In this document: piece after piece, positions 1-64,000 of the stretch
Layout: each line of letters starts with the position of its first letter
How positions within the stretch are numbered: the first letter of the stretch is position 1
Source of the DNA: Alphaproteobacteria bacterium
GTDB taxonomy: Bacteria; Pseudomonadota; Alphaproteobacteria; Oceanibaculales; Oceanibaculaceae
Reading direction: 5' to 3'
Length of the DNA: 64,000 nucleotides
NCBI GenBank assembly: GCA_018823745.1
Contig: JAHJHR010000017.1
Coordinates: 124,001 to 188,000 of the forward strand
Program-made: the position numbers and the translations under genes
Notes under the pieces: model-generated
Database searches by the model: none
Seen by the model: only the letters and a program-made list of their open reading frames with translations
Told to the model about the DNA's origin: nothing

Positions 1-1447
1 CATCGCCGCGGTCGCCGGTGATCCGCTCGATCATCGCCATATCCTCGGCATCGCCGCTTTCCATGCCATCGATACAGGTCAGCATGATGGCGTCTAGCCC
101 TTCGACCAGGCCGGTTCGGATCGAAGCGAGCGTGGCGCTCCCCTCCAGAAGCGGCGCTGAGTCTGCAAAGTGCCGCAGCGCCTCCTCAATGCCCTCCAGC
201 CGGTTATGCCGGTCGACCACGCGGTAGACGATGTCGTGATTCTCCGGGGTCAGCCCGTCCTCCGCCATGCTGTGGATATAGATTCCGGCCTGGCCATGCA
301 CCGAGGCGAAGCTGTCATGCAGCTCGGTCAACCGCCGGGTACGGGCCAAGGGCTCATCCAGGCGCATCGCCTCTATATAGAGCGGCAGCCGGGCCATCAG
401 GCGCAGCTGCTCCTTCTCCGCCATCAGGGTAGCGATCTCGGGATCGTCAATGCTGCGTTCGCTCAGATAGACGAGGCGCGAATCATCTTCCTGCCGGGTC
501 GCCGGATACAGCTTCTCAAACAGCCGCTGCTGCGGCTTCAGCAACGGCACCAGAACGACAGCGGCGGCAACGTTGAACAGCAGACAAATGATCGCAAGCT
601 GGTGCCCCAGATCCGATGACAGGCTTTGCACCAGCGCCATGAGCAGCGGCACATCACCAAGGGTTTCCACATAGAACAACGGCACCAGAACGACGCAGCC
701 GACGATATTGAAAGCCACCTGGTACATCGCGACCTGACGTGCGGTGCCCCTGATCTTGCCCGAAAGCATCCAGGTCGAGATGCTGCTGCCTAGATTGGTG
801 CCGTAAATGATCATCACCGCCTGCTCGAAGCTGAAAAAGCCGCTGCCGGCGAAAGTGATGGCCAGCAGCGCTACGGTGATCGAGGATTGGCAGATAACGG
901 TCAGCAGTATGCCGATTGCCAGCGCCGCCATAGGCGAGCCATGGGTGCCCAGCATCATCTCTTGGAAGAACGGGTCCTCCGCGAAGGGGGCGGCCCCATG
1001 CGCCAGCAGCGTCAGCCCGTAATACAGCAGACACAGGCCGAAGACGGCACGCAGGATGGTCTGCCAATTGTTCAGCCGCTGGATCGTCAAGGCGATGCCG
1101 GTGGCACCCAGTGCCAGCAGCACGACGGTGGTAATGTCCATCGTCACCACGAAAATGATGAGCGACGAACCGATATTGGCGCCGATGATGATGGGAAACG
1201 CCCGGATCGGGTCGATCAACCGGGCCAGCAAAAGCCCGACCAGAATGAAGGTAGCGACCTGCGTGCTCTGGGTGATCGCCCCGAGGATCGCCCCCCACAG
1301 CAGACCCATGGCGAGCGATGAAGCGACGCGGGCAATGCCGAGCTGGATTTTCCGGCTGGCCAGACTGCGCAGATTGCTGGTCAGCATCTCGCTGCCAACG
1401 AAGAAAAGCCCCAGGCCCGCCAGAATAGTGGCGATCGTCAATGCCAT
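1..1447 (-). CDS. Na/Pi cotransporter family protein with PhoU-like tail (3' end cut by window edge)
   Basis: The reading frame opens at an ATG at 1447 and stays open to the window edge, so the C-terminus is missing. The first ~300 residues are hydrophobic and show the duplicated Na/Pi-cotransporter (PF02690) pattern, with the QSTQ segment typical of the family (GAITQSTQVATF) and an IIIGANIGSSL segment. The part encoded below about 500 is polar and helical, like the PhoU domain that many bacterial members carry. The family imports phosphate with Na+ or acts in phosphate efflux. No pho genes are nearby. An alternative upstream ATG near 1467 is in another frame. I am confident of the family, not of transport direction. 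Confidence 0.85.
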   Translation of the reverse strand, partial: MALTIATILAGLGLFFVGSEMLTSNLRSLASRKIQLGIARVASSLAMGLLWGAILGAITQSTQVATFILVGLLLARLIDPIRAFPIIIGANIGSSLIIFVVTMDITTVVLLALGATGIALTIQRLNNWQTILRAVFGLCLLYYGLTLLAHGAAPFAEDPFFQEMMLGTHGSPMAALAIGILLTVICQSSITVALLAITFAGSGFFSFEQAVMIIYGTNLGSSISTWMLSGKIRGTARQVAMYQVAFNIVGCVVLVPLFYVETLGDVPLLMALVQSLSSDLGHQLAIICLLFNVAAAVVLVPLLKPQQRLFEKLYPATRQEDDSRLVYLSERSIDDPEIATLMAEKEQLRLMARLPLYIEAMRLDEPLARTRRLTELHDSFASVHGQAGIYIHSMAEDGLTPENHDIVYRVVDRHNRLEGIEEALRHFADSAPLLEGSATLASIRTGLVEGLDAIMLTCIDGMESGDAEDMAMIERITGDRGD

Positions 1448-1635
1448 GAATGTGCTGCCCTGCCATCGTTACGCGCGCGCATAGTGACCGAGGCGCGGGC
1501 TGCACGCAATCCGGGCCAATGAGATTTGTCCTTTATTTTCCGTCCCTTGCGGACCTGGATACCTTAGGCGCCGGGACATCTGGTGCTTAGTCGCAATGCC
1601 CTGCGTATCAGGCGTCCCGAGGAGCATTACCGCGC

Positions 1636-1671
1636 CAAAAGAAAAGGCCGGGAACCCGAAGGCTCCCGGCC
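1636..1671 (-). terminator. Intrinsic terminator of the catalase gene
   Basis: Read on the minus strand, an 8-bp GC stem (GGCCGGGA/TCCCGGCC, 1646-1653 with 1664-1671) is followed by TTTTCTTTT. It lies 58 bp past the catalase stop, the expected place for a Rho-independent terminator. Confidence 0.85.
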
Positions 1672-1728
1672 ATCTTCCGCGCGCCGGCCGTTGGCGACAA
1701 ACCCGGCCGTCGCGCCGGAGAAATCGCC

Positions 1729-3192
1729 TTACTCGGCGGCGATGCTCCCGGCCGCGCGCGCCAGAGCCTGGCGCACGCCGGCGCCATAGGCCGGGTCGGC
1801 CTTGTCGAAATGCACCAGCTGGCGGTCAATGATCGCCTGCGGCACACCACCCATGGCGGCCGCGATATTGCTGAACAGCTGCTGCTTCTGGCTGTCCGAC
1901 ATCAGCCGGAACAGATTACCCGGCTGGGTGTAGTCGTCATTGCCTTCGCGGTGGTTATACCGGTCAGCATCACCGGAGATCTTCAGCGGCGGCTCAGCCA
2001 CCGACTGATCCTCGACCGGTCCACCGAAGGAGTTCGGCTCGTAATAGGCGTCCGTGCCCTTCGGCGCGTCGAAGCGCATCGAGCCATCCATGTGGTAGTG
2101 GTTGACCGGGCATTTCGGCCGGTTCACCGGCAGGGATTCGTAATGCGTGCCTACCCGGTAGCGATGCGCATCGGCATAGGAGAAGATACGCGCCTGCAGC
2201 ATCTTGTCCGGCGAGAAGCCGACACCCGGGATGATGTTGGACGGCGAGAAGGAAGACTGCTCGATCTCCGCGAAGTAATTCTCCGCATTGCGGTTCAGCT
2301 CCAGAACGCCGACCTCGATCAGCGGATACTCGGCATGCGGCCACACCTTGGTCAGGTCGAACGGGTTGTAGGAGGTCTTCTCCGCATCGGTCTCCGGCAT
2401 CACCTGGATGCAGAAGCGCCATTTCGGGAAATCGCCCGTTTCGATCGCCTCGAACAGATCGCGCTGGGCGCTCTCGCGGTCCTGAGCGATGACCTGGTCG
2501 CCTTCGGCATTGGTCCAGTTCTTGATGCCCTGCATCGACTTGAAGTGGAACTTCACCCAGAACCGCTCATTGGCGGCATTGATGAAGCTGAAGGTGTGGC
2601 TGCCGAAGCCGTGGATGAAGCGATAGCCCTGCGGCAGGCCACGATCCGACATCAGGATCGTCACCTGATGCAGGCTTTCCGGTGACAGCGACCAGAAATC
2701 CCACATCGCCGTCGGCGAGCGCATGTTGGTCTTCGGGTGGCGCTTCTGGGTATGGATGAAATCCGGGAATTTCAGCGGATCGCGCACGAAGAACACCGGC
2801 GTGTTATTGCCGACGATGTCCCAGTTGCCCTCCTCCGTATACAGCTTGATGGAGAAGCCGCGCACGTCGCGCTCGGCATCGGCCGCCCCGCGCTCGCCGG
2901 CAACAGTGGAGAAGCGCATCAGCAAATCGGTCTTCTTGCCGACCTCGGAGAACAGCTTGGCGCGGGTATATTTGCTGATGTCCTGGGTCACGGTGAAAGT
3001 GCCGAAAGCGCCGGAGCCCTTGGCATGCACCACGCGCTCGGGAATGCGTTCGCGGTTCTGGTGCGCCAGCTTTTCCAGCAGCTGGTAATCCTGCATCAGC
3101 AGCGGGCCGCGCGGGCCGGCGCTCATCGAATTCTGATTGTCGGGGATCGGGTTGCCGCCCGTCGTGGTCATGGTTTTACGGCTGTCGCTCAT
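1729..3192 (-). CDS. katA: Monofunctional heme catalase
   Basis: The 487-residue protein is a small-subunit (clade 3 size) catalase that dismutates H2O2 in the cytoplasm. The distal heme His is His56 ([14 protein letters not shown]), the distal Asn lies at 129/130 ([11 protein letters not shown]), and the proximal heme Tyr is Tyr339 ([12 protein letters not shown]). It is monocistronic: its own terminator follows and the upstream neighbour ends 108 bp before its start. The ATG at 3192 is preceded by GGAGGAAA at good spacing. The leader contains ATAAGGTTTCGCTAT, which resembles an OxyR half-site, but no oxyR gene is nearby and I do not claim the site. Confidence 0.97.
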
Positions 3193-3300
3193 GGCTTTCC
3201 TCCTCTGTCGCGCATTGGCTATAGCGAAACCTTATGGCCTTCATCGCAATTAAGGAAATTGATTGTTTTTGTTACCGTGATCGTCAAAACCGATCACCGC

Positions 3301-4266
3301 TTATTTTAGCAGGCCACGCTCGACCAGATAGCGTTCCACGCCCGGATGCAGCATCGCCCGTTCCGGCGCCGCTTCCGCCGTATGGGCCGGCGTGGTCTCC
3401 GCCGCCTGGTCCAGCTTTGCTGTCAGGGACGGCCCTGCCCTGTCGATCGCCCGGATCAGCAGATACGCGGTTTCCTCCGGCAGATCGGCCCGTGTCAGCA
3501 CGAAATTCCAGGAACCGACCGTCTCGACCGCCTCGCTCTGGCCGGGATAGCTGCCGGCCGGCAGCTGCATCGGTTTCAGGAAACTGTGCCGGGCCCGCAC
3601 CGTGTCGCGCTGCGCCTCGGTCAACCCGATGAAGCGCGCACCCTGCGGCCCTTCGGAGACCCGCACGAATCCCGGCCAGCCAACCCCCGCTCCCCACAGC
3701 GCCACCGCCTCCCCGCCGATCACCTTGGGCGGCGAATCGGCGGCGCGGGTGACGAAGATGGGCTTGAAATCGCGCCGCATGTCGAGGCCCAGCCCGTCGA
3801 GGATGTAATCAGCCATGACGACCAGCCCGGACCCCTCGGTGCCGAACACCACGCTCTGGCCCTTCAGATCATCGAGGCTGCGCGCCGGCACATCGCCCCG
3901 CACCGCGAAGACGCCGGGGCTGGAATACATCGCCGTCAGAATGTGCAGATCGGCTTTCACCCGGCCAATCCCGGCCAGCGCCTCATAGGCGGCAGTTCCC
4001 TGGACAAGGGCGATATCCAGCTTGCCCTCCTCCAGCAGCGGCAAATTCTCGCCGGTGCCGCGGGTTGCCCGGGATATGACCGACAGGCCCGGCTCCACGG
4101 CGTTGATTGCCTCGGCCAGCGCATCGCCATACAGGCTGAACCCACCGCCCTGGGTCGAGGTGCCAAGGATAATGCGGACGGGTTCGGCCTGCCCCTGTGC
4201 TGTGCCAACTATCGTCATCGTCACTGCCGCCAGTGTCGCCGCCATCCGTCCGCCGATAAATCGCAT
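3301..4266 (-). CDS. TAXI-family TRAP solute-binding protein (orphan)
   Basis: The 321-residue protein starts with a Sec signal peptide (hydrophobic to about residue 27, AQGQA) followed by the TAXI-type pattern IILGTSTQGGGFSLYGDALAEA and an FGTEGSGL region. TAXI proteins capture organic acids or amino acids in the periplasm and deliver them to a TRAP permease. No TRAP permease adjoins it; the next genes are an ABC importer on the other strand. The only TAXI-type permease in the window is at 24435-26384 and has its own binding protein. The start ATG has GGAAGG 8 bp upstream. The ligand is unknown. Confidence 0.88.
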   Translation of the reverse strand: MRFIGGRMAATLAAVTMTIVGTAQGQAEPVRIILGTSTQGGGFSLYGDALAEAINAVEPGLSVISRATRGTGENLPLLEEGKLDIALVQGTAAYEALAGIGRVKADLHILTAMYSSPGVFAVRGDVPARSLDDLKGQSVVFGTEGSGLVVMADYILDGLGLDMRRDFKPIFVTRAADSPPKVIGGEAVALWGAGVGWPGFVRVSEGPQGARFIGLTEAQRDTVRARHSFLKPMQLPAGSYPGQSEAVETVGSWNFVLTRADLPEETAYLLIRAIDRAGPSLTAKLDQAAETTPAHTAEAAPERAMLHPGVERYLVERGLLK

Positions 4267-4547
4267 CGCCTCGTCCTTCCCGGAATTCGTTCGATCTGTG
4301 TCCTTCGTTTTCAGATGGAGTGGTCAGGCCGGCTGTCAACTTTTTACTGATATGCGCAAGAAATCATCACGACAAACGGCAGAATTGCTCCTAGCGTAGG
4401 CGCATTAGAGCATCCGGATGTTACAAGAGCGCGTAATCGCCCGGTGAAAAATACTGGCATGGCGATTGCTCTGTTGCCACGCTCCGGCCGGCTTGCGCAG
4501 GCCGTCAGGACAGCAACAGGTTTGAAACAATTCTGGGAGTTTGCGAC

Positions 4548-5384
4548 ATGAAGAAACTGGCCGGCGCCCTCTGCGCCCTGCTGCTCTCTGCGGGCATTCC
4601 CCTGCAGGCGGATGCCCAGCAATTGAAGACCGGCGTCGACGGCACCTTTGCTCCGCACGCCATGCCGAATCTTGGCGGCGGCGTGGAAGGCTTCAACATC
4701 GACCTCGCCAACGAGATCGGCAAGCGCACCAAGCGCGGCGTCACCATCGAGGCGACGCAATTCTCCGGTTTGCTGCCAGGCCTGCAGGCCGGAACCTATG
4801 ACTTCATCGCCGCCCCGACCACGGTAACGGCGGAACGCGCGGAAAATCTGCTGTTCACCGAGGGCTACCTGAACACCGACTTCCAGTTCGTGGTCAAGGC
4901 CGGCACACCGGACATCAAGGATCTGGCCGAGCTGAAGGGCAAGGTGATCGCGGTCAATCGCGGTTCCGCCTATGACAGCTGGGCGCGCGGCCTGACTGAG
5001 AAGATTGGCTGGACGGTCGAGACCTATGGCACCAACACCGATGCCATCCAGGCCGTGATTTCCGGCCGCGCCTACGCCAATGTCGCCGGCAATACCGTGG
5101 CCGCCTGGGCCGTAAAGAAGAATCCGCAGATCGCCCTGTCCTATCTGCATTCGACCGGTCTGGTCTGGGCCGCACCGATCCGCAAGGGCAATGAGGAGAT
5201 GCGCAAGCTGGTCGAGACCGCCATCGAATGCATGAAGCTGGACGGCACCATGGCCGCGATGCACGAGAAATGGTTCGGCACCAAGCCCGCCGCCGGCTCC
5301 GCCGCCATCACCGTCTATCCCGGCTATGGCGTTCCCGGCATGGCCGGCTACGACCCGACCGAACACACCCCGGCCTGCAGCTGA
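4548..5384 (+). CDS. Amino-acid-type ABC transporter substrate-binding protein
   Basis: This is a 278-residue SBP_bac_3 (PF00497) periplasmic protein with a cleavable signal peptide (about residues 1-23, ending ADAQQ). It keeps the family pattern around [12 protein letters not shown] and the [12 protein letters not shown] segment, where an Arg usually holds the ligand carboxylate. It is the first gene of a four-gene operon with an ATPase and two permeases. A long hairpin follows the stop and separates it from the ATPase, which may keep its transcript more abundant. The exact amino acid cannot be told from sequence. Confidence 0.92.
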
Positions 5385-5396
5385 TAGTGCCCTTCC

Positions 5397-5439
5397 CTCT
5401 GTCGTCACCCTCGGGTTTGACCCAAGGGTGACGACAGAG
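5397..5439. repeat. REP-like perfect palindrome between binding protein and ATPase genes
   Basis: The arms at 5397-5411 and 5425-5439 are perfectly complementary over 15 bp (CTCTGTCGTCACCCT), and the inner GGGT-TTG-ACCC extends the stem. It lies 12 bp after the binding-protein stop and 40 bp before the ATPase start. The GTCACCC...GGGTGAC core resembles the palindromes at 44701-44803 and 52945-52977, so it belongs to a dispersed repeat family. No U-tract follows, so mRNA stabilisation is more likely than termination. Confidence 0.85.
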
Positions 5440-5479
5440 AGGATTCTTACGCCTGCTTACGAAAAACTGGAGCCTCCCC

Positions 5480-6223
5480 TTGCCTGATTCCGCCGCCATG
5501 CTCGATGTCGCCGGGCTGAGAAAAAGTTTCGGCGATATCGAGGTGCTGAAGGGCATCGACCTTGCCTTGCAGGCGCAGGAGCTGGTGTTCGTCATCGGCC
5601 CGTCGGGATCGGGCAAGAGCACCTTCCTGCGCTGCTGCAATCTGCTGGAACAGCCCAGCGAAGGCTCGATCCGAGTCGATAGCGTCGAGCTTCTGGACCC
5701 GAGGACCGACATCAACAAGATGCGCCAGCGCATCGGCATGGTGTTCCAGTCCTTCAACCTCTATCCGCATATGAATGCCGCCGGCAACATCATGCTGGCG
5801 CTGCGCAAGGTGCTGGGCAAAAGCAAGGCGGAGGCGCGGGAGATCGCCGAATCCTGCCTCGCCCGCGTGGGATTGGCCGAGAAGGCCGAGGCCTATCCGA
5901 ACGAATTGTCCGGCGGCCAGCAGCAGCGCGTCGCCATTGCCCGCGCCATGGCGCTGGAACCGAAGATCATGCTGTTCGACGAGCCGACATCGGCCCTCGA
6001 CCCGGAGCTGGTCGGCAGCGTGCTGACGGTGATGCGCGAATTGCGCGAGGCCGGCATGACGATGATGGTGGTCAGCCACGAGATGCGCTTCGCCCGAGAC
6101 GCGGCCGACCGCGTGGTGTTCATGGATGACGGGCTGATCGTCGAGCAGGGCACGCCCGACCAGATTTTTGGCGCGCCGCAGCAGGAGCGAACCCGCGCCT
6201 TCCTGACCAATTTCCAGGCCTGA
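5480..6223 (+). CDS. Amino acid ABC transporter ATP-binding protein
   Basis: The 247-residue GlnQ/HisP-type ATPase has Walker [10 protein letters not shown] (about 40-48), the signature LSGGQQQR, Walker [15 protein letters not shown] and the H-loop VVSHEM. It powers uptake with the two permeases that follow. The start chosen is TTG at 5480, because GGAG lies 7-8 bp upstream; the first in-frame ATG at 5498 has no ribosome site at a usable distance. The stop is 6 bp before the first permease. Confidence 0.95.
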
Positions 6224-6229
6224 GCAGAA

Positions 6230-6913
6230 ATGAACGGGCTTGATATCTTTCTCGACGCCTTCTTCAACCCGGCGGTGACGGCGAAATATCTGCCGGACAT
6301 CCTGCGTGGCATGGTGGTGACGGTGCAGGTGGCGCTGGCCGTTGTCGTCACCGGCATCAGCCTCGGGCTGGCGCTGGCCGCCCTGCGCAGCTTCCGTCTG
6401 CCGGGCGTCAATCTGCTGATCGTTTTCTTCGTCGATATCTTCCGCGCCCTGCCGCCGCTGATCGTCATCCTGCTGGTCTATTTCGGCCTGCCGAATGTCG
6501 GCATCAGCCTGCCCAGCTTCGCCGTGCTGTGGGTCGTGCTGTCGCTGGTGCTGGCCGCCTTTGCCGAAGAAATCTTCTGGTCCGGCATTCTGGCGATCCG
6601 CAAGGGGCAGTGGGAGGCCGCACGTTCCACCGGGCTGAATTTCGCCCAGACGCTGGCCCATGTGGTGCTGCCGCAGGCGGTGCGAATGACCGTGCCGCCC
6701 CTGACCAACCGCACCATCGCCATCACCAAGAACACGGCGCTGGGGGCGGTGATCGGCGTGCCGGAAATCCTGATGCAGGCGCAGACGGCACAAAGCTTTT
6801 CCGGCAATGCAACGCCGCTGTTGCTGGGCTCACTGGCCTATATCGCGCTGTTCGTGCCGGTGGTGATCCTGGGCCGCTGGCTGGAAACGCGCTTCGCCTG
6901 GGGGCGTGCCTGA
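6230..6913 (+). CDS. Amino acid ABC transporter permease, first subunit
   Basis: This is a 227-residue HisM/GlnP-type inner membrane protein with about five transmembrane helices. The cytoplasmic coupling (EAA) loop is seen as GQWEAARSTGLNFAQ. It forms a heteromeric channel with the product of the next gene. It starts 6 bp after the ATPase gene, and its stop is just before the next start, so expression is coupled. Confidence 0.94.
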   Translation: MNGLDIFLDAFFNPAVTAKYLPDILRGMVVTVQVALAVVVTGISLGLALAALRSFRLPGVNLLIVFFVDIFRALPPLIVILLVYFGLPNVGISLPSFAVLWVVLSLVLAAFAEEIFWSGILAIRKGQWEAARSTGLNFAQTLAHVVLPQAVRMTVPPLTNRTIAITKNTALGAVIGVPEILMQAQTAQSFSGNATPLLLGSLAYIALFVPVVILGRWLETRFAWGRA

Positions 6914-6914
6914 T

Positions 6915-7580
6915 ATGGACATGCTGGTCAGCCAGTTCTTCAATCTGGACATCATGCGCCAGGCCCTACCGCTGATCCTGCGCGGCTTCGGCATGACGCT
7001 GCTGCTCTGTGCGGCGGTCATCCCGCTCGGCCTGATCGGCGGGATGCTGATCGCGCTGGTCTGCCGCAGCCGGTATCGAGCGATCCGCTGGCCGGCCTTT
7101 GTGCTGGTGGATTTCTTCCGCGCCGTGCCGCCGCTGGTGCTGCTGATCTTCATCTATGCCGGCCTGCCCTTCATCGGGGTCCGGATGTCGCCCTTCGCGG
7201 CGGTATGCCTGGCGTTTTTCCTGAACACCGGGGCCTATTACGGCGAAATCTACCGCGCCGGCATCGACAGCATCGGCAGGGGGCAATGGGAAGCGGCGCG
7301 CTCCACCGGGCTGAGTGGGCGGCAGACGCTGGCCTACATCATCATCCCGCAGGCGGTGCGCAATGTGCTGCCCGATCTGGTGTCGAACACGGTTGAGGTG
7401 GTGAAGCTGACCTCCATCGCCAGCGTCGTGGCCCTGCCGGAACTACTCTATGCCGCCGATATGGCGCGGTCCGTCACCTATAACCCGTCCAGCCTGGTGA
7501 TGGCGGCGGCGCTGTATCTGGCGCTGCTCTGGCCCTGCGTCAGGCTGCTGAGCCGGCTGGAGCACAAGGTGGCGCGCTGA
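6915..7580 (+). CDS. Amino acid ABC transporter permease, second subunit
   Basis: This is the second HisQ/HisM-type permease, about 221 residues with five predicted membrane helices and the coupling loop GQWEAARSTGLSGRQ, nearly identical to that of its partner. I chose ATG 6915 because GGGGG lies about 10 bp upstream; a GTG at 6906 would sit directly on that site. The last 41 bp overlap the 3' end of the convergent ycaQ-like gene, an unusual tail-to-tail overlap. Confidence 0.93.
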   Translation: MDMLVSQFFNLDIMRQALPLILRGFGMTLLLCAAVIPLGLIGGMLIALVCRSRYRAIRWPAFVLVDFFRAVPPLVLLIFIYAGLPFIGVRMSPFAAVCLAFFLNTGAYYGEIYRAGIDSIGRGQWEAARSTGLSGRQTLAYIIIPQAVRNVLPDLVSNTVEVVKLTSIASVVALPELLYAADMARSVTYNPSSLVMAAALYLALLWPCVRLLSRLEHKVAR

Positions 7581-8793
7581 CCGCCGCCGTCAGCGCCGCC
7601 GACAGATCGCCGCCGGCCCCGACCGCGACGCCACCAAGCCCGAGCCATCCGGCCATGCGCCACAATTCTTCGGCCAGCGGCCCGGCAATCGCATCCGGTT
7701 TGCGCCCGGCTTCGGCATGGGCGGCGTGGACCCGCAACAGCCCCGCCGCCCGATCGGCCTTCAGGTCGACACGCGCGACCAGCCGGTCACCGAGCAGGAA
7801 GGGCAGCACATAATAGCCATGGAGCCGCTTTTCCGCCGGGGTGTAGATTTCCAGCCGATAGCGGAAATCGAACAGCCTCTCGGTGCGGTCACGCTCCCAG
7901 ACCAGCGAATCGAAGGGTGACAGCAGCGCCTGCGCCCGCCCCCGGCCGGGCAGCCGCGCCTCGGCATGCAGATAAGCCGGCTGCTTCCAGCCCGCCACGG
8001 TGACCGGCAGCACCTCGCCCGCCTCCACCAGTTCCTGCAACCGGTGGCGCGCATCCAGCAAATCGAGTCGGAAATAGTCCCGCAGATCGCTTTCCGTGGC
8101 GACGCCCATGCTGCACGCCGCGATGCGCATCAGGTCGCGCTGGGCATCTGCCTCGTCGGGTGTCGGCAGCGCGCTGATCGCCGGCGGCAGGACACGCTCG
8201 GTCAGGTCATAGACCCGCTCGAAATTGCGCCGGGTCGCGGTCGTCACCCGGCCGGCCCAGAACAGCCATTCCAGCGCCAGCTTGCCCTCGCTCCAGCCCC
8301 ACCATCCGCCGGAAGCCTTGCCGGCCATCGATAATTCGGAAGCGCCCAGCGGCCCTCTGTCGCGGATTTCGGCGATTACCTCATCGATATAGCCGCGCTT
8401 CTCCCGGCCGAAGCTGGCCAGGCCCTTGTAGATGCCCTGGCCCCGCGCCGCCCGCGCCATGCGCCAGCGCATCATCGGCTGCACCGCCAGCGGCATGTAG
8501 GATGCCTCATGCCCCCAATATTCGAACAGGCCGCGCCGCAGCCCCTGATAGGCATGACGGTCGAGCAATCCATGCTCGTACTGGCCCAGGCGGGAGAAGA
8601 TCGGCAGGTAATGCGAACGCACCAGTACATTCACCGAATCGATCTGGATCAGCCCGACCCGATCAAAGATGCGCCGGGCATGCTTCAGCCCCACAAGGCC
8701 AGGCCGGCGGTCGGCAAAGCCTTGCGCTGCCAGCGCGATGCGACGAGCCTCGCCGGGTGTCAGCCGCTCGACTGCTGTTGGGGTGAATGCCAT
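7540..8793 (-). CDS. YcaQ/AlkZ-like DNA glycosylase (winged-helix, HTH_42 family)
   Basis: The 417-residue protein matches the HTH_42 family, whose members AlkZ and YcaQ remove alkylated bases and unhook interstrand crosslinks. The catalytic motif of the YcaQ branch (Q-x-D) is present as Gln50-Ile51-Asp52 (IQIDSVNV); the AlkZ branch would have Q-x-Q. WGHEASYMPL and SPFDSLVWERDR are other family blocks. The C-terminal ~13 residues overlap the convergent ABC permease gene and look low-complexity (Ala/Pro), so the end may have lengthened by loss of an earlier stop. The role in crosslink repair is inferred from the family. Confidence 0.88.
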   Translation of the reverse strand: MAFTPTAVERLTPGEARRIALAAQGFADRRPGLVGLKHARRIFDRVGLIQIDSVNVLVRSHYLPIFSRLGQYEHGLLDRHAYQGLRRGLFEYWGHEASYMPLAVQPMMRWRMARAARGQGIYKGLASFGREKRGYIDEVIAEIRDRGPLGASELSMAGKASGGWWGWSEGKLALEWLFWAGRVTTATRRNFERVYDLTERVLPPAISALPTPDEADAQRDLMRIAACSMGVATESDLRDYFRLDLLDARHRLQELVEAGEVLPVTVAGWKQPAYLHAEARLPGRGRAQALLSPFDSLVWERDRTERLFDFRYRLEIYTPAEKRLHGYYVLPFLLGDRLVARVDLKADRAAGLLRVHAAHAEAGRKPDAIAGPLAEELWRMAGWLGLGGVAVGAGGDLSAALTAAVSAPPCAPAGSAA

Positions 8794-8855
8794 AGCCGTC
8801 CCGCCCTGTTTTAGCTGCGGGCGCAGTGTATCCGGGTCGTAATGGTTTGAAAGAC

Positions 8856-10586
8856 TTAACCGACGGAGGCGCGTTGCTCCAAGCGCTCGGAATAGGCGAT
8901 TGACTGGTTCCGGCCGCGACGCTTGGCAGTGTACAGCGCCTCATCCGCGCGGTTGATGACCGACATGAGATCGCGATCGCTCTCCCGCATCACGGCGCAG
9001 CCTAGGCTGACGGTAATCGCGATATTGCCGCCATAGGCCGCAATCGGCGTTTCGGCGACACGCATGCGCAGCCTTTCAGCCAGGATCAGCGCGCCGGCCT
9101 CGTCGCCACGCGTGATGATGACGATCTCCTCGCCGCCCAGACGGCACACCAGATCATGGCTGCGCGATTCGGCAAGGCAGATCCAGGCCACCGTCTGGAT
9201 CACCGTATCGCCGGCGGCATGACCATAGGTATCGTTCACATTCTTGAACCGGTCGATATCCAGCAGCAGTGCCGAGACAGTCCGGTTTTCGATCTTCGAG
9301 GCGGCGAAAAGCCGTGCGCCCCGGTTTTCCAGGCCACGCCGGTTCAGCAGGCCGGTCAGCGGGTCGCGCTCCGCCAGTTCAGCCAGCGAGCGGTTGGATT
9401 CGCGCAACTCGGAGGTCTTTTCCTCGACGCGCTGCTCAACGGAGATTTCGAATTGCTCGACCGTGCCCTCCGCCTGTCGCAACCGGCGGACCAGACCGCG
9501 CAGGGCATGCGACAGATCGACCATCTCGCGGCTGCCGAACAGGCGGGGCAGATTGCTTTCGTTCGGGTCCATCCCCAGCGCAGCCGCCGTATCGCGCAGC
9601 TTTTCCAGCGGCGAGGAAAGCCGGTGCGCCACGGCCCAGCCCAGAAAGGCCGCCAGAATCGCCAGCATCAGCCCGACACCGGCAATCACATACCGCAGAT
9701 CATCGACCTGCTTCAGCGCGATCTCGGCCGGCTGCACAGACAGCACGATCCAGCCGAGGCCCGCATAATCCCCATGACCCATGGTCGGTCGGTAAGCGAC
9801 CAGGGAATCGACACCCAGGATCGTCTCGCGACGATGCCCGGTCTCGCCGGTCTTCGCGGCGCGGTAAGACCCGAGATGCGACATATCCTGGCCAAACGGA
9901 CCGCCCATCAGAATCCGGCCGTTCTGGTCGAGGATCATCATGCTGCGCTGCGCTTCATGATCATCCTTGGACAGGATGGCGTCGCGCTGCTCGACCGTCC
10001 ATTTCCAGGACAAATGGGCGCCCAGAACGCCAATGACATTTCCGTCTTCACCATAAAGCGGTGCCGCAACATCGACAAAGCGCAAGGGCTCACCCGTACC
10101 ATCGTCAAGCAGCTTTGCCAGCATGATCGCATCATGCACATCGCCGACGAAGGGACCGTCCAGTGCAGAGACAAACCAGTCGCGCTTGACGATGTTATGC
10201 CCGACCAGAATGTCCTTGGTGGCCGCCAGAATATCGCCCTTAGCGGAAATCACGCCGATCCAGGCATAGAGCGGATAGGTCTGCTGCATGCGGTTGACGA
10301 TGGTGCGCAGGGCGTCCGGGCTGCCCAGCCCGCCTTCGAGGGCGGTTTGCAGACTGGCCATATTGACCACGTCCCGGTATCGCTCGAACATGCCGCGGTC
10401 CAGCGCTTCCTGCATCGCCAAAGCACGCGATTCGAGATCGTGGCCCAGCGAGCGTTCTATGGAGCGGGTGGACAGAGAGCCGACGATCAGTGCGGAGAGC
10501 ACCACAAGCACCGCCGTCAGCATGCCGATGGCAAGGCCGAGTTGCAGGCGAAGCGTCATCCGGTCAATGAAAAAGCTGGATTTCAT
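8856..10586 (-). CDS. Membrane diguanylate cyclase with periplasmic Cache-type sensor
   Basis: The 576-residue protein has a transmembrane helix at about 10-37, a periplasmic sensor resembling dCache (about 40-295), a second helix at about 299-321, a HAMP-like linker with a coiled coil to 400, and a GGDEF domain. The active-site motif is GGEEI (484-488), so a cyclase is likely active. RSHD at 475-478 is an RxxD inhibitory site at the standard five-residue spacing, implying feedback inhibition by c-di-GMP. I chose the ATG at 10586 because the frame upstream lacks protein character and the signal anchor begins here. It stands alone, divergent from the PRISE-like gene. Confidence 0.92.
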   Translation of the reverse strand: MKSSFFIDRMTLRLQLGLAIGMLTAVLVVLSALIVGSLSTRSIERSLGHDLESRALAMQEALDRGMFERYRDVVNMASLQTALEGGLGSPDALRTIVNRMQQTYPLYAWIGVISAKGDILAATKDILVGHNIVKRDWFVSALDGPFVGDVHDAIMLAKLLDDGTGEPLRFVDVAAPLYGEDGNVIGVLGAHLSWKWTVEQRDAILSKDDHEAQRSMMILDQNGRILMGGPFGQDMSHLGSYRAAKTGETGHRRETILGVDSLVAYRPTMGHGDYAGLGWIVLSVQPAEIALKQVDDLRYVIAGVGLMLAILAAFLGWAVAHRLSSPLEKLRDTAAALGMDPNESNLPRLFGSREMVDLSHALRGLVRRLRQAEGTVEQFEISVEQRVEEKTSELRESNRSLAELAERDPLTGLLNRRGLENRGARLFAASKIENRTVSALLLDIDRFKNVNDTYGHAAGDTVIQTVAWICLAESRSHDLVCRLGGEEIVIITRGDEAGALILAERLRMRVAETPIAAYGGNIAITVSLGCAVMRESDRDLMSVINRADEALYTAKRRGRNQSIAYSERLEQRASVG

Positions 10587-10763
10587 AATCCGACACCACT
10601 GATCTTTGACATTAGAGTGGCTGCATAATCTTAATATTTCGTCAAAACCGCCAGCGCCAAAATATTCATCCGCCTGCAAAATTGACTTAAAGCCTGGCCT
10701 TGCCGTCAGCAGCAGGGCAATTATTTGGCCTGAATTAAACCAAAACCATAAAAGGGCTGGGGT

Positions 10764-11831
10764 ATGGCATCGCGTAAAAAGGCCGTCGTCATCGGCGCAC
10801 TCGGCGTAATCGGGCGTTATATCGTCGAGAAACTGGCGGCCGAGGGCGTATGGGAGATCATCGGTCTGTCCCGCCGCCATGGCGAGGATGCTGGCGCTGT
10901 GCGCTATGTCTCCGTCGATCTGCTGGACCCGGCAGATGTCGCGGCGAAGATGGGCGCCTGCGGCGATGCGACGCATATCTTCTATGCCGCTTTCCAGGCC
11001 GTGCCGGGACATGCCTCCGGCTATGCCGCGAATATCGCCCCCAATCTCGGCATGCTGGTCAATTCGGTTAGCGCCATAGAAGCGCTGTCACCCGATCTCA
11101 AACGCGTCGTGCTGGTGACCGGCACCAAGACCTATGGCGTGCATATGGGCCCTTACAAGACACCGGCGCGCGAAAACGATCCGCGCCACATGCCGCCGAA
11201 TTACTATTTCAATCAGGTCGACTGGCTGACCGACCGCCAGAAGGGCAAGAGCTGGGACTGGGTCGAGCTGCGCCCGCAGACCCTGTGCGGCTTCGCGCCC
11301 GGCACGCCGATGAGCATCGTGCCGGTGATCGGCGTCTATGCCGCCTTCTGCCGCGAACTCGGCCTGCCCTTCCGCTTTCCCGGCAAGCCGGGGGCCTACA
11401 CATCGGTTTATCAGGTCACGGATTCCGCGCATTTCGCCGATGCCTGCCATTGGGCGGCACTGGAACCCCGCTGCTCCAACCAGGCCTACAACATCACCAA
11501 TGGCGATTATTTCCGCTGGTGCCATCTCTGGCCGAAATTCGCCGATTTCTTCGGCCTGCCCTATGCGCCGCTGCAGACCATTTCCCTGACACAGATGATG
11601 GCCGACAAGGAAGACCTTTGGAACGCCCTCGTCGCGAAACACGGCTTGCAGCCCTATAAATTCGACGAGATCGCCGCCTGGCCCTTTGGCGATTACGTGT
11701 TCGGCGCTGATTGGGACGTCATGTCGAATGTCACCAAGTCGCGCCAGCACGGCTTCCACACTGTCATCGACAGCGAGGAGATGTTCCTGCGGCTGTTCCA
11801 GCGCTTCCGGGACGAGAAGATCATCCCGTAG
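10764..11831 (+). CDS. PRISE-like SDR (progesterone 5-beta-reductase / iridoid synthase related)
   Basis: This is a 355-residue atypical short-chain reductase. The nucleotide-binding stretch is VIGALGVIGRY (about 9-19), and SRR at 36-38 suggests NADPH. The catalytic Lys of the PRISE family is present in VTGTKTYG (Lys122), and the Tyr motif, usually NFYY, appears as NYYF (146-149). Family members reduce activated C=C bonds of enones. The 177-bp region upstream is shared with the divergent cyclase gene. The substrate is unknown and no pathway partner is adjacent; the convergent iron cassette ends 18 bp past its stop. Confidence 0.85.
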   Translation: MASRKKAVVIGALGVIGRYIVEKLAAEGVWEIIGLSRRHGEDAGAVRYVSVDLLDPADVAAKMGACGDATHIFYAAFQAVPGHASGYAANIAPNLGMLVNSVSAIEALSPDLKRVVLVTGTKTYGVHMGPYKTPARENDPRHMPPNYYFNQVDWLTDRQKGKSWDWVELRPQTLCGFAPGTPMSIVPVIGVYAAFCRELGLPFRFPGKPGAYTSVYQVTDSAHFADACHWAALEPRCSNQAYNITNGDYFRWCHLWPKFADFFGLPYAPLQTISLTQMMADKEDLWNALVAKHGLQPYKFDEIAAWPFGDYVFGADWDVMSNVTKSRQHGFHTVIDSEEMFLRLFQRFRDEKIIP

Positions 11832-11849
11832 GCTTTTCGATGCGGCGCC

Positions 11850-12965
11850 CTACACCGTAACCATGTGATTGTCCCAGTGTGCCGCCCCCAGGAAGGGCGT
11901 GTGCAGGCGCCTGGAGGCGCCGGTCAGGGCATCATGGGCTATGGCGTCGCCTTTGCCGCTGGAGAGCAGAAAGCGCCCTGTCCCGCCGGCGGCCGTCAGG
12001 CCGCAGCAATCGGCCATCTCCACCGAGCCGAGCAGGCGGCGCGAAGCGACGTCCCAGAAGATCGCCCGGCCGCCGCGCGGCGAGCTGACGCCGAGGATAG
12101 CGCCGCTGCTGTCGACCGCAGCACTGCCGCAGTAATTGTTCAGCCGGTTCAGCAGTGGGTCTGGCAGCTCCAGCAGCTCCAGACCACCGGACGAGGCCAG
12201 CGCAACCAGCGGCACCAGATCGCCGGACGGCCCCTCATACTGCATAGCGATGCCGACCTCTCCGGTCGCAGTCACCGCCATATGGCGCAGGCTGAGCTGG
12301 AACAGCTCCGGCTCCAGCCGGTGCTGGGCGGCGATCTCGCGGTTCTTCCAGTCGATGAAGGCGACTGAGGAATCCATCTCCATCAAATTCAGCTTGGCGC
12401 GCGGCGCGTCCGGGTGGGTCAGGATGCCACCATTGGCGACGATCACCGTGCGCCCGTCCGGCATCAGCCGGAGGTCATGCGGGTCCAGACCCCCGCTCGA
12501 CATCTCGCCCAGCCGGCGATAGCCATCGCTGGCGTCATAGATGCCGATCACACCTCTTTCGCCGGCATAATTCATCTCGGTCGCCAGCAGGATGCGACCG
12601 TCCTCAACATAGAGGCCGTGCCCGGCGAAGTTGCGGTCCTCGGCATTGGCGATGGTCTGGCGCACAGCACCTTCCGCCAGATCGACCACCAGCGCGAAAT
12701 TCCCCGGCCGGCGCGACATGAACACCGCTTCCGCCTTACCGGGCCGCAAGGCCGCGCCATGGCCACGCGCCGGCAGCGGCAGATCGAACACCCGGTTGCC
12801 GGCATCGTCGAAGGCAGCGGCATAGAAGTGCCCTGCATCATCGGCCCGGGCGCTGAGATAGAGCGGCTCCCGCGTGGCGGCGCGCAGCGGCAGCGGCAAG
12901 GCCCCGGCGGCGGCAAGGCCCGCCAAAGCGGTGCGGGTCAACAGCGTGCGGCGGGAGAGGATCAT
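11850..12965 (-). CDS. DUF1513 protein with twin-arginine signal, last gene of the imelysin cassette
   Basis: The ~371-residue protein begins with a Tat-like signal (SRRTLLTRTALAG) and continues with repeated beta-strand blocks such as GLDPHDLRLMPDG and GGILTHPD typical of DUF1513, a propeller-like periplasmic family of unknown activity. It follows the second imelysin gene with only 2 bp between stop and ATG 12965; a TTG 6 bp earlier is possible, but GGGGA is better spaced for the ATG. DUF1513 genes are regularly found with imelysin and DUF1111 genes, so a periplasmic role in iron acquisition is inferred. Confidence 0.87.
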   Translation of the reverse strand: MILSRRTLLTRTALAGLAAAGALPLPLRAATREPLYLSARADDAGHFYAAAFDDAGNRVFDLPLPARGHGAALRPGKAEAVFMSRRPGNFALVVDLAEGAVRQTIANAEDRNFAGHGLYVEDGRILLATEMNYAGERGVIGIYDASDGYRRLGEMSSGGLDPHDLRLMPDGRTVIVANGGILTHPDAPRAKLNLMEMDSSVAFIDWKNREIAAQHRLEPELFQLSLRHMAVTATGEVGIAMQYEGPSGDLVPLVALASSGGLELLELPDPLLNRLNNYCGSAAVDSSGAILGVSSPRGGRAIFWDVASRRLLGSVEMADCCGLTAAGGTGRFLLSSGKGDAIAHDALTGASRRLHTPFLGAAHWDNHMVTV

Positions 12966-12967
12966 GC

Positions 12968-14041
12968 TCAATCCCCGTCCATCGCGTTGAATCCGGCCGG
13001 AATATCCAGCACGGCGGTGAGGCGCTGGGTGAAAAGCTGCTTCATTGCCCCGGACTCCTTGACCAGCTGTTGCAGCCGGGCGCGCGCCGACTTGTCCTCC
13101 ACCGCCTGCTCCAGCGGCAGCGAGACCGAATTGGCGGTGGCGATGGTCTGGGTGAAGGCGCGGCGGAACAGATCGTCGAGCTTCTTGTCCGAAGCGGCGA
13201 CGGCAGCACTGAAGCCGCCGAGATACAGCGCCTGTCCGGCCTCCAGATTCAGCACGACATTGCGCATTGAGCGCGCGCTGCGCCAGGATTCGGCGAGACG
13301 CGGCCGGGCCTTATCGAGGGAGGCCCCCATCGGCCGGGCGATCTTGTGGTCGGCGACGATTTCCACTGTGCCATACAGGCTCTTGAACAGGTCGAGCGTG
13401 GCTTCCTTCGGCTCCTGGTAATGCGTGCCCGGCGTGCCGGCGATGGCAACCGTATGCGCGTAGCCGTCGGGCTTGGTCCAATCCTCCCGGATGTCCTTCG
13501 CCATGTCGGCGAGATTCCGGGAAATCGCCGTTACCAGCTTGCAGCGAAACGCCGAATCAGCACTTTTTGCAGTGAATTTCGCCAGCGCCTCTTCCTCGAA
13601 CAGCACCCGTTCCAGTGCCGGGAAACCCTGCACCGCGACACCACTGCTCTGGAAGGCATCCTGGGTGATCTGGCTTTCGTCGCGGCTTGCCAGCAACTCG
13701 CTCAGCTGTTTGCCGGCGCTGTTGCGCGGGTCGGGCCAGAAGGCCAGCCGCATCGAGCGCATGAACAGCTCAACCGGGCCGAAACGTATGTGCTGCACCG
13801 ATTGCCAGCCATCGACAGCGCCGTGGAAGGACTCCGTCAGCGCCGCATAGCCGGCCGCATCGGGGGCGGCGCAAAAAGCATCGGCCGATTGGCGCAGCGC
13901 CCCTGTGGCCTGTTCCAGGGCCTGATAGCGCGGGATCACCTGGGTCTCGACCAGTGCCTTGTTCAGCGCCGCATAATCCGTCGCCCAGGCCTCAGGGGAC
14001 GCCAGCAGGAACGCCAGGACCAGTGCGGTTTTCCGGATCAT
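12968..14041 (-). CDS. Imelysin-family periplasmic protein lacking the GxHxxE His
   Basis: The ~357-residue protein has a signal peptide (to about AWA, residue 20) and the all-helical imelysin (Peptidase_M75) fold, here resembling the shorter form. Imelysins bind iron or heme-iron in the periplasm and are not proven peptidases. At the GxHxxE motif this copy has GFPALE (139-144): the His is replaced by Pro141 while Glu144 is kept. The paralogue at 15670-16947 has the intact motif. ATG 14041 was preferred over ATG 14047 because AGGAG lies 7 bp upstream of the former. It starts 10 bp after the DUF1111 gene ends. Confidence 0.88.
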   Translation of the reverse strand: MIRKTALVLAFLLASPEAWATDYAALNKALVETQVIPRYQALEQATGALRQSADAFCAAPDAAGYAALTESFHGAVDGWQSVQHIRFGPVELFMRSMRLAFWPDPRNSAGKQLSELLASRDESQITQDAFQSSGVAVQGFPALERVLFEEEALAKFTAKSADSAFRCKLVTAISRNLADMAKDIREDWTKPDGYAHTVAIAGTPGTHYQEPKEATLDLFKSLYGTVEIVADHKIARPMGASLDKARPRLAESWRSARSMRNVVLNLEAGQALYLGGFSAAVAASDKKLDDLFRRAFTQTIATANSVSLPLEQAVEDKSARARLQQLVKESGAMKQLFTQRLTAVLDIPAGFNAMDGD

Positions 14042-14051
14042 GCCCATTCTC

Positions 14052-15584
14052 CTATAGCGAGTTCAGGAAGGCGAGCAGAGCGTCCCGGTCTTCCTTGCTC
14101 ATATCAACAACGCGCTGCTTCGCCGCTTCGGCCTCACCGCCATGCCAGAGGATCGCTTCCAGCAGATTGCGGGCGCGGGAATCGTGCAGGAAATAGGTGT
14201 GGCCGCTGACGGTCTCGGTCAGGCCGATGCCCCAGAGCGGCGCCGTGCGCCATTCCCGGCCATCCGCCTTGGCCTCCGGCCGATTATCGGCCAGCCCCTC
14301 GCCCATATCGTGCAGCAGCAGGTCGCTATAGGGCCAGATCAGCTGGAAGGCCTGTTCCTCGCCGTCGAAATCGCGGGCCGTCACGAATTTCGGCCGGTGA
14401 CAGGCGATGCAGCCGCTCTCATAGAACATCTGTTTGCCGCGCAGCACCTTCGGGTCATCCACATCGCGCCGCGCCGGCACGCCGAGATTGCGGGCATAGA
14501 AGGTGACGAGGTCCATCATCTGCTTCGTCACCTCGGTGCCTTCCTCGGCATCGTCGCCGGTCGGTGCTTCGCGGCAGGCCGTCTGCGCCGGCGTGCAATC
14601 GCCCGAGGAGGCAGCGACCAGTGGCGTCGAAAGGCCAATATCACCGGCAAAGGCATGTGCCGATTGCTGGCGCACTGTCGGCTCGCCCGCCTTCCAGCCA
14701 AAGCGACCGAGCGACAGCCCGACCTTCACACTGTCCCAGACCCGGTTCGGACGGCCGGAAATGCCGTCGCCGTCCTTATCATCCGGGTCGGCCCAGGCCA
14801 GAATGTCTTCTTCGGGAATGGCTTCCAGCAGGCCCAGCCCGGTCATCGGCGACGCCACGCGCGGCGACAGCATAATTTCCGGATGCATCGGCCCGTAATT
14901 CAGATTGGCGACGCTATAGGTGGGCTTGCGCAGGTTGACCACTTCGCCATCGGCCAGTGTGACCGGCACCTCCTCATATTCGATGACCATGTCGCCTTCC
15001 GGCTGATGGCCCTGGATCGCGAAATTCTGCAGCTGCGTGCCATAGGACGGGTCGCCGATCAGGGAGACCTCGCCCTTCGCCAGCAGAGAGTGCTGCGCCT
15101 CATCCTGCGGCGGGATCGACAGGCGCAGGAACAGGGAGACCGCCTGCTCGCCCGCAGCGGGCGGCGATCCCCGCCCATCCTTCAGATGGCATCCCTGGCA
15201 GGAGCGCGAATTGAACAGCGGCCCCAGCCCGTCAGAAGACAGGGTGGAGCTGGGAGATGACACCCATATCTTGCGGAAAATGCCGTCACCGACCTTGAAG
15301 TCCAGCTGCTTCTCGAACGGCATGTTGCCGGAGGGGTGGGAGAAGATGCTGGTGTTCAGCGGCTTGTAGACCGTCGCCCCGCCGCCCTGGTTCTGCTCGA
15401 ATTTCTCCGCTGCGGAAAAATCTGTCGTCGGCGCGGTGACAGCGGCAATGCGCGCCTTTTCCGCCTTGCCACCATCAGAGGCGGCCCCCGCCGCAGTGAC
15501 CGCCAACCCCAGAAATGCTGCGAGAATCCCGGCTGTAAAGCCCAGCGAAACGATACCCTGCCAACCTGATCGAAACATTACCAT
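14052..15584 (-). CDS. Di-heme c-type cytochrome oxidoreductase (DUF1111)
   Basis: The ~510-residue secreted protein has a signal anchor (about 5-35) and two c-heme sites, CQGCH (about 129-133) and CIACH (about 392-396), plus an acidic loop DPDDKDGDGISG near 267 that is common in DUF1111 and may bind calcium. The family is related to di-heme peroxidases and called DHOR. In the imelysin cassette it could change the redox state of iron in the periplasm; this is inference. The start is uncertain: ATG 15584 and ATG 15578 both lack a good ribosome site, and a TTG exists at 15605. Confidence 0.88.
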   Translation of the reverse strand: MVMFRSGWQGIVSLGFTAGILAAFLGLAVTAAGAASDGGKAEKARIAAVTAPTTDFSAAEKFEQNQGGGATVYKPLNTSIFSHPSGNMPFEKQLDFKVGDGIFRKIWVSSPSSTLSSDGLGPLFNSRSCQGCHLKDGRGSPPAAGEQAVSLFLRLSIPPQDEAQHSLLAKGEVSLIGDPSYGTQLQNFAIQGHQPEGDMVIEYEEVPVTLADGEVVNLRKPTYSVANLNYGPMHPEIMLSPRVASPMTGLGLLEAIPEEDILAWADPDDKDGDGISGRPNRVWDSVKVGLSLGRFGWKAGEPTVRQQSAHAFAGDIGLSTPLVAASSGDCTPAQTACREAPTGDDAEEGTEVTKQMMDLVTFYARNLGVPARRDVDDPKVLRGKQMFYESGCIACHRPKFVTARDFDGEEQAFQLIWPYSDLLLHDMGEGLADNRPEAKADGREWRTAPLWGIGLTETVSGHTYFLHDSRARNLLEAILWHGGEAEAAKQRVVDMSKEDRDALLAFLNSL

Positions 15585-15621
15585 CACAAGAATTACGGCT
15601 ATCAAAAAATGCGGAATGAAA

Positions 15622-15649
15622 GACGGAGCGTCCTGTAGAACGCTCCGTC
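15622..15649 (-). terminator. Intercistronic hairpin (attenuator) after the first imelysin gene
   Basis: Perfect 10-bp arms (15622-15631 and 15640-15649, GACGGAGCGT) with an 8-nt loop lie just after the imelysin stop at 15670. On the minus strand the stem is followed by TTTCATT and, a little later, TTTTTT. It looks like a leaky terminator that would lower expression of the three downstream genes. Confidence 0.75.
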
Positions 15650-15669
15650 AGCATTGGGCGCCTGTCGGT

Positions 15670-16947
15670 TTACTGGAAGATCGCGGCCGGATTATCCAGG
15701 CTGTCGGAGCCTTCAAAAGCGATCGGCTCCAGGGCCAGGCTGGCCACGATGCGCTCGATCGAGCGGGTCTGCTCGGTCAGCGCGGCAATCACCGCCTCCA
15801 GCGTCGCATTGCCCTCGGCATTGCCGGCGCCCAGCATCTGGTCATAGGCCTCGACGGTTTCCGCACGCTGCTTCATCTTCTGCGCAGCCGCCACGGTGGC
15901 ATCCAGCTTCTGCTTCATCTCGGCGGCCAGAGCCGGGTCTTTGGCACGGACCAGATCGTGCAGGCTGGGGCCGTTCACCACGGTCTTGCCGTCGGTCCGG
16001 GTATAGCTGGCGAAGTAGATCGCCCGCATGCCGACGATGTCGTAATAGTGCGAATTATGGGTGTTGTCGGAGAAGCAGTCATGCTCCTCCTCCGGGTCGT
16101 TCAGCAGCAGGCCCAGCTTCATGCGCTCGCCGGCCAGCTCGCCATAGGACAGGCTGCCCAGACCGGTCAGCATGGCGCTCAGGGCACCATCATTGCCGGC
16201 CTCGGCCAGCGCCTTGCGGGCCTCGCCATCGGCCTCCCAATTGCCGGCCATTTCTTCCAGATCGTCGATCAGCAGTTCAGTCGCAACACTGAGATACTGG
16301 CCGCGCCGGTCGCAATTGCCGTTGGTGCAGGCCGAACCCTTGGCATAATCGGTCCAGGGCCGGTTGCCGGCACCCGGGCCGGTGCCGTTCAGATCCTGGC
16401 CCCAGAGCAGGAATTCGATGGCATGGTAGCCAGTGGCCACATTGGCCTCGACGCCACCAATTTCCTGCAGCTTTTCAGCCAGCAATTCCTTGGTGATGGT
16501 GGTCGCGTCGATCTCCTCGCCGCCATGGGTAATCCTGGCATTGGCGATCACATTGGCGGTGTAGAGCGGGTTCTCTTCGGAATCCTGACCATAGGACGCG
16601 TCGACATAATCGATCAACCCCTCATCGAGCGGCCAGGCATTCACCTTGCCTTCCCAGTCATCGACAATGGCGTTGCCAAAGCGGAACGCCTCGGTCTGCT
16701 GATAGGGCACGCGGGCCGACAGCCAGGCGCGGCGCGCGGCCTTCAACGCCGCATCGCTCGGCGTGGCAACCAGCGTATCGACCGCGGTCTTCAGGGCCTT
16801 CGCGCGGGTCAGCGAATCGCCATACATCGCCTGGGCAATATCGCCATAGGTCTTCACCACGCCCGATGCTTCCGGGGCCGCTGCCGCCGGCAGCCCGGAC
16901 AAGGCAACCGTCCCCACGGTCGCCAAAGCCATAAGTATCCGCTTCAT
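15670..16947 (-). CDS. Imelysin-family iron-regulated protein, intact GxHxxE motif
   Basis: The 425-residue protein has a signal peptide (about 1-24, ending AAAA) and two imelysin helical repeats. The hallmark motif is GYHAIE (173-178) inside GYHAIEFLLWGQDL, as in IrpA-type proteins. AWPLDEGLIDYV and the Cys pair in ACTNGNC are further family blocks. It is the first and probably most expressed gene of the cassette: it sits directly behind a Fur-like box and is followed by a hairpin. ATG 16947 is preceded by GAGGAGG at 9 bp; a GTG 9 bp earlier would overlap this site. The likely role is capture of iron in the periplasm. Confidence 0.93.
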   Translation of the reverse strand: MKRILMALATVGTVALSGLPAAAAPEASGVVKTYGDIAQAMYGDSLTRAKALKTAVDTLVATPSDAALKAARRAWLSARVPYQQTEAFRFGNAIVDDWEGKVNAWPLDEGLIDYVDASYGQDSEENPLYTANVIANARITHGGEEIDATTITKELLAEKLQEIGGVEANVATGYHAIEFLLWGQDLNGTGPGAGNRPWTDYAKGSACTNGNCDRRGQYLSVATELLIDDLEEMAGNWEADGEARKALAEAGNDGALSAMLTGLGSLSYGELAGERMKLGLLLNDPEEEHDCFSDNTHNSHYYDIVGMRAIYFASYTRTDGKTVVNGPSLHDLVRAKDPALAAEMKQKLDATVAAAQKMKQRAETVEAYDQMLGAGNAEGNATLEAVIAALTEQTRSIERIVASLALEPIAFEGSDSLDNPAAIFQ

Positions 16948-16981
16948 CTGTCGCACCCTCCTCAGATCGATTCGATATCAA

Positions 16982-17010
16982 ATGATAGTGATAGTGATTT
17001 CCGTTCGCAA
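16982..17010 (-). promoter_or_regulatory. Promoter with Fur-like box for the imelysin iron cassette
   Basis: On the minus strand TTGCGA (17010-17005) and TATCAT (16987-16982) are separated by 17 bp, a good sigma70 spacing. Between and over them lies a run of hexamers, read on the plus strand as GATAGT GATAGT GATTTC (16984-17001), close to the classical GATAAT array bound by Fur. Binding here would block the polymerase when iron is plentiful. Confidence 0.7.
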
Positions 17011-17158
17011 TCAGCACTAGCGCGGCTGCGACAAGATGACAAGCCCCGCCACCCCGCGCCCTGAAGATGCGTTAGGACAGAAGTAAGGATTTTCTGCTAA
17101 GTTCTTTGCATGGCGGCATAAAAGCCGCCCCTCTCTAGCGCCCGGGCGTTCCCCCAGA

Positions 17159-18169
17159 ATGACCACGACCAGTCACCTCTATCGCGGCCTGCCCGTGCTC
17201 GTTACGGGCGGTGTTGGCTTCATTGGCTCCAACCTTGCCCTCCGGCTGGAGGCAATGGGCGCCCGTGTGACCATCGTCGACCGGCTGCTGACGCAATATG
17301 GCGCCAACCGGTTCAACCTGGAAAACCCGCTGAACCCGGATCAGGGGGAGCGCGGCATCACGCTGATCGAGGCCGATATCGGCGATGCGGAGAAGATCGA
17401 GCAAGCGGTCGCCGGGGCCGGGATGATCTTCAACATTGCCGGCCAGACATCGCACATGGATTCCATGCAGAAGCCGCTGGAAGACATGGAGCTGAACCAG
17501 ATCGCCAACATCAAGTTTCTGGATCTGGTGCGCCGGGTAAATCCGGGCGTCCGGCTGGTGTTTTCCAGCACGCGGCAATTCTATGGCCCGCCGCGCTATC
17601 TGCCGGTGGACGAGGCGCATCCGATCTTCCCGCCCGACATCAATGGCGTGCATAAATACGCGGCCGAGAGCTACCACATGCTCTATTCCCGCGTGTACGG
17701 CATGAAGATATCGGCGCTGCGGCTGACCAATGTTTATGGCCCGCGCATGCGCATCAAGGACGCCAAGCAGACCTTCCTGGGCATCTGGGTGCGCCACGCC
17801 ATCCAGGACACCGAATTCGAAGTCTGGGGCGGCGATCAGCGGCGCGATTTCTCCTATGTCGATGACCTGGTCGATGCCCTGCTGGCCAGCGCAACCTCGG
17901 AAGCGGCCATCGGCAATGTCTATAATGTCGGCGGTTTCCCCTCGGTCACCTTGCTGGAACTGGCCGATCTGCTGGTCAAAACCGCCAAATCCGGGCGCTA
18001 TCTGCTGAAGGCCTTCCCGGAGGAGCGCAAGAAGATCGACATCGGCGATTATTACTGCGACGACACGGCGTTCCGGCAGGCCACCGGCTGGGAGCCGAAA
18101 ATCGACATGGCCGAGGGTCTTGCCCGCAGCCTCGCCTATTACCGCGCCAACAGCGCCCATTATCTCTAG
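17159..18169 (+). CDS. NAD-dependent nucleotide-sugar epimerase/dehydratase (extended SDR)
   Basis: This 336-residue extended SDR has the NAD site GGVGFIG (17-23), Asp41 suggesting NAD rather than NADP, and conserved blocks FSSTRQFYG, LRLTNVYGPRM and RRDFSYVDDL. The usual catalytic YxxxK is NGVHK here (Asn162, Lys166), so the Tyr is absent at its normal place. The gene sits 12 bp before a DegT-type aminotransferase gene. Together they likely build a modified nucleotide sugar for surface glycans. The sugar cannot be deduced. Confidence 0.88.
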   Translation: MTTTSHLYRGLPVLVTGGVGFIGSNLALRLEAMGARVTIVDRLLTQYGANRFNLENPLNPDQGERGITLIEADIGDAEKIEQAVAGAGMIFNIAGQTSHMDSMQKPLEDMELNQIANIKFLDLVRRVNPGVRLVFSSTRQFYGPPRYLPVDEAHPIFPPDINGVHKYAAESYHMLYSRVYGMKISALRLTNVYGPRMRIKDAKQTFLGIWVRHAIQDTEFEVWGGDQRRDFSYVDDLVDALLASATSEAAIGNVYNVGGFPSVTLLELADLLVKTAKSGRYLLKAFPEERKKIDIGDYYCDDTAFRQATGWEPKIDMAEGLARSLAYYRANSAHYL

Positions 18170-18181
18170 GGTTTAGCCAAC

Positions 18182-19297
18182 ATGATCCCGCAGACCGATC
18201 CGAAAGCCGCCTATCTCGCCCAGCGCCCGGAGATTGACGCCGCCATCACCCGCGTCCTGGAAGGCGGCCGCTATATCCTCGGCGGCGAGGTCGAGGCGTT
18301 CGAGCAGGAATTCGCCGCCTATATGGGGGCCCGCCATGCCATCGGTGTCGCCAGCGGCACCGATGCACTGATCCTGGCGCTGAAGGCACTGGGCATCGGG
18401 CCGGGCGATGGCGTCATCACCGTCTCGCACACGGCGGTCGCCACTGTCGCCGCCATCGAGTTGACGGGCGCGACGCCGATCCTGGTTGATATCGACGCTT
18501 TCTACACGATGGATGTCGAGGGCCTGGCCGCCACGCTGAAAGGCTGGTCGGTCAAGGGTGTGACGCCGAAAGTGGTGATCCCGGTCCATCTCTACGGCCA
18601 GCCGGCCGATATGCGCGGCATCATGGAACTGGCGCTGGCCCACAGCCTCACCGTTCTGGAGGATAATTCCCAGGCGCATGGCGCGATGCTGGATGGCACC
18701 ATGGTCGGGCGCTTCGGCCGGATTGCCGCCTACAGCCTGTACCCGACCAAGAATCTGGGCGCCATCGGTGATGCCGGGGTGATTGCCACCGATGATCCGG
18801 TGCTGGTCGAGGCGCTGAAGGCGCTGCGCGAATATGGCTGGCGCGAGCGCTATATCAGCGATATCGCCGGTTTCAACAGCCGTCTCGACCCGCTGCAGGC
18901 CGCCATCCTGCGCGCCAAGCTGACCCGCCTCGCCGCCGATACCGACCGCCGCCGCGAGATTGCCGCGCGCTACACCGCCGGCCTTGCCGGCGTGGCCGGG
19001 CTGGATCTGCCAGCCACGCGGCCGGGGGCACAGCCGGTCTATCACCAGTATGTCATCGCCACCGACCGGCGCGACGCGCTGCAGGCCGCCCTGAAGGAAA
19101 AGGGCGTCGGCACGCTGATCCATTATCCGGTACCGGTGCATCTGCAACGCGCCTATCAGGACCGCGTGCCGCTCTCCCCCACCGGCCTCGCCCGCACCGA
19201 GCGCGCTGCCGGCCGCATCCTCAGCCTGCCGATGTTCCCGCAGCTGACCGACGCCCAGGCCGACACGGTCATCCAGGCGATCAAGGCGAGCGTTTAG
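18182..19297 (+). CDS. DegT/DnrJ/EryC1/StrS family PLP-dependent sugar aminotransferase
   Basis: The 371-residue enzyme has the PLP Lys at Lys190 in SLYPTKNLGA, the PLP-pyridine Asp in EDNSQAHGA (Asp161), and the VASGTDALILAL phosphate-binding loop near 56. It transfers an amino group to a keto-sugar nucleotide, the role ArnB plays for lipid A. It follows the epimerase gene in the same operon and is closed by a terminator right after the stop. Confidence 0.93.
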   Translation: MIPQTDPKAAYLAQRPEIDAAITRVLEGGRYILGGEVEAFEQEFAAYMGARHAIGVASGTDALILALKALGIGPGDGVITVSHTAVATVAAIELTGATPILVDIDAFYTMDVEGLAATLKGWSVKGVTPKVVIPVHLYGQPADMRGIMELALAHSLTVLEDNSQAHGAMLDGTMVGRFGRIAAYSLYPTKNLGAIGDAGVIATDDPVLVEALKALREYGWRERYISDIAGFNSRLDPLQAAILRAKLTRLAADTDRRREIAARYTAGLAGVAGLDLPATRPGAQPVYHQYVIATDRRDALQAALKEKGVGTLIHYPVPVHLQRAYQDRVPLSPTGLARTERAAGRILSLPMFPQLTDAQADTVIQAIKASV

Positions 19298-19321
19298 GAG
19301 GCCGCATTTCCGGCCTCTTTT
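19298..19321 (+). terminator. Intrinsic terminator of the epimerase-aminotransferase operon
   Basis: Stem GAGGCCG/CGGCCTC (19298-19304 with 19311-19317) with loop CATTTC is followed by TTTT. It begins directly after the aminotransferase stop and also separates it from the convergent flippase gene. Confidence 0.85.
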
Positions 19322-19325
19322 GGCC

Positions 19326-19664
19326 TCACGCCTGCCGCGTCACCAGGAACACGCCGGCGCAGATCAGGGCGATGCCGGCGCCTTTCTGCCAGCCAAGCGA
19401 TTCGCCGAAGAACCAGAAGGCCAGCACGGCGACGATGACGTAGGACAGCGAAACGCTGGGAAACGCCACCGATACCGGAATCTTGCGCAGCGCGAACATG
19501 TAACAGACCGCCGCCGCGAAATAGAGGCCCAGGCCGAGGATCGATTGCGGCGCCAGGAACTGCTTCACGATGGTCTCGCCGCCATCGGCGCCGGCCTTCA
19601 GCAGCATCTGGCCAACGACACCCAGCAGGATGCCGATGGCGAGCGCGGCGACATAGATGATCAC
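19326..19664 (-). CDS. Small EamA/SMR-like membrane protein (ArnE/ArnF-like flippase candidate)
   Basis: The 112-residue protein has four hydrophobic helices with the drug/metabolite SMR layout (GQMLLKAGADG in helix 1, PVSVAFPSVSLSYV in helix 3). Small proteins of this type next to a polyprenyl-phosphate glycosyltransferase usually flip the lipid-linked sugar across the inner membrane, as ArnE/ArnF do. Its ATG overlaps the stop of the glycosyltransferase gene by 4 bp, so the two are translationally coupled. Confidence 0.85.
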   Translation of the reverse strand: MIIYVAALAIGILLGVVGQMLLKAGADGGETIVKQFLAPQSILGLGLYFAAAVCYMFALRKIPVSVAFPSVSLSYVIVAVLAFWFFGESLGWQKGAGIALICAGVFLVTRQA

Positions 19665-20620
19665 GACTGTATTCCCTTGCTGGCGCTGTCATTGCGGGTG
19701 ACCGCGCGAACGACATATTGCGGCTTGCCGTTCACATGCAGGAACAGCCGGCCCAGATATTCACCGACCACGCCCAGCATGATCAGCTGCACGCCGGCAA
19801 CCACCAGCGTGACCGCCATCAGCGAGGCCCAGCCCTGTGGCGGGTCGCCCTGCAGCGCCTCAATCAGCACCCAGAGCGCGCCCAATATGCCCAGCGTTGC
19901 CACGCCGATACCGGCCAGCGTCGCCAGACGCAGCGGCATGACCGAGAAATTCAGGAACATCGACAGAAACAGCCGCACCAGCCGCCGGATGGTGTAATTG
20001 CTGCGGCCCTCGGCGCGGGCCAGATGCGTCACTTCCAGCCGGCCGATATTCTGCGTCACCTGCATGATCAGCCCGTCGATATAGGGGAACGGGCCGGTAT
20101 GGGCGACCACCTGCCGCGCCGTGAAGGCGCTGACACAGCGGAAGCTGGAGAGATACAGCCCCTTCGGCTTGTCGATCAGCGTATCGGCGCACCAATTGGT
20201 GAATCGGCTGCCCAGATTGCGCCAGGCGGCATGTTTTTTCTTCGCATAATAGGTATACACAACATCGTAATTATTTGATTTTGCATAATCCCAGAGGCGC
20301 ACGACCTCCTCCGGCGGGTTCTGCAGATCATCATCCATGGTGATGATATAGGCGCCCCGCGCCTGCGCCAGACCGGCCATCACGGCGTTATGCTCGCCGA
20401 AATTACGCGCCAGATTGACCACGGTCAGCGGCACGGCCTGCTCGGCGACCAGCCGGTGGCAGACCTCCAGCGAATTATCCGGGCTGCAATCATTTACCAG
20501 GACGATCTCAAGCCCGCCGGGCACCTCCAGCTTCGACAGCGCGTCGACCAGATTCGGCACGCTGGTCGCCCCGTTATAGACCGGGACGACAATCGACAAT
20601 GCGAATTCGTGTTCACTCAT
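19661..20620 (-). CDS. Family 2 glycosyltransferase, polyprenyl-phosphate type (ArnC/DPM1-like)
   Basis: This 319-residue protein has a GT-A catalytic domain with SIVVPVYNGATS at the N-terminus, the DXD-like MDDDLQNP (Asp96-98) and two C-terminal transmembrane helices (about 225-255 and 262-290). This is the layout of enzymes that put a sugar on undecaprenyl phosphate at the cytoplasmic face. ATG 20620 was chosen; it overlaps the methyltransferase stop by 8 bp. The downstream gene encodes the likely flippase. Confidence 0.9.
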   Translation of the reverse strand: MSEHEFALSIVVPVYNGATSVPNLVDALSKLEVPGGLEIVLVNDCSPDNSLEVCHRLVAEQAVPLTVVNLARNFGEHNAVMAGLAQARGAYIITMDDDLQNPPEEVVRLWDYAKSNNYDVVYTYYAKKKHAAWRNLGSRFTNWCADTLIDKPKGLYLSSFRCVSAFTARQVVAHTGPFPYIDGLIMQVTQNIGRLEVTHLARAEGRSNYTIRRLVRLFLSMFLNFSVMPLRLATLAGIGVATLGILGALWVLIEALQGDPPQGWASLMAVTLVVAGVQLIMLGVVGEYLGRLFLHVNGKPQYVVRAVTRNDSASKGIQS

Positions 20621-21353
20621 GATCCTTGACCGCCCATACCCAAATCGATCCGCCAAAAGGCAGTGCCAGCCCGATTCGGGCCAGCCTGCGTTCCATAACC
20701 GTGATGCCGAAGAACAGACGATCCTGCCAGGCCGGGAACGCCTTCACATCGCTTTCCGTCTGATTTTGCCCGGCCGTCAGTCGATGCAGAACCATAAGCG
20801 GAAACAGCAGGCTGTTCCAGTAGCCGACATGCCGCACCCGGAAGCCGGCCTGCCCGACCAGCGCCTGCAGCTCTCCAGCGCCGTAGCGGCGCACATTATT
20901 CACATGCCGATCATGGGCGGATGCCATCCAGCGATAGGCCGGCAGGCTGAGGAACAGCGATCCACCCGGCTTCAGGCAGCGCCACAGCTCGGCCAGCGCC
21001 CCCGCCTCGTCGACGCCGCCATGGCACAGCACGTCATGGCTGAGCGCCGCATCGAATCGGCCATCGCCATAGGGCATGGCGTTGATCGAGCCGGTGGCAA
21101 TCTGCGCTGGCGCCTTCTGCCGGGCGATGGCGGCAGCCTCCGCGTCATATTCCAACCCATGCAACTCCAGATCGGGCCGGGCGGCCGCCAGCCGGGCCAG
21201 AAAACCGCCTGTGCCGCAGCCGGCATCGAGCACGGCGCTGCCCGCCGGCAGCCCCGCCTTCGCCAGACGATCCAGCGCGCCCAGATGCAGCGCGCGATAC
21301 CACCACATGGTATCCTCGACCGCCGCCATCTGCTGATATTCCGACCGCTTCAT
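20613..21353 (-). CDS. Class I SAM-dependent methyltransferase
   Basis: The 246-residue Methyltransf_11-type protein has SAM motif I VLDAGCGTGG (about 41-50), an acidic loop GLEYD and post-motif DAALSHDVLCH. ATG 21353 is the start because the longer open frame upstream has no domain and this ATG begins MKRSEYQQMAAVEDTMWW, a block seen in sugar/lipid-linked methyltransferases. It is the first gene of the leftward glycan operon. The substrate is unknown, perhaps a lipid-linked sugar. Confidence 0.85.
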   Translation of the reverse strand: MKRSEYQQMAAVEDTMWWYRALHLGALDRLAKAGLPAGSAVLDAGCGTGGFLARLAAARPDLELHGLEYDAEAAAIARQKAPAQIATGSINAMPYGDGRFDAALSHDVLCHGGVDEAGALAELWRCLKPGGSLFLSLPAYRWMASAHDRHVNNVRRYGAGELQALVGQAGFRVRHVGYWNSLLFPLMVLHRLTAGQNQTESDVKAFPAWQDRLFFGITVMERRLARIGLALPFGGSIWVWAVKDHE

Positions 21354-21694
21354 GACGCCCGCCTTGCCTGCTGCGCTGTCCAGAGTCGGGCAGCGACGGA
21401 ATGACCCAATACCGCAACGCTTTATTAACCGGAAGAAGATAAAATCGTTGTGAATATTGCAGTAGAACGCACCGGCCGCACACAATCATAAAACAACCCG
21501 GCAACCGGCGAGACGACACGAGCGGACTCTAAATCATCTCGTCTTTTTCTAAAACTCCGGGCATAGTGCGACAAAATAAAAGACAAAGTACCCAGGACCA
21601 GACACCGCAACGCCACCAAGCAAAGGATAGGGGCCGCCAGGCCGAACCGACCTGCTGTCAGGCCGGTTGATGTCCTGCCGCCAACGACGCGACC
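21354..21694. other. Divergent intergenic region, 341 bp
   Basis: This region separates the leftward methyltransferase operon from the rightward GT-C gene. It is visibly richer in A+T than its surroundings (for example ACAAAATAAAAGACAAAG near 21570). I see no protein-coding frame, tRNA or strong hairpin. It must hold the two promoters, but I cannot place them with confidence. Confidence 0.5.
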
Positions 21695-23287
21695 ATGGAT
21701 CACACTTCTTCCCAGGTTAACGCGCTGACCGGGCGCGGCGACGGAAAAGCCGTCGATTGGTCACGGATTCTGCATCGCATCGTGGTCGCCGTCTGCGCGC
21801 TCTGGCTGATCGGCTATTTCTTTCCTCCGATCAACCATGACACGGCTGTCCTGCTGTATATCTCCAAGCTGTGGATCAATGGCGGCACGCTGTATATCGA
21901 CGCCATCGACATCAACACACCGCTGGTTTTCATTGTCTATTCGCTGCCCGAACTGCTTGCCAAGCTGACGGGCCTGCCCAGCCCGACCATGCTGACCGCG
22001 CTGCTTGGCATCGGCATTGCCGGTTCCTATCTGACCTGTCGCCGGGTGCTGAAGGCCAGCCTGAACCCCGACCTGGCGATTTCGGCCGCCGTGCTGCCGG
22101 TGCTGCTGCTGTTCCTGCTGATCGTCTATCCGAACAACATGTTCAGCCAGCGCGAGCACATCATGCTGGTGCTGACCATGCCCTATCTGCTGGTTGCCAG
22201 CGGCCGGGCCGGCGCCTCGCCCTTGTCGCTGCGGCTGCGCATCCTCACCGGTCTGCTGGCCGGGCTGGGCTTCGCCATGAAGCCGTATTTCCTGGTCGTG
22301 CCGGTCCTCGTCGAGCTCTACATCCTCTATCAGCGCGGCTTCCGCTATTCGATCCGCGATGCCGCGCCCTGGTCGGTGCTGGCGGTCTGCGTGGCGCATG
22401 CGCTGTTCGCGGTCATCGTCACGCCGCAATATTTCACCTTCGTCATCCCGATGGCCCGCGATTTCTACAGCGAGCTAGGCGGCGTCACACTTTATGAATT
22501 GTTCATCAACGGCAATTTCGGCGCGCCGACAGTGATCCTGCCGCTGCTCGGCATCGTCGCCTTCTGGGGCGTGCGCTCGCATCTGGCGCGGGTCATCTTC
22601 CTGGCCGGCTTCGGCGGGCTGTTTTCCGCCTATGCCCAGTTCAAGGGGTGGTCCTATCACATCCTGCCGGCCCAGGCGCTGACCCTGCTGCTGGCTGGCG
22701 CCGTGATCGCCGCCGTGCTCGACAACATGGCTTGGCTGAAACGCGGTGACAAACGTCCGGCACGGATTTTCGCCGCCGCACTGATGCTGATGGTGTTCTA
22801 CCAGCAGGCGCTGAACAGCAGCCCCTTCTACATGCAGTTCGGCTACCGGAATTCCGATACCCAGCGCCTGCTCGAAATCGTCAAGCTGGAGCGCGGCAAT
22901 GGCCGTATCCTGATCCTGTCACCCGGCATCTACCCGCATTTTCCGCTGCTGAACTACGCCAATCTGCGCATGACCATGCCGTTCGAAAGCATGTGGCTGC
23001 TGCAGGGCGTTTATGCCGAATGCCTGAGCGATGGGTCCCTGTTCCACAATCCCCGGAACATGAACGCCGGCGAGACCTTCGTGTTCAAGACAGTGTCGGA
23101 ATCCTTCGCGGCACAGCAACCCTCGCTGCTGATTGTCGACAAGATCGCCGGCATACCGCTATGCGGTGAGGATGAATTCGATTACCTCGAATATTTCCTG
23201 CAAAACCCGCGCTTTGCAGAGGCCTTTGCGCATTACGAGGAACTGGTGGAATACGACCGCTACGCGATCTATCGTCGTCGGGACTGA
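21695..23287 (+). CDS. Multi-spanning membrane protein, probable GT-C glycosyltransferase
   Basis: This 530-residue protein has about ten hydrophobic helices up to residue ~365 and a soluble C-terminal domain. After the first helix comes PPINHDTAVLLYISK and GGTLYIDAIDINTP; an acidic residue in the first periplasmic loop is typical of GT-C enzymes such as ArnT and PMT that use polyprenyl-phosphate sugars. It stands between the glycan genes and a dioxygenase, and would complete the chain aminotransferase - lipid carrier transferase - flippase - periplasmic transferase. Family assignment is from topology and these motifs only. Confidence 0.7.
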   Translation: MDHTSSQVNALTGRGDGKAVDWSRILHRIVVAVCALWLIGYFFPPINHDTAVLLYISKLWINGGTLYIDAIDINTPLVFIVYSLPELLAKLTGLPSPTMLTALLGIGIAGSYLTCRRVLKASLNPDLAISAAVLPVLLLFLLIVYPNNMFSQREHIMLVLTMPYLLVASGRAGASPLSLRLRILTGLLAGLGFAMKPYFLVVPVLVELYILYQRGFRYSIRDAAPWSVLAVCVAHALFAVIVTPQYFTFVIPMARDFYSELGGVTLYELFINGNFGAPTVILPLLGIVAFWGVRSHLARVIFLAGFGGLFSAYAQFKGWSYHILPAQALTLLLAGAVIAAVLDNMAWLKRGDKRPARIFAAALMLMVFYQQALNSSPFYMQFGYRNSDTQRLLEIVKLERGNGRILILSPGIYPHFPLLNYANLRMTMPFESMWLLQGVYAECLSDGSLFHNPRNMNAGETFVFKTVSESFAAQQPSLLIVDKIAGIPLCGEDEFDYLEYFLQNPRFAEAFAHYEELVEYDRYAIYRRRD

Positions 23288-23313
23288 CCCCTCCGACACC
23301 GGAACCGATTTCC

Positions 23314-24375
23314 ATGCGTGTGCCCGATTACGATCTGCCGCCGGAGATTTCCGGCCCCGCCGCCTGGTATGGCCCCGACCAGGCCGCCCGCACGGACTGG
23401 ATCATCCGCTTCAGCGCTGCCGATATCGCCGAGATCGAGGCCGCGACGCAGCTTTTCCTTACCACCGGTGCCGAGATCGGGCAGATGAGCCGCAGCGATT
23501 TCCCGCTGCCCGGCCTGTCACCGAAACTGGCCACCGTCCTGGCCGAGGTGCTAAACGGTCGCGGCTTCGCGCTGTTTCGCGGGTTGCCGGTCGAGCGCTG
23601 GTCGATTGCCGAGGCAGCGGCGGCGTTTTTCGGCATCGGCACGCATCTGGGCAGTGCCCGCTCGCAGAACGGCAAGGGCCATGTGCTGGGGCATGTCCGC
23701 GATCTGGGGCTGGCCTCCAACGATCCCAATGTGCGCATCTACCAGACCCGCGAGCGCCAGACCTTCCATACCGATTCCTGCGACGTGGTCGCCCTGCTCT
23801 GCCTGAAGACGGCGAAGTCGGGCGGTGATTCGGCGCTGGTCAGCTCGGTAACGCTGTATAACGAGATGCGGCGGCGCCGACCGGATTTGGCGCGCCTGCT
23901 GTTCCAGCCGCTGGCGACCGACCGGCGCGGCGAGGTTGGGGCCGGCGAGAAGCCCTATTACGAGATCCCCGTCTTCTCCTGGCATGAGAATCTGCTGTCG
24001 GCCATCTACCAGCGGCAATATATCGATTCATCCCAGCGCTTCCCCGATGCGCCGCGCCAGTCACCGGCCCTGGTCGAGGCGCTGGATCTGTTCGACGCCC
24101 TGGCCGATGACCCGGCGCTGAATTTCACCATGCGGCTGGAGCCGGGCGATGTGCAGCTGGTGCACAACCACACCCTGCTGCATGACCGCACCGGCTTCGA
24201 GGATTGGCCGGAGCCGGAGAAGAAACGCCATCTGTTGCGGCTCTGGCTGTCGCCGGAGGCCTCCCGCCCCCTGCCCGCCTGCTTCGCCCAGCGCTTCGGC
24301 ACGACAATACCCGGCGCGCGTGGCGGCATCATCCTGCCGCAGACACACCTGAACGCCCCCCTCGCGGCTGTATAA
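23314..24375 (+). CDS. TauD/TfdA-family Fe(II)/2-oxoglutarate dioxygenase
   Basis: The 353-residue protein has the metal ligands His152 and Asp154 (TFHTDSCD) and the distal His290 in LLHDRTGF; Arg309 (RHLLRLWL) would hold 2-oxoglutarate. This TauD branch hydroxylates many carboxylates and sulfonates. It begins 27 bp after the GT-C gene and could be in its operon. A stem-loop follows 2 bp after the stop. The TRAP importer genes converge on it, so a shared substrate is possible but unproven. Confidence 0.9.
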   Translation: MRVPDYDLPPEISGPAAWYGPDQAARTDWIIRFSAADIAEIEAATQLFLTTGAEIGQMSRSDFPLPGLSPKLATVLAEVLNGRGFALFRGLPVERWSIAEAAAAFFGIGTHLGSARSQNGKGHVLGHVRDLGLASNDPNVRIYQTRERQTFHTDSCDVVALLCLKTAKSGGDSALVSSVTLYNEMRRRRPDLARLLFQPLATDRRGEVGAGEKPYYEIPVFSWHENLLSAIYQRQYIDSSQRFPDAPRQSPALVEALDLFDALADDPALNFTMRLEPGDVQLVHNHTLLHDRTGFEDWPEPEKKRHLLRLWLSPEASRPLPACFAQRFGTTIPGARGGIILPQTHLNAPLAAV

Positions 24376-24376
24376 C

Positions 24377-24412
24377 GGACAAGGCCGCCGCGGGGCTGCG
24401 ACGGCCTTGTCC
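24377..24412. terminator. Hairpin between convergent dioxygenase and TRAP genes
   Basis: An 11-bp perfect stem (GGACAAGGCCG, 24377-24387 with 24402-24412) lies in the 59-bp gap between two convergent genes, the normal place for a bidirectional terminator. The flanks are only weakly T-rich on either strand, so efficiency is uncertain. Confidence 0.65.
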
Positions 24413-24434
24413 TGGCTTATATGCCTGCCGAGGC

Positions 24435-26384
24435 TCAGGGCACCACTTCCCTCGCCGGCTCCGGCACGCGCCGGACCCACTGGAAGATGGCGATACCGGC
24501 GGCGATCACGAAGCCGATGCCGTCGGTGATGGGCTCCGGCACGATCAGCATGATTGCGGCGGCGAACATGACGATGCGCATGAGCCTCGGCATCAAGCCG
24601 AACAGCCAGCCTTCGGTCGCGCAGGCCAGTGCGATCACCCCCAGAGACGCGGTCAGGGTGACATAGATGACGCTCATTATCTCGCCCTGCCCCAGGAGCA
24701 GCGGGCTGTAGAAGAACATGAACGGCACGATGAAGGTAGCGAGGCCCATCTTCAGCGCGATGAAGGATGTCTTCCACGGATCGGCCTGCGCCATGCCGGC
24801 CGCCGCGAAGGACGCCAGCGCCACCGGCGGGGTAATGGCCGAGATGACCGCGTAGTAGAAGATGAACAGATGGGCCACCAGCGGCTCCACCCCCATGCGC
24901 TGCAGGCCCGGGGCGACCACCGAGGCGCCGATGGCGTAGGCGGCCGTGGTCGGCATGCCCATGCCCAGGATCATTGCGATCAGCATGGCGAACACCATCG
25001 CCAGGAACTGGCTGGTGCCGGCAAGCCCCAGGATCAGGGCCGAGAAGCGGCCGCCAATGCCGGTCAGGGCGATGACGCCGACGATGATGCCGGCCGCCGC
25101 ACAGACCGCGACCAGCTGGATCACGTCGCGCGCTGCCTTGTTCAGCCCCTCGATGGCTTCGCGCGGGCCGACGCGGTGATGGCGCGACAGCCAGCTGACC
25201 ACGATAGCGCTGACGATGCCCAGCGAGCCGGCGCGGAACGGCGAATAGCCGGCCAGCAAGGTCCAGACCAGAACGACGACCGGAATGAACAGATAGGCCT
25301 TCATCAGCAGGTCGCCGAGCTTCGGCAATTCGCTGAACGGCAGACCGTCCAGGCGGTACTTCCGGGCGTGCAGCTCCACATGCATGAAGCAGGCGACGTA
25401 GAACAGCAGGCAGGGGATGATCGCGGCCATGGCGATGTCGCCATAGGGGATGCCGGTGATCTCCGCCATGATGAAGGCGCCGGCGCCCAGCACCGGCGGG
25501 GTGATCTGACCACCGGTCGACGAGGTCGCCTCGACCGCAGCCGCGGTGGCACGGTCATAGCCGACCCGGCGCATCATCGGGATGGTAAAGGCGCCGGAAG
25601 CCACAACATTGCCGACCGAACTGCCGGAAATCGTGCCGAACAGGATGCCGGAAATAACGGTCGCCTTGGCCGGGCCGCCGCGCGACCAGCCGAACATCGC
25701 CATCGAGAGATCGTTGAAATAATCGCCGACCTTGGACACCTGAAGGAACGCGCCAAAGGCAACGAACAGGATGATGTAGGTCGAGGAAACGGCAACCGTC
25801 GAGCCCAGGATGCCCTGGTCGCTGTAGATATAGGTGATGAAGCGCTGGAAGCCGTAGCCGCGATGGTACAGTACGCCCGGCATCCAGGGGCCGACAAAGG
25901 CGTAGAGGATGAAGACCAGCGCGATGATGGTCAGCGCCCAGCCGGCGGTGCGGCGGGTCATCTCCAGCACGATCAGCGTGCCGGCCAGGCCGGTGATCAC
26001 ATCGCCCGTGGTGTAGAGCGCGCCGGCGCGGAACTGGATGTCGTCCAGCTCGACAAACATGTAGAGGCACACGCCGATGGCGGCGGCCATCAATACCCAG
26101 TCGAACCAGGGAATGCCGATGCGGCGCTCGCTCGGCATGAAGCGGAAAATGGCGAAGCCGATGACCGCCCCCCAGGAGACGTGGATCGAGCGGAACAGCC
26201 AGGGGTCAATCGGATAGAAATTAAGAACGATCAGATGGAAGGCGGTAAAGCCGACGCACAGCATATAGAACAGCTTCGCTTCCCACGGCCTCAGCGGCCT
26301 CTTATAGCCGCCGAATTCTTCTTCGGGCAGCTCATAGGCGGGGTCTGAGGCGGCAAGCGCGGGAGCTTTGTCTGTCTGGCTCAT
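24435..26384 (-). CDS. TAXI-type TRAP transporter fused permease (4TM-12TM)
   Basis: The 649-residue integral membrane protein fuses a small DctQ-like part (first ~200 residues, about four helices) to a DctM-like part (about 450 residues), as is normal for TAXI systems. Family blocks include the SGSSVGNVVASGAFTIPMM stretch and ATSSTGGQITPPVLGAGAF in the DctM half and PPVALASFAAAGMA near the end. It imports a substrate with Na+ using the binding protein encoded just upstream; a strong hairpin separates the two genes. The ligand may be a dicarboxylate or amino acid and cannot be inferred. Confidence 0.95.
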   Translation of the reverse strand: MSQTDKAPALAASDPAYELPEEEFGGYKRPLRPWEAKLFYMLCVGFTAFHLIVLNFYPIDPWLFRSIHVSWGAVIGFAIFRFMPSERRIGIPWFDWVLMAAAIGVCLYMFVELDDIQFRAGALYTTGDVITGLAGTLIVLEMTRRTAGWALTIIALVFILYAFVGPWMPGVLYHRGYGFQRFITYIYSDQGILGSTVAVSSTYIILFVAFGAFLQVSKVGDYFNDLSMAMFGWSRGGPAKATVISGILFGTISGSSVGNVVASGAFTIPMMRRVGYDRATAAAVEATSSTGGQITPPVLGAGAFIMAEITGIPYGDIAMAAIIPCLLFYVACFMHVELHARKYRLDGLPFSELPKLGDLLMKAYLFIPVVVLVWTLLAGYSPFRAGSLGIVSAIVVSWLSRHHRVGPREAIEGLNKAARDVIQLVAVCAAAGIIVGVIALTGIGGRFSALILGLAGTSQFLAMVFAMLIAMILGMGMPTTAAYAIGASVVAPGLQRMGVEPLVAHLFIFYYAVISAITPPVALASFAAAGMAQADPWKTSFIALKMGLATFIVPFMFFYSPLLLGQGEIMSVIYVTLTASLGVIALACATEGWLFGLMPRLMRIVMFAAAIMLIVPEPITDGIGFVIAAGIAIFQWVRRVPEPAREVVP

Positions 26385-26412
26385 GACTTTATCAGCTTCG
26401 GGGGGAAGAAAG

Positions 26413-26437
26413 GGCCGGTCGGCATTGCCGACCGGCC
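26413..26437 (-). repeat. Intercistronic hairpin between TAXI binding protein and permease
   Basis: A perfect 11-bp stem (GGCCGGTCGGC, 26413-26423 with 26427-26437) with a 3-nt loop lies in the 75-bp gap after the binding-protein stop. On the minus strand CTTTCTTCC follows. It would stop part of the transcripts or shield the upstream message, giving more binding protein than permease. Confidence 0.8.
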
Positions 26438-26459
26438 TGAAAGCGGCAGAGAAACCGGC

Positions 26460-27440
26460 TTAGTTCGCCAGCAGCTTCTCCGGGATAGCGATGCCGGCTT
26501 CCTTGTAGTAGCGCGCGGCGCCCGGATGGAACGGCAGGAAGGTGTTCTTCGTGACGTTCTCCGGCAGAGTTTCCTTCGCGGCGGAATGGCCCTTCACCAG
26601 CTCACCGTGATTGGCGTGGATCGCCTTGACGATCTCATAGGTCAGGCTGGCCGGCAGGTCCTTGTGCGCGATGGCGAAATTGTAGACGCCAACGGTCTTG
26701 TCATCCTGCGTCATCGACTTGTAGGTCGCCTTCGGGATCACCGTCTCGCTCAGCTCAGGCGCTGCCGCCTGCAGCTTCTTGATCTCGTCATCGGTGAAGC
26801 CGAAGAAGGTGACTTCATTGGTTGCTTCCAGCTCCGAGAAGGCCGCGATCGGCAGACCCGCCGCGAAGGCGAAGCTGGCGAGCAGGCCGTCTGCGACCTG
26901 CGACGACATGTCGGAGGCCTGGCCGTTGCGGATCGTCGCCTTGATGCCCAGCGCATCGAACATGATCGGGAAGTACGTCCCCGGCGTGCCGGCCTTCGGG
27001 CCGACACCGATGTTCTTGCCGTTCAGATCCTTGACCGACTTGATGCCCGAGCGCTTCAGCGCAACGAAGTGAAACGGGGTGTCGTACATCGGGAACAGGG
27101 CGCGGATATTGCTGTACTTCTCCTTCGCCCAGCCCTTGCCTTCCCAGGCCTGCAGCGCAACGCCCATCGTGGTCATGCCAAGATCGATGTCTTTCTGCTG
27201 GGTCAGGATGATGTTCTGGTTCGGGCCCTGGGTCTGCTGGGTATTGATCGGTATACCGATCTTCTCACCCACCAGGGTCGCCCAGACCTGGCCATAGATG
27301 AAATAGGTGCCGCCGACCGAGGCGGTGCCGAGCGTGAGGGTTTTCGGCCAATTGGCCTTGTCCTGCGCCAGGACGGGATTGCATACAGCTACGCTGGCAG
27401 TCGCCACGACGGCGACCGCAAGGGTCTTAAGGATCGACAC
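26460..27440 (-). CDS. TAXI-family TRAP solute-binding protein
   Basis: This 326-residue periplasmic protein has a signal peptide (about 1-25, VLAQ) and the TAXI hallmark LGTASVGGTYFIYGQVWA, followed by QTQGPNQNIILTQQKDIDLGM and KNIGVGPKAGTPGTY. It starts with GTG, supported by GGGAGG upstream; no ATG is suitably placed. It is paired with the fused permease downstream. It resembles the orphan TAXI protein at 3301-4266 only at family level. Confidence 0.95.
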   Translation of the reverse strand: MSILKTLAVAVVATASVAVCNPVLAQDKANWPKTLTLGTASVGGTYFIYGQVWATLVGEKIGIPINTQQTQGPNQNIILTQQKDIDLGMTTMGVALQAWEGKGWAKEKYSNIRALFPMYDTPFHFVALKRSGIKSVKDLNGKNIGVGPKAGTPGTYFPIMFDALGIKATIRNGQASDMSSQVADGLLASFAFAAGLPIAAFSELEATNEVTFFGFTDDEIKKLQAAAPELSETVIPKATYKSMTQDDKTVGVYNFAIAHKDLPASLTYEIVKAIHANHGELVKGHSAAKETLPENVTKNTFLPFHPGAARYYKEAGIAIPEKLLAN

Positions 27441-27747
27441 GATGGCCTCCCTAGAGTCTTCTCAGATTGTTGCGGGACAAGGCTGCGGCAGGGGTGGTCG
27501 CGCTTGGACTGGGCGGACGCCAAAAAAAAGCCACCACGATCAAAGACCGCGACAACTCCGGATGACATCTTATTGCTCTCAGTTCTGCGACGCTTGTTAT
27601 TGGCAAAATGCCGAGCACGCCGCCTTGCTATTGAGACAATGCCAGCAATTACTGCCGCCGAAAAGAAGAATCTTGGGCGTGCACATTATTTAGAAAAATA
27701 TTCTTATTGCAACGCAACAAGAAAGCTGAGTTTAACTTGAAAAGATT
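27441..27747. other. Intergenic region upstream of the TAXI operon, 307 bp
   Basis: This gap lies between the start of the TAXI binding-protein gene and the stop of the histidine kinase gene. It is clearly A+T-richer than the coding DNA, with an A8 run near 27522 and TTTAGAAAAATATTC near 27690. No convincing coding frame or stem-loop was found. The TAXI promoter should lie here. Confidence 0.5.
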
Positions 27748-29151
27748 TTATTGCAGTGCAGCATTACTTGAGTGAACTGACAGCCGCCAGACAAGCCTGA
27801 GGCCGGGCGCATTATCTTCCAGCGTCACCGTTCCGCCATGCAGCTTGGCAATCGCGGCGACGAGGCTGAGGCCGAGGCCGCTGCCCGGGGCATGCCGGCT
27901 TTCATCCAGCCGCACGAAACGCTCGAAGACACGGTCGCGGTCAGCGACCGGAATGCCGGGTCCGGTATCGGCGATCGTCAGGACCCAATGGCTTTCAGCC
28001 CCCTCGCCCTCCGCTCCCAGCGACAAAGCGATGATGTCACCCGCGCGGCAGTATTTCACCGCGTTATCGAGCAGGTTGGACAGCGCCAGCGCCAGAAGCT
28101 GCGGGCTGCCATGCATCGGCGCGGCGGAAACGGCATCCAGCGTGACCGACAGCCCTTTCTCCTCCGCCACCGGCTGATACAGCTCGACGATATCGCGCAG
28201 GCTGTCGGCCAGGTCGAGCGGCACCATCTCGCTGCGGCCGATGCCGGCCTCGATCCGGCTGATCTCGATCAGCGCGGTGAAGGTGGCCAGCACGGCATCG
28301 GCCTGCGCGATGGCCTGCGCGATGGCGCGGTCGCGCTCCGCCGACGGGGCGCGGAGCGCCATGTCGAGGCCGCCGCGCAATCTTGTCAGCGGGCTGCGCA
28401 GATCATGCGCGAGGCTGTCGGTGACCAGCCGCATCTCGCCCATCAGCGCCTCGATGCGTTCCAGCATGCGGTTCAGATTCTGCGCCAGCCGGTCGAACTC
28501 GTCGTCGGAGCCGTCCAGCGCGATGCGCTTCGAGAGGTCGCCTTCCATGATCTCGCGGCTGGTGCTGCCAATGGCCTCGACCCGGGCCAGCAGCCGCCGG
28601 CTCATGAAGATGCCGCTGATCAGGCCCAGGACCAGGGTAACGCCGACACCCCAGATCAGGGCTTCCAGCAGCACCGCCTGGAACGATCCCAGCGCCACCA
28701 TGTCGCGGCCCACCAGCAGGCGATAGCCGCCCCCCAGCGCAAAGGCGCGGGCGCCGATCAGGCGGCGGCGCTCGACATCCGCGCGGAACACCTCCAGCCG
28801 GGTCCATTGCCCATCGGTCTGCACCCCGGCCGGCCAGGTATCGATATTGCCGGCGACGCGGCGTCCCAGCGGGTCGGTCAGAAGATAAATGCCGTCAGGA
28901 TCGCCCGCGCCCCGGCTGCTGCGCCGGTCGATCGCCTGGATGAGGCCGCGCGGCCCTTCGGTGCGGTACTGGTCCGCCAGACCGCGCAGCTCCGCCTCTA
29001 CCGTTTCGCCGACCTGGCGTTCGATGACGCCGGCGGTCGTCCACCAGATGAAGGAGAGCAGCAGCACAGCCGAGGCCCCGAACAGGGCCATATAGCCCAG
29101 GGCCAGCCGGAAGGTCGCGGTGTTGGTCAGTCGCCGAAGCGACGGGCTCAC
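27748..29151 (-). CDS. Sensor histidine kinase (HAMP, HisKA, HATPase)
   Basis: The 467-residue kinase has a membrane helix at about 15-40, a short periplasmic domain to about 155, a second helix at about 160-183, HAMP to 235, phospho-acceptor His249 (SLAHDLRSPLTRL), N-box NLLDNAVKY, and G-boxes ADTGPGI and GSGLGLSL. The start is GTG 29151, whose GTGA overlaps the stop of the response regulator gene by 4 bp. It acts with that regulator; the DegP protease two genes upstream suggests an envelope-stress input. Confidence 0.95.
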   Translation of the reverse strand: MSPSLRRLTNTATFRLALGYMALFGASAVLLLSFIWWTTAGVIERQVGETVEAELRGLADQYRTEGPRGLIQAIDRRSSRGAGDPDGIYLLTDPLGRRVAGNIDTWPAGVQTDGQWTRLEVFRADVERRRLIGARAFALGGGYRLLVGRDMVALGSFQAVLLEALIWGVGVTLVLGLISGIFMSRRLLARVEAIGSTSREIMEGDLSKRIALDGSDDEFDRLAQNLNRMLERIEALMGEMRLVTDSLAHDLRSPLTRLRGGLDMALRAPSAERDRAIAQAIAQADAVLATFTALIEISRIEAGIGRSEMVPLDLADSLRDIVELYQPVAEEKGLSVTLDAVSAAPMHGSPQLLALALSNLLDNAVKYCRAGDIIALSLGAEGEGAESHWVLTIADTGPGIPVADRDRVFERFVRLDESRHAPGSGLGLSLVAAIAKLHGGTVTLEDNAPGLRLVWRLSVHSSNAALQ

Positions 29152-29825
29152 GGCGTGGCGCTGAGCTTGTAGCCGGTCCCGCGCACGGTGTGCAGCAGCG
29201 GCGTCTCGAAATCCTTGTCGAGTTTCTGACGCAACCGGCTGATATGAACGTCGATCACATTGGTCTGCGGGTCGAAATGATAGGACCACACGCCTTCCAG
29301 CAGCATGGTGCGGGTGACCACCTGATCGGCATGGCGCAGCAGATATTCCAGCAGCTTGAATTCGCGGGGCTGCAGATCGATGGGCCGGCCGGCGCGGGTT
29401 ACCTTACGGCCCAGCAGATCCATCTCCAGATCACCGCAGGACAGGATGGTATCTTCCGTGGTGATGCCACGACGGCGGGTCAGGGCCTCCAGCCGGGCCA
29501 GCAATTCGGAGAAGGAGAACGGTTTGGACAGGTAATCGTCGCCGCCGGATTTCAGCCCCTTCACCCGCTCATCGACCTGGCCCAGCGCGCTGAGGATCAG
29601 GATCGGGGTGTCGACACCGGCGGCCCGCACGGCCTGGACCGTGGTCAGCCCGTCCAGCTTGGGCAACATGCGATCCATGACGATGGCATCATACTGCTTG
29701 TCGGTCGCCATGTAGAGCGCCTCGCGGCCATCGCTGACCCGGTCGACGGTATGGCCGCTTTCCTTCAGACCGCGCTCCATATAGGCAGCGGTGTCGTCGT
29801 CATCCTCCACGACGAGAACCAGCAT
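29148..29825 (-). CDS. OmpR-family response regulator
   Basis: The 225-residue protein has a receiver domain with the acidic pocket VVEDDDD, phospho-acceptor Asp51 (IVMDRMLP) and Lys in LSKPFSF, then a winged-helix DNA-binding domain with RGTGYKL at the C-terminus. Two starts have ribosome sites: ATG 29825 (GGAGG at 8 bp, giving the normal MLVLVVEDD) and ATG 29840 (AGGGAGGG at 6 bp); I prefer the first. It lies between a tiny membrane protein gene and its kinase gene. Confidence 0.94.
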   Translation of the reverse strand: MLVLVVEDDDDTAAYMERGLKESGHTVDRVSDGREALYMATDKQYDAIVMDRMLPKLDGLTTVQAVRAAGVDTPILILSALGQVDERVKGLKSGGDDYLSKPFSFSELLARLEALTRRRGITTEDTILSCGDLEMDLLGRKVTRAGRPIDLQPREFKLLEYLLRHADQVVTRTMLLEGVWSYHFDPQTNVIDVHISRLRQKLDKDFETPLLHTVRGTGYKLSATP

Positions 29826-29884
29826 GCAGACCGCCTCCATAGCATTCCCTCCCTGGTAAGCTGCTCTTATACCACGAAAAACGC

Positions 29885-30025
29885 CTAGCGTGTCGTGGCA
29901 AACACGATCCCGATGAAGGACAGGAAAACCACCGCGACCAAGCCCAGCCCGCCCAGCCGGTGATTCAGGAAATACAGACCGGCGCTGAGCGGAATTCCAA
30001 AGGCCGGCACCATCCACAGTCTCAT
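29885..30025 (-). CDS. Small membrane protein, 46 residues, unknown function
   Basis: An ATG at 30025 with GGAGGAGAT directly upstream opens a 46-codon frame ending in TAG. The product begins MRLWMVPAFGIPLSAG and has two hydrophobic stretches (about 4-20 and 26-43) around the polar turn NHRLGG. It sits between the DegP gene terminator and the response regulator gene, all in one direction, with only ~17 nt between the terminator T-run and its ATG. It resembles no family I know by name; small membrane proteins in such places can modulate sensor kinases or the protease. Coding status rests on the ribosome site, composition and position. Confidence 0.7.
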   Translation of the reverse strand: MRLWMVPAFGIPLSAGLYFLNHRLGGLGLVAVVFLSFIGIVFATTR

Positions 30026-30042
30026 GACATCTCCTCCGGTTG

Positions 30043-30082
30043 AAAAGGAGGGCAGGCTTCCGTTCGGGGTCGCCTGCCCTCC
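30043..30082 (-). terminator. Terminator/attenuator after the DegP gene
   Basis: On the minus strand an 11-bp perfect stem (30047-30057 with 30072-30082, GGAGGGCAGGC) is followed by TTTT (30046-30043). It starts 12 bp after the protease stop. There is no room for a promoter between it and the small membrane protein gene, so the downstream two-component genes are probably expressed by read-through. Confidence 0.85.
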
Positions 30083-30094
30083 TCCGAATCAGCC

Positions 30095-31570
30095 TCAGGC
30101 GTCGGCCAGCTGGACCGCGACGAAGCGCTTGTCGCCGGCCCGGTTGATCAGCATCAGCGCGGTCTTGCGCTGGCTGTCCGCCAGGGCGGTTTCGACATCG
30201 GACGGGCTGCTGACAACCCGGTCGCCGACCTTCTCGATCACATCGCCCGGACGCAGCCCCTGACGGGCGGCACGGCCGGCCGGATCGACACCGGTGATCA
30301 CCACCCCGGTCGCGTCGGGCACAAGCTCAAGGCGCTGGCGCACCGCATCGGTCAGCCCGGAGAGGGTGACACCCAGCCCGGCAACGGCGCTGCCCGGCTT
30401 GGCCCCGGTTTCGGCGGCAGCACTCTGCTGCGGCTTCAGCCGGGCGATTTCCACCGCGAAGGTCCTGCTGTCGCCATTGCGCAAGATGGTCATGTCCACC
30501 GTCTTGCCAGCGGGCACGGCCGCGACCAGACGCGGAAGCTCCCGTACCTCGGCCACCGGCTTGCCGTCGAAGCCGGTAATCACGTCGCCGGCCTGAAGCC
30601 TGGCCTTGGCCGCCGGACTGTCGGCGGAGACGCTGGACACCAGCGCGCCCTGCGCCTTGTCCATGCCAAGTGCGGCCGCGATCTCGTCGGTTACCGGCTG
30701 GATGCTGACGCCGAGCCAGCCGCGCTCAACCCGGCCCGACTGCTTCAGATCGGCCACGACCTGCTTCACCATGTCGGACGGAATGGCGAAGCCGATGCCG
30801 ACCGAGCCGCCATTCGGTGAATAGATGGCCGAATTCACGCCGACGACCTGGCCGTCCAGATTGAACATCGGGCCGCCGGAATTGCCGCGATTGATCGCCG
30901 CATCGGTCTGGATGAAATCATCATAGGGGCCGGCATGAATGTCGCGCCCACGGGCCGAAACGATACCGGAGGTCACGGTGCCACCCAGGCCGAAGGGATT
31001 GCCGACCGCCAGCACAGCCTGGCCGACGCGCAGCTTCTCCGACTCACCGAAGGCGACATGCGGCAGCGGCTTTTCCGCCGTTACCTTCAGCAGCGCGATA
31101 TCGGTCTGCGGATCGGTGCCGACGATGGTGGCATCATAGCTGCGGCCATCCGACAGCTTCACCGAGACCTTGTCGGCGCCGTCGATAACATGGTTGTTGG
31201 TCACGATATGGCCCTCGGCATCAATGATGAAGCCGGAGCCCAGCGCTGTGGAAGGCTGGCCACCGCCACGCTGCTGCGGCATCTGTTCCCAGAAGCGGCG
31301 CATCAGCTCCTCCATTGGCGAACCGGGGGGCGCCGAGAAGGGCATGGGCTGGGCCTCGCTGGGCTTGGCCTGCTGGGTTGAGGAGATATTCACCACGGCG
31401 GGCGTCACCTTCTCTGCCAGATCGGCATAGTCAATCACGGCCTGCGCCGAGGCCGCACTGGTCGCCGTCCAGACGATCAGGCCGGTGGCGGCAATGGCGA
31501 CGCGGCGTGACCAGCCGGCGCCTGCCGGCCGACGCCGGTTATCGACGCTGGAATAAGTACGATGGAACAT
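30095..31570 (-). CDS. Do/DegP-family periplasmic serine protease
   Basis: The 491-residue protein has a signal anchor (about 22-43), a trypsin-like domain with His127 (TNNHV), Asp157 (TDIALLK) and Ser231 (GNSGGP), then two PDZ domains (about 280-370 and 390-485). It degrades or refolds damaged envelope proteins. ATG 31570 is used because GAGGT lies about 6 bp upstream; the TTG at 31594 is less likely. A terminator and a two-component system follow, an order seen in several alphaproteobacteria. Confidence 0.95.
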   Translation of the reverse strand: MFHRTYSSVDNRRRPAGAGWSRRVAIAATGLIVWTATSAASAQAVIDYADLAEKVTPAVVNISSTQQAKPSEAQPMPFSAPPGSPMEELMRRFWEQMPQQRGGGQPSTALGSGFIIDAEGHIVTNNHVIDGADKVSVKLSDGRSYDATIVGTDPQTDIALLKVTAEKPLPHVAFGESEKLRVGQAVLAVGNPFGLGGTVTSGIVSARGRDIHAGPYDDFIQTDAAINRGNSGGPMFNLDGQVVGVNSAIYSPNGGSVGIGFAIPSDMVKQVVADLKQSGRVERGWLGVSIQPVTDEIAAALGMDKAQGALVSSVSADSPAAKARLQAGDVITGFDGKPVAEVRELPRLVAAVPAGKTVDMTILRNGDSRTFAVEIARLKPQQSAAAETGAKPGSAVAGLGVTLSGLTDAVRQRLELVPDATGVVITGVDPAGRAARQGLRPGDVIEKVGDRVVSSPSDVETALADSQRKTALMLINRAGDKRFVAVQLADA

Positions 31571-31819
31571 CGGGGCACCTCGTCTTCTGCTCAATTCGGG
31601 GCTGTCCGCAGTATGCGGCGCCTGTGTCCTGCAATATGCGCGCGGTCACCTGTCAGGCGCCTTTCCGCCGGATTAACATTTTGTAATGAAACGCCACGAC
31701 AGGTCTGACCTGTGGTGATTGGCGGTCCCTAAGCTGTTTGCAATCCGTCAAAAGCCGCTATGGTTTTGCCTGAAAATCAGAAAGCGCCCGCGACAAAGCG
31801 GGATGATGGGAGGAACTAA

Positions 31820-33016
31820 ATGGATTTCACAGTGCCCGAGGAGCTGACCGCTCTCGGAGAGTCGGTCGCCCGTTTCTGCGAGACCGAAATCATCCCCGCC
31901 ATGCCGGAATACGAGAAGAAGGCGGAGTTCTGCTATCCGCTGATTGCCAAGATGGGCGATGCCGGATTCTTCGGCGCCTCTTTCCCCGAGGAGCTGGGCG
32001 GAAGCGCTGCCGGCTTCCAGGCGGTCTCCATCATTGCCGAGGAAATCTCGCGGCTGGCCCCGGAATTCGGCTACGCGATGAACATGCAGGCGATGACCTG
32101 CCCCTATACGATCTACAACTGGGGCACAGAGGATCAGGCCCGCCGCTTCGTGCCGGATCTGATTGCCGGGCGCAAGATCGGCATGTTCGCACTGTCCGAG
32201 GCCGGCGGCGGTTCCGACCCGGCAGGGGCGATGAAGACCACCGCCCGGCGTGACGGCGATGTCTACCGGCTGAACGGCTCGAAAATGTGGATCACCTTCA
32301 GCCATGCCGCCGATACCGGCGTGCTGCTGGCCAAGACGGACCCGTCAGCCGGTCATAAGGGCATCACCGCCTTCATCGTCCAGCCCAAGGCATTCGAGGG
32401 CTACACCGCGCATCCCATCGAGATGGGCGGGTTGTCGAAATCCCTGCGGTCCTGCACCGTGTTCCTGGATGATTTCCCGGTGCCGGTCGAGGATCGGCTG
32501 GGTGAGGAAGGCCAGGGCTTCCGCATCGCCATGAACGCGCTGGAATATGGCCGCCTCACAGTCTCCGCCCGGCTGGTCGGATTGGCGCAGGCGGCGCTGG
32601 ACGCCTCCGTCGCTTTCGCCAATGACCGGGTGGTCGGCGGCCGGCCCATCGCGCAATACCAGATGATCCAGCAGCGCATTGCCGACGCCACCGTGGCGGT
32701 GGATGCCGCCCGGCTGATGGCGCGGCGCATCGGCTGGACCATGGACCGGGGCGAAACCTCCACCCGGATTGCCGCGCGGAGCAAGTATTTCGCCACCCAG
32801 ACCGCCCGCCTGGCCGCCGATGTCGCCCGCGAGGTCTTCGGCGGCTATGCGCTGGCCGATGAATATCCGGTGCGCAAGATCAGCGCCTATATCGACATGC
32901 TGACCGTCGGCGAGGGCAGCGAGAACGTCCAGCGCGTACTGATCGCCGAGGATGCGCTGGGCATCAAGGACGCGCAGCGCCATTCGATGCGCAACAAGCT
33001 GATGGGACGGGTTTAG
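31820..33016 (+). CDS. Acyl-CoA dehydrogenase
   Basis: This 398-residue flavoprotein has the normal three domains. FALSEAGGGSDPAG matches the first family signature, WITFSHAA the flavin contact region, and the C-terminal VGEGSENVQRVLIAEDAL holds the place of the catalytic Glu and FAD-binding loop. It introduces a trans-2 double bond into an acyl-CoA, passing electrons to ETF. GGAGG precedes the ATG. It is monocistronic; the chain length and form of the acyl group are unknown. Confidence 0.92.
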   Translation: MDFTVPEELTALGESVARFCETEIIPAMPEYEKKAEFCYPLIAKMGDAGFFGASFPEELGGSAAGFQAVSIIAEEISRLAPEFGYAMNMQAMTCPYTIYNWGTEDQARRFVPDLIAGRKIGMFALSEAGGGSDPAGAMKTTARRDGDVYRLNGSKMWITFSHAADTGVLLAKTDPSAGHKGITAFIVQPKAFEGYTAHPIEMGGLSKSLRSCTVFLDDFPVPVEDRLGEEGQGFRIAMNALEYGRLTVSARLVGLAQAALDASVAFANDRVVGGRPIAQYQMIQQRIADATVAVDAARLMARRIGWTMDRGETSTRIAARSKYFATQTARLAADVAREVFGGYALADEYPVRKISAYIDMLTVGEGSENVQRVLIAEDALGIKDAQRHSMRNKLMGRV

Positions 33017-33047
33017 TCGGGCGGGCCAAGGTGCCCTGGAAGCGCCC

Positions 33048-33827
33048 TTACAGCGTCTTGGTCTGGCCGCCATCCAGGTCGATGAGACTGCCCTGGAAAA
33101 AACTGGCTTCCGGCCCGGCCAGAAAGGCGACGGCGGCGGCGATGTCCTCGACCTCGCCGAAGCGCACCACGCCCATCTCGCCTTCCATGCGCTGGGCGGC
33201 GGCAGCCTCGCCAAGCTGGTGCTCGGTGGCGTAGCCGCGGATGCGCCGGGTCAGCCGGTCGGTCCGCACCGGCCCCGGATTGATTGCGTTCACCCGCACG
33301 CCATCGGCCAGCCCCTGCTCCGCCAGCGCCTTGGTCACCGACAGCAGCGCCGCATTCACCGACCCGCCAATGGCAAATTCCGCCCCCGGCGTACGCCCGC
33401 CGATCCCGGCAATGACGACCACCCTTCCGCCGCTCTTGGCCAGATGCGGCCAGGCGGCGCGCAGCAGGCGGATATGGGCGAAGAATTTCAGCGCGAAGCC
33501 GTTCTGCCACTGGATCTCCGTCAGATCGACGAAACTGCCGCGCTCGGTCGCCCCCGCATTGGTGACGACCAGATCGATGCGCCCCAGCGCCGTCAGGGCC
33601 GAGGCGACGAAATCGGCGGGTGCTGCCTCCGCCATCAGATCGACGGCGGTGCTGTGGACGGCACGGCCAAGGGCGTCGATCTCCGCTGCCAGGCTGGCCA
33701 ACTGGTCGGCCGAGCGGGCGCAGATGGCGATGTCATAGCCCTCCTTCGCCAGCCGCAGGGCGATGGCCCGGCCAATCCCGCGGCTTGCCCCCGTCACCAA
33801 GGCGACCTTGCGGGTGCTTTCGGTCAT
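33048..33827 (-). CDS. SDR-fold protein lacking the catalytic Ser-Tyr-Lys
   Basis: The 259-residue protein has a Rossmann core with TGASRGIGR (about 12-20), CARS suggesting NADPH, NAGATERG and the C-terminal DLDGGQTKTL. Where the active site should be, the sequence runs IAGIGGRTPGAEFAIGGSVN: Ser is missing, Gly154 replaces Tyr and Asn158 replaces Lys. It therefore may bind a cofactor without normal SDR catalysis or use other residues. GGGAGGAAATC precedes ATG 33827. It converges with the acyl-CoA dehydrogenase gene and diverges from an MFS gene. Confidence 0.85.
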   Translation of the reverse strand: MTESTRKVALVTGASRGIGRAIALRLAKEGYDIAICARSADQLASLAAEIDALGRAVHSTAVDLMAEAAPADFVASALTALGRIDLVVTNAGATERGSFVDLTEIQWQNGFALKFFAHIRLLRAAWPHLAKSGGRVVVIAGIGGRTPGAEFAIGGSVNAALLSVTKALAEQGLADGVRVNAINPGPVRTDRLTRRIRGYATEHQLGEAAAAQRMEGEMGVVRFGEVEDIAAAVAFLAGPEASFFQGSLIDLDGGQTKTL

Positions 33828-33937
33828 GATTTCCTCCCTGATATTTTTGTCATCAGGACAATACAAACAGACGATCCCTCTGCATATTCGGTAGATTCCT
33901 GTTTTAGGCGTCCTCCCTGTCCCGGTCTGGCGATCCC

Positions 33938-35188
33938 ATGTCCTCTTCCTCCCTGGCCAAGAATGCAGCGCTGACGCTGATCCCGATGCTGGCGGCGATC
34001 ACCATTGTCAGCCAGTTCTTCCGCACCTCCATTGGTGTCATCGCGCCGGAGCTGATCCACGACCTGGCCCTGTCCTCGGCGATGCTGGGGCTGGCCAATG
34101 GCGCCTTCTACATCGCGCTCGGCATCGCGCAGATTCCGGTCGGCATCCTGTTCGACCGGATCGGCACGCGCCGCACCGTCGCCTGGCTGACTGGGCTGGC
34201 GGTCGTCGGTGCGCTGTGGCATGCGGCGGCACAGAGCGGCACCGAGCTGGTGCTGGCGCGCATGCTGATCGGGCTGGGCTGCGGCGGCAGTTTCATGGGC
34301 GCTGTGATGCTCAGCTCCCGCTGGTTCGGCGGCGACAGGCTGAGCATGGTGCTGAGCTGGGTCTTCTCCTTCAGCCAGATCGGCACGCTGCTGGCCGCCA
34401 CGCCGCTGGCCTTCTCGGCGGAGATGATCGGCTGGCGCATGACCTTCGTGCTGACGGCGGCGGTCACCGCGCTGACCGGCGCGCTGTTCTATGCCCTGGT
34501 GCGCGACGATCCGCCGGGCCAGCCCCCTGTCGCCCGGCAAGCAGAAAGCCTGCGCGATATCTTTGGCGGGCTATGGGCGGTCTGGCGCACGCCGGGGCTG
34601 GGCAAGGTGCTGGCCGTGCACACCTTCGCCTATGCCAGCCAGTCGACGGTTCTGGGATTGTGGGCCGGCCCCTATCTCCACGACATTCACGGGCTGGGCG
34701 CGGTCGGAAGGGGCAATGTGCTGCTGGCCATGGGGGCGGCGCAGATTTGCGGGCTGCTGATCTTCGGGCCGCTCGACCGCCTCTTCAACACCCGCAAATG
34801 GGTGATCATCGCCGGGGGCGTCCTCAGCGTCAGCATCCTCGCCGCGCTGGCGGCTTTGCACCAGCCGCCGGTCTGGCTGGCCATCGGCCTGATGGTCGGG
34901 CTGTGCCTGGTGACGACCTATTCGCTGGTCATCGTCGCGCATGGCCGCAGCCTGTTCCCCGACCATCTGGCCGGGCGCGGCATCACCACGGTGAACATCG
35001 CCCAGGTAATCGGCTGCGCCTTCCTGCCGATCGCCACCGGAATCATCGTCAACGCCTTTCCTAGCAGCGCCAGCGGCTATGACGAACTCGGCTATCGCTA
35101 CGCCTTCGGCTTTATCGGCCTGTCGCTGGCCGCCGGTCTGGCGATTTACGCAACGGCAACCGATTCGAAGCCCAAGCCTGCAACTTGA
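33938..35188 (+). CDS. MFS transporter
   Basis: This 416-residue protein has twelve predicted membrane helices. The MFS motif between helices 2 and 3 is seen as GILFDRIGTRRTV, and GLGCGGSFMGAVM lies in helix 4. It may move small organic anions with protons. It is divergent from the SDR-fold gene and stands alone, so the substrate cannot be assigned. Confidence 0.9.
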   Translation: MSSSSLAKNAALTLIPMLAAITIVSQFFRTSIGVIAPELIHDLALSSAMLGLANGAFYIALGIAQIPVGILFDRIGTRRTVAWLTGLAVVGALWHAAAQSGTELVLARMLIGLGCGGSFMGAVMLSSRWFGGDRLSMVLSWVFSFSQIGTLLAATPLAFSAEMIGWRMTFVLTAAVTALTGALFYALVRDDPPGQPPVARQAESLRDIFGGLWAVWRTPGLGKVLAVHTFAYASQSTVLGLWAGPYLHDIHGLGAVGRGNVLLAMGAAQICGLLIFGPLDRLFNTRKWVIIAGGVLSVSILAALAALHQPPVWLAIGLMVGLCLVTTYSLVIVAHGRSLFPDHLAGRGITTVNIAQVIGCAFLPIATGIIVNAFPSSASGYDELGYRYAFGFIGLSLAAGLAIYATATDSKPKPAT

Positions 35189-35331
35189 TAGTGAATTCCG
35201 GGTTTTTGCCAGCAAACCTGCAATCCCGCGCTGTAAAATGCTTGCGCCACCATTGACGTGGCTTCACACAAGCTGATGATGATTTGAATTAATTATTTGT
35301 TCCTCGCGAGCGGGCAAATCGGAGCGCTATT

Positions 35332-37425
35332 TTGATATTGGCCTTTCCGCCAGTTTCGGTTTTGACTGGCAGCTACGACTTGCTCCTGGTGGTCTTGTCG
35401 GTTCTGGTCGCCACACTGGCTTCCTACACCACGCTGATCCTCTCCAAGCGCATCGTCACCACCACCGGCAGCGCCACCCTCTGGCTGGGCTTCGGCGCGC
35501 TGTCGATGGGCATCGGCATCTGGTCGATGCATTTCATCGGCATGCTGGCCTTCGACCTGCCAATCCCCCTGGGCTACGACCAGGGCATGACGGTGGTGTC
35601 ACTGATAATCGCCATCGTGATGTCCGGCTTCGCCCTGATGCAGATCCGCAATAACAGGCTGACCGCGAACCGCCTGCTGGCTGCCGGGTTGCTGCTGGGG
35701 TTGGGCATCGCGGCGATGCATTACACCGGCATGGCGGCGATGGATATGCATCCGGGAATTATCTATCACCCGTTTTATTTCGCCTTGTCGGTGCTGATCG
35801 CCATCGTGGCAGCGACGGCTGCCCTTTTCATCGCTTTTCATCTCAGCCGCCGGGTCGCAGGGCCGCTGCTGCTGTACCAGTTGATCGCGGCTCTGATCAT
35901 GGGTCTGGCGATTGCCGGCATGCATTATACCGGCATGGTGGCGGCCAATTTCCCGTTAGGCACGATCTGCCGCGCCGCCGCCGGGATCGACCGCAACTGG
36001 CTGGCCGGCACGGTTGCACTGGTGTCCATCGGAATCCTGCTGGCAACGCTGGGACTGGCGCTGCTCGACGGACGTTTCGAGAGGGCGACCTCGCGGCTTC
36101 ACCGGTCGCTGCAAATGGCGAATACCGAATTGAAGCGCCTGTCGCTGACCGACCAGCTGACCGGCCTGCCCAACCGCTTCACTATGGTCGACGATCTGCA
36201 GAACCTGCTGGAACAGCCGGGCGATGACGGGCTCCTCTGCGCCGTGATGTTCCTGGATATTGACCGCTTCAAATTCATCAACGACTCACAGGGCCATGGC
36301 GGCGGTGACGAGCTGCTGCGCCAGACCGCCACGCGGCTGCGTGCCAGCTACACGGATCGCGGCGCAGTGGCCCGCTTCGGCGGTGATAAATTCGTGGCCG
36401 TGCTGCATGGCCTGCGCGACCCGTCGGACATTGTTACCCATGTCGAGCAGTTGCGCGATACGTTGCGCCAGACCTTTCGCATTCGCGGCCGCGATGTGCC
36501 GCTCTCCTTCTGCATCGGTATCGCCGTGGCACCGAATGACGGGCAGGATGCCAAGGCGCTGATCGGCCATGCCGAGAAGGCGATGTATGCCGCCAAGGCC
36601 GAGGGGCCCGGGCATTATCGCTTCTACAAGCCCACCATGCAGGAAGCGGCAGTCCGCGAATTCGAATTACAGCGCGCCCTGCGCGAGGCCATTCCTCGGG
36701 GCGAGCTGGAGCTGTTTTTGCAGCCGAAATTCTGCGCCCGTCGCGCCCGTATCGTCTCTGCCGAGGCCCTGATGCGCTGGCACCATCCCGAGCACGGGTT
36801 GCTGCTGCCCGGCCAGTTTCTGCCGGTTGCCGAGAAATTCGGCATTCTGGGCCAGATGGAGGAATGGGCGATCCGCGAAGCCTGCCGGATTCTGCGCAGC
36901 TGGTCGCAAAACGGCATCGAATCTTCGCTGTCACTGGCCGTCAATGTCTCGGCCCTGCAATTCCGCGCGACCGATTTCGTCGACCGCCTGCTTGGGCTGA
37001 AGCAGGAATTCGAGCTCACCCCCGGCCAGCTGATCCTGGAGATCACTGAAGGCTCGGCGATGCGCGACCCGGACCGGACCGCCAGTGCCATGCGGACGCT
37101 GTCGGCGGCCGGCTTCGAATTCTCCATCGACGATTTCGGCACCGGCTACTCCTCGCTGGCGCAGCTGAAGCGCCTGCCGTTCCGCGAATTGAAGATCGAC
37201 CGCAGCTTCATTGTCGATATTCACCGCAACGCGGATGACCGGCAGATTGTCGAAGTCATCGTTTCGATGGCGCGCCAGTTCGGCATGCGCGTCGTGGCCG
37301 AGGGCGTGGAGGACCGCGCCGTCGGCGACAGCCTGGCCGCGCTGGGCGTCGACCTGCTGCAAGGCTATGGCTTTGCCCGACCGATGCCGCTGCGGGATTT
37401 CGTCGGGCTGGCCCAGGCCGCCTAG
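35332..37425 (+). CDS. MHYT-GGDEF-EAL membrane protein; active EAL, degenerate GGDKF
   Basis: The 697-residue protein has seven membrane helices with MHYT sensor motifs (SMHFIG near 65, AMHYTG near 129, GMHYTG near 197), proposed to bind a metal or diatomic gas. The GGDEF domain carries GGDKF (350-354): the catalytic Glu is Lys, so cyclase activity is unlikely. The EAL domain is complete: EALMRW (478), VNVSALQF, LEITEG, DDFGTGYSSL, ELKIDRSF, AEGVED and LQGYGFARP. It should hydrolyse c-di-GMP, perhaps with GTP as allosteric ligand. The start is a TTG with GGAG 7 bp upstream. Confidence 0.95.
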   Translation: MILAFPPVSVLTGSYDLLLVVLSVLVATLASYTTLILSKRIVTTTGSATLWLGFGALSMGIGIWSMHFIGMLAFDLPIPLGYDQGMTVVSLIIAIVMSGFALMQIRNNRLTANRLLAAGLLLGLGIAAMHYTGMAAMDMHPGIIYHPFYFALSVLIAIVAATAALFIAFHLSRRVAGPLLLYQLIAALIMGLAIAGMHYTGMVAANFPLGTICRAAAGIDRNWLAGTVALVSIGILLATLGLALLDGRFERATSRLHRSLQMANTELKRLSLTDQLTGLPNRFTMVDDLQNLLEQPGDDGLLCAVMFLDIDRFKFINDSQGHGGGDELLRQTATRLRASYTDRGAVARFGGDKFVAVLHGLRDPSDIVTHVEQLRDTLRQTFRIRGRDVPLSFCIGIAVAPNDGQDAKALIGHAEKAMYAAKAEGPGHYRFYKPTMQEAAVREFELQRALREAIPRGELELFLQPKFCARRARIVSAEALMRWHHPEHGLLLPGQFLPVAEKFGILGQMEEWAIREACRILRSWSQNGIESSLSLAVNVSALQFRATDFVDRLLGLKQEFELTPGQLILEITEGSAMRDPDRTASAMRTLSAAGFEFSIDDFGTGYSSLAQLKRLPFRELKIDRSFIVDIHRNADDRQIVEVIVSMARQFGMRVVAEGVEDRAVGDSLAALGVDLLQGYGFARPMPLRDFVGLAQAA

Positions 37426-37429
37426 CCGT

Positions 37430-37789
37430 TCAGCCCCGGCTGGGAGTCGGCTTTGCCGAGCGGATGCGAGAGCGCTCGATAAAGTCGAACAGCTCATCGG
37501 TCAGGTTGACGAAGGAGAACGCGGTTTCGTTGCGGAACCGGTCGATGCGCGCGACCACGCAATAGGCATTCATATGCTCGCGCGACCGGTCTTCCCAGGA
37601 CAGCGTGACCAGTATCTGCGCGCCCAGGGTGACCGGCAGACCGCAATCGGCGATCAGCAGCCCGTCGATGGAGTAATTCTGCACCGAGACCGGGCCTGTA
37701 CCAAAATCAGCAAGCAGGCCGCTGCGCAGCTTGCGGCGGTTACGCCGCCGTTCGGCGGGACGGCGGGTGGTTCGTGTCGAAGAGAGCAT
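37430..37789 (-). CDS. PilZ-domain c-di-GMP-binding protein
   Basis: The 119-residue protein is a single PilZ domain. The RxxxR motif is in RRNRRKLRSG (about 16-25), and the second motif DxSxxG appears as NYSIDG. It would sense c-di-GMP set by the neighbouring phosphodiesterase, whose gene converges on it with a 4-bp gap. The target protein is unknown. Confidence 0.88.
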   Translation of the reverse strand: MLSSTRTTRRPAERRRNRRKLRSGLLADFGTGPVSVQNYSIDGLLIADCGLPVTLGAQILVTLSWEDRSREHMNAYCVVARIDRFRNETAFSFVNLTDELFDFIERSRIRSAKPTPSRG

Positions 37790-37888
37790 GAGGGTGACCG
37801 GCTTCGGAGAGGATCGATAAAATACAATCTATTTGCCGGAAAACCATTAGGAATTCATTAAGCCGCCTACCCGTTTTCTCCGATCCTC

Positions 37889-39313
37889 CTACAGCCGCAG
37901 CATCTTGCCCGGATTCATGAGGTTCTGCGGGTCGAAGGCACGCTTCAGCGTGCGCATCATGTCCATCTCGACATCGGCCTTGTAATGCTCGGCCTCCTCC
38001 CGGCGCAGCCGGCCCAGCCCGTGTTCGGCGCTGAGCGAGCCATTCATCTCGGCGACGATATCATGCACCAGCCGGTTCACCGCCTCGCGCTCGGCGGCGA
38101 AGGCCTTGCCGTCCCAATCCTTCGGGTTGAGCGGGTTGTAGTGGATGTTGCCATCGCCGACATGGCCGAAACTGCAATGCCGGATGCCGGGATAGGCGGC
38201 GTTGAGAGCGGCATCCGCCCGCTCGATGAATTCGCCAATGCGCGACAAAGGCACGGAGATATCATGCTTGATCCCGACGCCGGACAGCTTCTGCGCCTCC
38301 GCCAGTTCCTCGCGGATCGCCCAGAGCTTTCTGGCCTGCTCGCCCGAGGCGGCAATCACCGCATCCGGCACCAGCTCCGCCTCGATGGCCTCGGCCAGCG
38401 CCTCTTCCATCGGGTCACGCAGTGAGCCGGGCGCGCCCTGTCCGGTCGCCTCGATCAGCACATACCAGGGATGGATCTCGGACAGCGGGTCTTCATGGCC
38501 GTCCAGCGTCTCGAGCACATAGTCCAGGCAGTTGCGCTGCAGCAGCTCGAAGCTGGTCACCTGCTCGCCCAGGCGGTCACGCATGATGCCCAGCAGCTTC
38601 ACTGCGGCAGACGGGTCGGTCACGGCGGCGAAGGCCGTCTGGCTCTCGCGCGGCTTCGGGAACAGCCGCAGCACGGCCGCGGTGATGATGCCGATGGTGC
38701 CCTCGCCACCGATGAAAATCTGCTTCAGGTCGAAACCGGTATTATCCTTGCGCAAGCCCCGCAGCCCGTTCCAGATCCGGCCATCGGGCAGCACCACTTC
38801 CAGCCCCAGAACCAGATTGCGGGCATTGCCATAGCGCAGCACCTGGGTGCCGCCGGCATTGGTCGAGAGATTGCCGCCGATCTGGCACGACCCCTCCGCG
38901 CCAAGACTCAGCGGGAACAGCCGGTCCAGCTCGGCCGCCTTGTCCTGGATCGTGGTCAGCACCACGCCGGCCTCGACGGTCATGGTGTCGTTCAGCGCAT
39001 CGACCTCGCGGATCGCCTTCATCCGGTTCGTCGACAGAACGATCTCGCTGCCGCCGGCATGCGGCTGGCCGGCCCCGGTAAGCCCGGTATTGCCGCCCTG
39101 CGGCACGATGGGAATGCCGGCTTTGGCGCAAAGGGCGACGATCTCCGAGACCTCCTGCGTCGAGGCCGGGCGCAGCACCAGCGGCGTATCGCCCCGCCAG
39201 CCATCGCGCCAGGACACGCAATAAGGCTCCATATCAGCCGGATCCTCGATGTAGCCGGCGGGGCCGACAATCGCCTTCAGGCGGGTCAGGATATCGGTGG
39301 GGATAAGGCTCAT
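37889..39313 (-). CDS. FAD-linked 2-hydroxyacid dehydrogenase (D-2-hydroxyglutarate/D-lactate type)
   Basis: This 474-residue VAO-fold flavoenzyme of the GlcD/D2HGDH group has PQGGNTGLTG and GGNLSTNAGG as FAD-binding blocks, GGEGTIGIIT, and near the C-terminus GHVGDGNIHYN and SAEHGLGR, which hold the metal-binding His residues. It oxidises a D-2-hydroxyacid to the 2-oxoacid. It is divergent from a CoA-transferase gene and near a 2-oxoacid dehydrogenase E1 gene, so D-2-hydroxyglutarate is a plausible substrate. ATG 39313 is used; the upstream TTG 39331 lacks support. Confidence 0.9.
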   Translation of the reverse strand: MSLIPTDILTRLKAIVGPAGYIEDPADMEPYCVSWRDGWRGDTPLVLRPASTQEVSEIVALCAKAGIPIVPQGGNTGLTGAGQPHAGGSEIVLSTNRMKAIREVDALNDTMTVEAGVVLTTIQDKAAELDRLFPLSLGAEGSCQIGGNLSTNAGGTQVLRYGNARNLVLGLEVVLPDGRIWNGLRGLRKDNTGFDLKQIFIGGEGTIGIITAAVLRLFPKPRESQTAFAAVTDPSAAVKLLGIMRDRLGEQVTSFELLQRNCLDYVLETLDGHEDPLSEIHPWYVLIEATGQGAPGSLRDPMEEALAEAIEAELVPDAVIAASGEQARKLWAIREELAEAQKLSGVGIKHDISVPLSRIGEFIERADAALNAAYPGIRHCSFGHVGDGNIHYNPLNPKDWDGKAFAAEREAVNRLVHDIVAEMNGSLSAEHGLGRLRREEAEHYKADVEMDMMRTLKRAFDPQNLMNPGKMLRL

Positions 39314-39469
39314 GGCAGATCGATCCAGCAACGGGAGAAGAAAGTTACGAGGCGGTACAGTATCAATCTCTCAGCATCGCGGTACGCGTTTTTGCGACTA
39401 CCCGGCCTGCATTGGACATTTTTACCCTGGCTGGGCATGGTGGGAAAAAACAGGAAGGAAGCCCGCCCG

Positions 39470-40720
39470 ATGACCGCTGCCCCTACTCCCGACCAGGCTC
39501 CCTGCAAGACGGGGGCGCTGGCCGGCATCCGGGTTCTCGACCTGACCTCCGTCATTCTTGGCCCTTATGCAACGCAGATACTGGGCGATCACGGGGCCGA
39601 CATCATCAAGGTGGAAGCGCCCGAGGGCGATGTGCTGCGCGGCACCGGCCCGGCCCGCAATCCCGGCATGGGGGCGATCTTCCTGAACAGCAACCGCAAC
39701 AAGCGCAGCCTGGTGCTCGACCTGAAGCAGCCGGCGGCGCGCGACGCCCTGCTGCGGCTGGTGGCCGGGGCCGATGTCTTCGTCCACAGCCTGCGGCCCA
39801 AGGCGATTGCCCGACTGGGCTTCGACTATGCCGCCGTCCGGGCCGCCAACCCGTCCATCATCTATTGCTCGGCCTGGGGGTTTGGCAGCGGCGGCCCCTA
39901 TGCCGACCGCCCGGCCTATGACGACATCATCCAGGCCATGTCCGGCGTCGCCGATCTGGCACGCCGCCAGAGCGGCACTCCCGAGCCGGCCTATGCGCCC
40001 ACCGTCCTGGCCGACAAGACCGTGGGCCAGAGCGTCGCCAATGCCCTGCTGGCCGCCCTGCTGCACCGGGAGCGCACCGGACGCGGCCAGGAGGTCGAGG
40101 TGCCGATGTTCGAGAATTTGAGCGCCTTCATGCTGCTGGAGCATCTGGCCGGCGCGGTGTTCATGCCCGAACCGGGCGAGGCCGAGGGCGAGATGGGCTA
40201 TCAGCGCCTGCTGGCACCGCATCGCCGGCCCTATCGCACCAGCGACGGCTTCGTCACCGTGCTGCCCTATACGACGAAGCAATGGCGCAGCTTCTTCCTG
40301 CTGGCCGGCCAACCGGAGATGGCCGAGGATTCCCGCATCACCGATCCCGGCCTGCGCAGCCGGTCGATTGGCGATCTCTACGGGCTGATCGCCGACCTCA
40401 TGCCCGCGCGCAGCACGGCCGACTGGCTGGCAGCACTGGAGGAAGCCGATATTCCGGCCGCCCGGGTGAACAGCCTGGAAGACATGCTGGACGACCCGCA
40501 TCTGCAGGCGACCGGCTTCTTCCAGGAAATGGCGCATCCCAGCGAAGGCCGGCTGCGGGCACTGGCCCCGGCGTCGCGCCTGTCCGACAGCCCGCAGGCC
40601 ATACACTGCGGCGCGCCGCGCCTGGGCGAGCATTCCCGCGAGATACTGGCGGAAGGCGGTTTCAGCTCGTCCGAGATTGACGGGCTGATCGCCAGCGGCG
40701 CGTCAGTCCAGGCCGGATAG
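39470..40720 (+). CDS. CaiB/BaiF family III CoA-transferase
   Basis: The 416-residue protein has the family start LAGIRVLDLTSVILGPYATQ, IIKVEAPEGD, and the catalytic Asp in LADKTVGQS. It moves CoA between two carboxylic acids through an aspartyl-CoA anhydride. ATG 39470 has AGGAAGGA about 10 bp upstream; an in-frame ATG at 39437 is possible. The frame is open much further upstream but there it is antisense to the FAD-oxidase gene. The 3' end overlaps the convergent E1 gene by 18 bp. Confidence 0.93.
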   Translation: MTAAPTPDQAPCKTGALAGIRVLDLTSVILGPYATQILGDHGADIIKVEAPEGDVLRGTGPARNPGMGAIFLNSNRNKRSLVLDLKQPAARDALLRLVAGADVFVHSLRPKAIARLGFDYAAVRAANPSIIYCSAWGFGSGGPYADRPAYDDIIQAMSGVADLARRQSGTPEPAYAPTVLADKTVGQSVANALLAALLHRERTGRGQEVEVPMFENLSAFMLLEHLAGAVFMPEPGEAEGEMGYQRLLAPHRRPYRTSDGFVTVLPYTTKQWRSFFLLAGQPEMAEDSRITDPGLRSRSIGDLYGLIADLMPARSTADWLAALEEADIPAARVNSLEDMLDDPHLQATGFFQEMAHPSEGRLRALAPASRLSDSPQAIHCGAPRLGEHSREILAEGGFSSSEIDGLIASGASVQAG

Positions 40721-43258
40721 GGCAGCATCCAGCACGGCCTTGCGCTCCGCCTCATGCCCGTATTTCAGGCCGGTGGCCGGGCTGGGCACGGCCGGGCGGC
40801 TGACACAGCGCAGGGTGCGGCCGGACAGAGCCTCCAGCGGACGGTCGAGATGGGTGAAATAGCCCATATTCGCCGGCTCCTCCTGGCACCAGACCAGATC
40901 GGCCCCGGCATGGGCGGCGAATAACGCGCGCAACCCCTCTTCGGGAAGCGGGTAAAGCTGCTCGATCCGGGCCAGTGCCACCTGTGATTCCAGCCCCCGC
41001 GCGGCCCGCTCGGCAGCCAGCTCGTAATAGATCTTGCCGGTGCACAGGATCAGGCGCTGTGCCTTCTGTGCAGCGCTATCCGGGATCAGCGGCTGAAAGC
41101 CGGTGCCCGGGCCAAATTCCGCCAGCGCCGAGACACAGGCCTTCTGGCGCAGCAGCGCCTTGGGTGTCAGCACGACCAGAGGCTTGCGGAAATCGCGCCG
41201 CATCTGCCGGCGCAGCAGATGGAAGAAATTGGCCGGCGTCGAGACATTGGCGATCTGGATATTGCCCTGCGCGCAGGCGGCCAGCAGCCGTTCGGGATGG
41301 CCAGTGGAATGATCCGGCCCGCCGCCATCCAGCCCGTGCGGCAGCAGGATGGTCAGGCCCGATGAGCGCAACCAGCGATCCTCGCCGCCGGCGACGAACT
41401 GATCGAAGATGGCCTGGGCAATGTTCAGGAAATCACCGAACTGCGCCTCCCAGACGATCAGGCGGCGCGGATCGGTCAGGCTGCAGCCATATTCATAGGC
41501 CAGCACGGCATATTCGATCAGCGGGGTATTGAACACCTCGCACAGCGCACCGCCCTGTTGCGCCAGCGGGTCGAGCACGCAATGCCGCTTCTCGCTGGCG
41601 CTGTCATGGATGAACAGATGCCGCTGGGTAAAGGCCCCGCGCAGCGAATCCTGCCCGCCAAAGCGCAGCGGCGTGCCCTCGGCCAGCAGGCTGGCGAAGC
41701 CCATTGCCTCGCCGGTTGCCCAGTCAATCCCTTGCCCGGTCTCAATACTCTCGCGGCGCTGGTCAAGGAAGCGCGCCACCTTGCGGTCCAGGGTGAAACC
41801 GTCCGGCGCTGTGGTCAGGGACCGGCCGATGGCCTTCAGCGTGTCGATGGGCAGGCCGGTCTCGGTGAAGGCGAGCATATCGGCAGCACTGCCGCTTCGG
41901 AAACCCTGCCAGATTCCATGAAACGACCCGGCATCATTGACCTCGAAGCCAGCAGCGCCATCGAAGGCGGCCTTTACGGCCGCCGTCATATCTGCCGCCG
42001 CCTGCTCGCCTGGCGCGGTATCGACGCCGCGCTGCGCCAGGCTGGCCTGATACAGCGCGGCCAGAGGCGGGCGCTCGTCGATGGCCCGATACATCGCCGG
42101 CTGGGTGAAGCGCGGCTCGTCAATCTCGTTATGGCCGTGCCGGCGGTAGCAGACGATATCCAGCAGGATGTCGCTGCCGAACCGCGTCCGGTAGGCGGCG
42201 GCGACGCTGGCGGCATGGTACAGCGCCTCGACATCATCGCCATTCACATGCAGCACCGGGGCCTCGACCAGCTTGGCGATATCGGTGCAGTAGCGCGCCG
42301 AGCGGCCCTCCTCCGGCAGCGTCGTGAAGCCGAGCTGGTTGTTGATGATGACATGGATCGTGCCGCCCAGATCGAAGGGGGCAACCTTCGACAGCTGGAA
42401 CAGCTCCGCCACGATGCCCTGCCCGGCAAAGCTGGCATCGGTATGCAGCAGCAGCGGCAGGACCTGGCGCTTGCCATCTTCGCCCCGAAGCGCCTGCTTG
42501 CCGCGCGTGCGGCCCTGCGCAACCACGCCGATCACCTGCAGATGCGAGGGATGCGGCGAGACGGTGAGGCGCAGGCGCTTGCCGTCGATCTCGCGCTCAC
42601 CGGAATAGCCCAGATGATAGGGCACATCGCTGGAGGCCTGCATGCCCTGCGGCAGCGGCGATTTGCCGGTAATCTCGGCAATCAGCGGCACCAGCGGCTT
42701 TTCCAGCAGCACGGCGAGCAGCGCGAACCGGCCGCGATGCATGCCGCCCATCACCACCTCCTCCACCCCGGCGCGGAGGCTGGCGCGGAAGATCGTCTCC
42801 ACCGCCACCAGGAAACCGTCGCCGCCGGCCAGACCGAACAGCTTCGCGCCGGGCAGCCGGCCCTGCAGCGTTTCCTCGAAGGCCTGCCCGCGCTTCAGCA
42901 GCGCCAGCAGGTCGCGCTGGATCCTGGAATCCGGCGCTGCCGGTGCCTCCGCCTGGGCCTGCAGCCAGTCGCGCCGGGCGCGGTCATGGATATACGAGAA
43001 CTCCCATCCGATGGAGCCGCCATAGACCGCCCGCAGGGCCGCTTCCGAGCCCGGTGGCAGCCCGTAAAAGGCGGGGTCCAGCTCTGCCACCCGAGCAGGC
43101 GAAGCGCGCCCCAGCGGGTCCAGGCGAGCTTCCAGATGGCCGCGATGCCGCCAGGCTTCCGCCAGCAACGCCATGGCGCTGTCCACGCCACCGGCCGAAG
43201 GCGCTGCGCCGCCTTGCTCCATCTCCTGCGCGAAACGGCGGGCGATATCGCGGGGCAC
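40703..43258 (-). CDS. 2-oxoacid dehydrogenase E1 component, OGDH/SucA family, stand-alone
   Basis: The protein shows the thiamine-diphosphate E1 blocks of the 2-oxoglutarate dehydrogenase family: GSIGWEFSYI, EEVVMGGMHRGR, SSDVPYHLGYSGER, HPSHLQVIG, HTDASFAGQGIVAE, YRRHGHNEIDEP and EAQFGDF. At 851 residues it is shorter than usual SucA (about 930-990). Homology continues upstream in frame without an ATG, GTG or TTG: 43342-43259 encodes DDGFLGAGDPGALDALYRRF, the typical E2-contacting N-terminus. An ATT at 43342 with GGGGAGG 5 bp upstream may be the real start. No E2 or E3 gene is nearby. It could be SucA or a 2-oxoadipate (DHTKD1-like) paralogue. Confidence 0.88.
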   Translation of the reverse strand: MPRDIARRFAQEMEQGGAAPSAGGVDSAMALLAEAWRHRGHLEARLDPLGRASPARVAELDPAFYGLPPGSEAALRAVYGGSIGWEFSYIHDRARRDWLQAQAEAPAAPDSRIQRDLLALLKRGQAFEETLQGRLPGAKLFGLAGGDGFLVAVETIFRASLRAGVEEVVMGGMHRGRFALLAVLLEKPLVPLIAEITGKSPLPQGMQASSDVPYHLGYSGEREIDGKRLRLTVSPHPSHLQVIGVVAQGRTRGKQALRGEDGKRQVLPLLLHTDASFAGQGIVAELFQLSKVAPFDLGGTIHVIINNQLGFTTLPEEGRSARYCTDIAKLVEAPVLHVNGDDVEALYHAASVAAAYRTRFGSDILLDIVCYRRHGHNEIDEPRFTQPAMYRAIDERPPLAALYQASLAQRGVDTAPGEQAAADMTAAVKAAFDGAAGFEVNDAGSFHGIWQGFRSGSAADMLAFTETGLPIDTLKAIGRSLTTAPDGFTLDRKVARFLDQRRESIETGQGIDWATGEAMGFASLLAEGTPLRFGGQDSLRGAFTQRHLFIHDSASEKRHCVLDPLAQQGGALCEVFNTPLIEYAVLAYEYGCSLTDPRRLIVWEAQFGDFLNIAQAIFDQFVAGGEDRWLRSSGLTILLPHGLDGGGPDHSTGHPERLLAACAQGNIQIANVSTPANFFHLLRRQMRRDFRKPLVVLTPKALLRQKACVSALAEFGPGTGFQPLIPDSAAQKAQRLILCTGKIYYELAAERAARGLESQVALARIEQLYPLPEEGLRALFAAHAGADLVWCQEEPANMGYFTHLDRPLEALSGRTLRCVSRPAVPSPATGLKYGHEAERKAVLDAALSGLD

Positions 43259-43458
43259 GCTGTGCGGGTCATCGAGGAACCGCCGGTAGAGTGCGTCAAG
43301 GGCGCCGGGATCGCCGGCACCCAGAAATCCATCGTCGGGAATAATCGCCTCCCCAGGGTCTGCGGCTGTCGCGCCGCCTGTTATTTCTCGTTACACCTTC
43401 CGATGCTACCAATTCAGAACAAGCGCCGCCAAGGCCGTATCGGGAGGAAAGACCAGCC

Positions 43459-44679
43459 ATGCAGAACCAAGCCCCCTTGAGCCATATCCGCGTGCTCGAT
43501 CTGTCGCGCGTGCTGGCCGGCCCCTGGGCAACCCAGTTCCTCGCCGATATGGGGGCCTATGTGATCAAGGTGGAACGGCCGGGCGAAGGCGACGACACAC
43601 GCGGCTGGGGCCCGCCCTATCTGGTGGAGCCGGGCGCGGACGGCCCCGGCCTGTCGGCCTATTTCCTGGCCTGCAATCGCGGCAAGCGCTCCATCGAGGT
43701 CGACATGGCCACGCCCGAGGGGCAGGAAATCATCCGCCGGCTGGCCGCCGAATGCGATGTCGTGGTGGAGAATTACAAGGTCGGCGGTCTGGCCCGTTAC
43801 GGCCTCGATTACGCCAGCCTGAAACCGGTGAATCCGAAGCTGATCTGGTGTTCGATCACCGGTTTCGGCCAGACCGGCCCCTATGCGAAGCGCGCCGGCT
43901 ATGACTTCCTGATCCAGGCGATGAGCGGGCTGATGAGTGTCACCGGCAAGCCGGATGGCGAGCCGGGGGCCGAGCCGATGAAGGTCGGTGTCGCCATTTC
44001 CGACCAGATCTGCGGCCTGTATTCCCTCTCCGCCATCCTGACCGCGCTGATCAAACGCGACCGCACCGGCGAGGGCGAGCAGATCGACATGGCGCTGCTC
44101 GACACGCAGATCGCCACCATGGCCAATCAGGCGACCAACTACCTCGTCTCCGGCGTGGCGCCGACGCGCATGGGCAATGCGCATCCCAATGTGGTGCCCT
44201 ATCAGGTCTTCCCGACCGCCGATGGCCATATGATCCTGGGAATCGGCAATGACGGCCAGTTCGCCCGGTTTTGCGCTGTGGTCGGGGCCGAGCATCTGTC
44301 GGGCGACCCGTTGTACCGGACCAATGCAGCGCGCATCGTGAATCGCGAAACCCTGATCCCGCAGATTGCCGCCATCGTGCTGACGCGCGGCACGAATGAC
44401 TGGATCGGGTTGCTGGAAAACCACGCCGTGCCCTGCGGCCCGATCAACGATCTGGCGCAGGTCTTCGCCGACCCGCAGGTCGCGGCGCGCGGCCTGAAGC
44501 GCGTGCTGCACAGCCCGGCGGCCGCGCAAGTGCCGCAGGTCGGCAACCCGGTGAAATTCGCCAGCGGCCCGACCACCAGCGACCGCGCACCGGCCCTCCT
44601 CGGCGCCGATACCGCAGAGGTGCTGCGCGACGTGCTGGGCATGGACGAGGCTGAGATTGCAGAGTTGCGACGGCGCTAG
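43459..44679 (+). CDS. CaiB/BaiF family III CoA-transferase, second copy
   Basis: This 406-residue CoA-transferase has IRVLDLSRVLAGPWATQ at the start, YVIKVERPGEGDDTR, and the catalytic Asp in VAISDQICGLYS. The sequence CNRGKRSIEVD and LIWCSITGFGQTGPY place it near succinyl-CoA:glutarate (SUGCT-like) or formyl-CoA type enzymes. It is divergent from the E1 gene. It differs clearly from the copy at 39470-40720, so the two probably use different acids. Confidence 0.93.
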   Translation: MQNQAPLSHIRVLDLSRVLAGPWATQFLADMGAYVIKVERPGEGDDTRGWGPPYLVEPGADGPGLSAYFLACNRGKRSIEVDMATPEGQEIIRRLAAECDVVVENYKVGGLARYGLDYASLKPVNPKLIWCSITGFGQTGPYAKRAGYDFLIQAMSGLMSVTGKPDGEPGAEPMKVGVAISDQICGLYSLSAILTALIKRDRTGEGEQIDMALLDTQIATMANQATNYLVSGVAPTRMGNAHPNVVPYQVFPTADGHMILGIGNDGQFARFCAVVGAEHLSGDPLYRTNAARIVNRETLIPQIAAIVLTRGTNDWIGLLENHAVPCGPINDLAQVFADPQVAARGLKRVLHSPAAAQVPQVGNPVKFASGPTTSDRAPALLGADTAEVLRDVLGMDEAEIAELRRR

Positions 44680-44700
44680 AGGCACTCGCCGCCCCCTCAG

Positions 44701-44803
44701 TCCGTCACCCCCGGTCTTGTACCGGGGGTCCATGGTTCCGCTTACTGGATGTCGGTCGAGTAGGCTGGACCCTGGATTCCCGGGACAAGCCCGGGAATGA
44801 CGG
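44701..44803. repeat. Head-to-head pair of REP-like palindromes
   Basis: Two related units lie in opposite orientation: 44702-44734 with inner hairpin CCCCGGT-CTTGT-ACCGGGG, and 44771-44803 with inner hairpin TTCCCGGG-ACAAG-CCCGGGAA. The reverse complement of the second matches the first closely (both carry CCGTCA...TTGT...CC). The pair resembles a bacterial interspersed mosaic element and sits after the CoA-transferase gene, where it may also end transcription. Confidence 0.8.
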
Positions 44804-44825
44804 TCTTAGATAGTCTCCCCCTACA

Positions 44826-44878
44826 TTGACCACCGGGGGGCATATCCGTAGAATTGCGGATACTGACTAATAAGTCAG
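44826..44878 (+). promoter_or_regulatory. Sigma70 promoter with 16-bp operator for the lyase-cupin-AspDH operon
   Basis: TTGACC (44826-44831) and TAGAAT (44849-44854) are 17 bp apart. Directly downstream, over the expected transcription start, lies the dyad CTGACTAATAAGTCAG (44863-44878). Closely related 16-mers occur at 49749-49764 and 52884-52899. A repressor on this site would block initiation. Confidence 0.78.
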
Positions 44879-44907
44879 GTCACCGGTTTCGTAAAAGGGA
44901 GATGGCC

Positions 44908-45342
44908 GTGGCAAAGTTCCTGTTCCTGCAGGGCGCGAATATGGAGTTCCTGGGCATTCGCGAGCCGGAGAAATACGGCAAGACCACGGCTGCCGAACTG
45001 GACCAGATCGTGCGCGACTATGCCGCCAAAAAAGGCTTCGAGGTCGATATCTACTACACCAATGTCGAAGGCCATGCGATCGACAGGCTGTTCGACGCGC
45101 ACCGGCAGGATTATGACGGGGTGGTGATGAATCCGGGCGGCTTCTGCTATGCCGGTTATGCCCTGCGCGACTGCATCCGCGGCATCAAGGTGCCGGTCAT
45201 CGAGGTGCATATGACCAATCACTACGACCGCGGCATTCACTCGATCAGCGCGCAGGCCTGCAAGGGCGTGTTCATGGGCGTTGGCATCCAGACCTATCTG
45301 CGCGCCTTCGACGCGCTGCTGGAGATGGTCGAGACCCGGTAA
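44908..45342 (+). CDS. Type II 3-dehydroquinate dehydratase-like lyase with altered substrate pocket
   Basis: The 144-residue protein has the flavodoxin-like fold of type II dehydroquinase. Catalytic residues align: Asn11, Arg18 and Tyr23 (GIREPEKYG), Asn75 (MNPGG), Glu99 and His101 (VIEVHMTN), Arg108. The His that normally follows at about position 81 (GGxTH) is Tyr81, and the second Arg of the lid region (FRxxS) is absent, with two residues deleted. It probably eliminates water from a related cyclic hydroxy-ketone rather than from dehydroquinate. GTG 44908 has AGGGAG 6 bp upstream; ATG 44902 lies too close to that site. Confidence 0.85.
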   Translation: MAKFLFLQGANMEFLGIREPEKYGKTTAAELDQIVRDYAAKKGFEVDIYYTNVEGHAIDRLFDAHRQDYDGVVMNPGGFCYAGYALRDCIRGIKVPVIEVHMTNHYDRGIHSISAQACKGVFMGVGIQTYLRAFDALLEMVETR

Positions 45343-45384
45343 AATACCTATCTAGTATCTGTACAGTCAGCGAAGGAGAGCGCC

Positions 45385-45888
45385 ATGGAAGCGGCACAGA
45401 AGAAAGACGAAAAGGGCTATGCGGTCGTCGTCCATTCGGATGAGGGCCCCAGCTGGTGGCAGCCGGTGCCGGCCAATGGCTATGGCGAGGTGAAATTCTC
45501 CCAGCGCAATATTCCCGGCCTGCCCTTCTCGACCGGCGTCCAGGTGATCGCGCCGGGTGGCTTCATCCGCGACCACCAGCATCCCGACCACAAGGAGGTG
45601 CTGTTCTTCTACGAGGGTGAGGGCATGCTGGAGCTGGATGGCGAACCCCATCCAATCAAGCCGGGCACAACGGTCTATCTGGGCGCCTTCCGCCGGCACA
45701 AGATCATGAATACCGGCACGAAGGACATGAAGATGTTCTGGACCATCATGCCCGGCGGGCTGGATATCTTCTTCGAGGAGATCGGCCGCCCGCGCACACC
45801 GGGCGAGCCCGCACCGGAGCCCTTCGCCCGGCCGGAGGATGTCGAGAAGATCGAGATGGACACAATCTTCGCCCCGATCAAAGCGTGA
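45385..45888 (+). CDS. Cupin-domain protein
   Basis: The 167-residue protein is a single cupin barrel. Motif 1 gives metal ligands His64, His66 and Glu71 (DHQHPDHKEVLFF), and motif 2 gives His105 (GAFRRHKIMNTG). It could be an isomerase, dioxygenase or sugar-acid-type enzyme; the sequence does not decide. It lies 42 bp after the lyase gene and overlaps the next gene by 4 bp, so it belongs to the same operon. Confidence 0.87.
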   Translation: MEAAQKKDEKGYAVVVHSDEGPSWWQPVPANGYGEVKFSQRNIPGLPFSTGVQVIAPGGFIRDHQHPDHKEVLFFYEGEGMLELDGEPHPIKPGTTVYLGAFRRHKIMNTGTKDMKMFWTIMPGGLDIFFEEIGRPRTPGEPAPEPFARPEDVEKIEMDTIFAPIKA

Positions 45889-46673
45889 GCCTGCGCATCG
45901 GCCTGATCGGCTATGGCGCCATCGGCAAGGCGCTGGCCGCACGGCTGGCCGCCGATCCCGAGGCGCCGCAGATTGTCGCCATACTGGTCCGGTCCGGCCG
46001 CACCGACACCACGGACGCCCCGCTGGTGGACGATGTCGCCGCCCTGCTGGAAGCCAGGCCCGCTCTGGTCGTGGAATGCGCCGGCCAGCAGGCGGCGGCG
46101 CAGTTTGGCCCGGATGTGCTGGCAGCCGGTATCGATCTGGTCGTCGCCTCGGTTGGCGCGCTGGCCGATCCGGCGACCGAGGCAAGCCTGAAACAGGCCG
46201 CTGCCACCGGCGGATCGCGCATTATCGTTCCGGCCGGTGCCGTTGCTGCGGTGGATGGGCTGGCCGCCGCCCGCCTCGCCGGCCTCTCGTCGGTGACCTA
46301 TACCTCACGCAAGCCGCCACTGGCCTGGCGCGGCACCCATGCCGAAACGCTGGTTGATCTCGACCGGCTGACGGAAGAGACCGTGCTGTATGAGGGCACT
46401 GCGCGGGAAGCATCCCGCCTGTTCCCGAAGAACGCCAATGTCGCCACCACCGTGGCGCTGGCCGGGATCGGCTTTGAGGCGACGCAATGCCGTATCGTTG
46501 CCGACCCCCATGCCGCCGGCAATTGCCACGAGGTCGATGCCCAGGGCGCCTTCGGCACGCTCTCCCTGCGGCTGCAGAACGCCCCCTCGCCCGACAATCC
46601 CAAGACCTCGTTCCTTACCGTGCTCAGCCTGGAACGTCTGGTGCGCAACAGCGCGGCCGCTTTGGTGATCTGA
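45885..46673 (+). CDS. Aspartate-dehydrogenase-like NAD(P) oxidoreductase (NadX family)
   Basis: This 262-residue protein matches the L-aspartate dehydrogenase family: N-terminal Rossmann fold GLIGYGAIGKALA (about 5-17), GAVAAVDGLAAA, and the C-terminal signature KNANVATTVALAG with the catalytic-site segment NCHEVDAQGAFG. The family makes or oxidises an amino acid at a keto/imino carbon. The GTG start overlaps the cupin stop (GTGA). In this operon it may act on a catabolic keto acid or amine rather than serve NAD synthesis, as no nadA or nadC is near. Confidence 0.88.
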   Translation: MSLRIGLIGYGAIGKALAARLAADPEAPQIVAILVRSGRTDTTDAPLVDDVAALLEARPALVVECAGQQAAAQFGPDVLAAGIDLVVASVGALADPATEASLKQAAATGGSRIIVPAGAVAAVDGLAAARLAGLSSVTYTSRKPPLAWRGTHAETLVDLDRLTEETVLYEGTAREASRLFPKNANVATTVALAGIGFEATQCRIVADPHAAGNCHEVDAQGAFGTLSLRLQNAPSPDNPKTSFLTVLSLERLVRNSAAALVI

Positions 46674-46684
46674 GCGGCCTGCCG

Positions 46685-48010
46685 CTATTGCATCCCATAT
46701 ATCTGCTTCGGCAGCCAGGTCGCCAATTCCGGGAACAGGAAGACCAGGCACAGGGTCAGCACCTGCATGATGATGAAGGGAATCACCCCCTTATACATAT
46801 GCATCAGCGTGATGCTGGGCGGGGCGATGGCCCGCAGGTAGAAGATCGCCGGCGCCATGGGCGGCGTCAGATAGCTGGTCTGCAGGATCACCAGGAACAG
46901 CACCGAGAACCACAGCGGGTCGATGCCGTAGAGCTTGACCAGCGGAATGGCGATCGGGATGACGATCAGCACGATGGAAATCAGTTCCAGCACGAAGCCG
47001 GCCAGAAAAGTCAGCAGCAGGATCAGGCCGATGGCCGGCCAGCCGGCCAGTCCGTATTCCGCCAGCAGCTTCTGGATCGCCACCATGCCGCCCGAGGCAT
47101 AGAAGACGCCCGCGAACATGCTGCCGCCCAGCACGATCAGCATGATCATCGCGGTGATCGACAGGGTGCGGTACAGCGCCTCCTTCAGCATGGTCCAGTT
47201 GAACTGGCCATAGATGAAGCACAGCAGGATGCTGCCGCAGGCGCCGGTGGCGGCGGCCTCGGTCGGCGTCGCCCAGCCCAGCAGGATGGTGCCCAGCACC
47301 GCAAAGATGAGAAACACCGGCGGCAGCAGGGCGACGCCGGTGATGCGCAGTTTCTGGCCCAGCGATATCTCGTCTTCCGGCCGGATGTCCTCGCGCGGGG
47401 CCAGCGCCGGGTTCAGAAAGCACACGCCGATGATATAGCCGATGAACAACACCGACATGATCAGGCCGGGAAACATGATGCCGGCGAACAGATCGCCGAC
47501 CGGAATATCGGCGACCGGCGCCAGCACGACCACGGTGATAGAGGGCGGAATGATGGTGCCCAGCGACCCGCCGGCGCAGATCGTGCCGGAGATCAGCCGC
47601 TTGTCATAGGCGTATTTCATCATCGCCGGGATCGCCAGCATGCCGACCACGGTTTCGGTCGCCCCGGTAATGCCGGTCGCGGCGGCGAACACTGTGCACA
47701 TCAGGACCGTACCTATGGCGAGACCGCCCGGTAGCCGCCGTGTCCACAGATAGATCGCGTCAAACAGCTTGCTGGCGATGCCGGAACGCTCCAGCAGCGC
47801 GCCCATGAACACGAAAAGCGGGATGGCGCCCAGAATATAGTTCGAGGCGACGTCATCCACCTTGGAGATGAACTGGAAGACCGCCGCATCGCCGAAGCGC
47901 AGCACGCCGAAGATCAGCGCCACGCTCATCAGCGAAAAGGCGATGGGAATGCCGATGGCGACGAAAACCAGCAGCGCCGGAAACATCCAGAGAGCGAGAG
48001 CCGTACCCAT
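46685..48010 (-). CDS. TRAP transporter large permease (DctM)
   Basis: The 441-residue protein has about 12 membrane segments and DctM family blocks (TGATETVVGMLAIPAM, GGSLGTIIPPSI, TPTEAAATGACGS, MAPAIFYLRAIAPPSITL). With the small permease it imports a carboxylate with Na+. Its start is 3 bp after the DctQ stop. It is the last gene of the leftward catabolic operon and ends 11 bp from the convergent aspartate-dehydrogenase-like gene. Confidence 0.96.
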   Translation of the reverse strand: MGTALALWMFPALLVFVAIGIPIAFSLMSVALIFGVLRFGDAAVFQFISKVDDVASNYILGAIPLFVFMGALLERSGIASKLFDAIYLWTRRLPGGLAIGTVLMCTVFAAATGITGATETVVGMLAIPAMMKYAYDKRLISGTICAGGSLGTIIPPSITVVVLAPVADIPVGDLFAGIMFPGLIMSVLFIGYIIGVCFLNPALAPREDIRPEDEISLGQKLRITGVALLPPVFLIFAVLGTILLGWATPTEAAATGACGSILLCFIYGQFNWTMLKEALYRTLSITAMIMLIVLGGSMFAGVFYASGGMVAIQKLLAEYGLAGWPAIGLILLLTFLAGFVLELISIVLIVIPIAIPLVKLYGIDPLWFSVLFLVILQTSYLTPPMAPAIFYLRAIAPPSITLMHMYKGVIPFIIMQVLTLCLVFLFPELATWLPKQIYGMQ

Positions 48011-48013
48011 CGG

Positions 48014-48520
48014 TCAGATTTCCGTCGCGTCGTTGGTGAAAAGCGCGATCCAGTTCTTCGCGAACTCGATCAGCACCTGAAGAAGGAAGACCAGAAACCC
48101 GATCGTCAGCACCACCCGGTAGGGCCAGATCTGCGGATTCCAGGCCGATTGCCCGGAAAGCTCGCCGCCGGTATAGGCGCGCAGCGTGTAACCCCACAGG
48201 GCATAGGTCAGCCAGGCGACGCAGGGGATGAAAACGCAATAGCCGAGGATATTAACCGCGGCCTTGGCGCGCGGTCCGAGGGCACCGTGGATCAGGTCGA
48301 CGGTCACATGCTGGCGGACCTTCAGCGCATAAGCCATGCCCAGCACGAAGATGGCCCCCATCATCATATAGCCCAGCTCATAGGCCCAGAAGGTCGGCGC
48401 GGAGAAGATGTACCGGCTCAACACCTCGTACACCATGCCCAGGATCAGCGGCACGATGATCAGGATGCCGATAAAGGCCGCGACATCGGTCACGACTTCC
48501 AGCCTGCGCAGAAAACGCAT
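48014..48520 (-). CDS. TRAP transporter small permease (DctQ)
   Basis: The 168-residue protein has four membrane helices, including a DctQ-type second helix region (FSAPTFWAYELGYMMMGAIF) followed by KVRQHVTVDLI, a conserved block of the family. It forms the complex with the DctM protein encoded 3 bp downstream. A hairpin lies between it and the binding-protein gene. Confidence 0.94.
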   Translation of the reverse strand: MRFLRRLEVVTDVAAFIGILIIVPLILGMVYEVLSRYIFSAPTFWAYELGYMMMGAIFVLGMAYALKVRQHVTVDLIHGALGPRAKAAVNILGYCVFIPCVAWLTYALWGYTLRAYTGGELSGQSAWNPQIWPYRVVLTIGFLVFLLQVLIEFAKNWIALFTNDATEI

Positions 48521-48558
48521 GGATACCCCCGGCTAGCGGTGGACAGGCACAGGGAAAA

Positions 48559-48583
48559 GGGGCGGCCTGATACTGGCCGCCCC
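48559..48583 (-). terminator. Intercistronic hairpin after the DctP gene
   Basis: A perfect 9-bp stem (GGGGCGGCC, 48559-48567 with 48575-48583) with a 7-nt loop is followed on the minus strand by TTTTCCC. It lies 14 bp after the binding-protein stop and looks like a partial terminator that favours binding-protein expression over the permeases. Confidence 0.8.
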
Positions 48584-48596
48584 GCTTCCGGCTTGC

Positions 48597-49676
48597 TTAC
48601 TGCGCGGCGCCGATCGGCAGGCGGAATTTCTGCCAATCCTTCACCGAAGCCTGGAAGGCCCGCTGATGCTCATAGGCCTTCTTGAACCAGGGGTTTGCAG
48701 CAGACTGCTTGTCAGCCCAGGCGAAGGAGGCCTTGCGGGCCGCTTCGAGGAAGCTGCTGTCCAGCTCGACGAATTCATTGCCGCCCTGGGACTTCAGGAA
48801 GGCATAGCCCTCAATATCGTCCTTGGCATAGCCGAGGAAGGTCTCGTAGGTCGTCATCCGGCCGGCCAGCTCGACCAGCTTCTTGTCCTTCTCGGACAGC
48901 TTGGCCCAGGCATTCTTGTTGAACATGCATTCATGCGCGCCCGATGGCTGATGGATGCCCGGCGTGATGATGTATTTCGCGATCTTGTGGAAACCGGCCG
49001 ACATGTTGATGCCGGGGCCGCCCCATTCGATGCCGTCCACCACCTTGCGCTCCAGTGCGGGGAACACTTCCGAACCGGCCATCACGACGGTGGAGGCCCC
49101 CAGCTCTGTCGCGATCTCGGCCCAGGCGCCGGAGGTGCGCACCTTCATGCCCTTATAGTCCTCCAGCGTGCGCACCGGCTTGTGCGCATGCATGAAGATT
49201 TCCGTTTCCAGAATGCCGCAGGGCACGATGACAACGTCGGAGACTTCCTGACGCCACTGCTTCCACAGCTCCGCCCCGCCGTAATTATACATCCACAGCA
49301 TGTATTCTTCCGGGGTCAGGCCGCCCGACCAGCCGCCGAAGATGACGCCGGTGCGGTCGATGCCCCAATCATAGGCCGGCCAGTTATGACCAACCTCGGC
49401 AATGCCGCTCTGCACGGTTTCGGTAACCTTCAGCGCGCTGCCCAGCGTGCCGGCCGGGAAAACGTTGATCTTCACCCGACCGTCGGTCATCTGCCCGACC
49501 AGCTCTGCGAAGCGCTTGGCGCCGATATCGATCCAGTGGCCGCCGGCCCATGGCGTCGCCATGCTCCATTCAACGGGCTTGGTATCTTGCGCTGCAGCAG
49601 GATTTGCAGCGGTCAGTGCCGTGCCACAGGCCAGAGCCGTAGCGAAGGCAAGAGTACGGAATGTCTTGAGAATCAT
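48597..49676 (-). CDS. DctP-family TRAP solute-binding protein
   Basis: The 359-residue protein has a signal peptide (about 1-27, ANPAAAQ). DctP family features include the ligand Arg region in KGMKVRTSGAWAEIATELGA and VVDGIEWGGPGINMSAGFHKIAKYI. This DctP subgroup binds carboxylates such as mandelate-like, keto or cyclic acids. ATG 49676 is used because GGGGG lies 7 bp upstream; a GTG at 49703 is less likely. A 16-bp operator lies 73 bp upstream of the start, so it can be induced separately from the genes before it. Confidence 0.95.
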   Translation of the reverse strand: MILKTFRTLAFATALACGTALTAANPAAAQDTKPVEWSMATPWAGGHWIDIGAKRFAELVGQMTDGRVKINVFPAGTLGSALKVTETVQSGIAEVGHNWPAYDWGIDRTGVIFGGWSGGLTPEEYMLWMYNYGGAELWKQWRQEVSDVVIVPCGILETEIFMHAHKPVRTLEDYKGMKVRTSGAWAEIATELGASTVVMAGSEVFPALERKVVDGIEWGGPGINMSAGFHKIAKYIITPGIHQPSGAHECMFNKNAWAKLSEKDKKLVELAGRMTTYETFLGYAKDDIEGYAFLKSQGGNEFVELDSSFLEAARKASFAWADKQSAANPWFKKAYEHQRAFQASVKDWQKFRLPIGAAQ

Positions 49677-49748
49677 GTTAACCCCCAGATTGTTGAAGAT
49701 CACCCTGTGCTCGCTTTTTTGTGCATCAGCGAATTACGGATAGCGTAA

Positions 49749-49764
49749 CTAACTTGTAAGTCAG
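49749..49764 (-). promoter_or_regulatory. 16-bp operator upstream of the TRAP genes
   Basis: CTAACTTGTAAGTCAG on the plus strand, or CTGACTTACAAGTTAG in the direction of the TRAP genes. It agrees with the dyads at 44863 and 52884 at 12-13 of 16 positions and shares the CTGACTTA octamer. It lies in the 107-bp gap before the binding-protein gene. I could not place a convincing promoter around it. Confidence 0.7.
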
Positions 49765-49783
49765 ACGTCCAGCTTTTGTGTGC

Positions 49784-50557
49784 CTAGCTGGTGGTCCACA
49801 TGCCGCCGGTGATGTTGATACCCTGGCCGGTCATGTAGTCGGATTCATCGGAAGCCAGGAAAGCGACAATGCGGGCCACGTCGCCCGGCAGCCCGGCCCG
49901 GCCCATCGGGATGGTGCTGACCCGGTCCTTCGCCATCGGCAGGCCCTGGGCCTTGTGCTGGGCTTCTGAATCGACGCGCATCTGGGTGTCGACGATCAGA
50001 CCGGGGCAGACCGAGTTCACCGCAATGCCGTGCGGCGCCATTTCCAGCGCCAGCGCCTGAGTAATGGCAATGACGGAGAATTTCGTCGCGCAATAGGCGC
50101 TGTAATTGGCCAGCGCCTTCTTGCCCATCCAGGACGCCATGTTGATGACCTTGCCCTGCTTGCGCGCCACCATATGCGGCAGCACGGCACGGCAGCTGTG
50201 GAACACGCCGTCGACATTCACGCCGAAGCTGTCATGCCACGCTGCCTCATCCATCTCCAGCAGCGGGCCAAGGCGCAGGATGCCGGCACAGTTGATCAGG
50301 ATGTCGACATGGCCCAGCTGCTTTACCAGTTCGCCGCAGCCTTTCTTCACATCCTCGGCCTTGGAGACGTCGCCCGTCGCGACATAGGCCTTGCGGCCCT
50401 TGGCCCGGATCAGCGCGGCGGTTTCCTCGGCCTGCTCGGCCTGGCGGTCGAAAATGGCGATATCGCAGCCTTCATCGGCCAGGCGCAGTACGCTGGCCTT
50501 GCCGATGCCGCCCGCGCCGCCGGTGATAAGCACGGTCCGTCCGGTTAGATTATACAT
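49784..50557 (-). CDS. SDR oxidoreductase (classical)
   Basis: The 257-residue classical SDR has cofactor site TGGAGGIGK (12-20), Asp37 favouring NAD, NCAG (89-92), and catalytic Ser142, Tyr155 and Lys159 (YCATK). The C-terminal block GQGINITGGMWTTS is typical of FabG-like dehydrogenases. It probably oxidises a ring or side-chain hydroxyl. It is 12 bp after the flavin dehydrogenase gene, in the same operon. Confidence 0.93.
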   Translation of the reverse strand: MYNLTGRTVLITGGAGGIGKASVLRLADEGCDIAIFDRQAEQAEETAALIRAKGRKAYVATGDVSKAEDVKKGCGELVKQLGHVDILINCAGILRLGPLLEMDEAAWHDSFGVNVDGVFHSCRAVLPHMVARKQGKVINMASWMGKKALANYSAYCATKFSVIAITQALALEMAPHGIAVNSVCPGLIVDTQMRVDSEAQHKAQGLPMAKDRVSTIPMGRAGLPGDVARIVAFLASDESDYMTGQGINITGGMWTTS

Positions 50558-50569
50558 TCTGTGGTTTCC

Positions 50570-52066
50570 TCACTGTGAATCGGCAATAGCGTTGAAGGCG
50601 GCATTGCGGCCGGCGATGCGACCGGAAGCAAAGGCCCAGCCGAGATGATGGCCATGCCCTTCCAGCAGCAACCCGCCCTGCCCGGCCGAGCCGGCGGCAT
50701 AGAGCCCCGGAATGGGCGTTTGTGATTTATCAACGACCTGCATGTCTTCGTTGATGGTCAGGCCGCCCTCGGTAAAGACGATCCAGGGCTTTGCCGGGCC
50801 GAGGGCGACATAAGGCCCCGCCCCCAAGGCCGGGCGTTCCCCGCGCTCGCCGGCATTGTAGGTCTCGACGGATTGCTTCAGTGCTTCGGCAGGAACGCCA
50901 ATCTTCGCCGCCAGCCCGTCCAGCGTATCGGCCTTGAAGCAGATGTCGCGGCGGTTGCGTTCGTAATCCGGCAGATAGGCATAGGCCACGCCGGGCGCCG
51001 TGGAGACGAAATGCGGCCAGTCGGTGAATTTCGCCGCCGTCGCGCTGTCCAGCAGGATATAGGCGACATGGTCGGGCTGCTGCGTCATGGCGTAATGCGG
51101 CTGGTCCTGCTCGTTGCAGAAGCGCTCGCCCCGCTTGTTGACCAGGATGCCGCCCTCCCGGAACAGCCCGTGCGACGGGGCCAGATAGGTGGTGACGAAG
51201 GACATCAGAAATGGCCGCAATACCGATTGCGGCAGCAGCCCCATCATCGCCTTCACCAGCCGCGCGAAACCCGTGACCGGCGGCAGCCTGGTGATGAAGC
51301 TGGCGGTCGGCGGGGCAACGAAGCGGATCTCCGGTCCCCAGGCGATATCGCCGTTCACGACACTCCCGCCGACCGCCTCGCCCATCTTCTGGCCATCACC
51401 GGTGCTGGTCGTGTTGATCGCCGCGATGCCGCTCATTTCCGGCGGCAAATGGCGGCTGCGGTATTCCTCCGGGGCGGCGCTGATGTCACCGGACGCCAGG
51501 ACCACGCCGCGCCGGGCGCTGATCAGCTCCGGTCCAACCGGCCCGTCAATCTCCACCCCGATTGCCCGGCCGGCCTCCATGACGATCCGCCGTGCCGGGC
51601 TGGAGGTGCGGATATCCACCCCCTCCTTCCGGCAGGCCTTCGACAGCAGATAGATATAGGCCCCGGAATGCGGCAGCACCTGATGCAGGCGCGGCACGCG
51701 GTGCGGCGGCTCCGGCACCGGGTTCATGAAGACAAGGCCCAGATCGCTCAGAAACCGCATGGTTTCCGGCATGGTGTCGACCAGGATACGGCGCAGGGCC
51801 GGGTTATCCCGGTTGGCGAGGCGGCTGCCGTGGAATTTCGGCATATCCTCAAAATGCGCGTCCGGCGTGTCCTCGATGCCTGCCGCGCGCTGCTGCCTGG
51901 TGGCGCTGGCGGAAATCGAACCGACCGACATGCCGGACGTCCCGCCCAGCTTCGGATTCTTCTCCAGCAGCACGACAGAGCGGCCCAGCCGGGCGGCGGA
52001 CAGGGCCGTCATCAGCCCGGCGCCACCGCCGCCAATCACGACCACATCCGTTACGGTGCGGCGCAT
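50570..52066 (-). CDS. FAD-dependent dehydrogenase of the fumarate reductase / ketosteroid dehydrogenase class
   Basis: The 498-residue flavoprotein has the N-terminal FAD site VVVIGGGGAGLMTALSAARLG (dinucleotide glycines at 12-17) and a C-terminal FAD block PGLYAAGSAGQGGLLLEGHG. The middle resembles flavocytochrome c and 3-ketosteroid delta-1-dehydrogenases, enzymes that introduce or reduce a C=C next to a carbonyl. No signal peptide is seen, so it is cytoplasmic. Placed between two SDR genes it fits desaturation of a cyclic keto acid made by an SDR; the substrate is not known. Confidence 0.9.
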   Translation of the reverse strand: MRRTVTDVVVIGGGGAGLMTALSAARLGRSVVLLEKNPKLGGTSGMSVGSISASATRQQRAAGIEDTPDAHFEDMPKFHGSRLANRDNPALRRILVDTMPETMRFLSDLGLVFMNPVPEPPHRVPRLHQVLPHSGAYIYLLSKACRKEGVDIRTSSPARRIVMEAGRAIGVEIDGPVGPELISARRGVVLASGDISAAPEEYRSRHLPPEMSGIAAINTTSTGDGQKMGEAVGGSVVNGDIAWGPEIRFVAPPTASFITRLPPVTGFARLVKAMMGLLPQSVLRPFLMSFVTTYLAPSHGLFREGGILVNKRGERFCNEQDQPHYAMTQQPDHVAYILLDSATAAKFTDWPHFVSTAPGVAYAYLPDYERNRRDICFKADTLDGLAAKIGVPAEALKQSVETYNAGERGERPALGAGPYVALGPAKPWIVFTEGGLTINEDMQVVDKSQTPIPGLYAAGSAGQGGLLLEGHGHHLGWAFASGRIAGRNAAFNAIADSQ

Positions 52067-52078
52067 GCCCGGATATCC

Positions 52079-52840
52079 TTACTTCGCAGTCCAGCCGCCA
52101 TCGACCATCAGCACCGAGCCTGTGCAGAACGAGCTTTCATCGCTGGCCAGGAACAGGATGCCATTGGCAATTTCCTGCGGCTTGCCCAGCCGGTTCATCG
52201 CCTGGCGCGCTTCCAGCCCCTTGCGCAGGGCGGCGGCGTCATTGCTCTTGCGGAAAATCTCGTCGAAATAGGGTGATTCGATCGTGCCGGGGGCAACGCA
52301 ATTGATGCGGATATTGGCCTCGACATGATCCAGCGCCATTGCCCGGCTCATCGCCGCAACCGCCCCCTTGGAGGCGCAATAGGCGGCCCGGTCCCGGATA
52401 CCGACCTTGGAGACGGTGGAGGCGGTGTTGACAATGGTGCCGCCGCCCTGCTTCTCCATGATCGGGATGGCATATTTGCACCCGAAGAACACGCCATTGA
52501 CGTTCACCGCCATCAGCGCGTCCCAATCGTCCTCCGTGGTGTTCACCACGGTGCCGGCAATGCCATAGCCGGCATTGTTGACCAGGATGTCCAGCCGACC
52601 CTTGCGCCCGGCAACGCCCTCGATCATCGCGCGCACCGAGGCGGATTTCGCGACATCCACCTCGACCGCCTCACCCGCACCGCCCGCCTTGACCAGTTCC
52701 GCGCAGACAGCCTCTGCTGCCGCCAGATTCTTGTCGGCGACGACGACATAGGCGCCCTCGCGCGCAAAGGTCAGACAGGTGGCATGGCCGATACCCGAGC
52801 CGCCGCCGGTGACAATGGCGATCTTGTCCTGCAAACGCAC
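52079..52840 (-). CDS. SDR oxidoreductase (classical, FabG-like)
   Basis: The 253-residue SDR has TGGGSGIGH (11-19), Asp36 favouring NAD, NNAG (88-91), and the catalytic triad Ser141/Tyr154/Lys158 (YCASK). It is the first gene of the leftward catabolic operon, directly behind a promoter with the shared operator. The start is GTG, preceded by GGAGGGGG at good spacing. It is 12 bp ahead of the flavin dehydrogenase gene. Confidence 0.94.
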   Translation of the reverse strand: MRLQDKIAIVTGGGSGIGHATCLTFAREGAYVVVADKNLAAAEAVCAELVKAGGAGEAVEVDVAKSASVRAMIEGVAGRKGRLDILVNNAGYGIAGTVVNTTEDDWDALMAVNVNGVFFGCKYAIPIMEKQGGGTIVNTASTVSKVGIRDRAAYCASKGAVAAMSRAMALDHVEANIRINCVAPGTIESPYFDEIFRKSNDAAALRKGLEARQAMNRLGKPQEIANGILFLASDESSFCTGSVLMVDGGWTAK

Positions 52841-52883
52841 GTTGAATCCCCCTCCTGTTCGATCCCGTCCTGATCGCGGGACA

Positions 52884-52925
52884 CTGACTTAAGTGTCAGC
52901 TTATAAGCAGGCTGAGTAGTGTCAA
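52884..52925 (-). promoter_or_regulatory. Promoter and 16-bp operator of the leftward catabolic operon
   Basis: On the minus strand a perfect TTGACA (52925-52920) is followed 16 bp later by TAAGCT (52903-52898), a fair -10. The dyad CTGACTTAAGTGTCAG (52884-52899) covers the -10 edge and start point. It shares the CTGACTTA octamer with the sites at 44863 and 49749. Confidence 0.7.
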
Positions 52926-52944
52926 GCGGTTCGGTCTGTCTCAA

Positions 52945-52977
52945 TTGCCACCCCCAGGCATGACCCGGGGGTGGCAA
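52945..52977. repeat. REP-like palindrome closing the TonB receptor operon
   Basis: Arms TTGCCACCCCC (52945-52955) and GGGGGTGGCAA (52967-52977) are perfectly complementary over 11 bp. The inner part has the GGCATGACCC form of the window's REP-like family. It lies 15 bp past the TonB receptor stop and ahead of the promoter of the SDR operon, so it may insulate the two transcripts. Confidence 0.75.
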
Positions 52978-52991
52978 GGAGGGAAAGCCTC

Positions 52992-55049
52992 CTACCAGCG
53001 CATCTGCGCGCCGACAAAGACCGCCCGGCCATCGCCGGGGTTGAACAGTGCTGAATTCGGCGTGGCACTGGTCGCCACGCTGACCGAGGAGATGTAGCGC
53101 TCGTCGGTCAGGTTGCGGGCATCGAGGAAAACCGACCAGCCGCGCGGATCATCGTAGCCGAGCTTCAGGCCGAGCAGCGCATAGGGGCGCGTCTCGGTGG
53201 TGTTGGCGTTGTCGACGTAATAGGCCTGCGGCACCCATTCGACATTCGGCCCGACATAGAAGCCGGTCGGATGGTCGTAGCGCAGTTCCGCCCGATAATA
53301 GTGGCGTGGCGCGCCGGGCAGCTCGTTATCGCCATAGACCGGGTCGCCGTCGAAGGAGAAGTCGCTGAAGGTATAGGCCTGACGCAGCGTCAGCCGGTCG
53401 CCGCCGCGCTCGGTGGCGAGCAGCCCCTCGGCCAGACGGTAATCCAGCCCCAGTTCCAGCCCCTGATGGATCGTCCGGTCGGCGTTCAGGGCATAGCTCT
53501 GGCCGTTCGAGGCGGTAAAGAGCTGGATTTCGTTCTGCATCCAGGCGCGATACACCGCGACATCCCAGGTGATCGGCCCATGACTGCCGCGCGTGCCGAG
53601 TTCCAGCGTCACCGCCTCCTGCGGGTCGACATCGCCGATCGGCGCGGTGGCCGTCGGGCTGAGATCGGACAGCGTCGGGATTTCCGTGCTGCGCGACAGA
53701 TTGCCGAAGACCTGCAAATCCGGCCGGGCCTGCCACAGCAGGCCAAGGCGCGGGTTGAAGCTGGTGAAGCTGTCGTCAAAGCTGGCATTGCCATCGCTGA
53801 GGAACTTGTCCTCGACCTCGCGGGTGGCATAGCCGGCCTGGGCACCCAGAATCAGCGCCAGATCATTGCGCAGCCAGGTGCGGTTCTCGCCATAGATATC
53901 CGCATTCTGGGCCGTCTCGAAGGATTTGAAGGTCAGCGCCCCTTTCTGCCCCCGGACATTGGCATAGCGCAGATTATCGTTGGTCCCCTGCCCCAGTTTC
54001 ACGCCGATCAGGTTTTCCTGCTTCAGACCAAAGGCCTGGCCGTCGGTCTCGTATTCAGCGAAGACGCCGTAATCCAGAACGGTGTTGTCCAGCACCTGGA
54101 AGATCGGGTGGAACAGGTGCCGGCTGACAAAGTAGCCGCCAAAATTCACCGTCCCGTCGTCAAGCGCCACCGAGGTCTTGCTGCCCAGTCGGATCGATTC
54201 GATATCGCGCTTGTAGTTGTTGACCAGATTGCCGGCTGCCGCCGCCTTCGGGTTGTTCAGCGCCTGGTCGCGGCTGACCGATCCGGGGATTTCCTGGTCG
54301 ATGTCGTTATAGGCGATGAACAGTCGCGTCTCGACGGTATCGGACAGGCGGACACCGAAATTGCTGTTCAGGCGGATGTTGTTCTGTTCGTTAAGCTGGC
54401 GGTAGCCATCCTGCTGGATCGTGGTGGCGGTGGCGTAATAATCCCAGTTCTCGCCATAGCGCCCCATGGCCAACTGGCCCCGGCGATAGCCGTCGCTGCC
54501 GATCTCGAACCGGGTCAGCACCCCGTCCAGATCACGGCCGGTTGGCGTATGCACATTGATCGCCCCGCCCAGCGAGGCAGAGCCATAGCGCAGGGCGTTC
54601 GCGCCCTTGAACACTTCGATATAGCGGATGTTCAGCGGGTCGATTTCCTGGAAATCGCCGCTGCCATCGGCCAGATTGATCGGTATGCCATCCTGTAACA
54701 GCGTCACGCCGCGCAGATGGAAATTGCGCGACAGGCCGGAGCCGCGAATCGACAGCCGCGAATCCTCGCCGAATTTGGGCTGCACAAAGACACCCGGTGT
54801 GTAATCCAGCATGTCCTTCAGCGTGACGGCCCGGCCATCGCGGAATTCCTCCGAGGTGACCAGATCGACGCCGCCCGGAATTTGCTGGATTTTCTCTTTG
54901 GCCTCAGCGGCCGTTGGCTGTGTCAGGCTGCGCGGCGGTGCGGGCACCTCGATGCGCAGTTCCGGAAGGGTCTGGGTCTGGGCCAGCGCCCCGGTCCCGA
55001 CAAGTGCGATCACGCCGGTCAGGGCCATGCCGAGGGAAAGCCGGCTCAT
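52992..55049 (-). CDS. TonB-dependent outer membrane receptor, probably copper-related
   Basis: The 685-residue protein has a signal peptide (to about ALAQ, residue 24), a plug domain (VTLKDMLDYTPGVFVQPKFG, ENNIRL-like loops) and a 22-strand barrel ending in the aromatic C-terminal Met-Arg-Trp. It takes up a metal complex or small ligand with TonB energy. Its ATG overlaps the stop of a YcnI-like gene by 4 bp. That partner and a DUF2946 gene are common in copper loci, so copper is the likely ligand; siderophore-type receptors cannot be excluded. Confidence 0.9.
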   Translation of the reverse strand: MSRLSLGMALTGVIALVGTGALAQTQTLPELRIEVPAPPRSLTQPTAAEAKEKIQQIPGGVDLVTSEEFRDGRAVTLKDMLDYTPGVFVQPKFGEDSRLSIRGSGLSRNFHLRGVTLLQDGIPINLADGSGDFQEIDPLNIRYIEVFKGANALRYGSASLGGAINVHTPTGRDLDGVLTRFEIGSDGYRRGQLAMGRYGENWDYYATATTIQQDGYRQLNEQNNIRLNSNFGVRLSDTVETRLFIAYNDIDQEIPGSVSRDQALNNPKAAAAGNLVNNYKRDIESIRLGSKTSVALDDGTVNFGGYFVSRHLFHPIFQVLDNTVLDYGVFAEYETDGQAFGLKQENLIGVKLGQGTNDNLRYANVRGQKGALTFKSFETAQNADIYGENRTWLRNDLALILGAQAGYATREVEDKFLSDGNASFDDSFTSFNPRLGLLWQARPDLQVFGNLSRSTEIPTLSDLSPTATAPIGDVDPQEAVTLELGTRGSHGPITWDVAVYRAWMQNEIQLFTASNGQSYALNADRTIHQGLELGLDYRLAEGLLATERGGDRLTLRQAYTFSDFSFDGDPVYGDNELPGAPRHYYRAELRYDHPTGFYVGPNVEWVPQAYYVDNANTTETRPYALLGLKLGYDDPRGWSVFLDARNLTDERYISSVSVATSATPNSALFNPGDGRAVFVGAQMRW

Positions 55050-55591
55050 TTCGCCCCCCGCTTTTCCAGAAGGCGCAACACCGGCGCCGGGCCCATCTGC
55101 ATGCCCGCGCCATGTTCATGCGTATGGGTGCCTTCCTCAGCGCTCCAGTGCCAGGATTTGCCGCCATCGCATTCCTGCACGGTGACGAAAGGCAGTGCCG
55201 TGCCCGGATCTGCATCCGGCAGCTTCAGCGACAGAGCGATTTCATCGAACTGCCAGTCTGGCAGGGTATTGCCGCTCCAGATGATCTGGGTGATGCGCTC
55301 GGTCAGCATCATGCCATGGCCGGCAGGAACCGGTTCCGGCAGCTTTTCCTTCACGAGCTCGATCTGCCAGCCCGGCTTTGCCTGCGGCCGGGCGGTCAGG
55401 ATCTGCTCGGGCATTGCAACGATGATGCGGTTGGTGGCAGCACCATTGCAGCCATGGGTGATGCGGATGGTGACTTTCTGATAGCTGTCGGCCGGGGCCT
55501 GGCGCGGCTCGACAACGGCATGGGCGGAGGCGGCGGGAATGCCCGCGCCCATCGCAGCCAGAAGGGCCGCGACGCGGAGTGCGTTACGCAT
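55046..55591 (-). CDS. YcnI-like DUF1775 copper-binding periplasmic protein
   Basis: The 181-residue protein has a signal peptide with a likely cut ASA|HAVV, which would leave His as the mature N-terminus. In YcnI-type proteins that His with an acidic residue and a Trp forms a mono-histidine copper brace. PADSYQKVTIRITHGCNG is the conserved DUF1775 block. A His/Met-rich stretch (THTHEHGAGMQMG) near the C-terminus could also bind copper. It lies between the DUF2946 and TonB receptor genes. Confidence 0.9.
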   Translation of the reverse strand: MRNALRVAALLAAMGAGIPAASAHAVVEPRQAPADSYQKVTIRITHGCNGAATNRIIVAMPEQILTARPQAKPGWQIELVKEKLPEPVPAGHGMMLTERITQIIWSGNTLPDWQFDEIALSLKLPDADPGTALPFVTVQECDGGKSWHWSAEEGTHTHEHGAGMQMGPAPVLRLLEKRGAK

Positions 55592-55678
55592 GAATTATAC
55601 TCCAAACGGAGGGATCGACAGCGCGCGGCCGCACGGGTGCTTCCCGGCGGGCAGGCGCGGTTTCAGTCTAGGGGTCGA

Positions 55679-56098
55679 TCAACCGATGGAGGGTGGCGCG
55701 CGGGATTCAGCCCAGCCCGTCTCGCTGGCCAAGGACGGTACAGCGACGATGGCAGGGACATAGGCGATGGATACCGGGTAGAAAACCGGCACAATGACGA
55801 CAGATGGCGGCAGGACAGCCGCCATCTGCTGCGCGCCCAGGCAAAGCGGGCAATGCAGGACACTGGCGGTTTCATCCGATGTGCCATTCCCGGCAGCGCC
55901 ATCAAGGCGCACCAGCTTGTAGCCATCGGCGGTGCAGAGTGCCAGGGTTCGGCCACCCGCATCGCCCAGGCCATGGGCCGGCATCAGGAAGGGCGACAGC
56001 GCCTGCAACCAGACAGACAGCAGCACCACCGCGGCGGTAATCAACCACCCCGGCCGGTGCGTCACCTGTTCGTTGTATGCTGTCTGACTCTGGTACAT
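55679..56098 (-). CDS. DUF2946 family protein
   Basis: The ~139-residue protein has one N-terminal membrane helix (about 15-35), a central LHCPLCLGAQQ Cys motif and a hydrophobic C-terminal segment, as in DUF2946 proteins found in copper and TonB loci. ATG 56098 has AGGGGA 6 bp upstream; the frame is open further upstream but there lies antisense to the ModA-like gene. It is the first gene of the operon, with a clear promoter just ahead. The molecular role is unknown. Confidence 0.8.
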   Translation of the reverse strand: MYQSQTAYNEQVTHRPGWLITAAVVLLSVWLQALSPFLMPAHGLGDAGGRTLALCTADGYKLVRLDGAAGNGTSDETASVLHCPLCLGAQQMAAVLPPSVVIVPVFYPVSIAYVPAIVAVPSLASETGWAESRAPPSIG

Positions 56099-56116
56099 CC
56101 CCATTCCCCTGAATAC

Positions 56117-56145
56117 CTTATAGGGGGATGTACGCTCCGTGACAA
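56117..56145 (-). promoter_or_regulatory. Sigma70 promoter of the DUF2946-YcnI-TonB receptor operon
   Basis: On the minus strand TTGTCA (56145-56140) and TATAAG (56122-56117) are exactly 17 bp apart. The start point would be about 12 bp before the DUF2946 ATG, giving a very short leader. No copper-regulator palindrome is evident. Confidence 0.72.
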
Positions 56146-56268
56146 ATGCGACATTTTGGCTTTTCGCTCTGCTGGAGGCCCGCTGGCGACAGATGATTGT
56201 TTCCGGGTTAGCCCCTATATTGGCGGGAAAGCGCTGAATGATAATCGACGTTTCGGGAGGAGGAATGG

Positions 56269-57081
56269 ATGAAGCATGCCCACAGACTGGGGTTTTCCAG
56301 CCTGATCCTTGCCCTTTTGGTCTCCGCAGAATGCCGTCCGGCCATGGCCGATGAGGTGATCCTGCGCGCCGCCGGCAGCCTGAAGGCGGCCTTGACGGAG
56401 GTGACCCAGGCTTTCGAGAAACAGAGCGGCCATGCGGTCCGGCTGGATTTCGGCCCCTCGGGTCTGCTGCGCGAACGCATCCTGTCCGGCGAGCCGACCG
56501 ATGTCTTCGCCTCGGCCAACATGGCGCATCCCGAGGATATCGCCGTGCAGCGCGGCGGCAAGGTCCTCCCCTTCGCCACCAACATGCTGTGCGCGCTGGT
56601 CCAGCCGGATATCGCCGTGACCCCGAACACGCTGCTGGAGCAGATGCTCTCCGCCGACATCCGCCTCGGCACCTCCACCCCGCAGGCCGACCCCTCGGGC
56701 GATTATGCCTGGATGCTGTTCGACAAGTCCGATTCCCTGAAACCCGGCGCGGCAGCAGCGCTGAAGGACAAGGCGCTGACACTGACCGGAGGCGCCAATT
56801 CACCCAAGCCGCCAGCCGACCGCACGGTCTACAGCCTGGTCATGGAACGCCGCGACGCCGATATCTTCCTGACCTATTGTACCAATGCCGTGCTGGCGGC
56901 CCAGGAGGTGCCCGGGCTGCGCATCGTCCAGATACCCGATGCCCTGTCCGTTGGCGCCACCTACGGCCTGCTGGTGCTGAAGGAGCGGCAACCGGCCATC
57001 GATCTCGGCAATTTCATCACCGGTTCGGAAGGTCAGGCCATCCTCGCCGCCTATGGTTTCGGCATGCCCCCCGCCAAATGA
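56269..57081 (+). CDS. ModA-like molybdate/tungstate-binding periplasmic protein
   Basis: The 270-residue protein has a signal peptide (about 1-27, AMADE) and the ModA pattern: RAAGSLKAALTEV with the oxyanion-binding Ser, FGPSGLLRERI, GEPTDVFASAN and YCTNAVLA. No modB or modC follows; instead come a molbindin and a FecBCD-like ABC system. GGGAGGAGG precedes the start. An alternative ligand such as another oxyanion is possible. Confidence 0.85.
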   Translation: MKHAHRLGFSSLILALLVSAECRPAMADEVILRAAGSLKAALTEVTQAFEKQSGHAVRLDFGPSGLLRERILSGEPTDVFASANMAHPEDIAVQRGGKVLPFATNMLCALVQPDIAVTPNTLLEQMLSADIRLGTSTPQADPSGDYAWMLFDKSDSLKPGAAAALKDKALTLTGGANSPKPPADRTVYSLVMERRDADIFLTYCTNAVLAAQEVPGLRIVQIPDALSVGATYGLLVLKERQPAIDLGNFITGSEGQAILAAYGFGMPPAK

Positions 57082-57105
57082 GCCTGTTTCAAAGGATCGA
57101 AAATC

Positions 57106-57312
57106 ATGAAATTAAGCGCGCGCAACGTCCTGAAGGGCACCGTTCTGGAAGTGAAAAAAGGTCAGACCACGGCTCATGTTAAGCTCGAACTCAGCCCCGG
57201 AGTCGTCGTCACAGCCTCGATCACCAATGAGGCAGTGGACGATCTGGCACTGAAAGTTGGCGATCAGGCCAGCGCCATCGTCAAATCCTCCGACGTGATC
57301 ATCGGCAAATAG
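57106..57312 (+). CDS. Molbindin (Mop/TOBE-domain protein)
   Basis: This 68-residue protein is a single Mop domain: SARNVLKGTVLEVKKG at the start, TASITNEAVDDLALKVGD in the middle and AIVKSSDVIIGK at the end. Such proteins assemble as hexamers that store molybdate or tungstate in the cytoplasm. It lies 24 bp after the ModA-like gene, which fixes the likely ligand of the locus. Confidence 0.93.
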   Translation: MKLSARNVLKGTVLEVKKGQTTAHVKLELSPGVVVTASITNEAVDDLALKVGDQASAIVKSSDVIIGK

Positions 57313-57319
57313 ACAGCGC

Positions 57320-58345
57320 ATGCCCCGGCTGGGTTTCCACCTTCTGGCCTGCGCCCTACTGCTGATCGGCGCGGCGCGGGCCGATGCCGGCCAGGTCGAG
57401 GATTCGGCAGGCCGGGTGGTGGCGGTGCCGCAGCGGGTGGAGCGCGTATTTGCCGCCGGGCCGCCCGCCGCAATCGTGCTGTATACGCTGGCACCGGAAA
57501 AACTGCTGGGCTGGACCCGCGCCCTGTCACCGGCGGAGGATGCCTATCTGCCGGAGCGCTGGCGCGGCCTGCCCGGACATGGCCGGCTGACCGGACGCGG
57601 CAATTCCGCCAATCTGGAAGCGGTATTGACGCTGCGCCCCGATCTGGTAGTCGATCTGGGATCGGTCGGGCCGACCTTCGTTACCCTGGCCGACCGGGTG
57701 CAGGAACAGACGGGGATACCGACGCTGCTGCTGGGCGGGCGGCTGGATGAACTGCCTGATGCCTACCGACTGCTCGGCACCGTCCTGGGCCGCGAGGCGC
57801 GCGCCAATCTGCTGGCCACCTATATCGAGGACATGCTGGATGCGGTTCAGCGCCGCATCGCCAGCGTGCCGCCCGCGGAGCGCCCGCGATTCTATTATGC
57901 GCGAGGGCCACGCGGCCTGGATACGGCACTGACCGGGTCGATCAATGTCGAGGCAATGGATTTCGTCGGCGCCCGCAATGTCGCCGGCGAGGCCATTGGG
58001 AAAGGCGGGCTGGCTGCCGTCTCGCTGGAACAAATCATTGCCTGGAACCCGTCGGTCATCATCACCGCAGAACCCGGCTTTGCCCGTCAGGTGCGCGACA
58101 ATCCGAACTGGCGGACGATCAGCGCCGTGCGTCAGGACAATATCCTGCTGGCGCCGCAGTTCCCCTTTCCCTGGATTGATTTTCCGCCCTCGGTGAACCG
58201 CGTGATCGGCGTCCGCTGGCTGGCGGCGAAACTTTACCCGGCGCTGTTTCCCGAACCCCTGGAACCGATCGTGCGGGGCTTCTATTCCCTGTTCTATGAC
58301 CGCCCTCTCAGCGATGCCGAAATGTCGGCCCTGATTGCCCCCTGA
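57320..58345 (+). CDS. Type II ABC importer substrate-binding protein (FepB/BtuF/MolA type)
   Basis: The 341-residue protein has a signal peptide (to about ADAGQ) and the PF01497 two-lobe fold: RVVAVPQRVERVFAAGPPAA, LRPDLVVDLG, and WNPSVIITAEPGF. The family binds iron-siderophores, heme or cobalamin, but Haemophilus MolA of this family binds molybdate and tungstate. It is 7 bp after the molbindin gene and heads the FecBCD-like part, so molybdate or tungstate is plausible. Confidence 0.9.
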   Translation: MPRLGFHLLACALLLIGAARADAGQVEDSAGRVVAVPQRVERVFAAGPPAAIVLYTLAPEKLLGWTRALSPAEDAYLPERWRGLPGHGRLTGRGNSANLEAVLTLRPDLVVDLGSVGPTFVTLADRVQEQTGIPTLLLGGRLDELPDAYRLLGTVLGREARANLLATYIEDMLDAVQRRIASVPPAERPRFYYARGPRGLDTALTGSINVEAMDFVGARNVAGEAIGKGGLAAVSLEQIIAWNPSVIITAEPGFARQVRDNPNWRTISAVRQDNILLAPQFPFPWIDFPPSVNRVIGVRWLAAKLYPALFPEPLEPIVRGFYSLFYDRPLSDAEMSALIAP

Positions 58346-58355
58346 TGGCAGGCTG

Positions 58356-59375
58356 ATGCGCCCTTCCCTGGGTCCGGCCGGCGGCATCCTGCTGGCGCTG
58401 GCATTTCTGGCGCTGGCCGGTCTGGTGGCCTTCAGCATCGGCGCCTATCCGGTATCCCTGCCGGAGCTGGCGCGCTGGTTCTGGTCGCTGGCTACCGGCC
58501 AGCCATCGGACCTCCCGGACTCGACCCTGTTGGTCATCACCCAGATACGCGGCCCACGCATTGTCACGGCCATGCTGGTCGGGGCCTCGCTGGCCGCCGC
58601 CGGCGCCGCCTATCAGGGGCTGTTCCGCAACCCGCTGGTCTCCCCCGACATACTGGGCGTGTCCTCCGGCGCGGCGCTGGGGGCCGTGCTCGGCATTTTC
58701 CTGTCCCTGCCCTTCCTAGCGATCCAGGGCATGGCGTTTCTGGGCGGGCTGGGCGCGGTTGGCATCGTCTATGGCATCGCGGCGACCCTGCGCGGCCGCG
58801 ACCCGATCCTGATCCTGGTGCTGGCCGGCATTGTCATCGGCACGCTGCTGGGCTCCGGCATCTCGATGATCAAGGTGCTGGCCGATCCCTATAACCAGTT
58901 GCCGGCCATCACCTTCTGGCTGCTGGGCAGCCTGTCTGCGGTCAATCGCGACGATCTGCTGACCGTGCTGCCGCTCACCCTGCTCGGCCTCGTGCCGCTG
59001 GCCCTGCTGCACTGGCGGTTGAACGTCATGAGTTTCGGCGAGGAGGAGGCGCGCGCGCTGGGCGTCAACACCACCCGCGTGCGCCTGGCCGTCATCGCGG
59101 CAGCGACCCTGATGACGGCAGCCGTGGTGGCGATCAGCGGCGTGGTCGGCTGGATCGGCCTGGTTGTCCCGCATCTGGCGCGGCTGCTGGTCGGCCCCTC
59201 CTTCGGCCGGCTGCTGCCCACCGCGACCTTGTTCGGCGCTGCCTTCCTGCTGCTGGTCGATACGCTGGCGCGTACGCTGGGGCCGACGGAAATTCCCTTG
59301 GGCGTGCTGACCGCGATCATTGGCGCACCGATCTTCATCTGGTTGCTGGCGACCAGCCGCCGGCACTGGCAATAG
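58356..59375 (+). CDS. FecCD-family ABC transporter permease
   Basis: The 339-residue permease has about ten membrane helices and FecCD blocks GAAYQGLFRNPLVSPDILGVSSG, GISMIKVLADP, and VVAISGVVGWIGLVVPHLARLL. The preferred start is ATG 58356 after the binding-protein stop; a TTG at 58335 overlaps that gene. It forms the channel with the next gene's ATPase. Confidence 0.94.
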   Translation: MRPSLGPAGGILLALAFLALAGLVAFSIGAYPVSLPELARWFWSLATGQPSDLPDSTLLVITQIRGPRIVTAMLVGASLAAAGAAYQGLFRNPLVSPDILGVSSGAALGAVLGIFLSLPFLAIQGMAFLGGLGAVGIVYGIAATLRGRDPILILVLAGIVIGTLLGSGISMIKVLADPYNQLPAITFWLLGSLSAVNRDDLLTVLPLTLLGLVPLALLHWRLNVMSFGEEEARALGVNTTRVRLAVIAAATLMTAAVVAISGVVGWIGLVVPHLARLLVGPSFGRLLPTATLFGAAFLLLVDTLARTLGPTEIPLGVLTAIIGAPIFIWLLATSRRHWQ

Positions 59376-59380
59376 CTGCC

Positions 59381-60145
59381 ATGACCGTCATCCCTCTCAC
59401 TCTCGACGCGCTGGCCTTCGGCTATGGCCGGGTCAGTGTCGGCGGCCCCCTGACACTGGAACTGCGCCCCGGCGAGACGCTGGCCCTGCTGGGACCGAAT
59501 GGCAGCGGCAAGACAACGCTGTTCAAGACGATCCTGGGCCTGCTGCCGCCGCTGGGGGGCCGGGTGCTGGCCGGAGGGGCGGACACGGCCCGCTGGTCGC
59601 CGGCCGAGCGGGCACGCCTGTTCGGCTATGTGCCGCAATCCTCGCCCGGTTTCTTTCCCTTCTCGGTGACGGAGGTCGTGCTGATGGGGCGTACCGCGCG
59701 CATCGGCACCTTTGCCGCCCCCTCGGCGAAGGATCGTGCCATCGCCGCCGGCATGCTGGACCGGCTGGGCATTGCCCATCTGGCCGGGCGCGACTTTCCC
59801 CGGATCAGCGGCGGCGAGCGGCAATTGGTGCTGATCGCCCGGGCGCTGACCCAGGAACCCGCCATACTGGTGCTGGACGAGCCGACCGCGAGCCTGGATT
59901 TCGGCAATCAGCGGCTGATTCTGGAGACGATCCGCCACCTGTCCAATCAGGGCCTGTCGATCATCCTGTCGACACATCACCCGGACGAGGCCTTCGCCAT
60001 CGCCGACAAGGCCGCCTTGCTGCGCGCCGGCCAGCTTCTTGGCGCCGGCCCTGTTGCCGAGACACTGACAGCACCAGCGCTCTCCGCCCTCTACGGCGTG
60101 CCGGTCACGCTGCACCGGCTCGGCGACAGGATGGTCTGCCTCTAG
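59381..60145 (+). CDS. FecE-type ABC transporter ATP-binding protein
   Basis: The 254-residue ATPase has Walker A GPNGSGKTT (about 38-46), Q-loop VPQSSPG, signature ISGGERQ, Walker B ILVLDEPTAS and H-loop STHHPDE. It is 5 bp after the permease gene and completes a type II importer. The last gene of the molybdate-linked operon. Confidence 0.95.
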   Translation: MTVIPLTLDALAFGYGRVSVGGPLTLELRPGETLALLGPNGSGKTTLFKTILGLLPPLGGRVLAGGADTARWSPAERARLFGYVPQSSPGFFPFSVTEVVLMGRTARIGTFAAPSAKDRAIAAGMLDRLGIAHLAGRDFPRISGGERQLVLIARALTQEPAILVLDEPTASLDFGNQRLILETIRHLSNQGLSIILSTHHPDEAFAIADKAALLRAGQLLGAGPVAETLTAPALSALYGVPVTLHRLGDRMVCL

Positions 60146-60206
60146 CCAGCCGTACAGAAGCGAACAGCCGGCGTTCGGCAATGGGGATTGACCGGCCTGC
60201 TGCGCC

Positions 60207-61187
60207 ATGGTGTCTGCTCGGTCAGTGTCCTCGTGCCAAACGGATTTCCCCGACGTGCAGACCGAAACCAAGCCTTATTCCGGCCCGCTTGTCGGGGCGC
60301 TGATGATGATCTCCTCCTGTGCGCTGATCGCCGCAACCAGCCTGATGGCCAAGGCGATGGGGCCGCTGGGCTCGCAGGCGCTGGGATTCGAGGGATCGCC
60401 TCTGCATCCGCTGCAAGTCAGTGCCGGGCGGTTCTGCTTCGCCTTTCTGGCTCTGGTGATTGTCACGGCGGTTTTGCGGCCCCGGTTCCACGGCATCCAG
60501 TGGCGGTTGCACAGTGCGCGCAGCCTGTTCGGCTGGGGCGGGGTAAGCTGCATGTTCGCCGCTGCCGCGCATATGAAGCTGGCCGATGCGATGGCGATCA
60601 GCTTCCTCAGCCCGCTTTTCACCATGATGCTGGCCATTCCCTTCCTGGGCGAGAAGGTCGGCCCCTGGCGCTGGGTTGCGGCCGCCATCGCGCTGGGCGG
60701 GGCACTGCTGATCGTCCGACCGGGGACGGAGGCCTTCCAGATCGTCGCGCTGATAGCGCTGGCTGCCGCCATATTGATGGGCGCCGAGGCGATCCTGATC
60801 AAGCGCCTGACCAGCGCCGAGCCGCCGCTGCAGATCCTTGTGGTGAATAACGGCATCGGCGCGCTGATCTCGCTGGCCGGTGTCGCCTTTGTCTGGTCGG
60901 CCCCGACCGGGGCGCAATGGAGTGTGCTGGTGATGATCGGCCTGACCATGGTGGTCGCCCAGGCCTTCTTCCTGCAGGCGATGCGTCGCGCCGAAGCCAG
61001 CTTCGTCATCCCGTTCTATTACGCGACGCTGATCTTCGCCAGCTTCTACGATTTCGTCGTCTTCGGCGATCTGCCGACCGCGATCAGCGCGACTGGCGCC
61101 GCCCTGATCGTCGGCGGCGCGCTGCTGCTGGTCTGGCGCGAACACCGCGCCCGCCAGCGTGCCGCCCGACAGCCCGCATCAGGATGA
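60207..61187 (+). CDS. EamA-family DMT transporter
   Basis: The 326-residue protein has ten membrane helices in two EamA repeats (LADAMAISFLSPLFTMMLAIPFLGEKVG and RRAEASFVIPFYYATLIFAS). The ATG at 60207 has no clear ribosome site; a GTG at 60255 is an alternative that would remove a polar 16-residue N-terminus. Members export amino acids or other metabolites. It is 61 bp after the ABC operon and converges with the cytochrome bd genes; its substrate is unknown. Confidence 0.88.
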   Translation: MVSARSVSSCQTDFPDVQTETKPYSGPLVGALMMISSCALIAATSLMAKAMGPLGSQALGFEGSPLHPLQVSAGRFCFAFLALVIVTAVLRPRFHGIQWRLHSARSLFGWGGVSCMFAAAAHMKLADAMAISFLSPLFTMMLAIPFLGEKVGPWRWVAAAIALGGALLIVRPGTEAFQIVALIALAAAILMGAEAILIKRLTSAEPPLQILVVNNGIGALISLAGVAFVWSAPTGAQWSVLVMIGLTMVVAQAFFLQAMRRAEASFVIPFYYATLIFASFYDFVVFGDLPTAISATGAALIVGGALLLVWREHRARQRAARQPASG

Positions 61188-61189
61188 AC

Positions 61190-61315
61190 TCACACGCCCA
61201 GTGACAGCTTGATGGCGAAGCCGACCACGGTGATGACCGCCACGCCGCCCGCCCAAAGCAGCACGAACCAGCCCAGTTTCGACCAGGTAGAACGCGGTCC
61301 GGGAGTCGGGCTCAA
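61190..61315 (-). CDS. DUF2474/CydX-like small cytochrome bd subunit, 41 residues
   Basis: A TTG at 61315 overlaps the cydB stop as TTGA and opens a 41-codon frame ending in TGA. The product has a polar N-terminus (SPTPGPRSTWSK) and one membrane helix from LGWFVLLWAGGVAVITVVGF onward. The W..K..GWF..LW.GGV layout matches DUF2474 proteins, which follow cyanide-insensitive type cytBD genes and stabilise the complex like CydX. Coding is supported by the overlap and the family pattern. Confidence 0.8.
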   Translation of the reverse strand: MSPTPGPRSTWSKLGWFVLLWAGGVAVITVVGFAIKLSLGV

Positions 61316-62316
61316 TGATAGCCCTCGCTGGGATCGACCTTGCCGCGAAACACCCAATAGGCATAGGCGGTATAGGCCAGGATCATCGGCAGCAAGACAA
61401 CGGTCCCGACCAGCAGGAAGCCGAGGCTTTCATCCGGCGCGGCAACATCCCAGATCGTCAGGCTGGGCGGCACCATATACGGATAGAAGCTGATGCCGAT
61501 GCCGATATAGCACAGCACGAATATCCCCAGCGACGCCAGGAACGGCACATAGTCGCGCTTGCCGGCCAGCCCCTTGAACAGCAGGAAGGCGCAGAGCAGC
61601 ACCAGCAGCGGCACGATGCCGGAAAACAGCATCGCCGGCCAGGCGAACCAGCGCTCCAGATAGACCGCGTTCTGGAACGGCGTCCACAGGCTGACCGCGC
61701 CGATCAGCGCCAGCGTGCCGATGCCGGTCAGCCGGGCTTGAAGCCGCGCCTTGTCGCGCACCTCGGTATCGGTCTTCATCACCAGCCAGGTCGAGCCCAG
61801 CAGTGCATAGCCAACCACCAGCGCCACGCCGGTCAGCAGGCTGAACGGCGTCAGCCAGTCCCACCAGCCGCCGGCATAAGCGCGATTGGCGACCTTGATG
61901 CCCTGCACCAGCGCGCCCAAAGCGACGCCCTGGCTGAAGGTGGCGATCAGCGAGCCGCCGGCAAAGGCCCAGTCCCACAGGAACTTGCCGCGTTTGGTGC
62001 GCCAGCGGAATTCGAAGGCCACGCCGCGGAAGATCAGCGCCAGCAGCATGACAATCAGCGGGGCGTAGAGCGCCGGCATGATCGTGGCATAGGCCAGCGG
62101 GAACACCGCGAACAGCCCCCCGCCGCCCAGCACCAGCCAGGTCTCATTGCCGTCCCAGACCGGGGCGACGGTGTTCATCATCAGGTCGCGCTGGTGTTCC
62201 TCGGGGTAGAGCGGAAACAGGATGCCGACGCCGAGGTCGAAGCCGTCGAGGATCACATAGGCCAGCACCGCTATCGCGATCAGACCGGCCCAGATGAAGG
62301 CGAGATCGATTTCCAT
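61312..62316 (-). CDS. cydB: Cytochrome bd ubiquinol oxidase subunit II
   Basis: The 334-residue membrane protein has eight to nine helices and starts IDLAFIWAGLIAIAVLAYVILDGFDLGVG, the CydB N-terminus with a conserved acid pair. WDGNETWLVLGGGGLFAVFP is the other strong family block. It is 9 bp after subunit I and overlaps the small third subunit. It lacks hemes itself and supports subunit I in the inner membrane. Confidence 0.96.
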   Translation of the reverse strand: MEIDLAFIWAGLIAIAVLAYVILDGFDLGVGILFPLYPEEHQRDLMMNTVAPVWDGNETWLVLGGGGLFAVFPLAYATIMPALYAPLIVMLLALIFRGVAFEFRWRTKRGKFLWDWAFAGGSLIATFSQGVALGALVQGIKVANRAYAGGWWDWLTPFSLLTGVALVVGYALLGSTWLVMKTDTEVRDKARLQARLTGIGTLALIGAVSLWTPFQNAVYLERWFAWPAMLFSGIVPLLVLLCAFLLFKGLAGKRDYVPFLASLGIFVLCYIGIGISFYPYMVPPSLTIWDVAAPDESLGFLLVGTVVLLPMILAYTAYAYWVFRGKVDPSEGYH

Positions 62317-62325
62317 GCCGGCCTC

Positions 62326-63741
62326 CTATTCTGCGGGGTTCATGACACGGCCGGCATCGACCGCGGGCGCGGGCGTGATGCCAGCAGTCCGGGTCGGACC
62401 GATATCCTCGTCATTGAAGCCGATATCGGGTTTGCGCTTCATCAGCCGCAGCAGATAGAAGGTGCCGGCGCCGAACACCGCAAAATAGACAATGATAAAG
62501 GCGATCAGCGAGGCCCCAACAGCCGGTGCACCCAGCGGCGACACGGAGTCCGACGTCCGCAGCAGGCCATAGATCGTATAGGGCTGGCGGCCGACCTCTG
62601 TCGTGATCCAGCCGGCCAGCACCGCGACGAAGCCGCTCGGCCCCATCACCACGGCAAACCGCGCCAGCCATTTATCCTCGAACAACCCACCGCGCCAGCG
62701 CCGCCACAGGCTCCACAGCCCGACCGCCAGCATGGCGAAGCCGATGGCGACCATGATGCGGAAACTCCAGAACACGATCAGGGCCGGCGGACGGTCCTCT
62801 TTTGGCCATTCTTTAAGCCCCTTCACCTCGCCATCCAGAGAATGGGTCAGGATCAGCGAGCCGAGCTTTGGAATCTCGATGGCGTAGCGCACCCGTTCCT
62901 GCTCGTCATCGGGCAGGCCGAACAGGATCAGCGGCGCGCCGCTGCGGGTCTCGTAATGCCCCTCCATCGCCGCCACTTTGGCCGGCTGGTGTTCCAGCGT
63001 GTTCAGGCCGTGGAAATCGCCCGCCAGGATCTGCAGCGGGGCGACCAGCGCCGCCATCCACAGCGCCATGGAGAACATGATCTGCGCGCCGCGGTCGCGG
63101 CCGTCATCCTTCAGCACGTGCCAGGCGCCAACCGCGCCGACCACGAAGGCCGTCGTCAGATAGGCCGCCAGCACCATATGGACCAGCCGGTACGGGAAGG
63201 ACGGGTTGAAGATGACCGCCCACCAGTCGGCCGGCACATACTGCCCGACATCGTTGATCGCATAGCCGGCCGGGGTCTGCATCCAGCTGTTCACCGACAG
63301 GATCCAGAAGGCCGACATCAGCGTGCCGGCGGCGACCATCAATGTGGCAAAGAAATGCAGCTTCGGCCCGACCCGGTTCAGGCCGAACAGCATGATCCCC
63401 AGGAAACCCGCCTCCAGGAAGAAGGCGGACAGCACCTCATAGCCCATCAGCGGTCCGATGACCGGGCCGGCCTTGTCGGAAAACACGCTCCAGTTGGTGC
63501 CGAACTGGTAGCTCATGACGATGCCGGAAACGACGCCCATGCCGAAGGTCACGGCGAAGATCTTCTTCCAGTAATGGAAGAGCTTCATATAGGCCTCGTC
63601 CTTCTTCCACAGCCACAGCCCCTCCAGCACGGCCAGGTAGCTGGCAAGACCGATGGAAAAGGCGGGAAAGATGATGTGGAAGGAAACGGTGAAGGCGAAT
63701 TGGATTCGTGCCAACAGCGTCGCGTCGAAATTCTCGAACAT
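62326..63741 (-). CDS. cydA: Cytochrome bd ubiquinol oxidase subunit I, cyanide-insensitive (CioA-like) type
   Basis: The 471-residue subunit carries heme ligands His22 (SFHIIFP), His188 (RLVHMVLA) and Met330 (FRIM), with proton-path acids Glu102 and Glu110. The Q-loop is short (about 250-300) and includes Lys255 and Glu260. The GRQPW signature is GRQPY (384-388). Short Q-loop and total length place it with CioA rather than Escherichia coli CydA. It oxidises ubiquinol and reduces O2 at high affinity without proton pumping. Confidence 0.95.
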   Translation of the reverse strand: MFENFDATLLARIQFAFTVSFHIIFPAFSIGLASYLAVLEGLWLWKKDEAYMKLFHYWKKIFAVTFGMGVVSGIVMSYQFGTNWSVFSDKAGPVIGPLMGYEVLSAFFLEAGFLGIMLFGLNRVGPKLHFFATLMVAAGTLMSAFWILSVNSWMQTPAGYAINDVGQYVPADWWAVIFNPSFPYRLVHMVLAAYLTTAFVVGAVGAWHVLKDDGRDRGAQIMFSMALWMAALVAPLQILAGDFHGLNTLEHQPAKVAAMEGHYETRSGAPLILFGLPDDEQERVRYAIEIPKLGSLILTHSLDGEVKGLKEWPKEDRPPALIVFWSFRIMVAIGFAMLAVGLWSLWRRWRGGLFEDKWLARFAVVMGPSGFVAVLAGWITTEVGRQPYTIYGLLRTSDSVSPLGAPAVGASLIAFIIVYFAVFGAGTFYLLRLMKRKPDIGFNDEDIGPTRTAGITPAPAVDAGRVMNPAE

Positions 63742-63773
63742 GGCGGCCCCCGGCTGTGGGTCTGGCTGATCTA

Positions 63774-63820
63774 TTTTTACGGCGATAAACCCTGGATGAC
63801 CACGTTTAAACCATGTGGTC
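63774..63820 (-). promoter_or_regulatory. Promoter and inverted repeat ahead of the cytochrome bd genes
   Basis: On the minus strand TGGTCA (63802-63797) and TAAAAA (63779-63774) are 17 bp apart, 33 bp before the cydA ATG. The inverted repeat GACCAC-N11-GTGGTC (63798-63820) overlaps the -35 and could bind a regulator. It is not an FNR box. Confidence 0.55.
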
Positions 63821-63928
63821 TTTCGCCGCTGCGGCAGGAGCGCGCATCCGGCGCATCGGCTCTTTGCGGGTCAGGCACGCTTGGCGCAGGGCAATCGCGC
63901 CGATAGGATGGCCGAAAGGGAGCCTTAA

Positions 63929-64000
63929 ATGTCGACCGCGCTGATCACCCACCACGCCTTTCTCGATCACGATACCGGACCGGGCCACCCGGAATCGGCC
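63929..64000 (+). CDS. Histone-deacetylase-family protein (5' end only)
   Basis: An ATG at 63929 with GGGAG upstream opens a frame to the window edge. Its 24 codons begin with ALITHHAFLDHDTGPGHPES, the classic N-terminus of bacterial HDAC-like amidohydrolases (TxxxxxHDTGxxHPE). These zinc enzymes deacetylate polyamines or small acetylated substrates. The rest of the gene lies beyond the window. Confidence 0.85.
   Translation, partial: MSTALITHHAFLDHDTGPGHPESA

Follow-up and report, generated by a model that had tools for sequence, protein, structure and literature searches.

We found that the gene at 44908-45342 of the window (the 64,000-nucleotide stretch of DNA analysed here) encodes a paralogue of the type II dehydroquinase AroQ, and belongs to a clade in which the active-site residue Arg112 is lost throughout. 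On balance we favor the reading that this DHQ-like protein has kept the type II dehydroquinase type of reaction on another substrate, within a catabolic regulon that would be controlled by a repressor; the sequence itself shows the homology, predicted fold, residue pattern, monophyly, coexistence with AroQ, gene module and shared palindromes, and from these we infer the reaction, the substrate class and the regulator. To our knowledge, only one reaction has been characterized for the type II dehydroquinase fold, on a single substrate and a close amino analogue of it. A clade that retains the catalytic residues and has lost Arg112 would be a test case for the conversion of a biosynthetic enzyme to catabolism. 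In addition, the label dehydroquinate dehydratase may be wrong for many genes in public records, a concern both for metabolic models and when the correct copy has to be picked as a drug target. Also new here are a nine-gene module (44908-52840) and a CTGAC-N6-GTCAG palindrome before its three transcription units, a putative shared operator that offers an experimental handle, since the substrate should be traceable from whatever induces the regulon.

A dehydroquinase fold beside a canonical AroQ

The frame and coordinates first assigned to the gene were right, and the frame encodes a 144-amino acid protein. GTG 44908 is the better start, given its spacing to GGGAG and the GTG start of the copy in O. 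pacificum; the protein used in our analysis (P0002) begins at the in-frame ATG 44902. Pfam DHquinase_II (PF01220) matches the protein with 128.4 bits (E 2e-37; gathering score 23.3), its predicted model has a mean pLDDT of 94.1, and the 50 Foldseek matches listed for that model are type II dehydroquinases, one of them a designed particle on that fold, with TM-scores to the query of 0.79-0.90. The dehydroquinase fold recognized in the original prediction is thus borne out, and the profile score over the gathering score, together with the same fold, places the protein in the type II dehydroquinase homologous superfamily. Its scores are nevertheless below all five NCBIfam aroQ cut-offs, and for the TIGR01088 equivalog reach 119.3 bits against a cut-off of 169.85.

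The original prediction suggested looking for a second, canonical aroQ, and the window gene is indeed not the only aroQ-like gene of its genome, because a separate canonical aroQ is present on contig 1 (209.3 bits, compared with 128 for the window protein). By eye, this gene directly precedes a biotin carboxyl carrier gene; a search of the window genome for a type I dehydroquinase found none. The window protein and its own genome's AroQ share 32% identity (46/145 aligned columns). From a pattern-based scan of public genomes for relatives we took 80 of 119, and searched the whole genomes behind 39 loci. A separate canonical copy, at 187 bits or more, accompanies the DHQ-like member in 37 of these 39 genomes; the two without one, L095 and L068, are metagenome bins. 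Reyranella was considered as proof of a housekeeping role and rejected, since the named Reyranella genomes searched also carry the canonical copy.

Loss of the C5-hydroxyl side of the active site

Residues are numbered as in the M. tuberculosis enzyme, for which our AroQ reference sequence is identical to PDB 3n76 over 147/147 residues. In the excerpts of PMC6011038 used here, Tyr24 is the base and His101 the acid, and Arg19 is essential. Asn75, the 102-103 backbone and the residue 103 side chain hold the dehydroquinate carboxylate; the C4 hydroxyl is bound by Asp88 from the next subunit, and the C5 hydroxyl contacts His81 and Arg112. Arg108 and Arg112 are proposed to lower the pKa of Tyr24, and Pro11 is reported to bind, together with Asn12 and Gly78, a structural water at the ketone (PMC6011038, same excerpts). 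A survey of 750 sequences and 17 active-site residues, as excerpted from PMC10772564, found that only G77, G78, T80, I102, S103 and P105 vary, which leaves Arg112 outside the varying positions reported.

Like type II AroQ (PF01220, TIGR01088), the window protein has the fold, the carboxylate pocket and the whole catalytic set of Asn12, Arg19, Tyr24, Asp88, Glu99 and His101 (M. tuberculosis numbering). In the numbering of the original prediction, the protein carries Asn11, Arg18, Tyr23, Asn75, Tyr81, Glu99, His101 and Arg108, and each of the seven residues that had been aligned with type II dehydroquinases, all but Tyr81, was found as claimed. It differs from type II AroQ in having Tyr for His81, Ala for Pro11 and Gly for Ser83, in lacking Arg112, so that the residue pair for the C5 hydroxyl is missing, and in a lid that, after Arg108, is three residues shorter than that of M. 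tuberculosis AroQ. The loss of the lid Arg112 had been seen before, but the deletion had been put at two residues; the His101-to-Ser115 span is 12 residues in the window protein versus 15 in 30/30 canonical rows, which makes it three.

A sister clade without Arg112

We compared 85 members (the window protein, 80 scan loci and four plasmid loci), a set in which Reyranella is over-represented and L033 and L058 are identical, with 29 canonical controls (the genome's own AroQ and 28 of the class). Arg112 is found in none of the 85 members and in all 29 controls. Asn12, Arg19, Tyr24, Asn75, Glu99 and His101 are conserved in every member, Asp88 in 84 and Arg108 in 80, and Pro11, invariant in the controls, is replaced by Ala in 84 of the 85; conservation near position 11 is inflated in these counts, as the patterns used to fetch members include part of the motif. 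Ser83, also invariant in the controls, is replaced in 85/85, with Gly marking the window protein and the clade against AroQ. Given the residue roles in the excerpts of PMC6011038 and PMC10772564, the carboxylate pocket and the residues for the chemistry are kept in the clade, and the C5 side is lost.

Position 81 holds His in 45 members, Tyr in 38, Phe in one and Asp in one, and its His/Tyr state switches at least eight times on the tree. The substitution of the substrate-contacting His by Tyr was correctly read in the window protein, but it cannot bear the weight first placed on it: the position varies inside the clade and is not diagnostic, and we rejected it as the key change. The fixed loss of the clade is Arg112, not His81.

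In a tree that comprises 82 members and 30 canonical rows, the two sets separate with support of 100/100. The same division appears in a search of 289 genomes of the class with the clade profile, whose hits are independent of the member-fetching patterns: the scores are two-peaked, the window's place being one of nine at 201-227 bits, with a gap down to 139 bits after them. Among solved structures none scored above 134.3 bits with this profile, and so no solved structure appears to belong to the clade. Members occur in Proteobacteria and in a few further phyla under the database label aroQ, and differ from type II AroQ in forming a separate clade, in having His or Tyr at 81, in scoring below curated cut-offs and in not lying beside shikimate genes. 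We found no description of this clade in the papers searched, and no relative of the protein in viral contigs.

Gene neighbors vary widely between sub-clades. The glutamate synthase genes gltB-gltD lie upstream of the DHQ-like gene in 35/84 relatives' loci, a Cupriavidus plasmid locus has DUF4286 and SDR genes as neighbors, and Roseobacteraceae loci have a TPP enzyme, a cupin and NAD(P)-dependent oxidoreductases. Because of this variety, including gltB-gltD, the clade may have several functions, and quite possibly acts on more than one substrate. Among Reyranella and its near relatives (L062, L072, L096 and 32 more), the gene is of the His81 form and often begins 5 to 180 bases after gltD.

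A nine-gene module in three transcription units

The DHQ-like gene heads a three-gene unit with a cupin gene and an aspartate-dehydrogenase-like (NadX) gene, and has its own promoter-like site. This unit, a TRAP transporter unit and an SDR2-FAD2-SDR1 unit together make up the module (Table 1). The description of the locus as a catabolic operon with an inducible-looking promoter and no shikimate genes holds.

Table 1. Features of the DHQ-like locus, in window coordinates
Feature	Coordinates	Strand	Evidence
Sigma-70-like promoter TTGACC-17-TAGAAT before DHQ-like gene	44826..44854	+	10/12 positions; shuffles mean 0.1
Palindrome TATCCG-N8-CGGATA over -10 site	44843..44862	.	no second exact copy in window
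Operator-like palindrome CTGACTAATAAGTCAG, site 1, before DHQ-like unit	44863..44878	.	genome motif scan
DHQ-like protein, AroQ paralogue of clade without Arg112	44908..45342	+	homology, residue pattern, tree
Cupin_2 protein; end overlaps next gene by 4 bases	45385..45888	+	profile match
NadX / aspartate-dehydrogenase-like protein	45885..46673	+	profile match
TRAP transporter large permease (DctM)	46685..48010	-	profile match
TRAP transporter small permease (DctQ)	48014..48520	-	profile match
TRAP transporter solute-binding protein (DctP)	48597..49703	-	profile match
Operator-like palindrome, site 2, before TRAP unit	49749..49764	.	genome motif scan
SDR1, short-chain dehydrogenase	49784..50557	-	profile match
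FAD2, FAD_binding_2 dehydrogenase (flavocytochrome c / ketosteroid dehydrogenase type)	50570..52066	-	profile match
SDR2, short-chain dehydrogenase	52079..52840	-	profile match
Operator-like palindrome, site 3, before SDR2-FAD2-SDR1	52884..52899	.	genome motif scan

In O. pacificum (G002), all nine genes follow a CoA-transferase/E1 pair, with 82-97% identity. The same pair, a CoA-transferase and a 2-oxoglutarate-dehydrogenase-E1-like gene, adjoins in the congeners G001 and G003 as it does in the window, and there none of the nine genes was found within the 16 to 17 kb fetched after it; the module is absent as a block at this site. The upstream CoA-transferase (43459-44679) was therefore rejected as an operon partner and lies outside the module, since it stays in G001 and G003 where the nine genes are absent. 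Genome-wide, G001 and G003 lack close copies of NadX (43%) and have the cupin elsewhere (82-84%), without a DHQ-like gene; genes of the module can thus occur apart from one another. In the fetched flanks of the 84 relatives' loci, NadX occurs only once, in that of O. pacificum.

The E1-like gene of the pair, a second one of its kind (40703-43258, minus strand), adjoins the plus-strand CoA-transferase gene in all four Oceanibaculum genomes. This CoA-transferase is nearest to succinate-glutarate CoA-transferase (530 bits versus a cut-off of 750), and the pair is perhaps a 2-oxoadipate/glutarate branch.

A palindrome shared by the three units

Allowing at most one mismatch, CTGACT-N4-AGTCAG has four sites in the whole 3.97-Mb genome, compared with two for the reversed control, and three of the four are at 44863, 49749 and 52884, one per module unit. 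Letter shuffling of the three upstream stretches (459 bases) gave no hit in all three in any of 2000 shuffles. Three sites in the window alone with up to two mismatches are not rare (12/100 shuffles), and the weight of the palindromes lies in their positions and in the genome-wide count. Contig 145 of O. pacificum has exactly three sites, at matching positions, with the arms kept and the centers changed, and the promoter region of the DHQ-like gene is conserved there as well.

The more general form CTGAC-N6-GTCAG occurs exactly twice in the 1.25 Mb of the 83 other relatives' loci (reversed control, once). Both loci, L040 and L041, are among the nearest relatives and have homologues of module genes (FAD2, 57%, in L040; SDR2, 62%, SDR1, 50%, and cupin, 47%, in L041). 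This form also precedes the cupin gene in G001 and G003. Two GC-rich inverted repeats of extragenic type, which are not kept in O. pacificum, fill part of the gap from the CoA-transferase to the DHQ-like promoter (44700-44810).

The fourth site in the genome is on contig 11 (232322), at the 5´ end of an ABC importer (binding-protein) gene; it may be due to chance, because it falls within the signal-peptide codons. The cluster there has the ABC importer, MaoC, CoA-transferase and alpha/beta hydrolase genes, which resemble genes beside DHQ-like genes elsewhere (MaoC 67% and CoA-transferase 64% to L040, hydrolase 57% to L041, binding protein 56% to L038). It also has a TetR gene, with a two-mismatch site about 130 bases before it, whose product is 59% identical (118/199) to the TetR of L041. 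The L041 gene is divergent from SDR2, and the palindrome lies in between. This TetR gene is the candidate for the regulator that would act via CTGAC-N6-GTCAG. The LacI of the contig-11 cluster was also considered as the regulator; operators of LacI proteins, however, usually have a central CG, which is absent from the palindrome sites. Strict co-occurrence of the module and the contig-11 locus was rejected, as the hydrolase pattern among congeners is the reverse of that of the DHQ-like module: an orthologue is present in G000, G001 and G003 (81-82% for G001 and G003) but not in G002 (best 44%).

M81 metallopeptidase (MlrC-like) genes were seen near the contig-11 cluster (L198:13667-15250) and near the G001 cupin (L173:12109-13581), with a further one annotated close to a FAD2 homologue of Azospirillum.

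A probable hydro-lyase for another substrate, and alternatives

The DHQ-like protein is probably a hydro-lyase acting on another beta-hydroxy-keto carboxylate, one that probably lacks the C5 hydroxyl of dehydroquinate. The new substrate for the fold put forward in the original prediction is thus partly supported, by the second aroQ, the catabolic setting and the loss of the C5-hydroxyl contacts. In our model, the substrate carboxylate would be bound by Asn75, the backbone of 102-103 and Thr103 (M. tuberculosis numbering). The tyrosinate at Tyr24 in the lid, prepared by Arg19 and by Asp88 of the neighboring subunit, would take the proton next to the ketone to give an enolate, and His101/Glu99 would protonate the beta-hydroxyl such that water leaves. 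The loss of Arg112 and the shorter lid could fit a substrate without the C5 hydroxyl, or with another group at that place. The TRAP transporter would provide uptake, after which the two SDRs and the FAD dehydrogenase could make ketones and double bonds on a hydroxylated, probably alicyclic, carboxylic acid. Induction of the regulon would follow from the release of CTGAC-N6-GTCAG by a repressor, probably a TetR-family protein.

The least secure element of this explanation is that the substrate is a ring, which we put forward tentatively. An alicyclic acid is suggested because the SDR-FAD-SDR partners resemble the enzymes of cyclohexanecarboxylate desaturation, in which a ring alcohol is oxidized (ChcB2) and the ring is then desaturated (ChcC1, ChcC2). 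The matches of SDR2 to ChcB2 (194.8 bits) and of FAD2 to ChcC1 (97.9) and ChcC2 (118.7) are far below the cut-offs of 350, 1000 and 900, respectively, and both families are broad, so that the resemblance may be taken as an analogy only. The most specific form of the proposal, in which the clade is a distinct hydro-lyase family with the dehydroquinase fold and other substrates, and in Oceanibaculum forms part of an undescribed, TetR-controlled two-locus pathway for a hydroxylated alicyclic acid, has, in our view, somewhat less than even odds.

A variant that overlaps with our preferred explanation has an open-chain tertiary hydroxy-keto acid, for example 4-carboxy-4-hydroxy-2-oxoadipate, as the substrate. 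By chemical reasoning this compound shares the COOH-C(OH)-CH2-C=O pattern, and in the Corynebacterium enzyme citrate occupies the active site, its carboxyl and hydroxyl placed like those of dehydroquinate (excerpts of PMC10772564). The SDR and FAD partners in the window suggest ring oxidation, however, and the C4-hydroxyl contact Asp88 is present in nearly all members, and we regard an open chain as unlikely. It is similarly improbable that the fold is kept and dehydration is not, with enolate chemistry serving isomerization, ring hydrolysis or hydration in another pathway. The replacement of Pro11, the structural-water contact in the PMC6011038 excerpts, and of Ser83, the shorter lid and the varied gene clusters around clade members would all agree with such a change, but the residues that protonate the leaving hydroxyl, His101 and Glu99, have been retained without exception.

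Quinate-pathway dehydroquinases act on dehydroquinate and are encoded beside quinate dehydrogenase and dehydroshikimate dehydratase genes. These catabolic enzymes of fungi and bacteria are like the window protein in having a dehydroquinase fold used in breakdown and in being inducible; the window locus differs in that those two partner genes are not in its annotations, nor were they among the genes scanned around the DHQ-like gene. A second, true dehydroquinase isozyme that has a relaxed active site and serves to break down quinate or shikimate is the least probable reading and quite improbable: the catalytic residues and carboxylate pocket are all kept, His81 persists in about half of the members, and a PQQ membrane dehydrogenase of the glucose/quinate type elsewhere in the window genome (1090 bits) could make dehydroquinate, but a canonical copy is already in the genome, the surrounding annotated genes include none of the known quinate pathway, and the Arg112 that every control has, and that is not among the positions varying in the 750 sequences (PMC10772564, in the part cited), is missing throughout the clade.

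We also looked for the substrate in the genome context, reading the neighbors of the closest relatives, plasmid records and cupin regions, and no single known pathway fits. The recurring neighbors are SDR2, FAD2, SDR1, cupin, alpha/beta hydrolase, ECH, MaoC, CoA-transferases, and DHDPS-like and proline-racemase-like genes. Part of this set also occurs where there is no DHQ-like gene. The cupin clusters of L175, L182 and L185 have a DHDPS-family gene, MaoC, CoA-transferase III, ECH and sugar-type ABC importers, and this recurring set is an undescribed pathway set. On a Shinella plasmid (L160:6188-11872), proline-racemase-like, GMC oxidoreductase, cupin, alpha/beta hydrolase, NadX-like and SDR2-like genes lie in a row.

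Follow-up and report, generated by a model that had tools for sequence, protein, structure and literature searches.

A predicted Mol-type molybdate/tungstate importer operon containing a molbindin gene in an alphaproteobacterium

In the locus described here, a ModA-like periplasmic protein and a molbindin are encoded directly ahead of a type II ABC importer that has its own binding protein, which raises the question of what this importer carries and which permease the ModA-like protein serves. The locus was examined within a window of 64,000 nucleotides, the window being the whole stretch of DNA that was analysed. The reading that we favour, with a probability of approximately 0.82, is that the operon encodes a molybdate/tungstate (Mo/W) importer of the Mol (MolBCA) type known from Haemophilus, in an alphaproteobacterial branch to which a Mop store has been added, and that it serves the cell as a second-line route for these metals.

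Gene content and family membership

Five open reading frames of the window are arranged head to tail on the plus strand between positions 56269 and 60145:

56269-57081, plus strand: ModA2, 270 aa; ModA-like periplasmic oxyanion-binding protein of the mol-associated PRK03537 branch
57106-57312, plus strand: Mop, 68 aa; single-domain molbindin (TOBE), predicted cytoplasmic Mo/W store
57320-58345, plus strand: MolA/FecB-like class III binding protein of the type II importer, 341 aa; PF01497
58335-59375, plus strand: MolB/FecCD-like permease, 346 aa; PF01032, 285.8 bits
59381-60145, plus strand: MolC/FecE-like ATPase, 254 aa; PF00005

The intergenic gaps are, in order, 24, 7, -11 and 5 bases, and ModB and ModC genes are absent from the locus; exact coordinates and family matches thus bear out the initial annotation, which had described five genes with short gaps on one strand and a ModA-like protein lacking its ModB/ModC partners. 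The permease gene starts with TTG, an in-frame ATG 21 bases downstream being an alternative. Pfam assigns the last three genes to the Peripla_BP_2, FecCD and ABC_tran families and finds no C-terminal TOBE domain on the ATPase, which in NCBIfam matches FecE/BtuD/heme-type ATPases. An Rfam scan found no Moco riboswitch, and no clear or convincing ModE box was seen when the upstream regions were read by eye. An EamA-type transporter gene (60207-61187) begins 61 bases after the ATPase gene and also follows it in a genome of the same genus (G003); such a gene was not found beside the importer among the 80 named relatives surveyed below.

Mop scores 71.6 bits against TIGR00638 (NCBIfam; curated cut-off 55) and matches PDB entries 1h9j, 1gug and 1fr3. 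It resembles the Mop molbindins (1gug, 1fr3) in being a single 68-residue domain above the curated cut-off, and differs from them in being encoded within an importer operon. No other free-standing Mop is present in the genome, the only further match being the tail of ModC.

The closest solved relative of the permease is Haemophilus influenzae MolB (HI1471, 2nq2; 232.6 bits), above the haemin permease 5b57 (190 bits). The best PDB matches of the FecB-like protein by sequence are 4pag, 4ovk and, in third place, MolA (3psa), while Foldseek analysis of its AF2 model (pLDDT 90.1) returned 4pag, 4ovk, 2etv and then 3psa, MolA here being fourth. The fold is shared with MolA at a distance (22% identity, Foldseek), and the alignment with MolA shows nothing equivalent to the invariant motifs RLTGRG and ARGP. 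Arg89 and Arg195 are likewise invariant in the FecB-like protein. Since iron-binding proteins follow close behind the nearest matches, structure alone does not name the substrate of the FecB-like protein.

Gene neighbourhoods of the importer in relatives

Because relatives (80 named loci) were fetched using the FecB-like protein alone, the neighbour counts are not biased by the query, although related sequences are counted many times among these loci. At least one Mo/W gene (ModA2, Mop, TupA, canonical ModA, MOT1 or ModE) is present in the fetched flanks of 58 of the 80, and in 35 of the 50 loci having at least 8 kb on both sides. Individually, TupA was counted in 33 loci, Mop in 32, ModA2 in 27, ModE in eight, canonical ModA in seven and MOT1 in three, and MoeA-like genes occur in 13. 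Directly upstream of FecB lies Mop in 18 loci and ModA2 in five. The presence of TupA within approximately 9 kb in 33 of 80 relatives compares with about 0.5% expected, by our own arithmetic, if a 4 Mb genome holds a single tup locus. The association of the importer with Mo/W genes is far above chance, and the linkage recurs across many families with changing gene order; the repeated co-occurrence of the ABC genes with modA or mop runs counter to the outcome that the initial annotation had named as fatal to its reading, namely that they would never be found together. Approximately 20 of the 80 relatives have no Mo/W gene in reach, many of them Methylobacterium and Bradyrhizobium. As a control, three FecB paralogues from the same genus were examined and none (0/3) has a Mo/W neighbour.

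Among the richest clusters is that of Aquibaculum arenosum (L079), with the order tupB-tupC-tupA-modA2-mop-MOT1-fecB-fecC-fecE; other rich clusters have a ModE-type HTH gene or trmO in place of MOT1, and plasmid relatives have Mop, ModA or MoeA/Glp as neighbours. Within the genus of the window genome, tup adjoins modA2-fecBCE without mop in G001, modA2-fecBCE is found without mop and with tup elsewhere in G003, and G002 has tup while neither ModA2 nor the FecB-like protein rises above threshold.

Further neighbours were noted in these clusters. A MOT1-type molybdate transporter gene lies directly upstream of the FecB-like gene in L060, L079 and L104 (PF16983 is shown for L079). The tRNA m6t6A methyltransferase gene trmO occurs within 9 kb in 23 of the 80 relatives (L059, L063, L067 and L119 among them), and in 19 it immediately precedes the FecB-like gene. 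In the Bosea clusters L067, L071, L077, L078 and L082, ModA2 is encoded twice in tandem, with tupA on one side and trmO on the other. An importer cluster is also carried by Azospirillum brasilense.

Cargo of the importer and partner of ModA2

One subfamily of TonB receptors adjoins the importer in certain relatives (positions are those of each fetched locus):

L117, Mesorhizobium, 6501-8684: importer-adjoining TonB receptor
L034, genome G267, 3728-5959: importer-adjoining TonB receptor, with Mop downstream
L182, Paracoccus, 4069-6162: importer-adjoining TonB receptor
L188, Bartonella, 4513-6723: importer-adjoining TonB receptor
L203, Escherichia coli plasmid-collection record, 12340-14310: TonB receptor in the order fecBCE-methyltransferase-modD-TonB receptor, which is also that of record L204

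This subfamily is found in lineages without ModA2 beside the importer. These proteins could be candidate outer-membrane receptors for Mo/W (or a chelate), acting in active uptake; alternatively, the TonB-linked relatives could be systems for iron that split off from the Mo/W branch. The broader proposal that the importer family serves Mo/W uptake across the Proteobacteria, coupled in some lineages to a dedicated TonB receptor, is tentative and on balance doubtful; if the coupling were true, it would mean active uptake of Mo/W, or of a Mo/W chelate, across the outer membrane.

The same receptors bear on the possibility that the importer carries chelated Mo/W, in a molybdophore-type complex, and not the free oxyanion. 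Large chelates are the usual cargo of type II importers, and a receptor of this subfamily is encoded beside the importer in several lineages, with Mop close by in one case (L034) and with modD and a methyltransferase in E. coli; however, neither a receptor of this kind nor a synthesis gene is present at the window locus, MolBCA is a carrier of free molybdate (PMC4031551), and neighbours such as ModA2, TupA and MOT1 suggest free oxyanions, so that a chelate as cargo is distinctly unlikely.

The window does contain a TonB receptor gene, which lies with DUF1775 (YcnI-like) and DUF2946 genes on the minus strand at 52992-56104, divergent from the operon. It was considered as a part of the system and rejected, as it belongs to another subfamily and is grouped with the DUF1775 and DUF2946 genes. 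Such a set is one that we would expect in copper handling, and these genes look like a separate, possibly copper-related locus.

The partner of ModA2 is a separate matter. ModA2 exceeds the curated NCBIfam cut-offs of NF002917 (337 bits against 264) and TIGR01256 (67.3 against 62.5), and also matches PF13531; the top Foldseek matches of its AlphaFold (AF2) model (pLDDT 93) are ModA/WtpA with bound MoO4/WO4. In a tree with long branches, an arbitrary root and bootstrap values that are not fully settled, a branch with 99/95 support splits the ModA2 rows from canonical ModA and takes in the Pasteurella ModA encoded beside a MolABC-like operon. Of the ligand positions of E. coli ModA, which we take to be Ser12, Ser39, Ala125, Val152 and Tyr170, three of five (Ser12, Ser39 and Tyr170) are kept in the alignment of the window protein and the Ala125 position is Ser; opposite Val152 stands Arg (Arg or other residues among ModA2 proteins), next to an insertion and in an uncertain part of the alignment. 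ModA2 thus shares with the ModABC molybdate importer the ModA fold and these three residues, and differs in its separate, well-supported branch and in a locus without ModB/ModC.

Targeted searches of the genome placed a complete modABC set, which has its own ModA and is accompanied by modE, on contig C12, and a separate tupBCA on contig C3, thereby also settling whether modBC exists elsewhere in the genome, as the initial annotation had proposed to check. ModA2 is therefore not the only ModA of the cell, which has three sets of Mo/W transport genes. Five molybdopterin-oxidoreductase-type and nine xanthine-dehydrogenase-type matches indicate that the genome uses Mo; a targeted search of it found no AOR-type tungsten enzymes. 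In a reverse survey of 24 genomes anchored on ModA2, an adjacent FecB homologue was found in 17, tupBCA without an adjacent FecB in five and neither in two.

It might be argued that ModA2 hands molybdate straight to the type II FecCD permease, two unrelated binding proteins then serving one permease, as gammaproteobacterial relatives have ModA2 beside fecBCE without tup, and tup lies elsewhere in both the window genome and G003. Against this, the fold of ModA2 is that of ModA and differs from the class III fold seen in partners of type II permeases, and ModA2 is found also with tupBCA in the absence of fecBCE. The FecB-like protein, for its part, has two invariant Glu residues, E100 and E237, which would match the docking pair of Glu residues in class III binding proteins. 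Direct feeding is accordingly very unlikely, and on modelled structure ModA2 appears an unlikely feeder of a type II permease; a type I partner is at least as likely given the tupBC neighbours. As the fold of ModA2 is wrong for a type II permease and its gene often lies beside tupBCA, its probable partner is a type I permease, either TupBC or ModBC.

The notion that the importer is an ordinary one for ferric siderophores (or haem or B12), lying by chance beside Mo/W genes, draws on the fold class, on PGAP naming in relatives and on the TonB receptors encoded next to it in Paracoccus, Bartonella, Mesorhizobium and E. coli, but it is disfavoured by the neighbouring genes, with Mo/W genes in 58 and TonB receptors in three of the 80 loci, by a permease nearest to MolB, and by a window TonB receptor of another subfamily that is separated from the operon by the DUF1775 and DUF2946 genes, and we regard it as highly improbable.

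Relation to known systems and implications

A published table lists HI1469 modA beside HI1470-1472 molABC and HI1473-1475 modD-salX-cysU, under the name of secondary molybdenum transporter (PMC3928620), and HI1469-HI1473 were deleted as the mol cluster in a study that assigns MolBCA to high and ModBC to low external molybdate (PMC4031551). Pasteurella has the order MolA-MolB-MolC-ModA with homologous proteins, whose aligned parts are 33% (binding protein), 40% (permease) and 37% (ModA) identical to those of the window. The layout with two unrelated binding proteins is therefore already known from the Haemophilus mol cluster, and the initial annotation's view of it as unusual is not supported. 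Both the H. influenzae cluster (HI1469-HI1475) and the window operon encode a type II importer and a class III binding protein belonging to it, next to a ModA of the same branch (for the branch, the Pasteurella counterpart was tested); in both genomes modABC lies elsewhere, and MolB of this cluster is the best solved match of the window permease. In contrast to that cluster, mop lies inside the window operon, tup genes occur elsewhere in the genome, the binding protein is nearer to 4pag than to MolA, and the system is a predicted one. The TupABC tungstate importer adjoins modA2-mop-fecBCE in many relatives and is complete in the window genome on another contig, but is a type I importer encoded outside the window operon.

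The family matches, the MolB-nearest permease and the neighbours in 58 of 80 relatives lend support to the initial proposal that the locus serves Mo/W and encodes a type II importer resembling MolBCA, and molybdate/tungstate as predicted substrate is well supported at the level of sequence. From this evidence we infer substrate, direction of transport, docking and the partner of ModA2 as follows. The FecB-like protein would capture molybdate/tungstate in the periplasm and, once loaded, dock on the dimeric FecCD permease, with transport driven by the FecE-like ATPase in a type II mechanism, and Mop would buffer the imported metal in the cytoplasm. ModA2 would act as a second periplasmic oxyanion binder of separate fold, probably serving a type I permease (TupBC or ModBC); TupBC is a candidate, as it adjoins ModA2 in many relatives and is encoded elsewhere in the window genome. 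In serving a type I permease ModA2 may thus widen the concentration or oxyanion range covered rather than feed the type II permease.

Among the open-licence papers searched, we found none describing a broad alphaproteobacterial branch whose neighbours include Mop, Tup, MOT1 and TrmO, or the misnaming of the Mol-type family as an iron importer. A comparative survey of Mo use, in which the known ABC importers of prokaryotes were taken to be ModABC, WtpABC and TupABC, ended with 278 bacteria that use Mo but have no known importer (PMC6147048). If our reading is true, a Mol-type family would be widespread in Alphaproteobacteria, many annotations of the importer as 'iron ABC transporter', its PGAP name in relatives, would be corrected, and the family may fill part of this gap. 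Some relatives also possess W or Mo enzymes that are of applied interest, among them the W-dependent formate dehydrogenase in Methylorubrum, for which a moeA1-mobB-tupBCA cluster has been described (PMC13197769).
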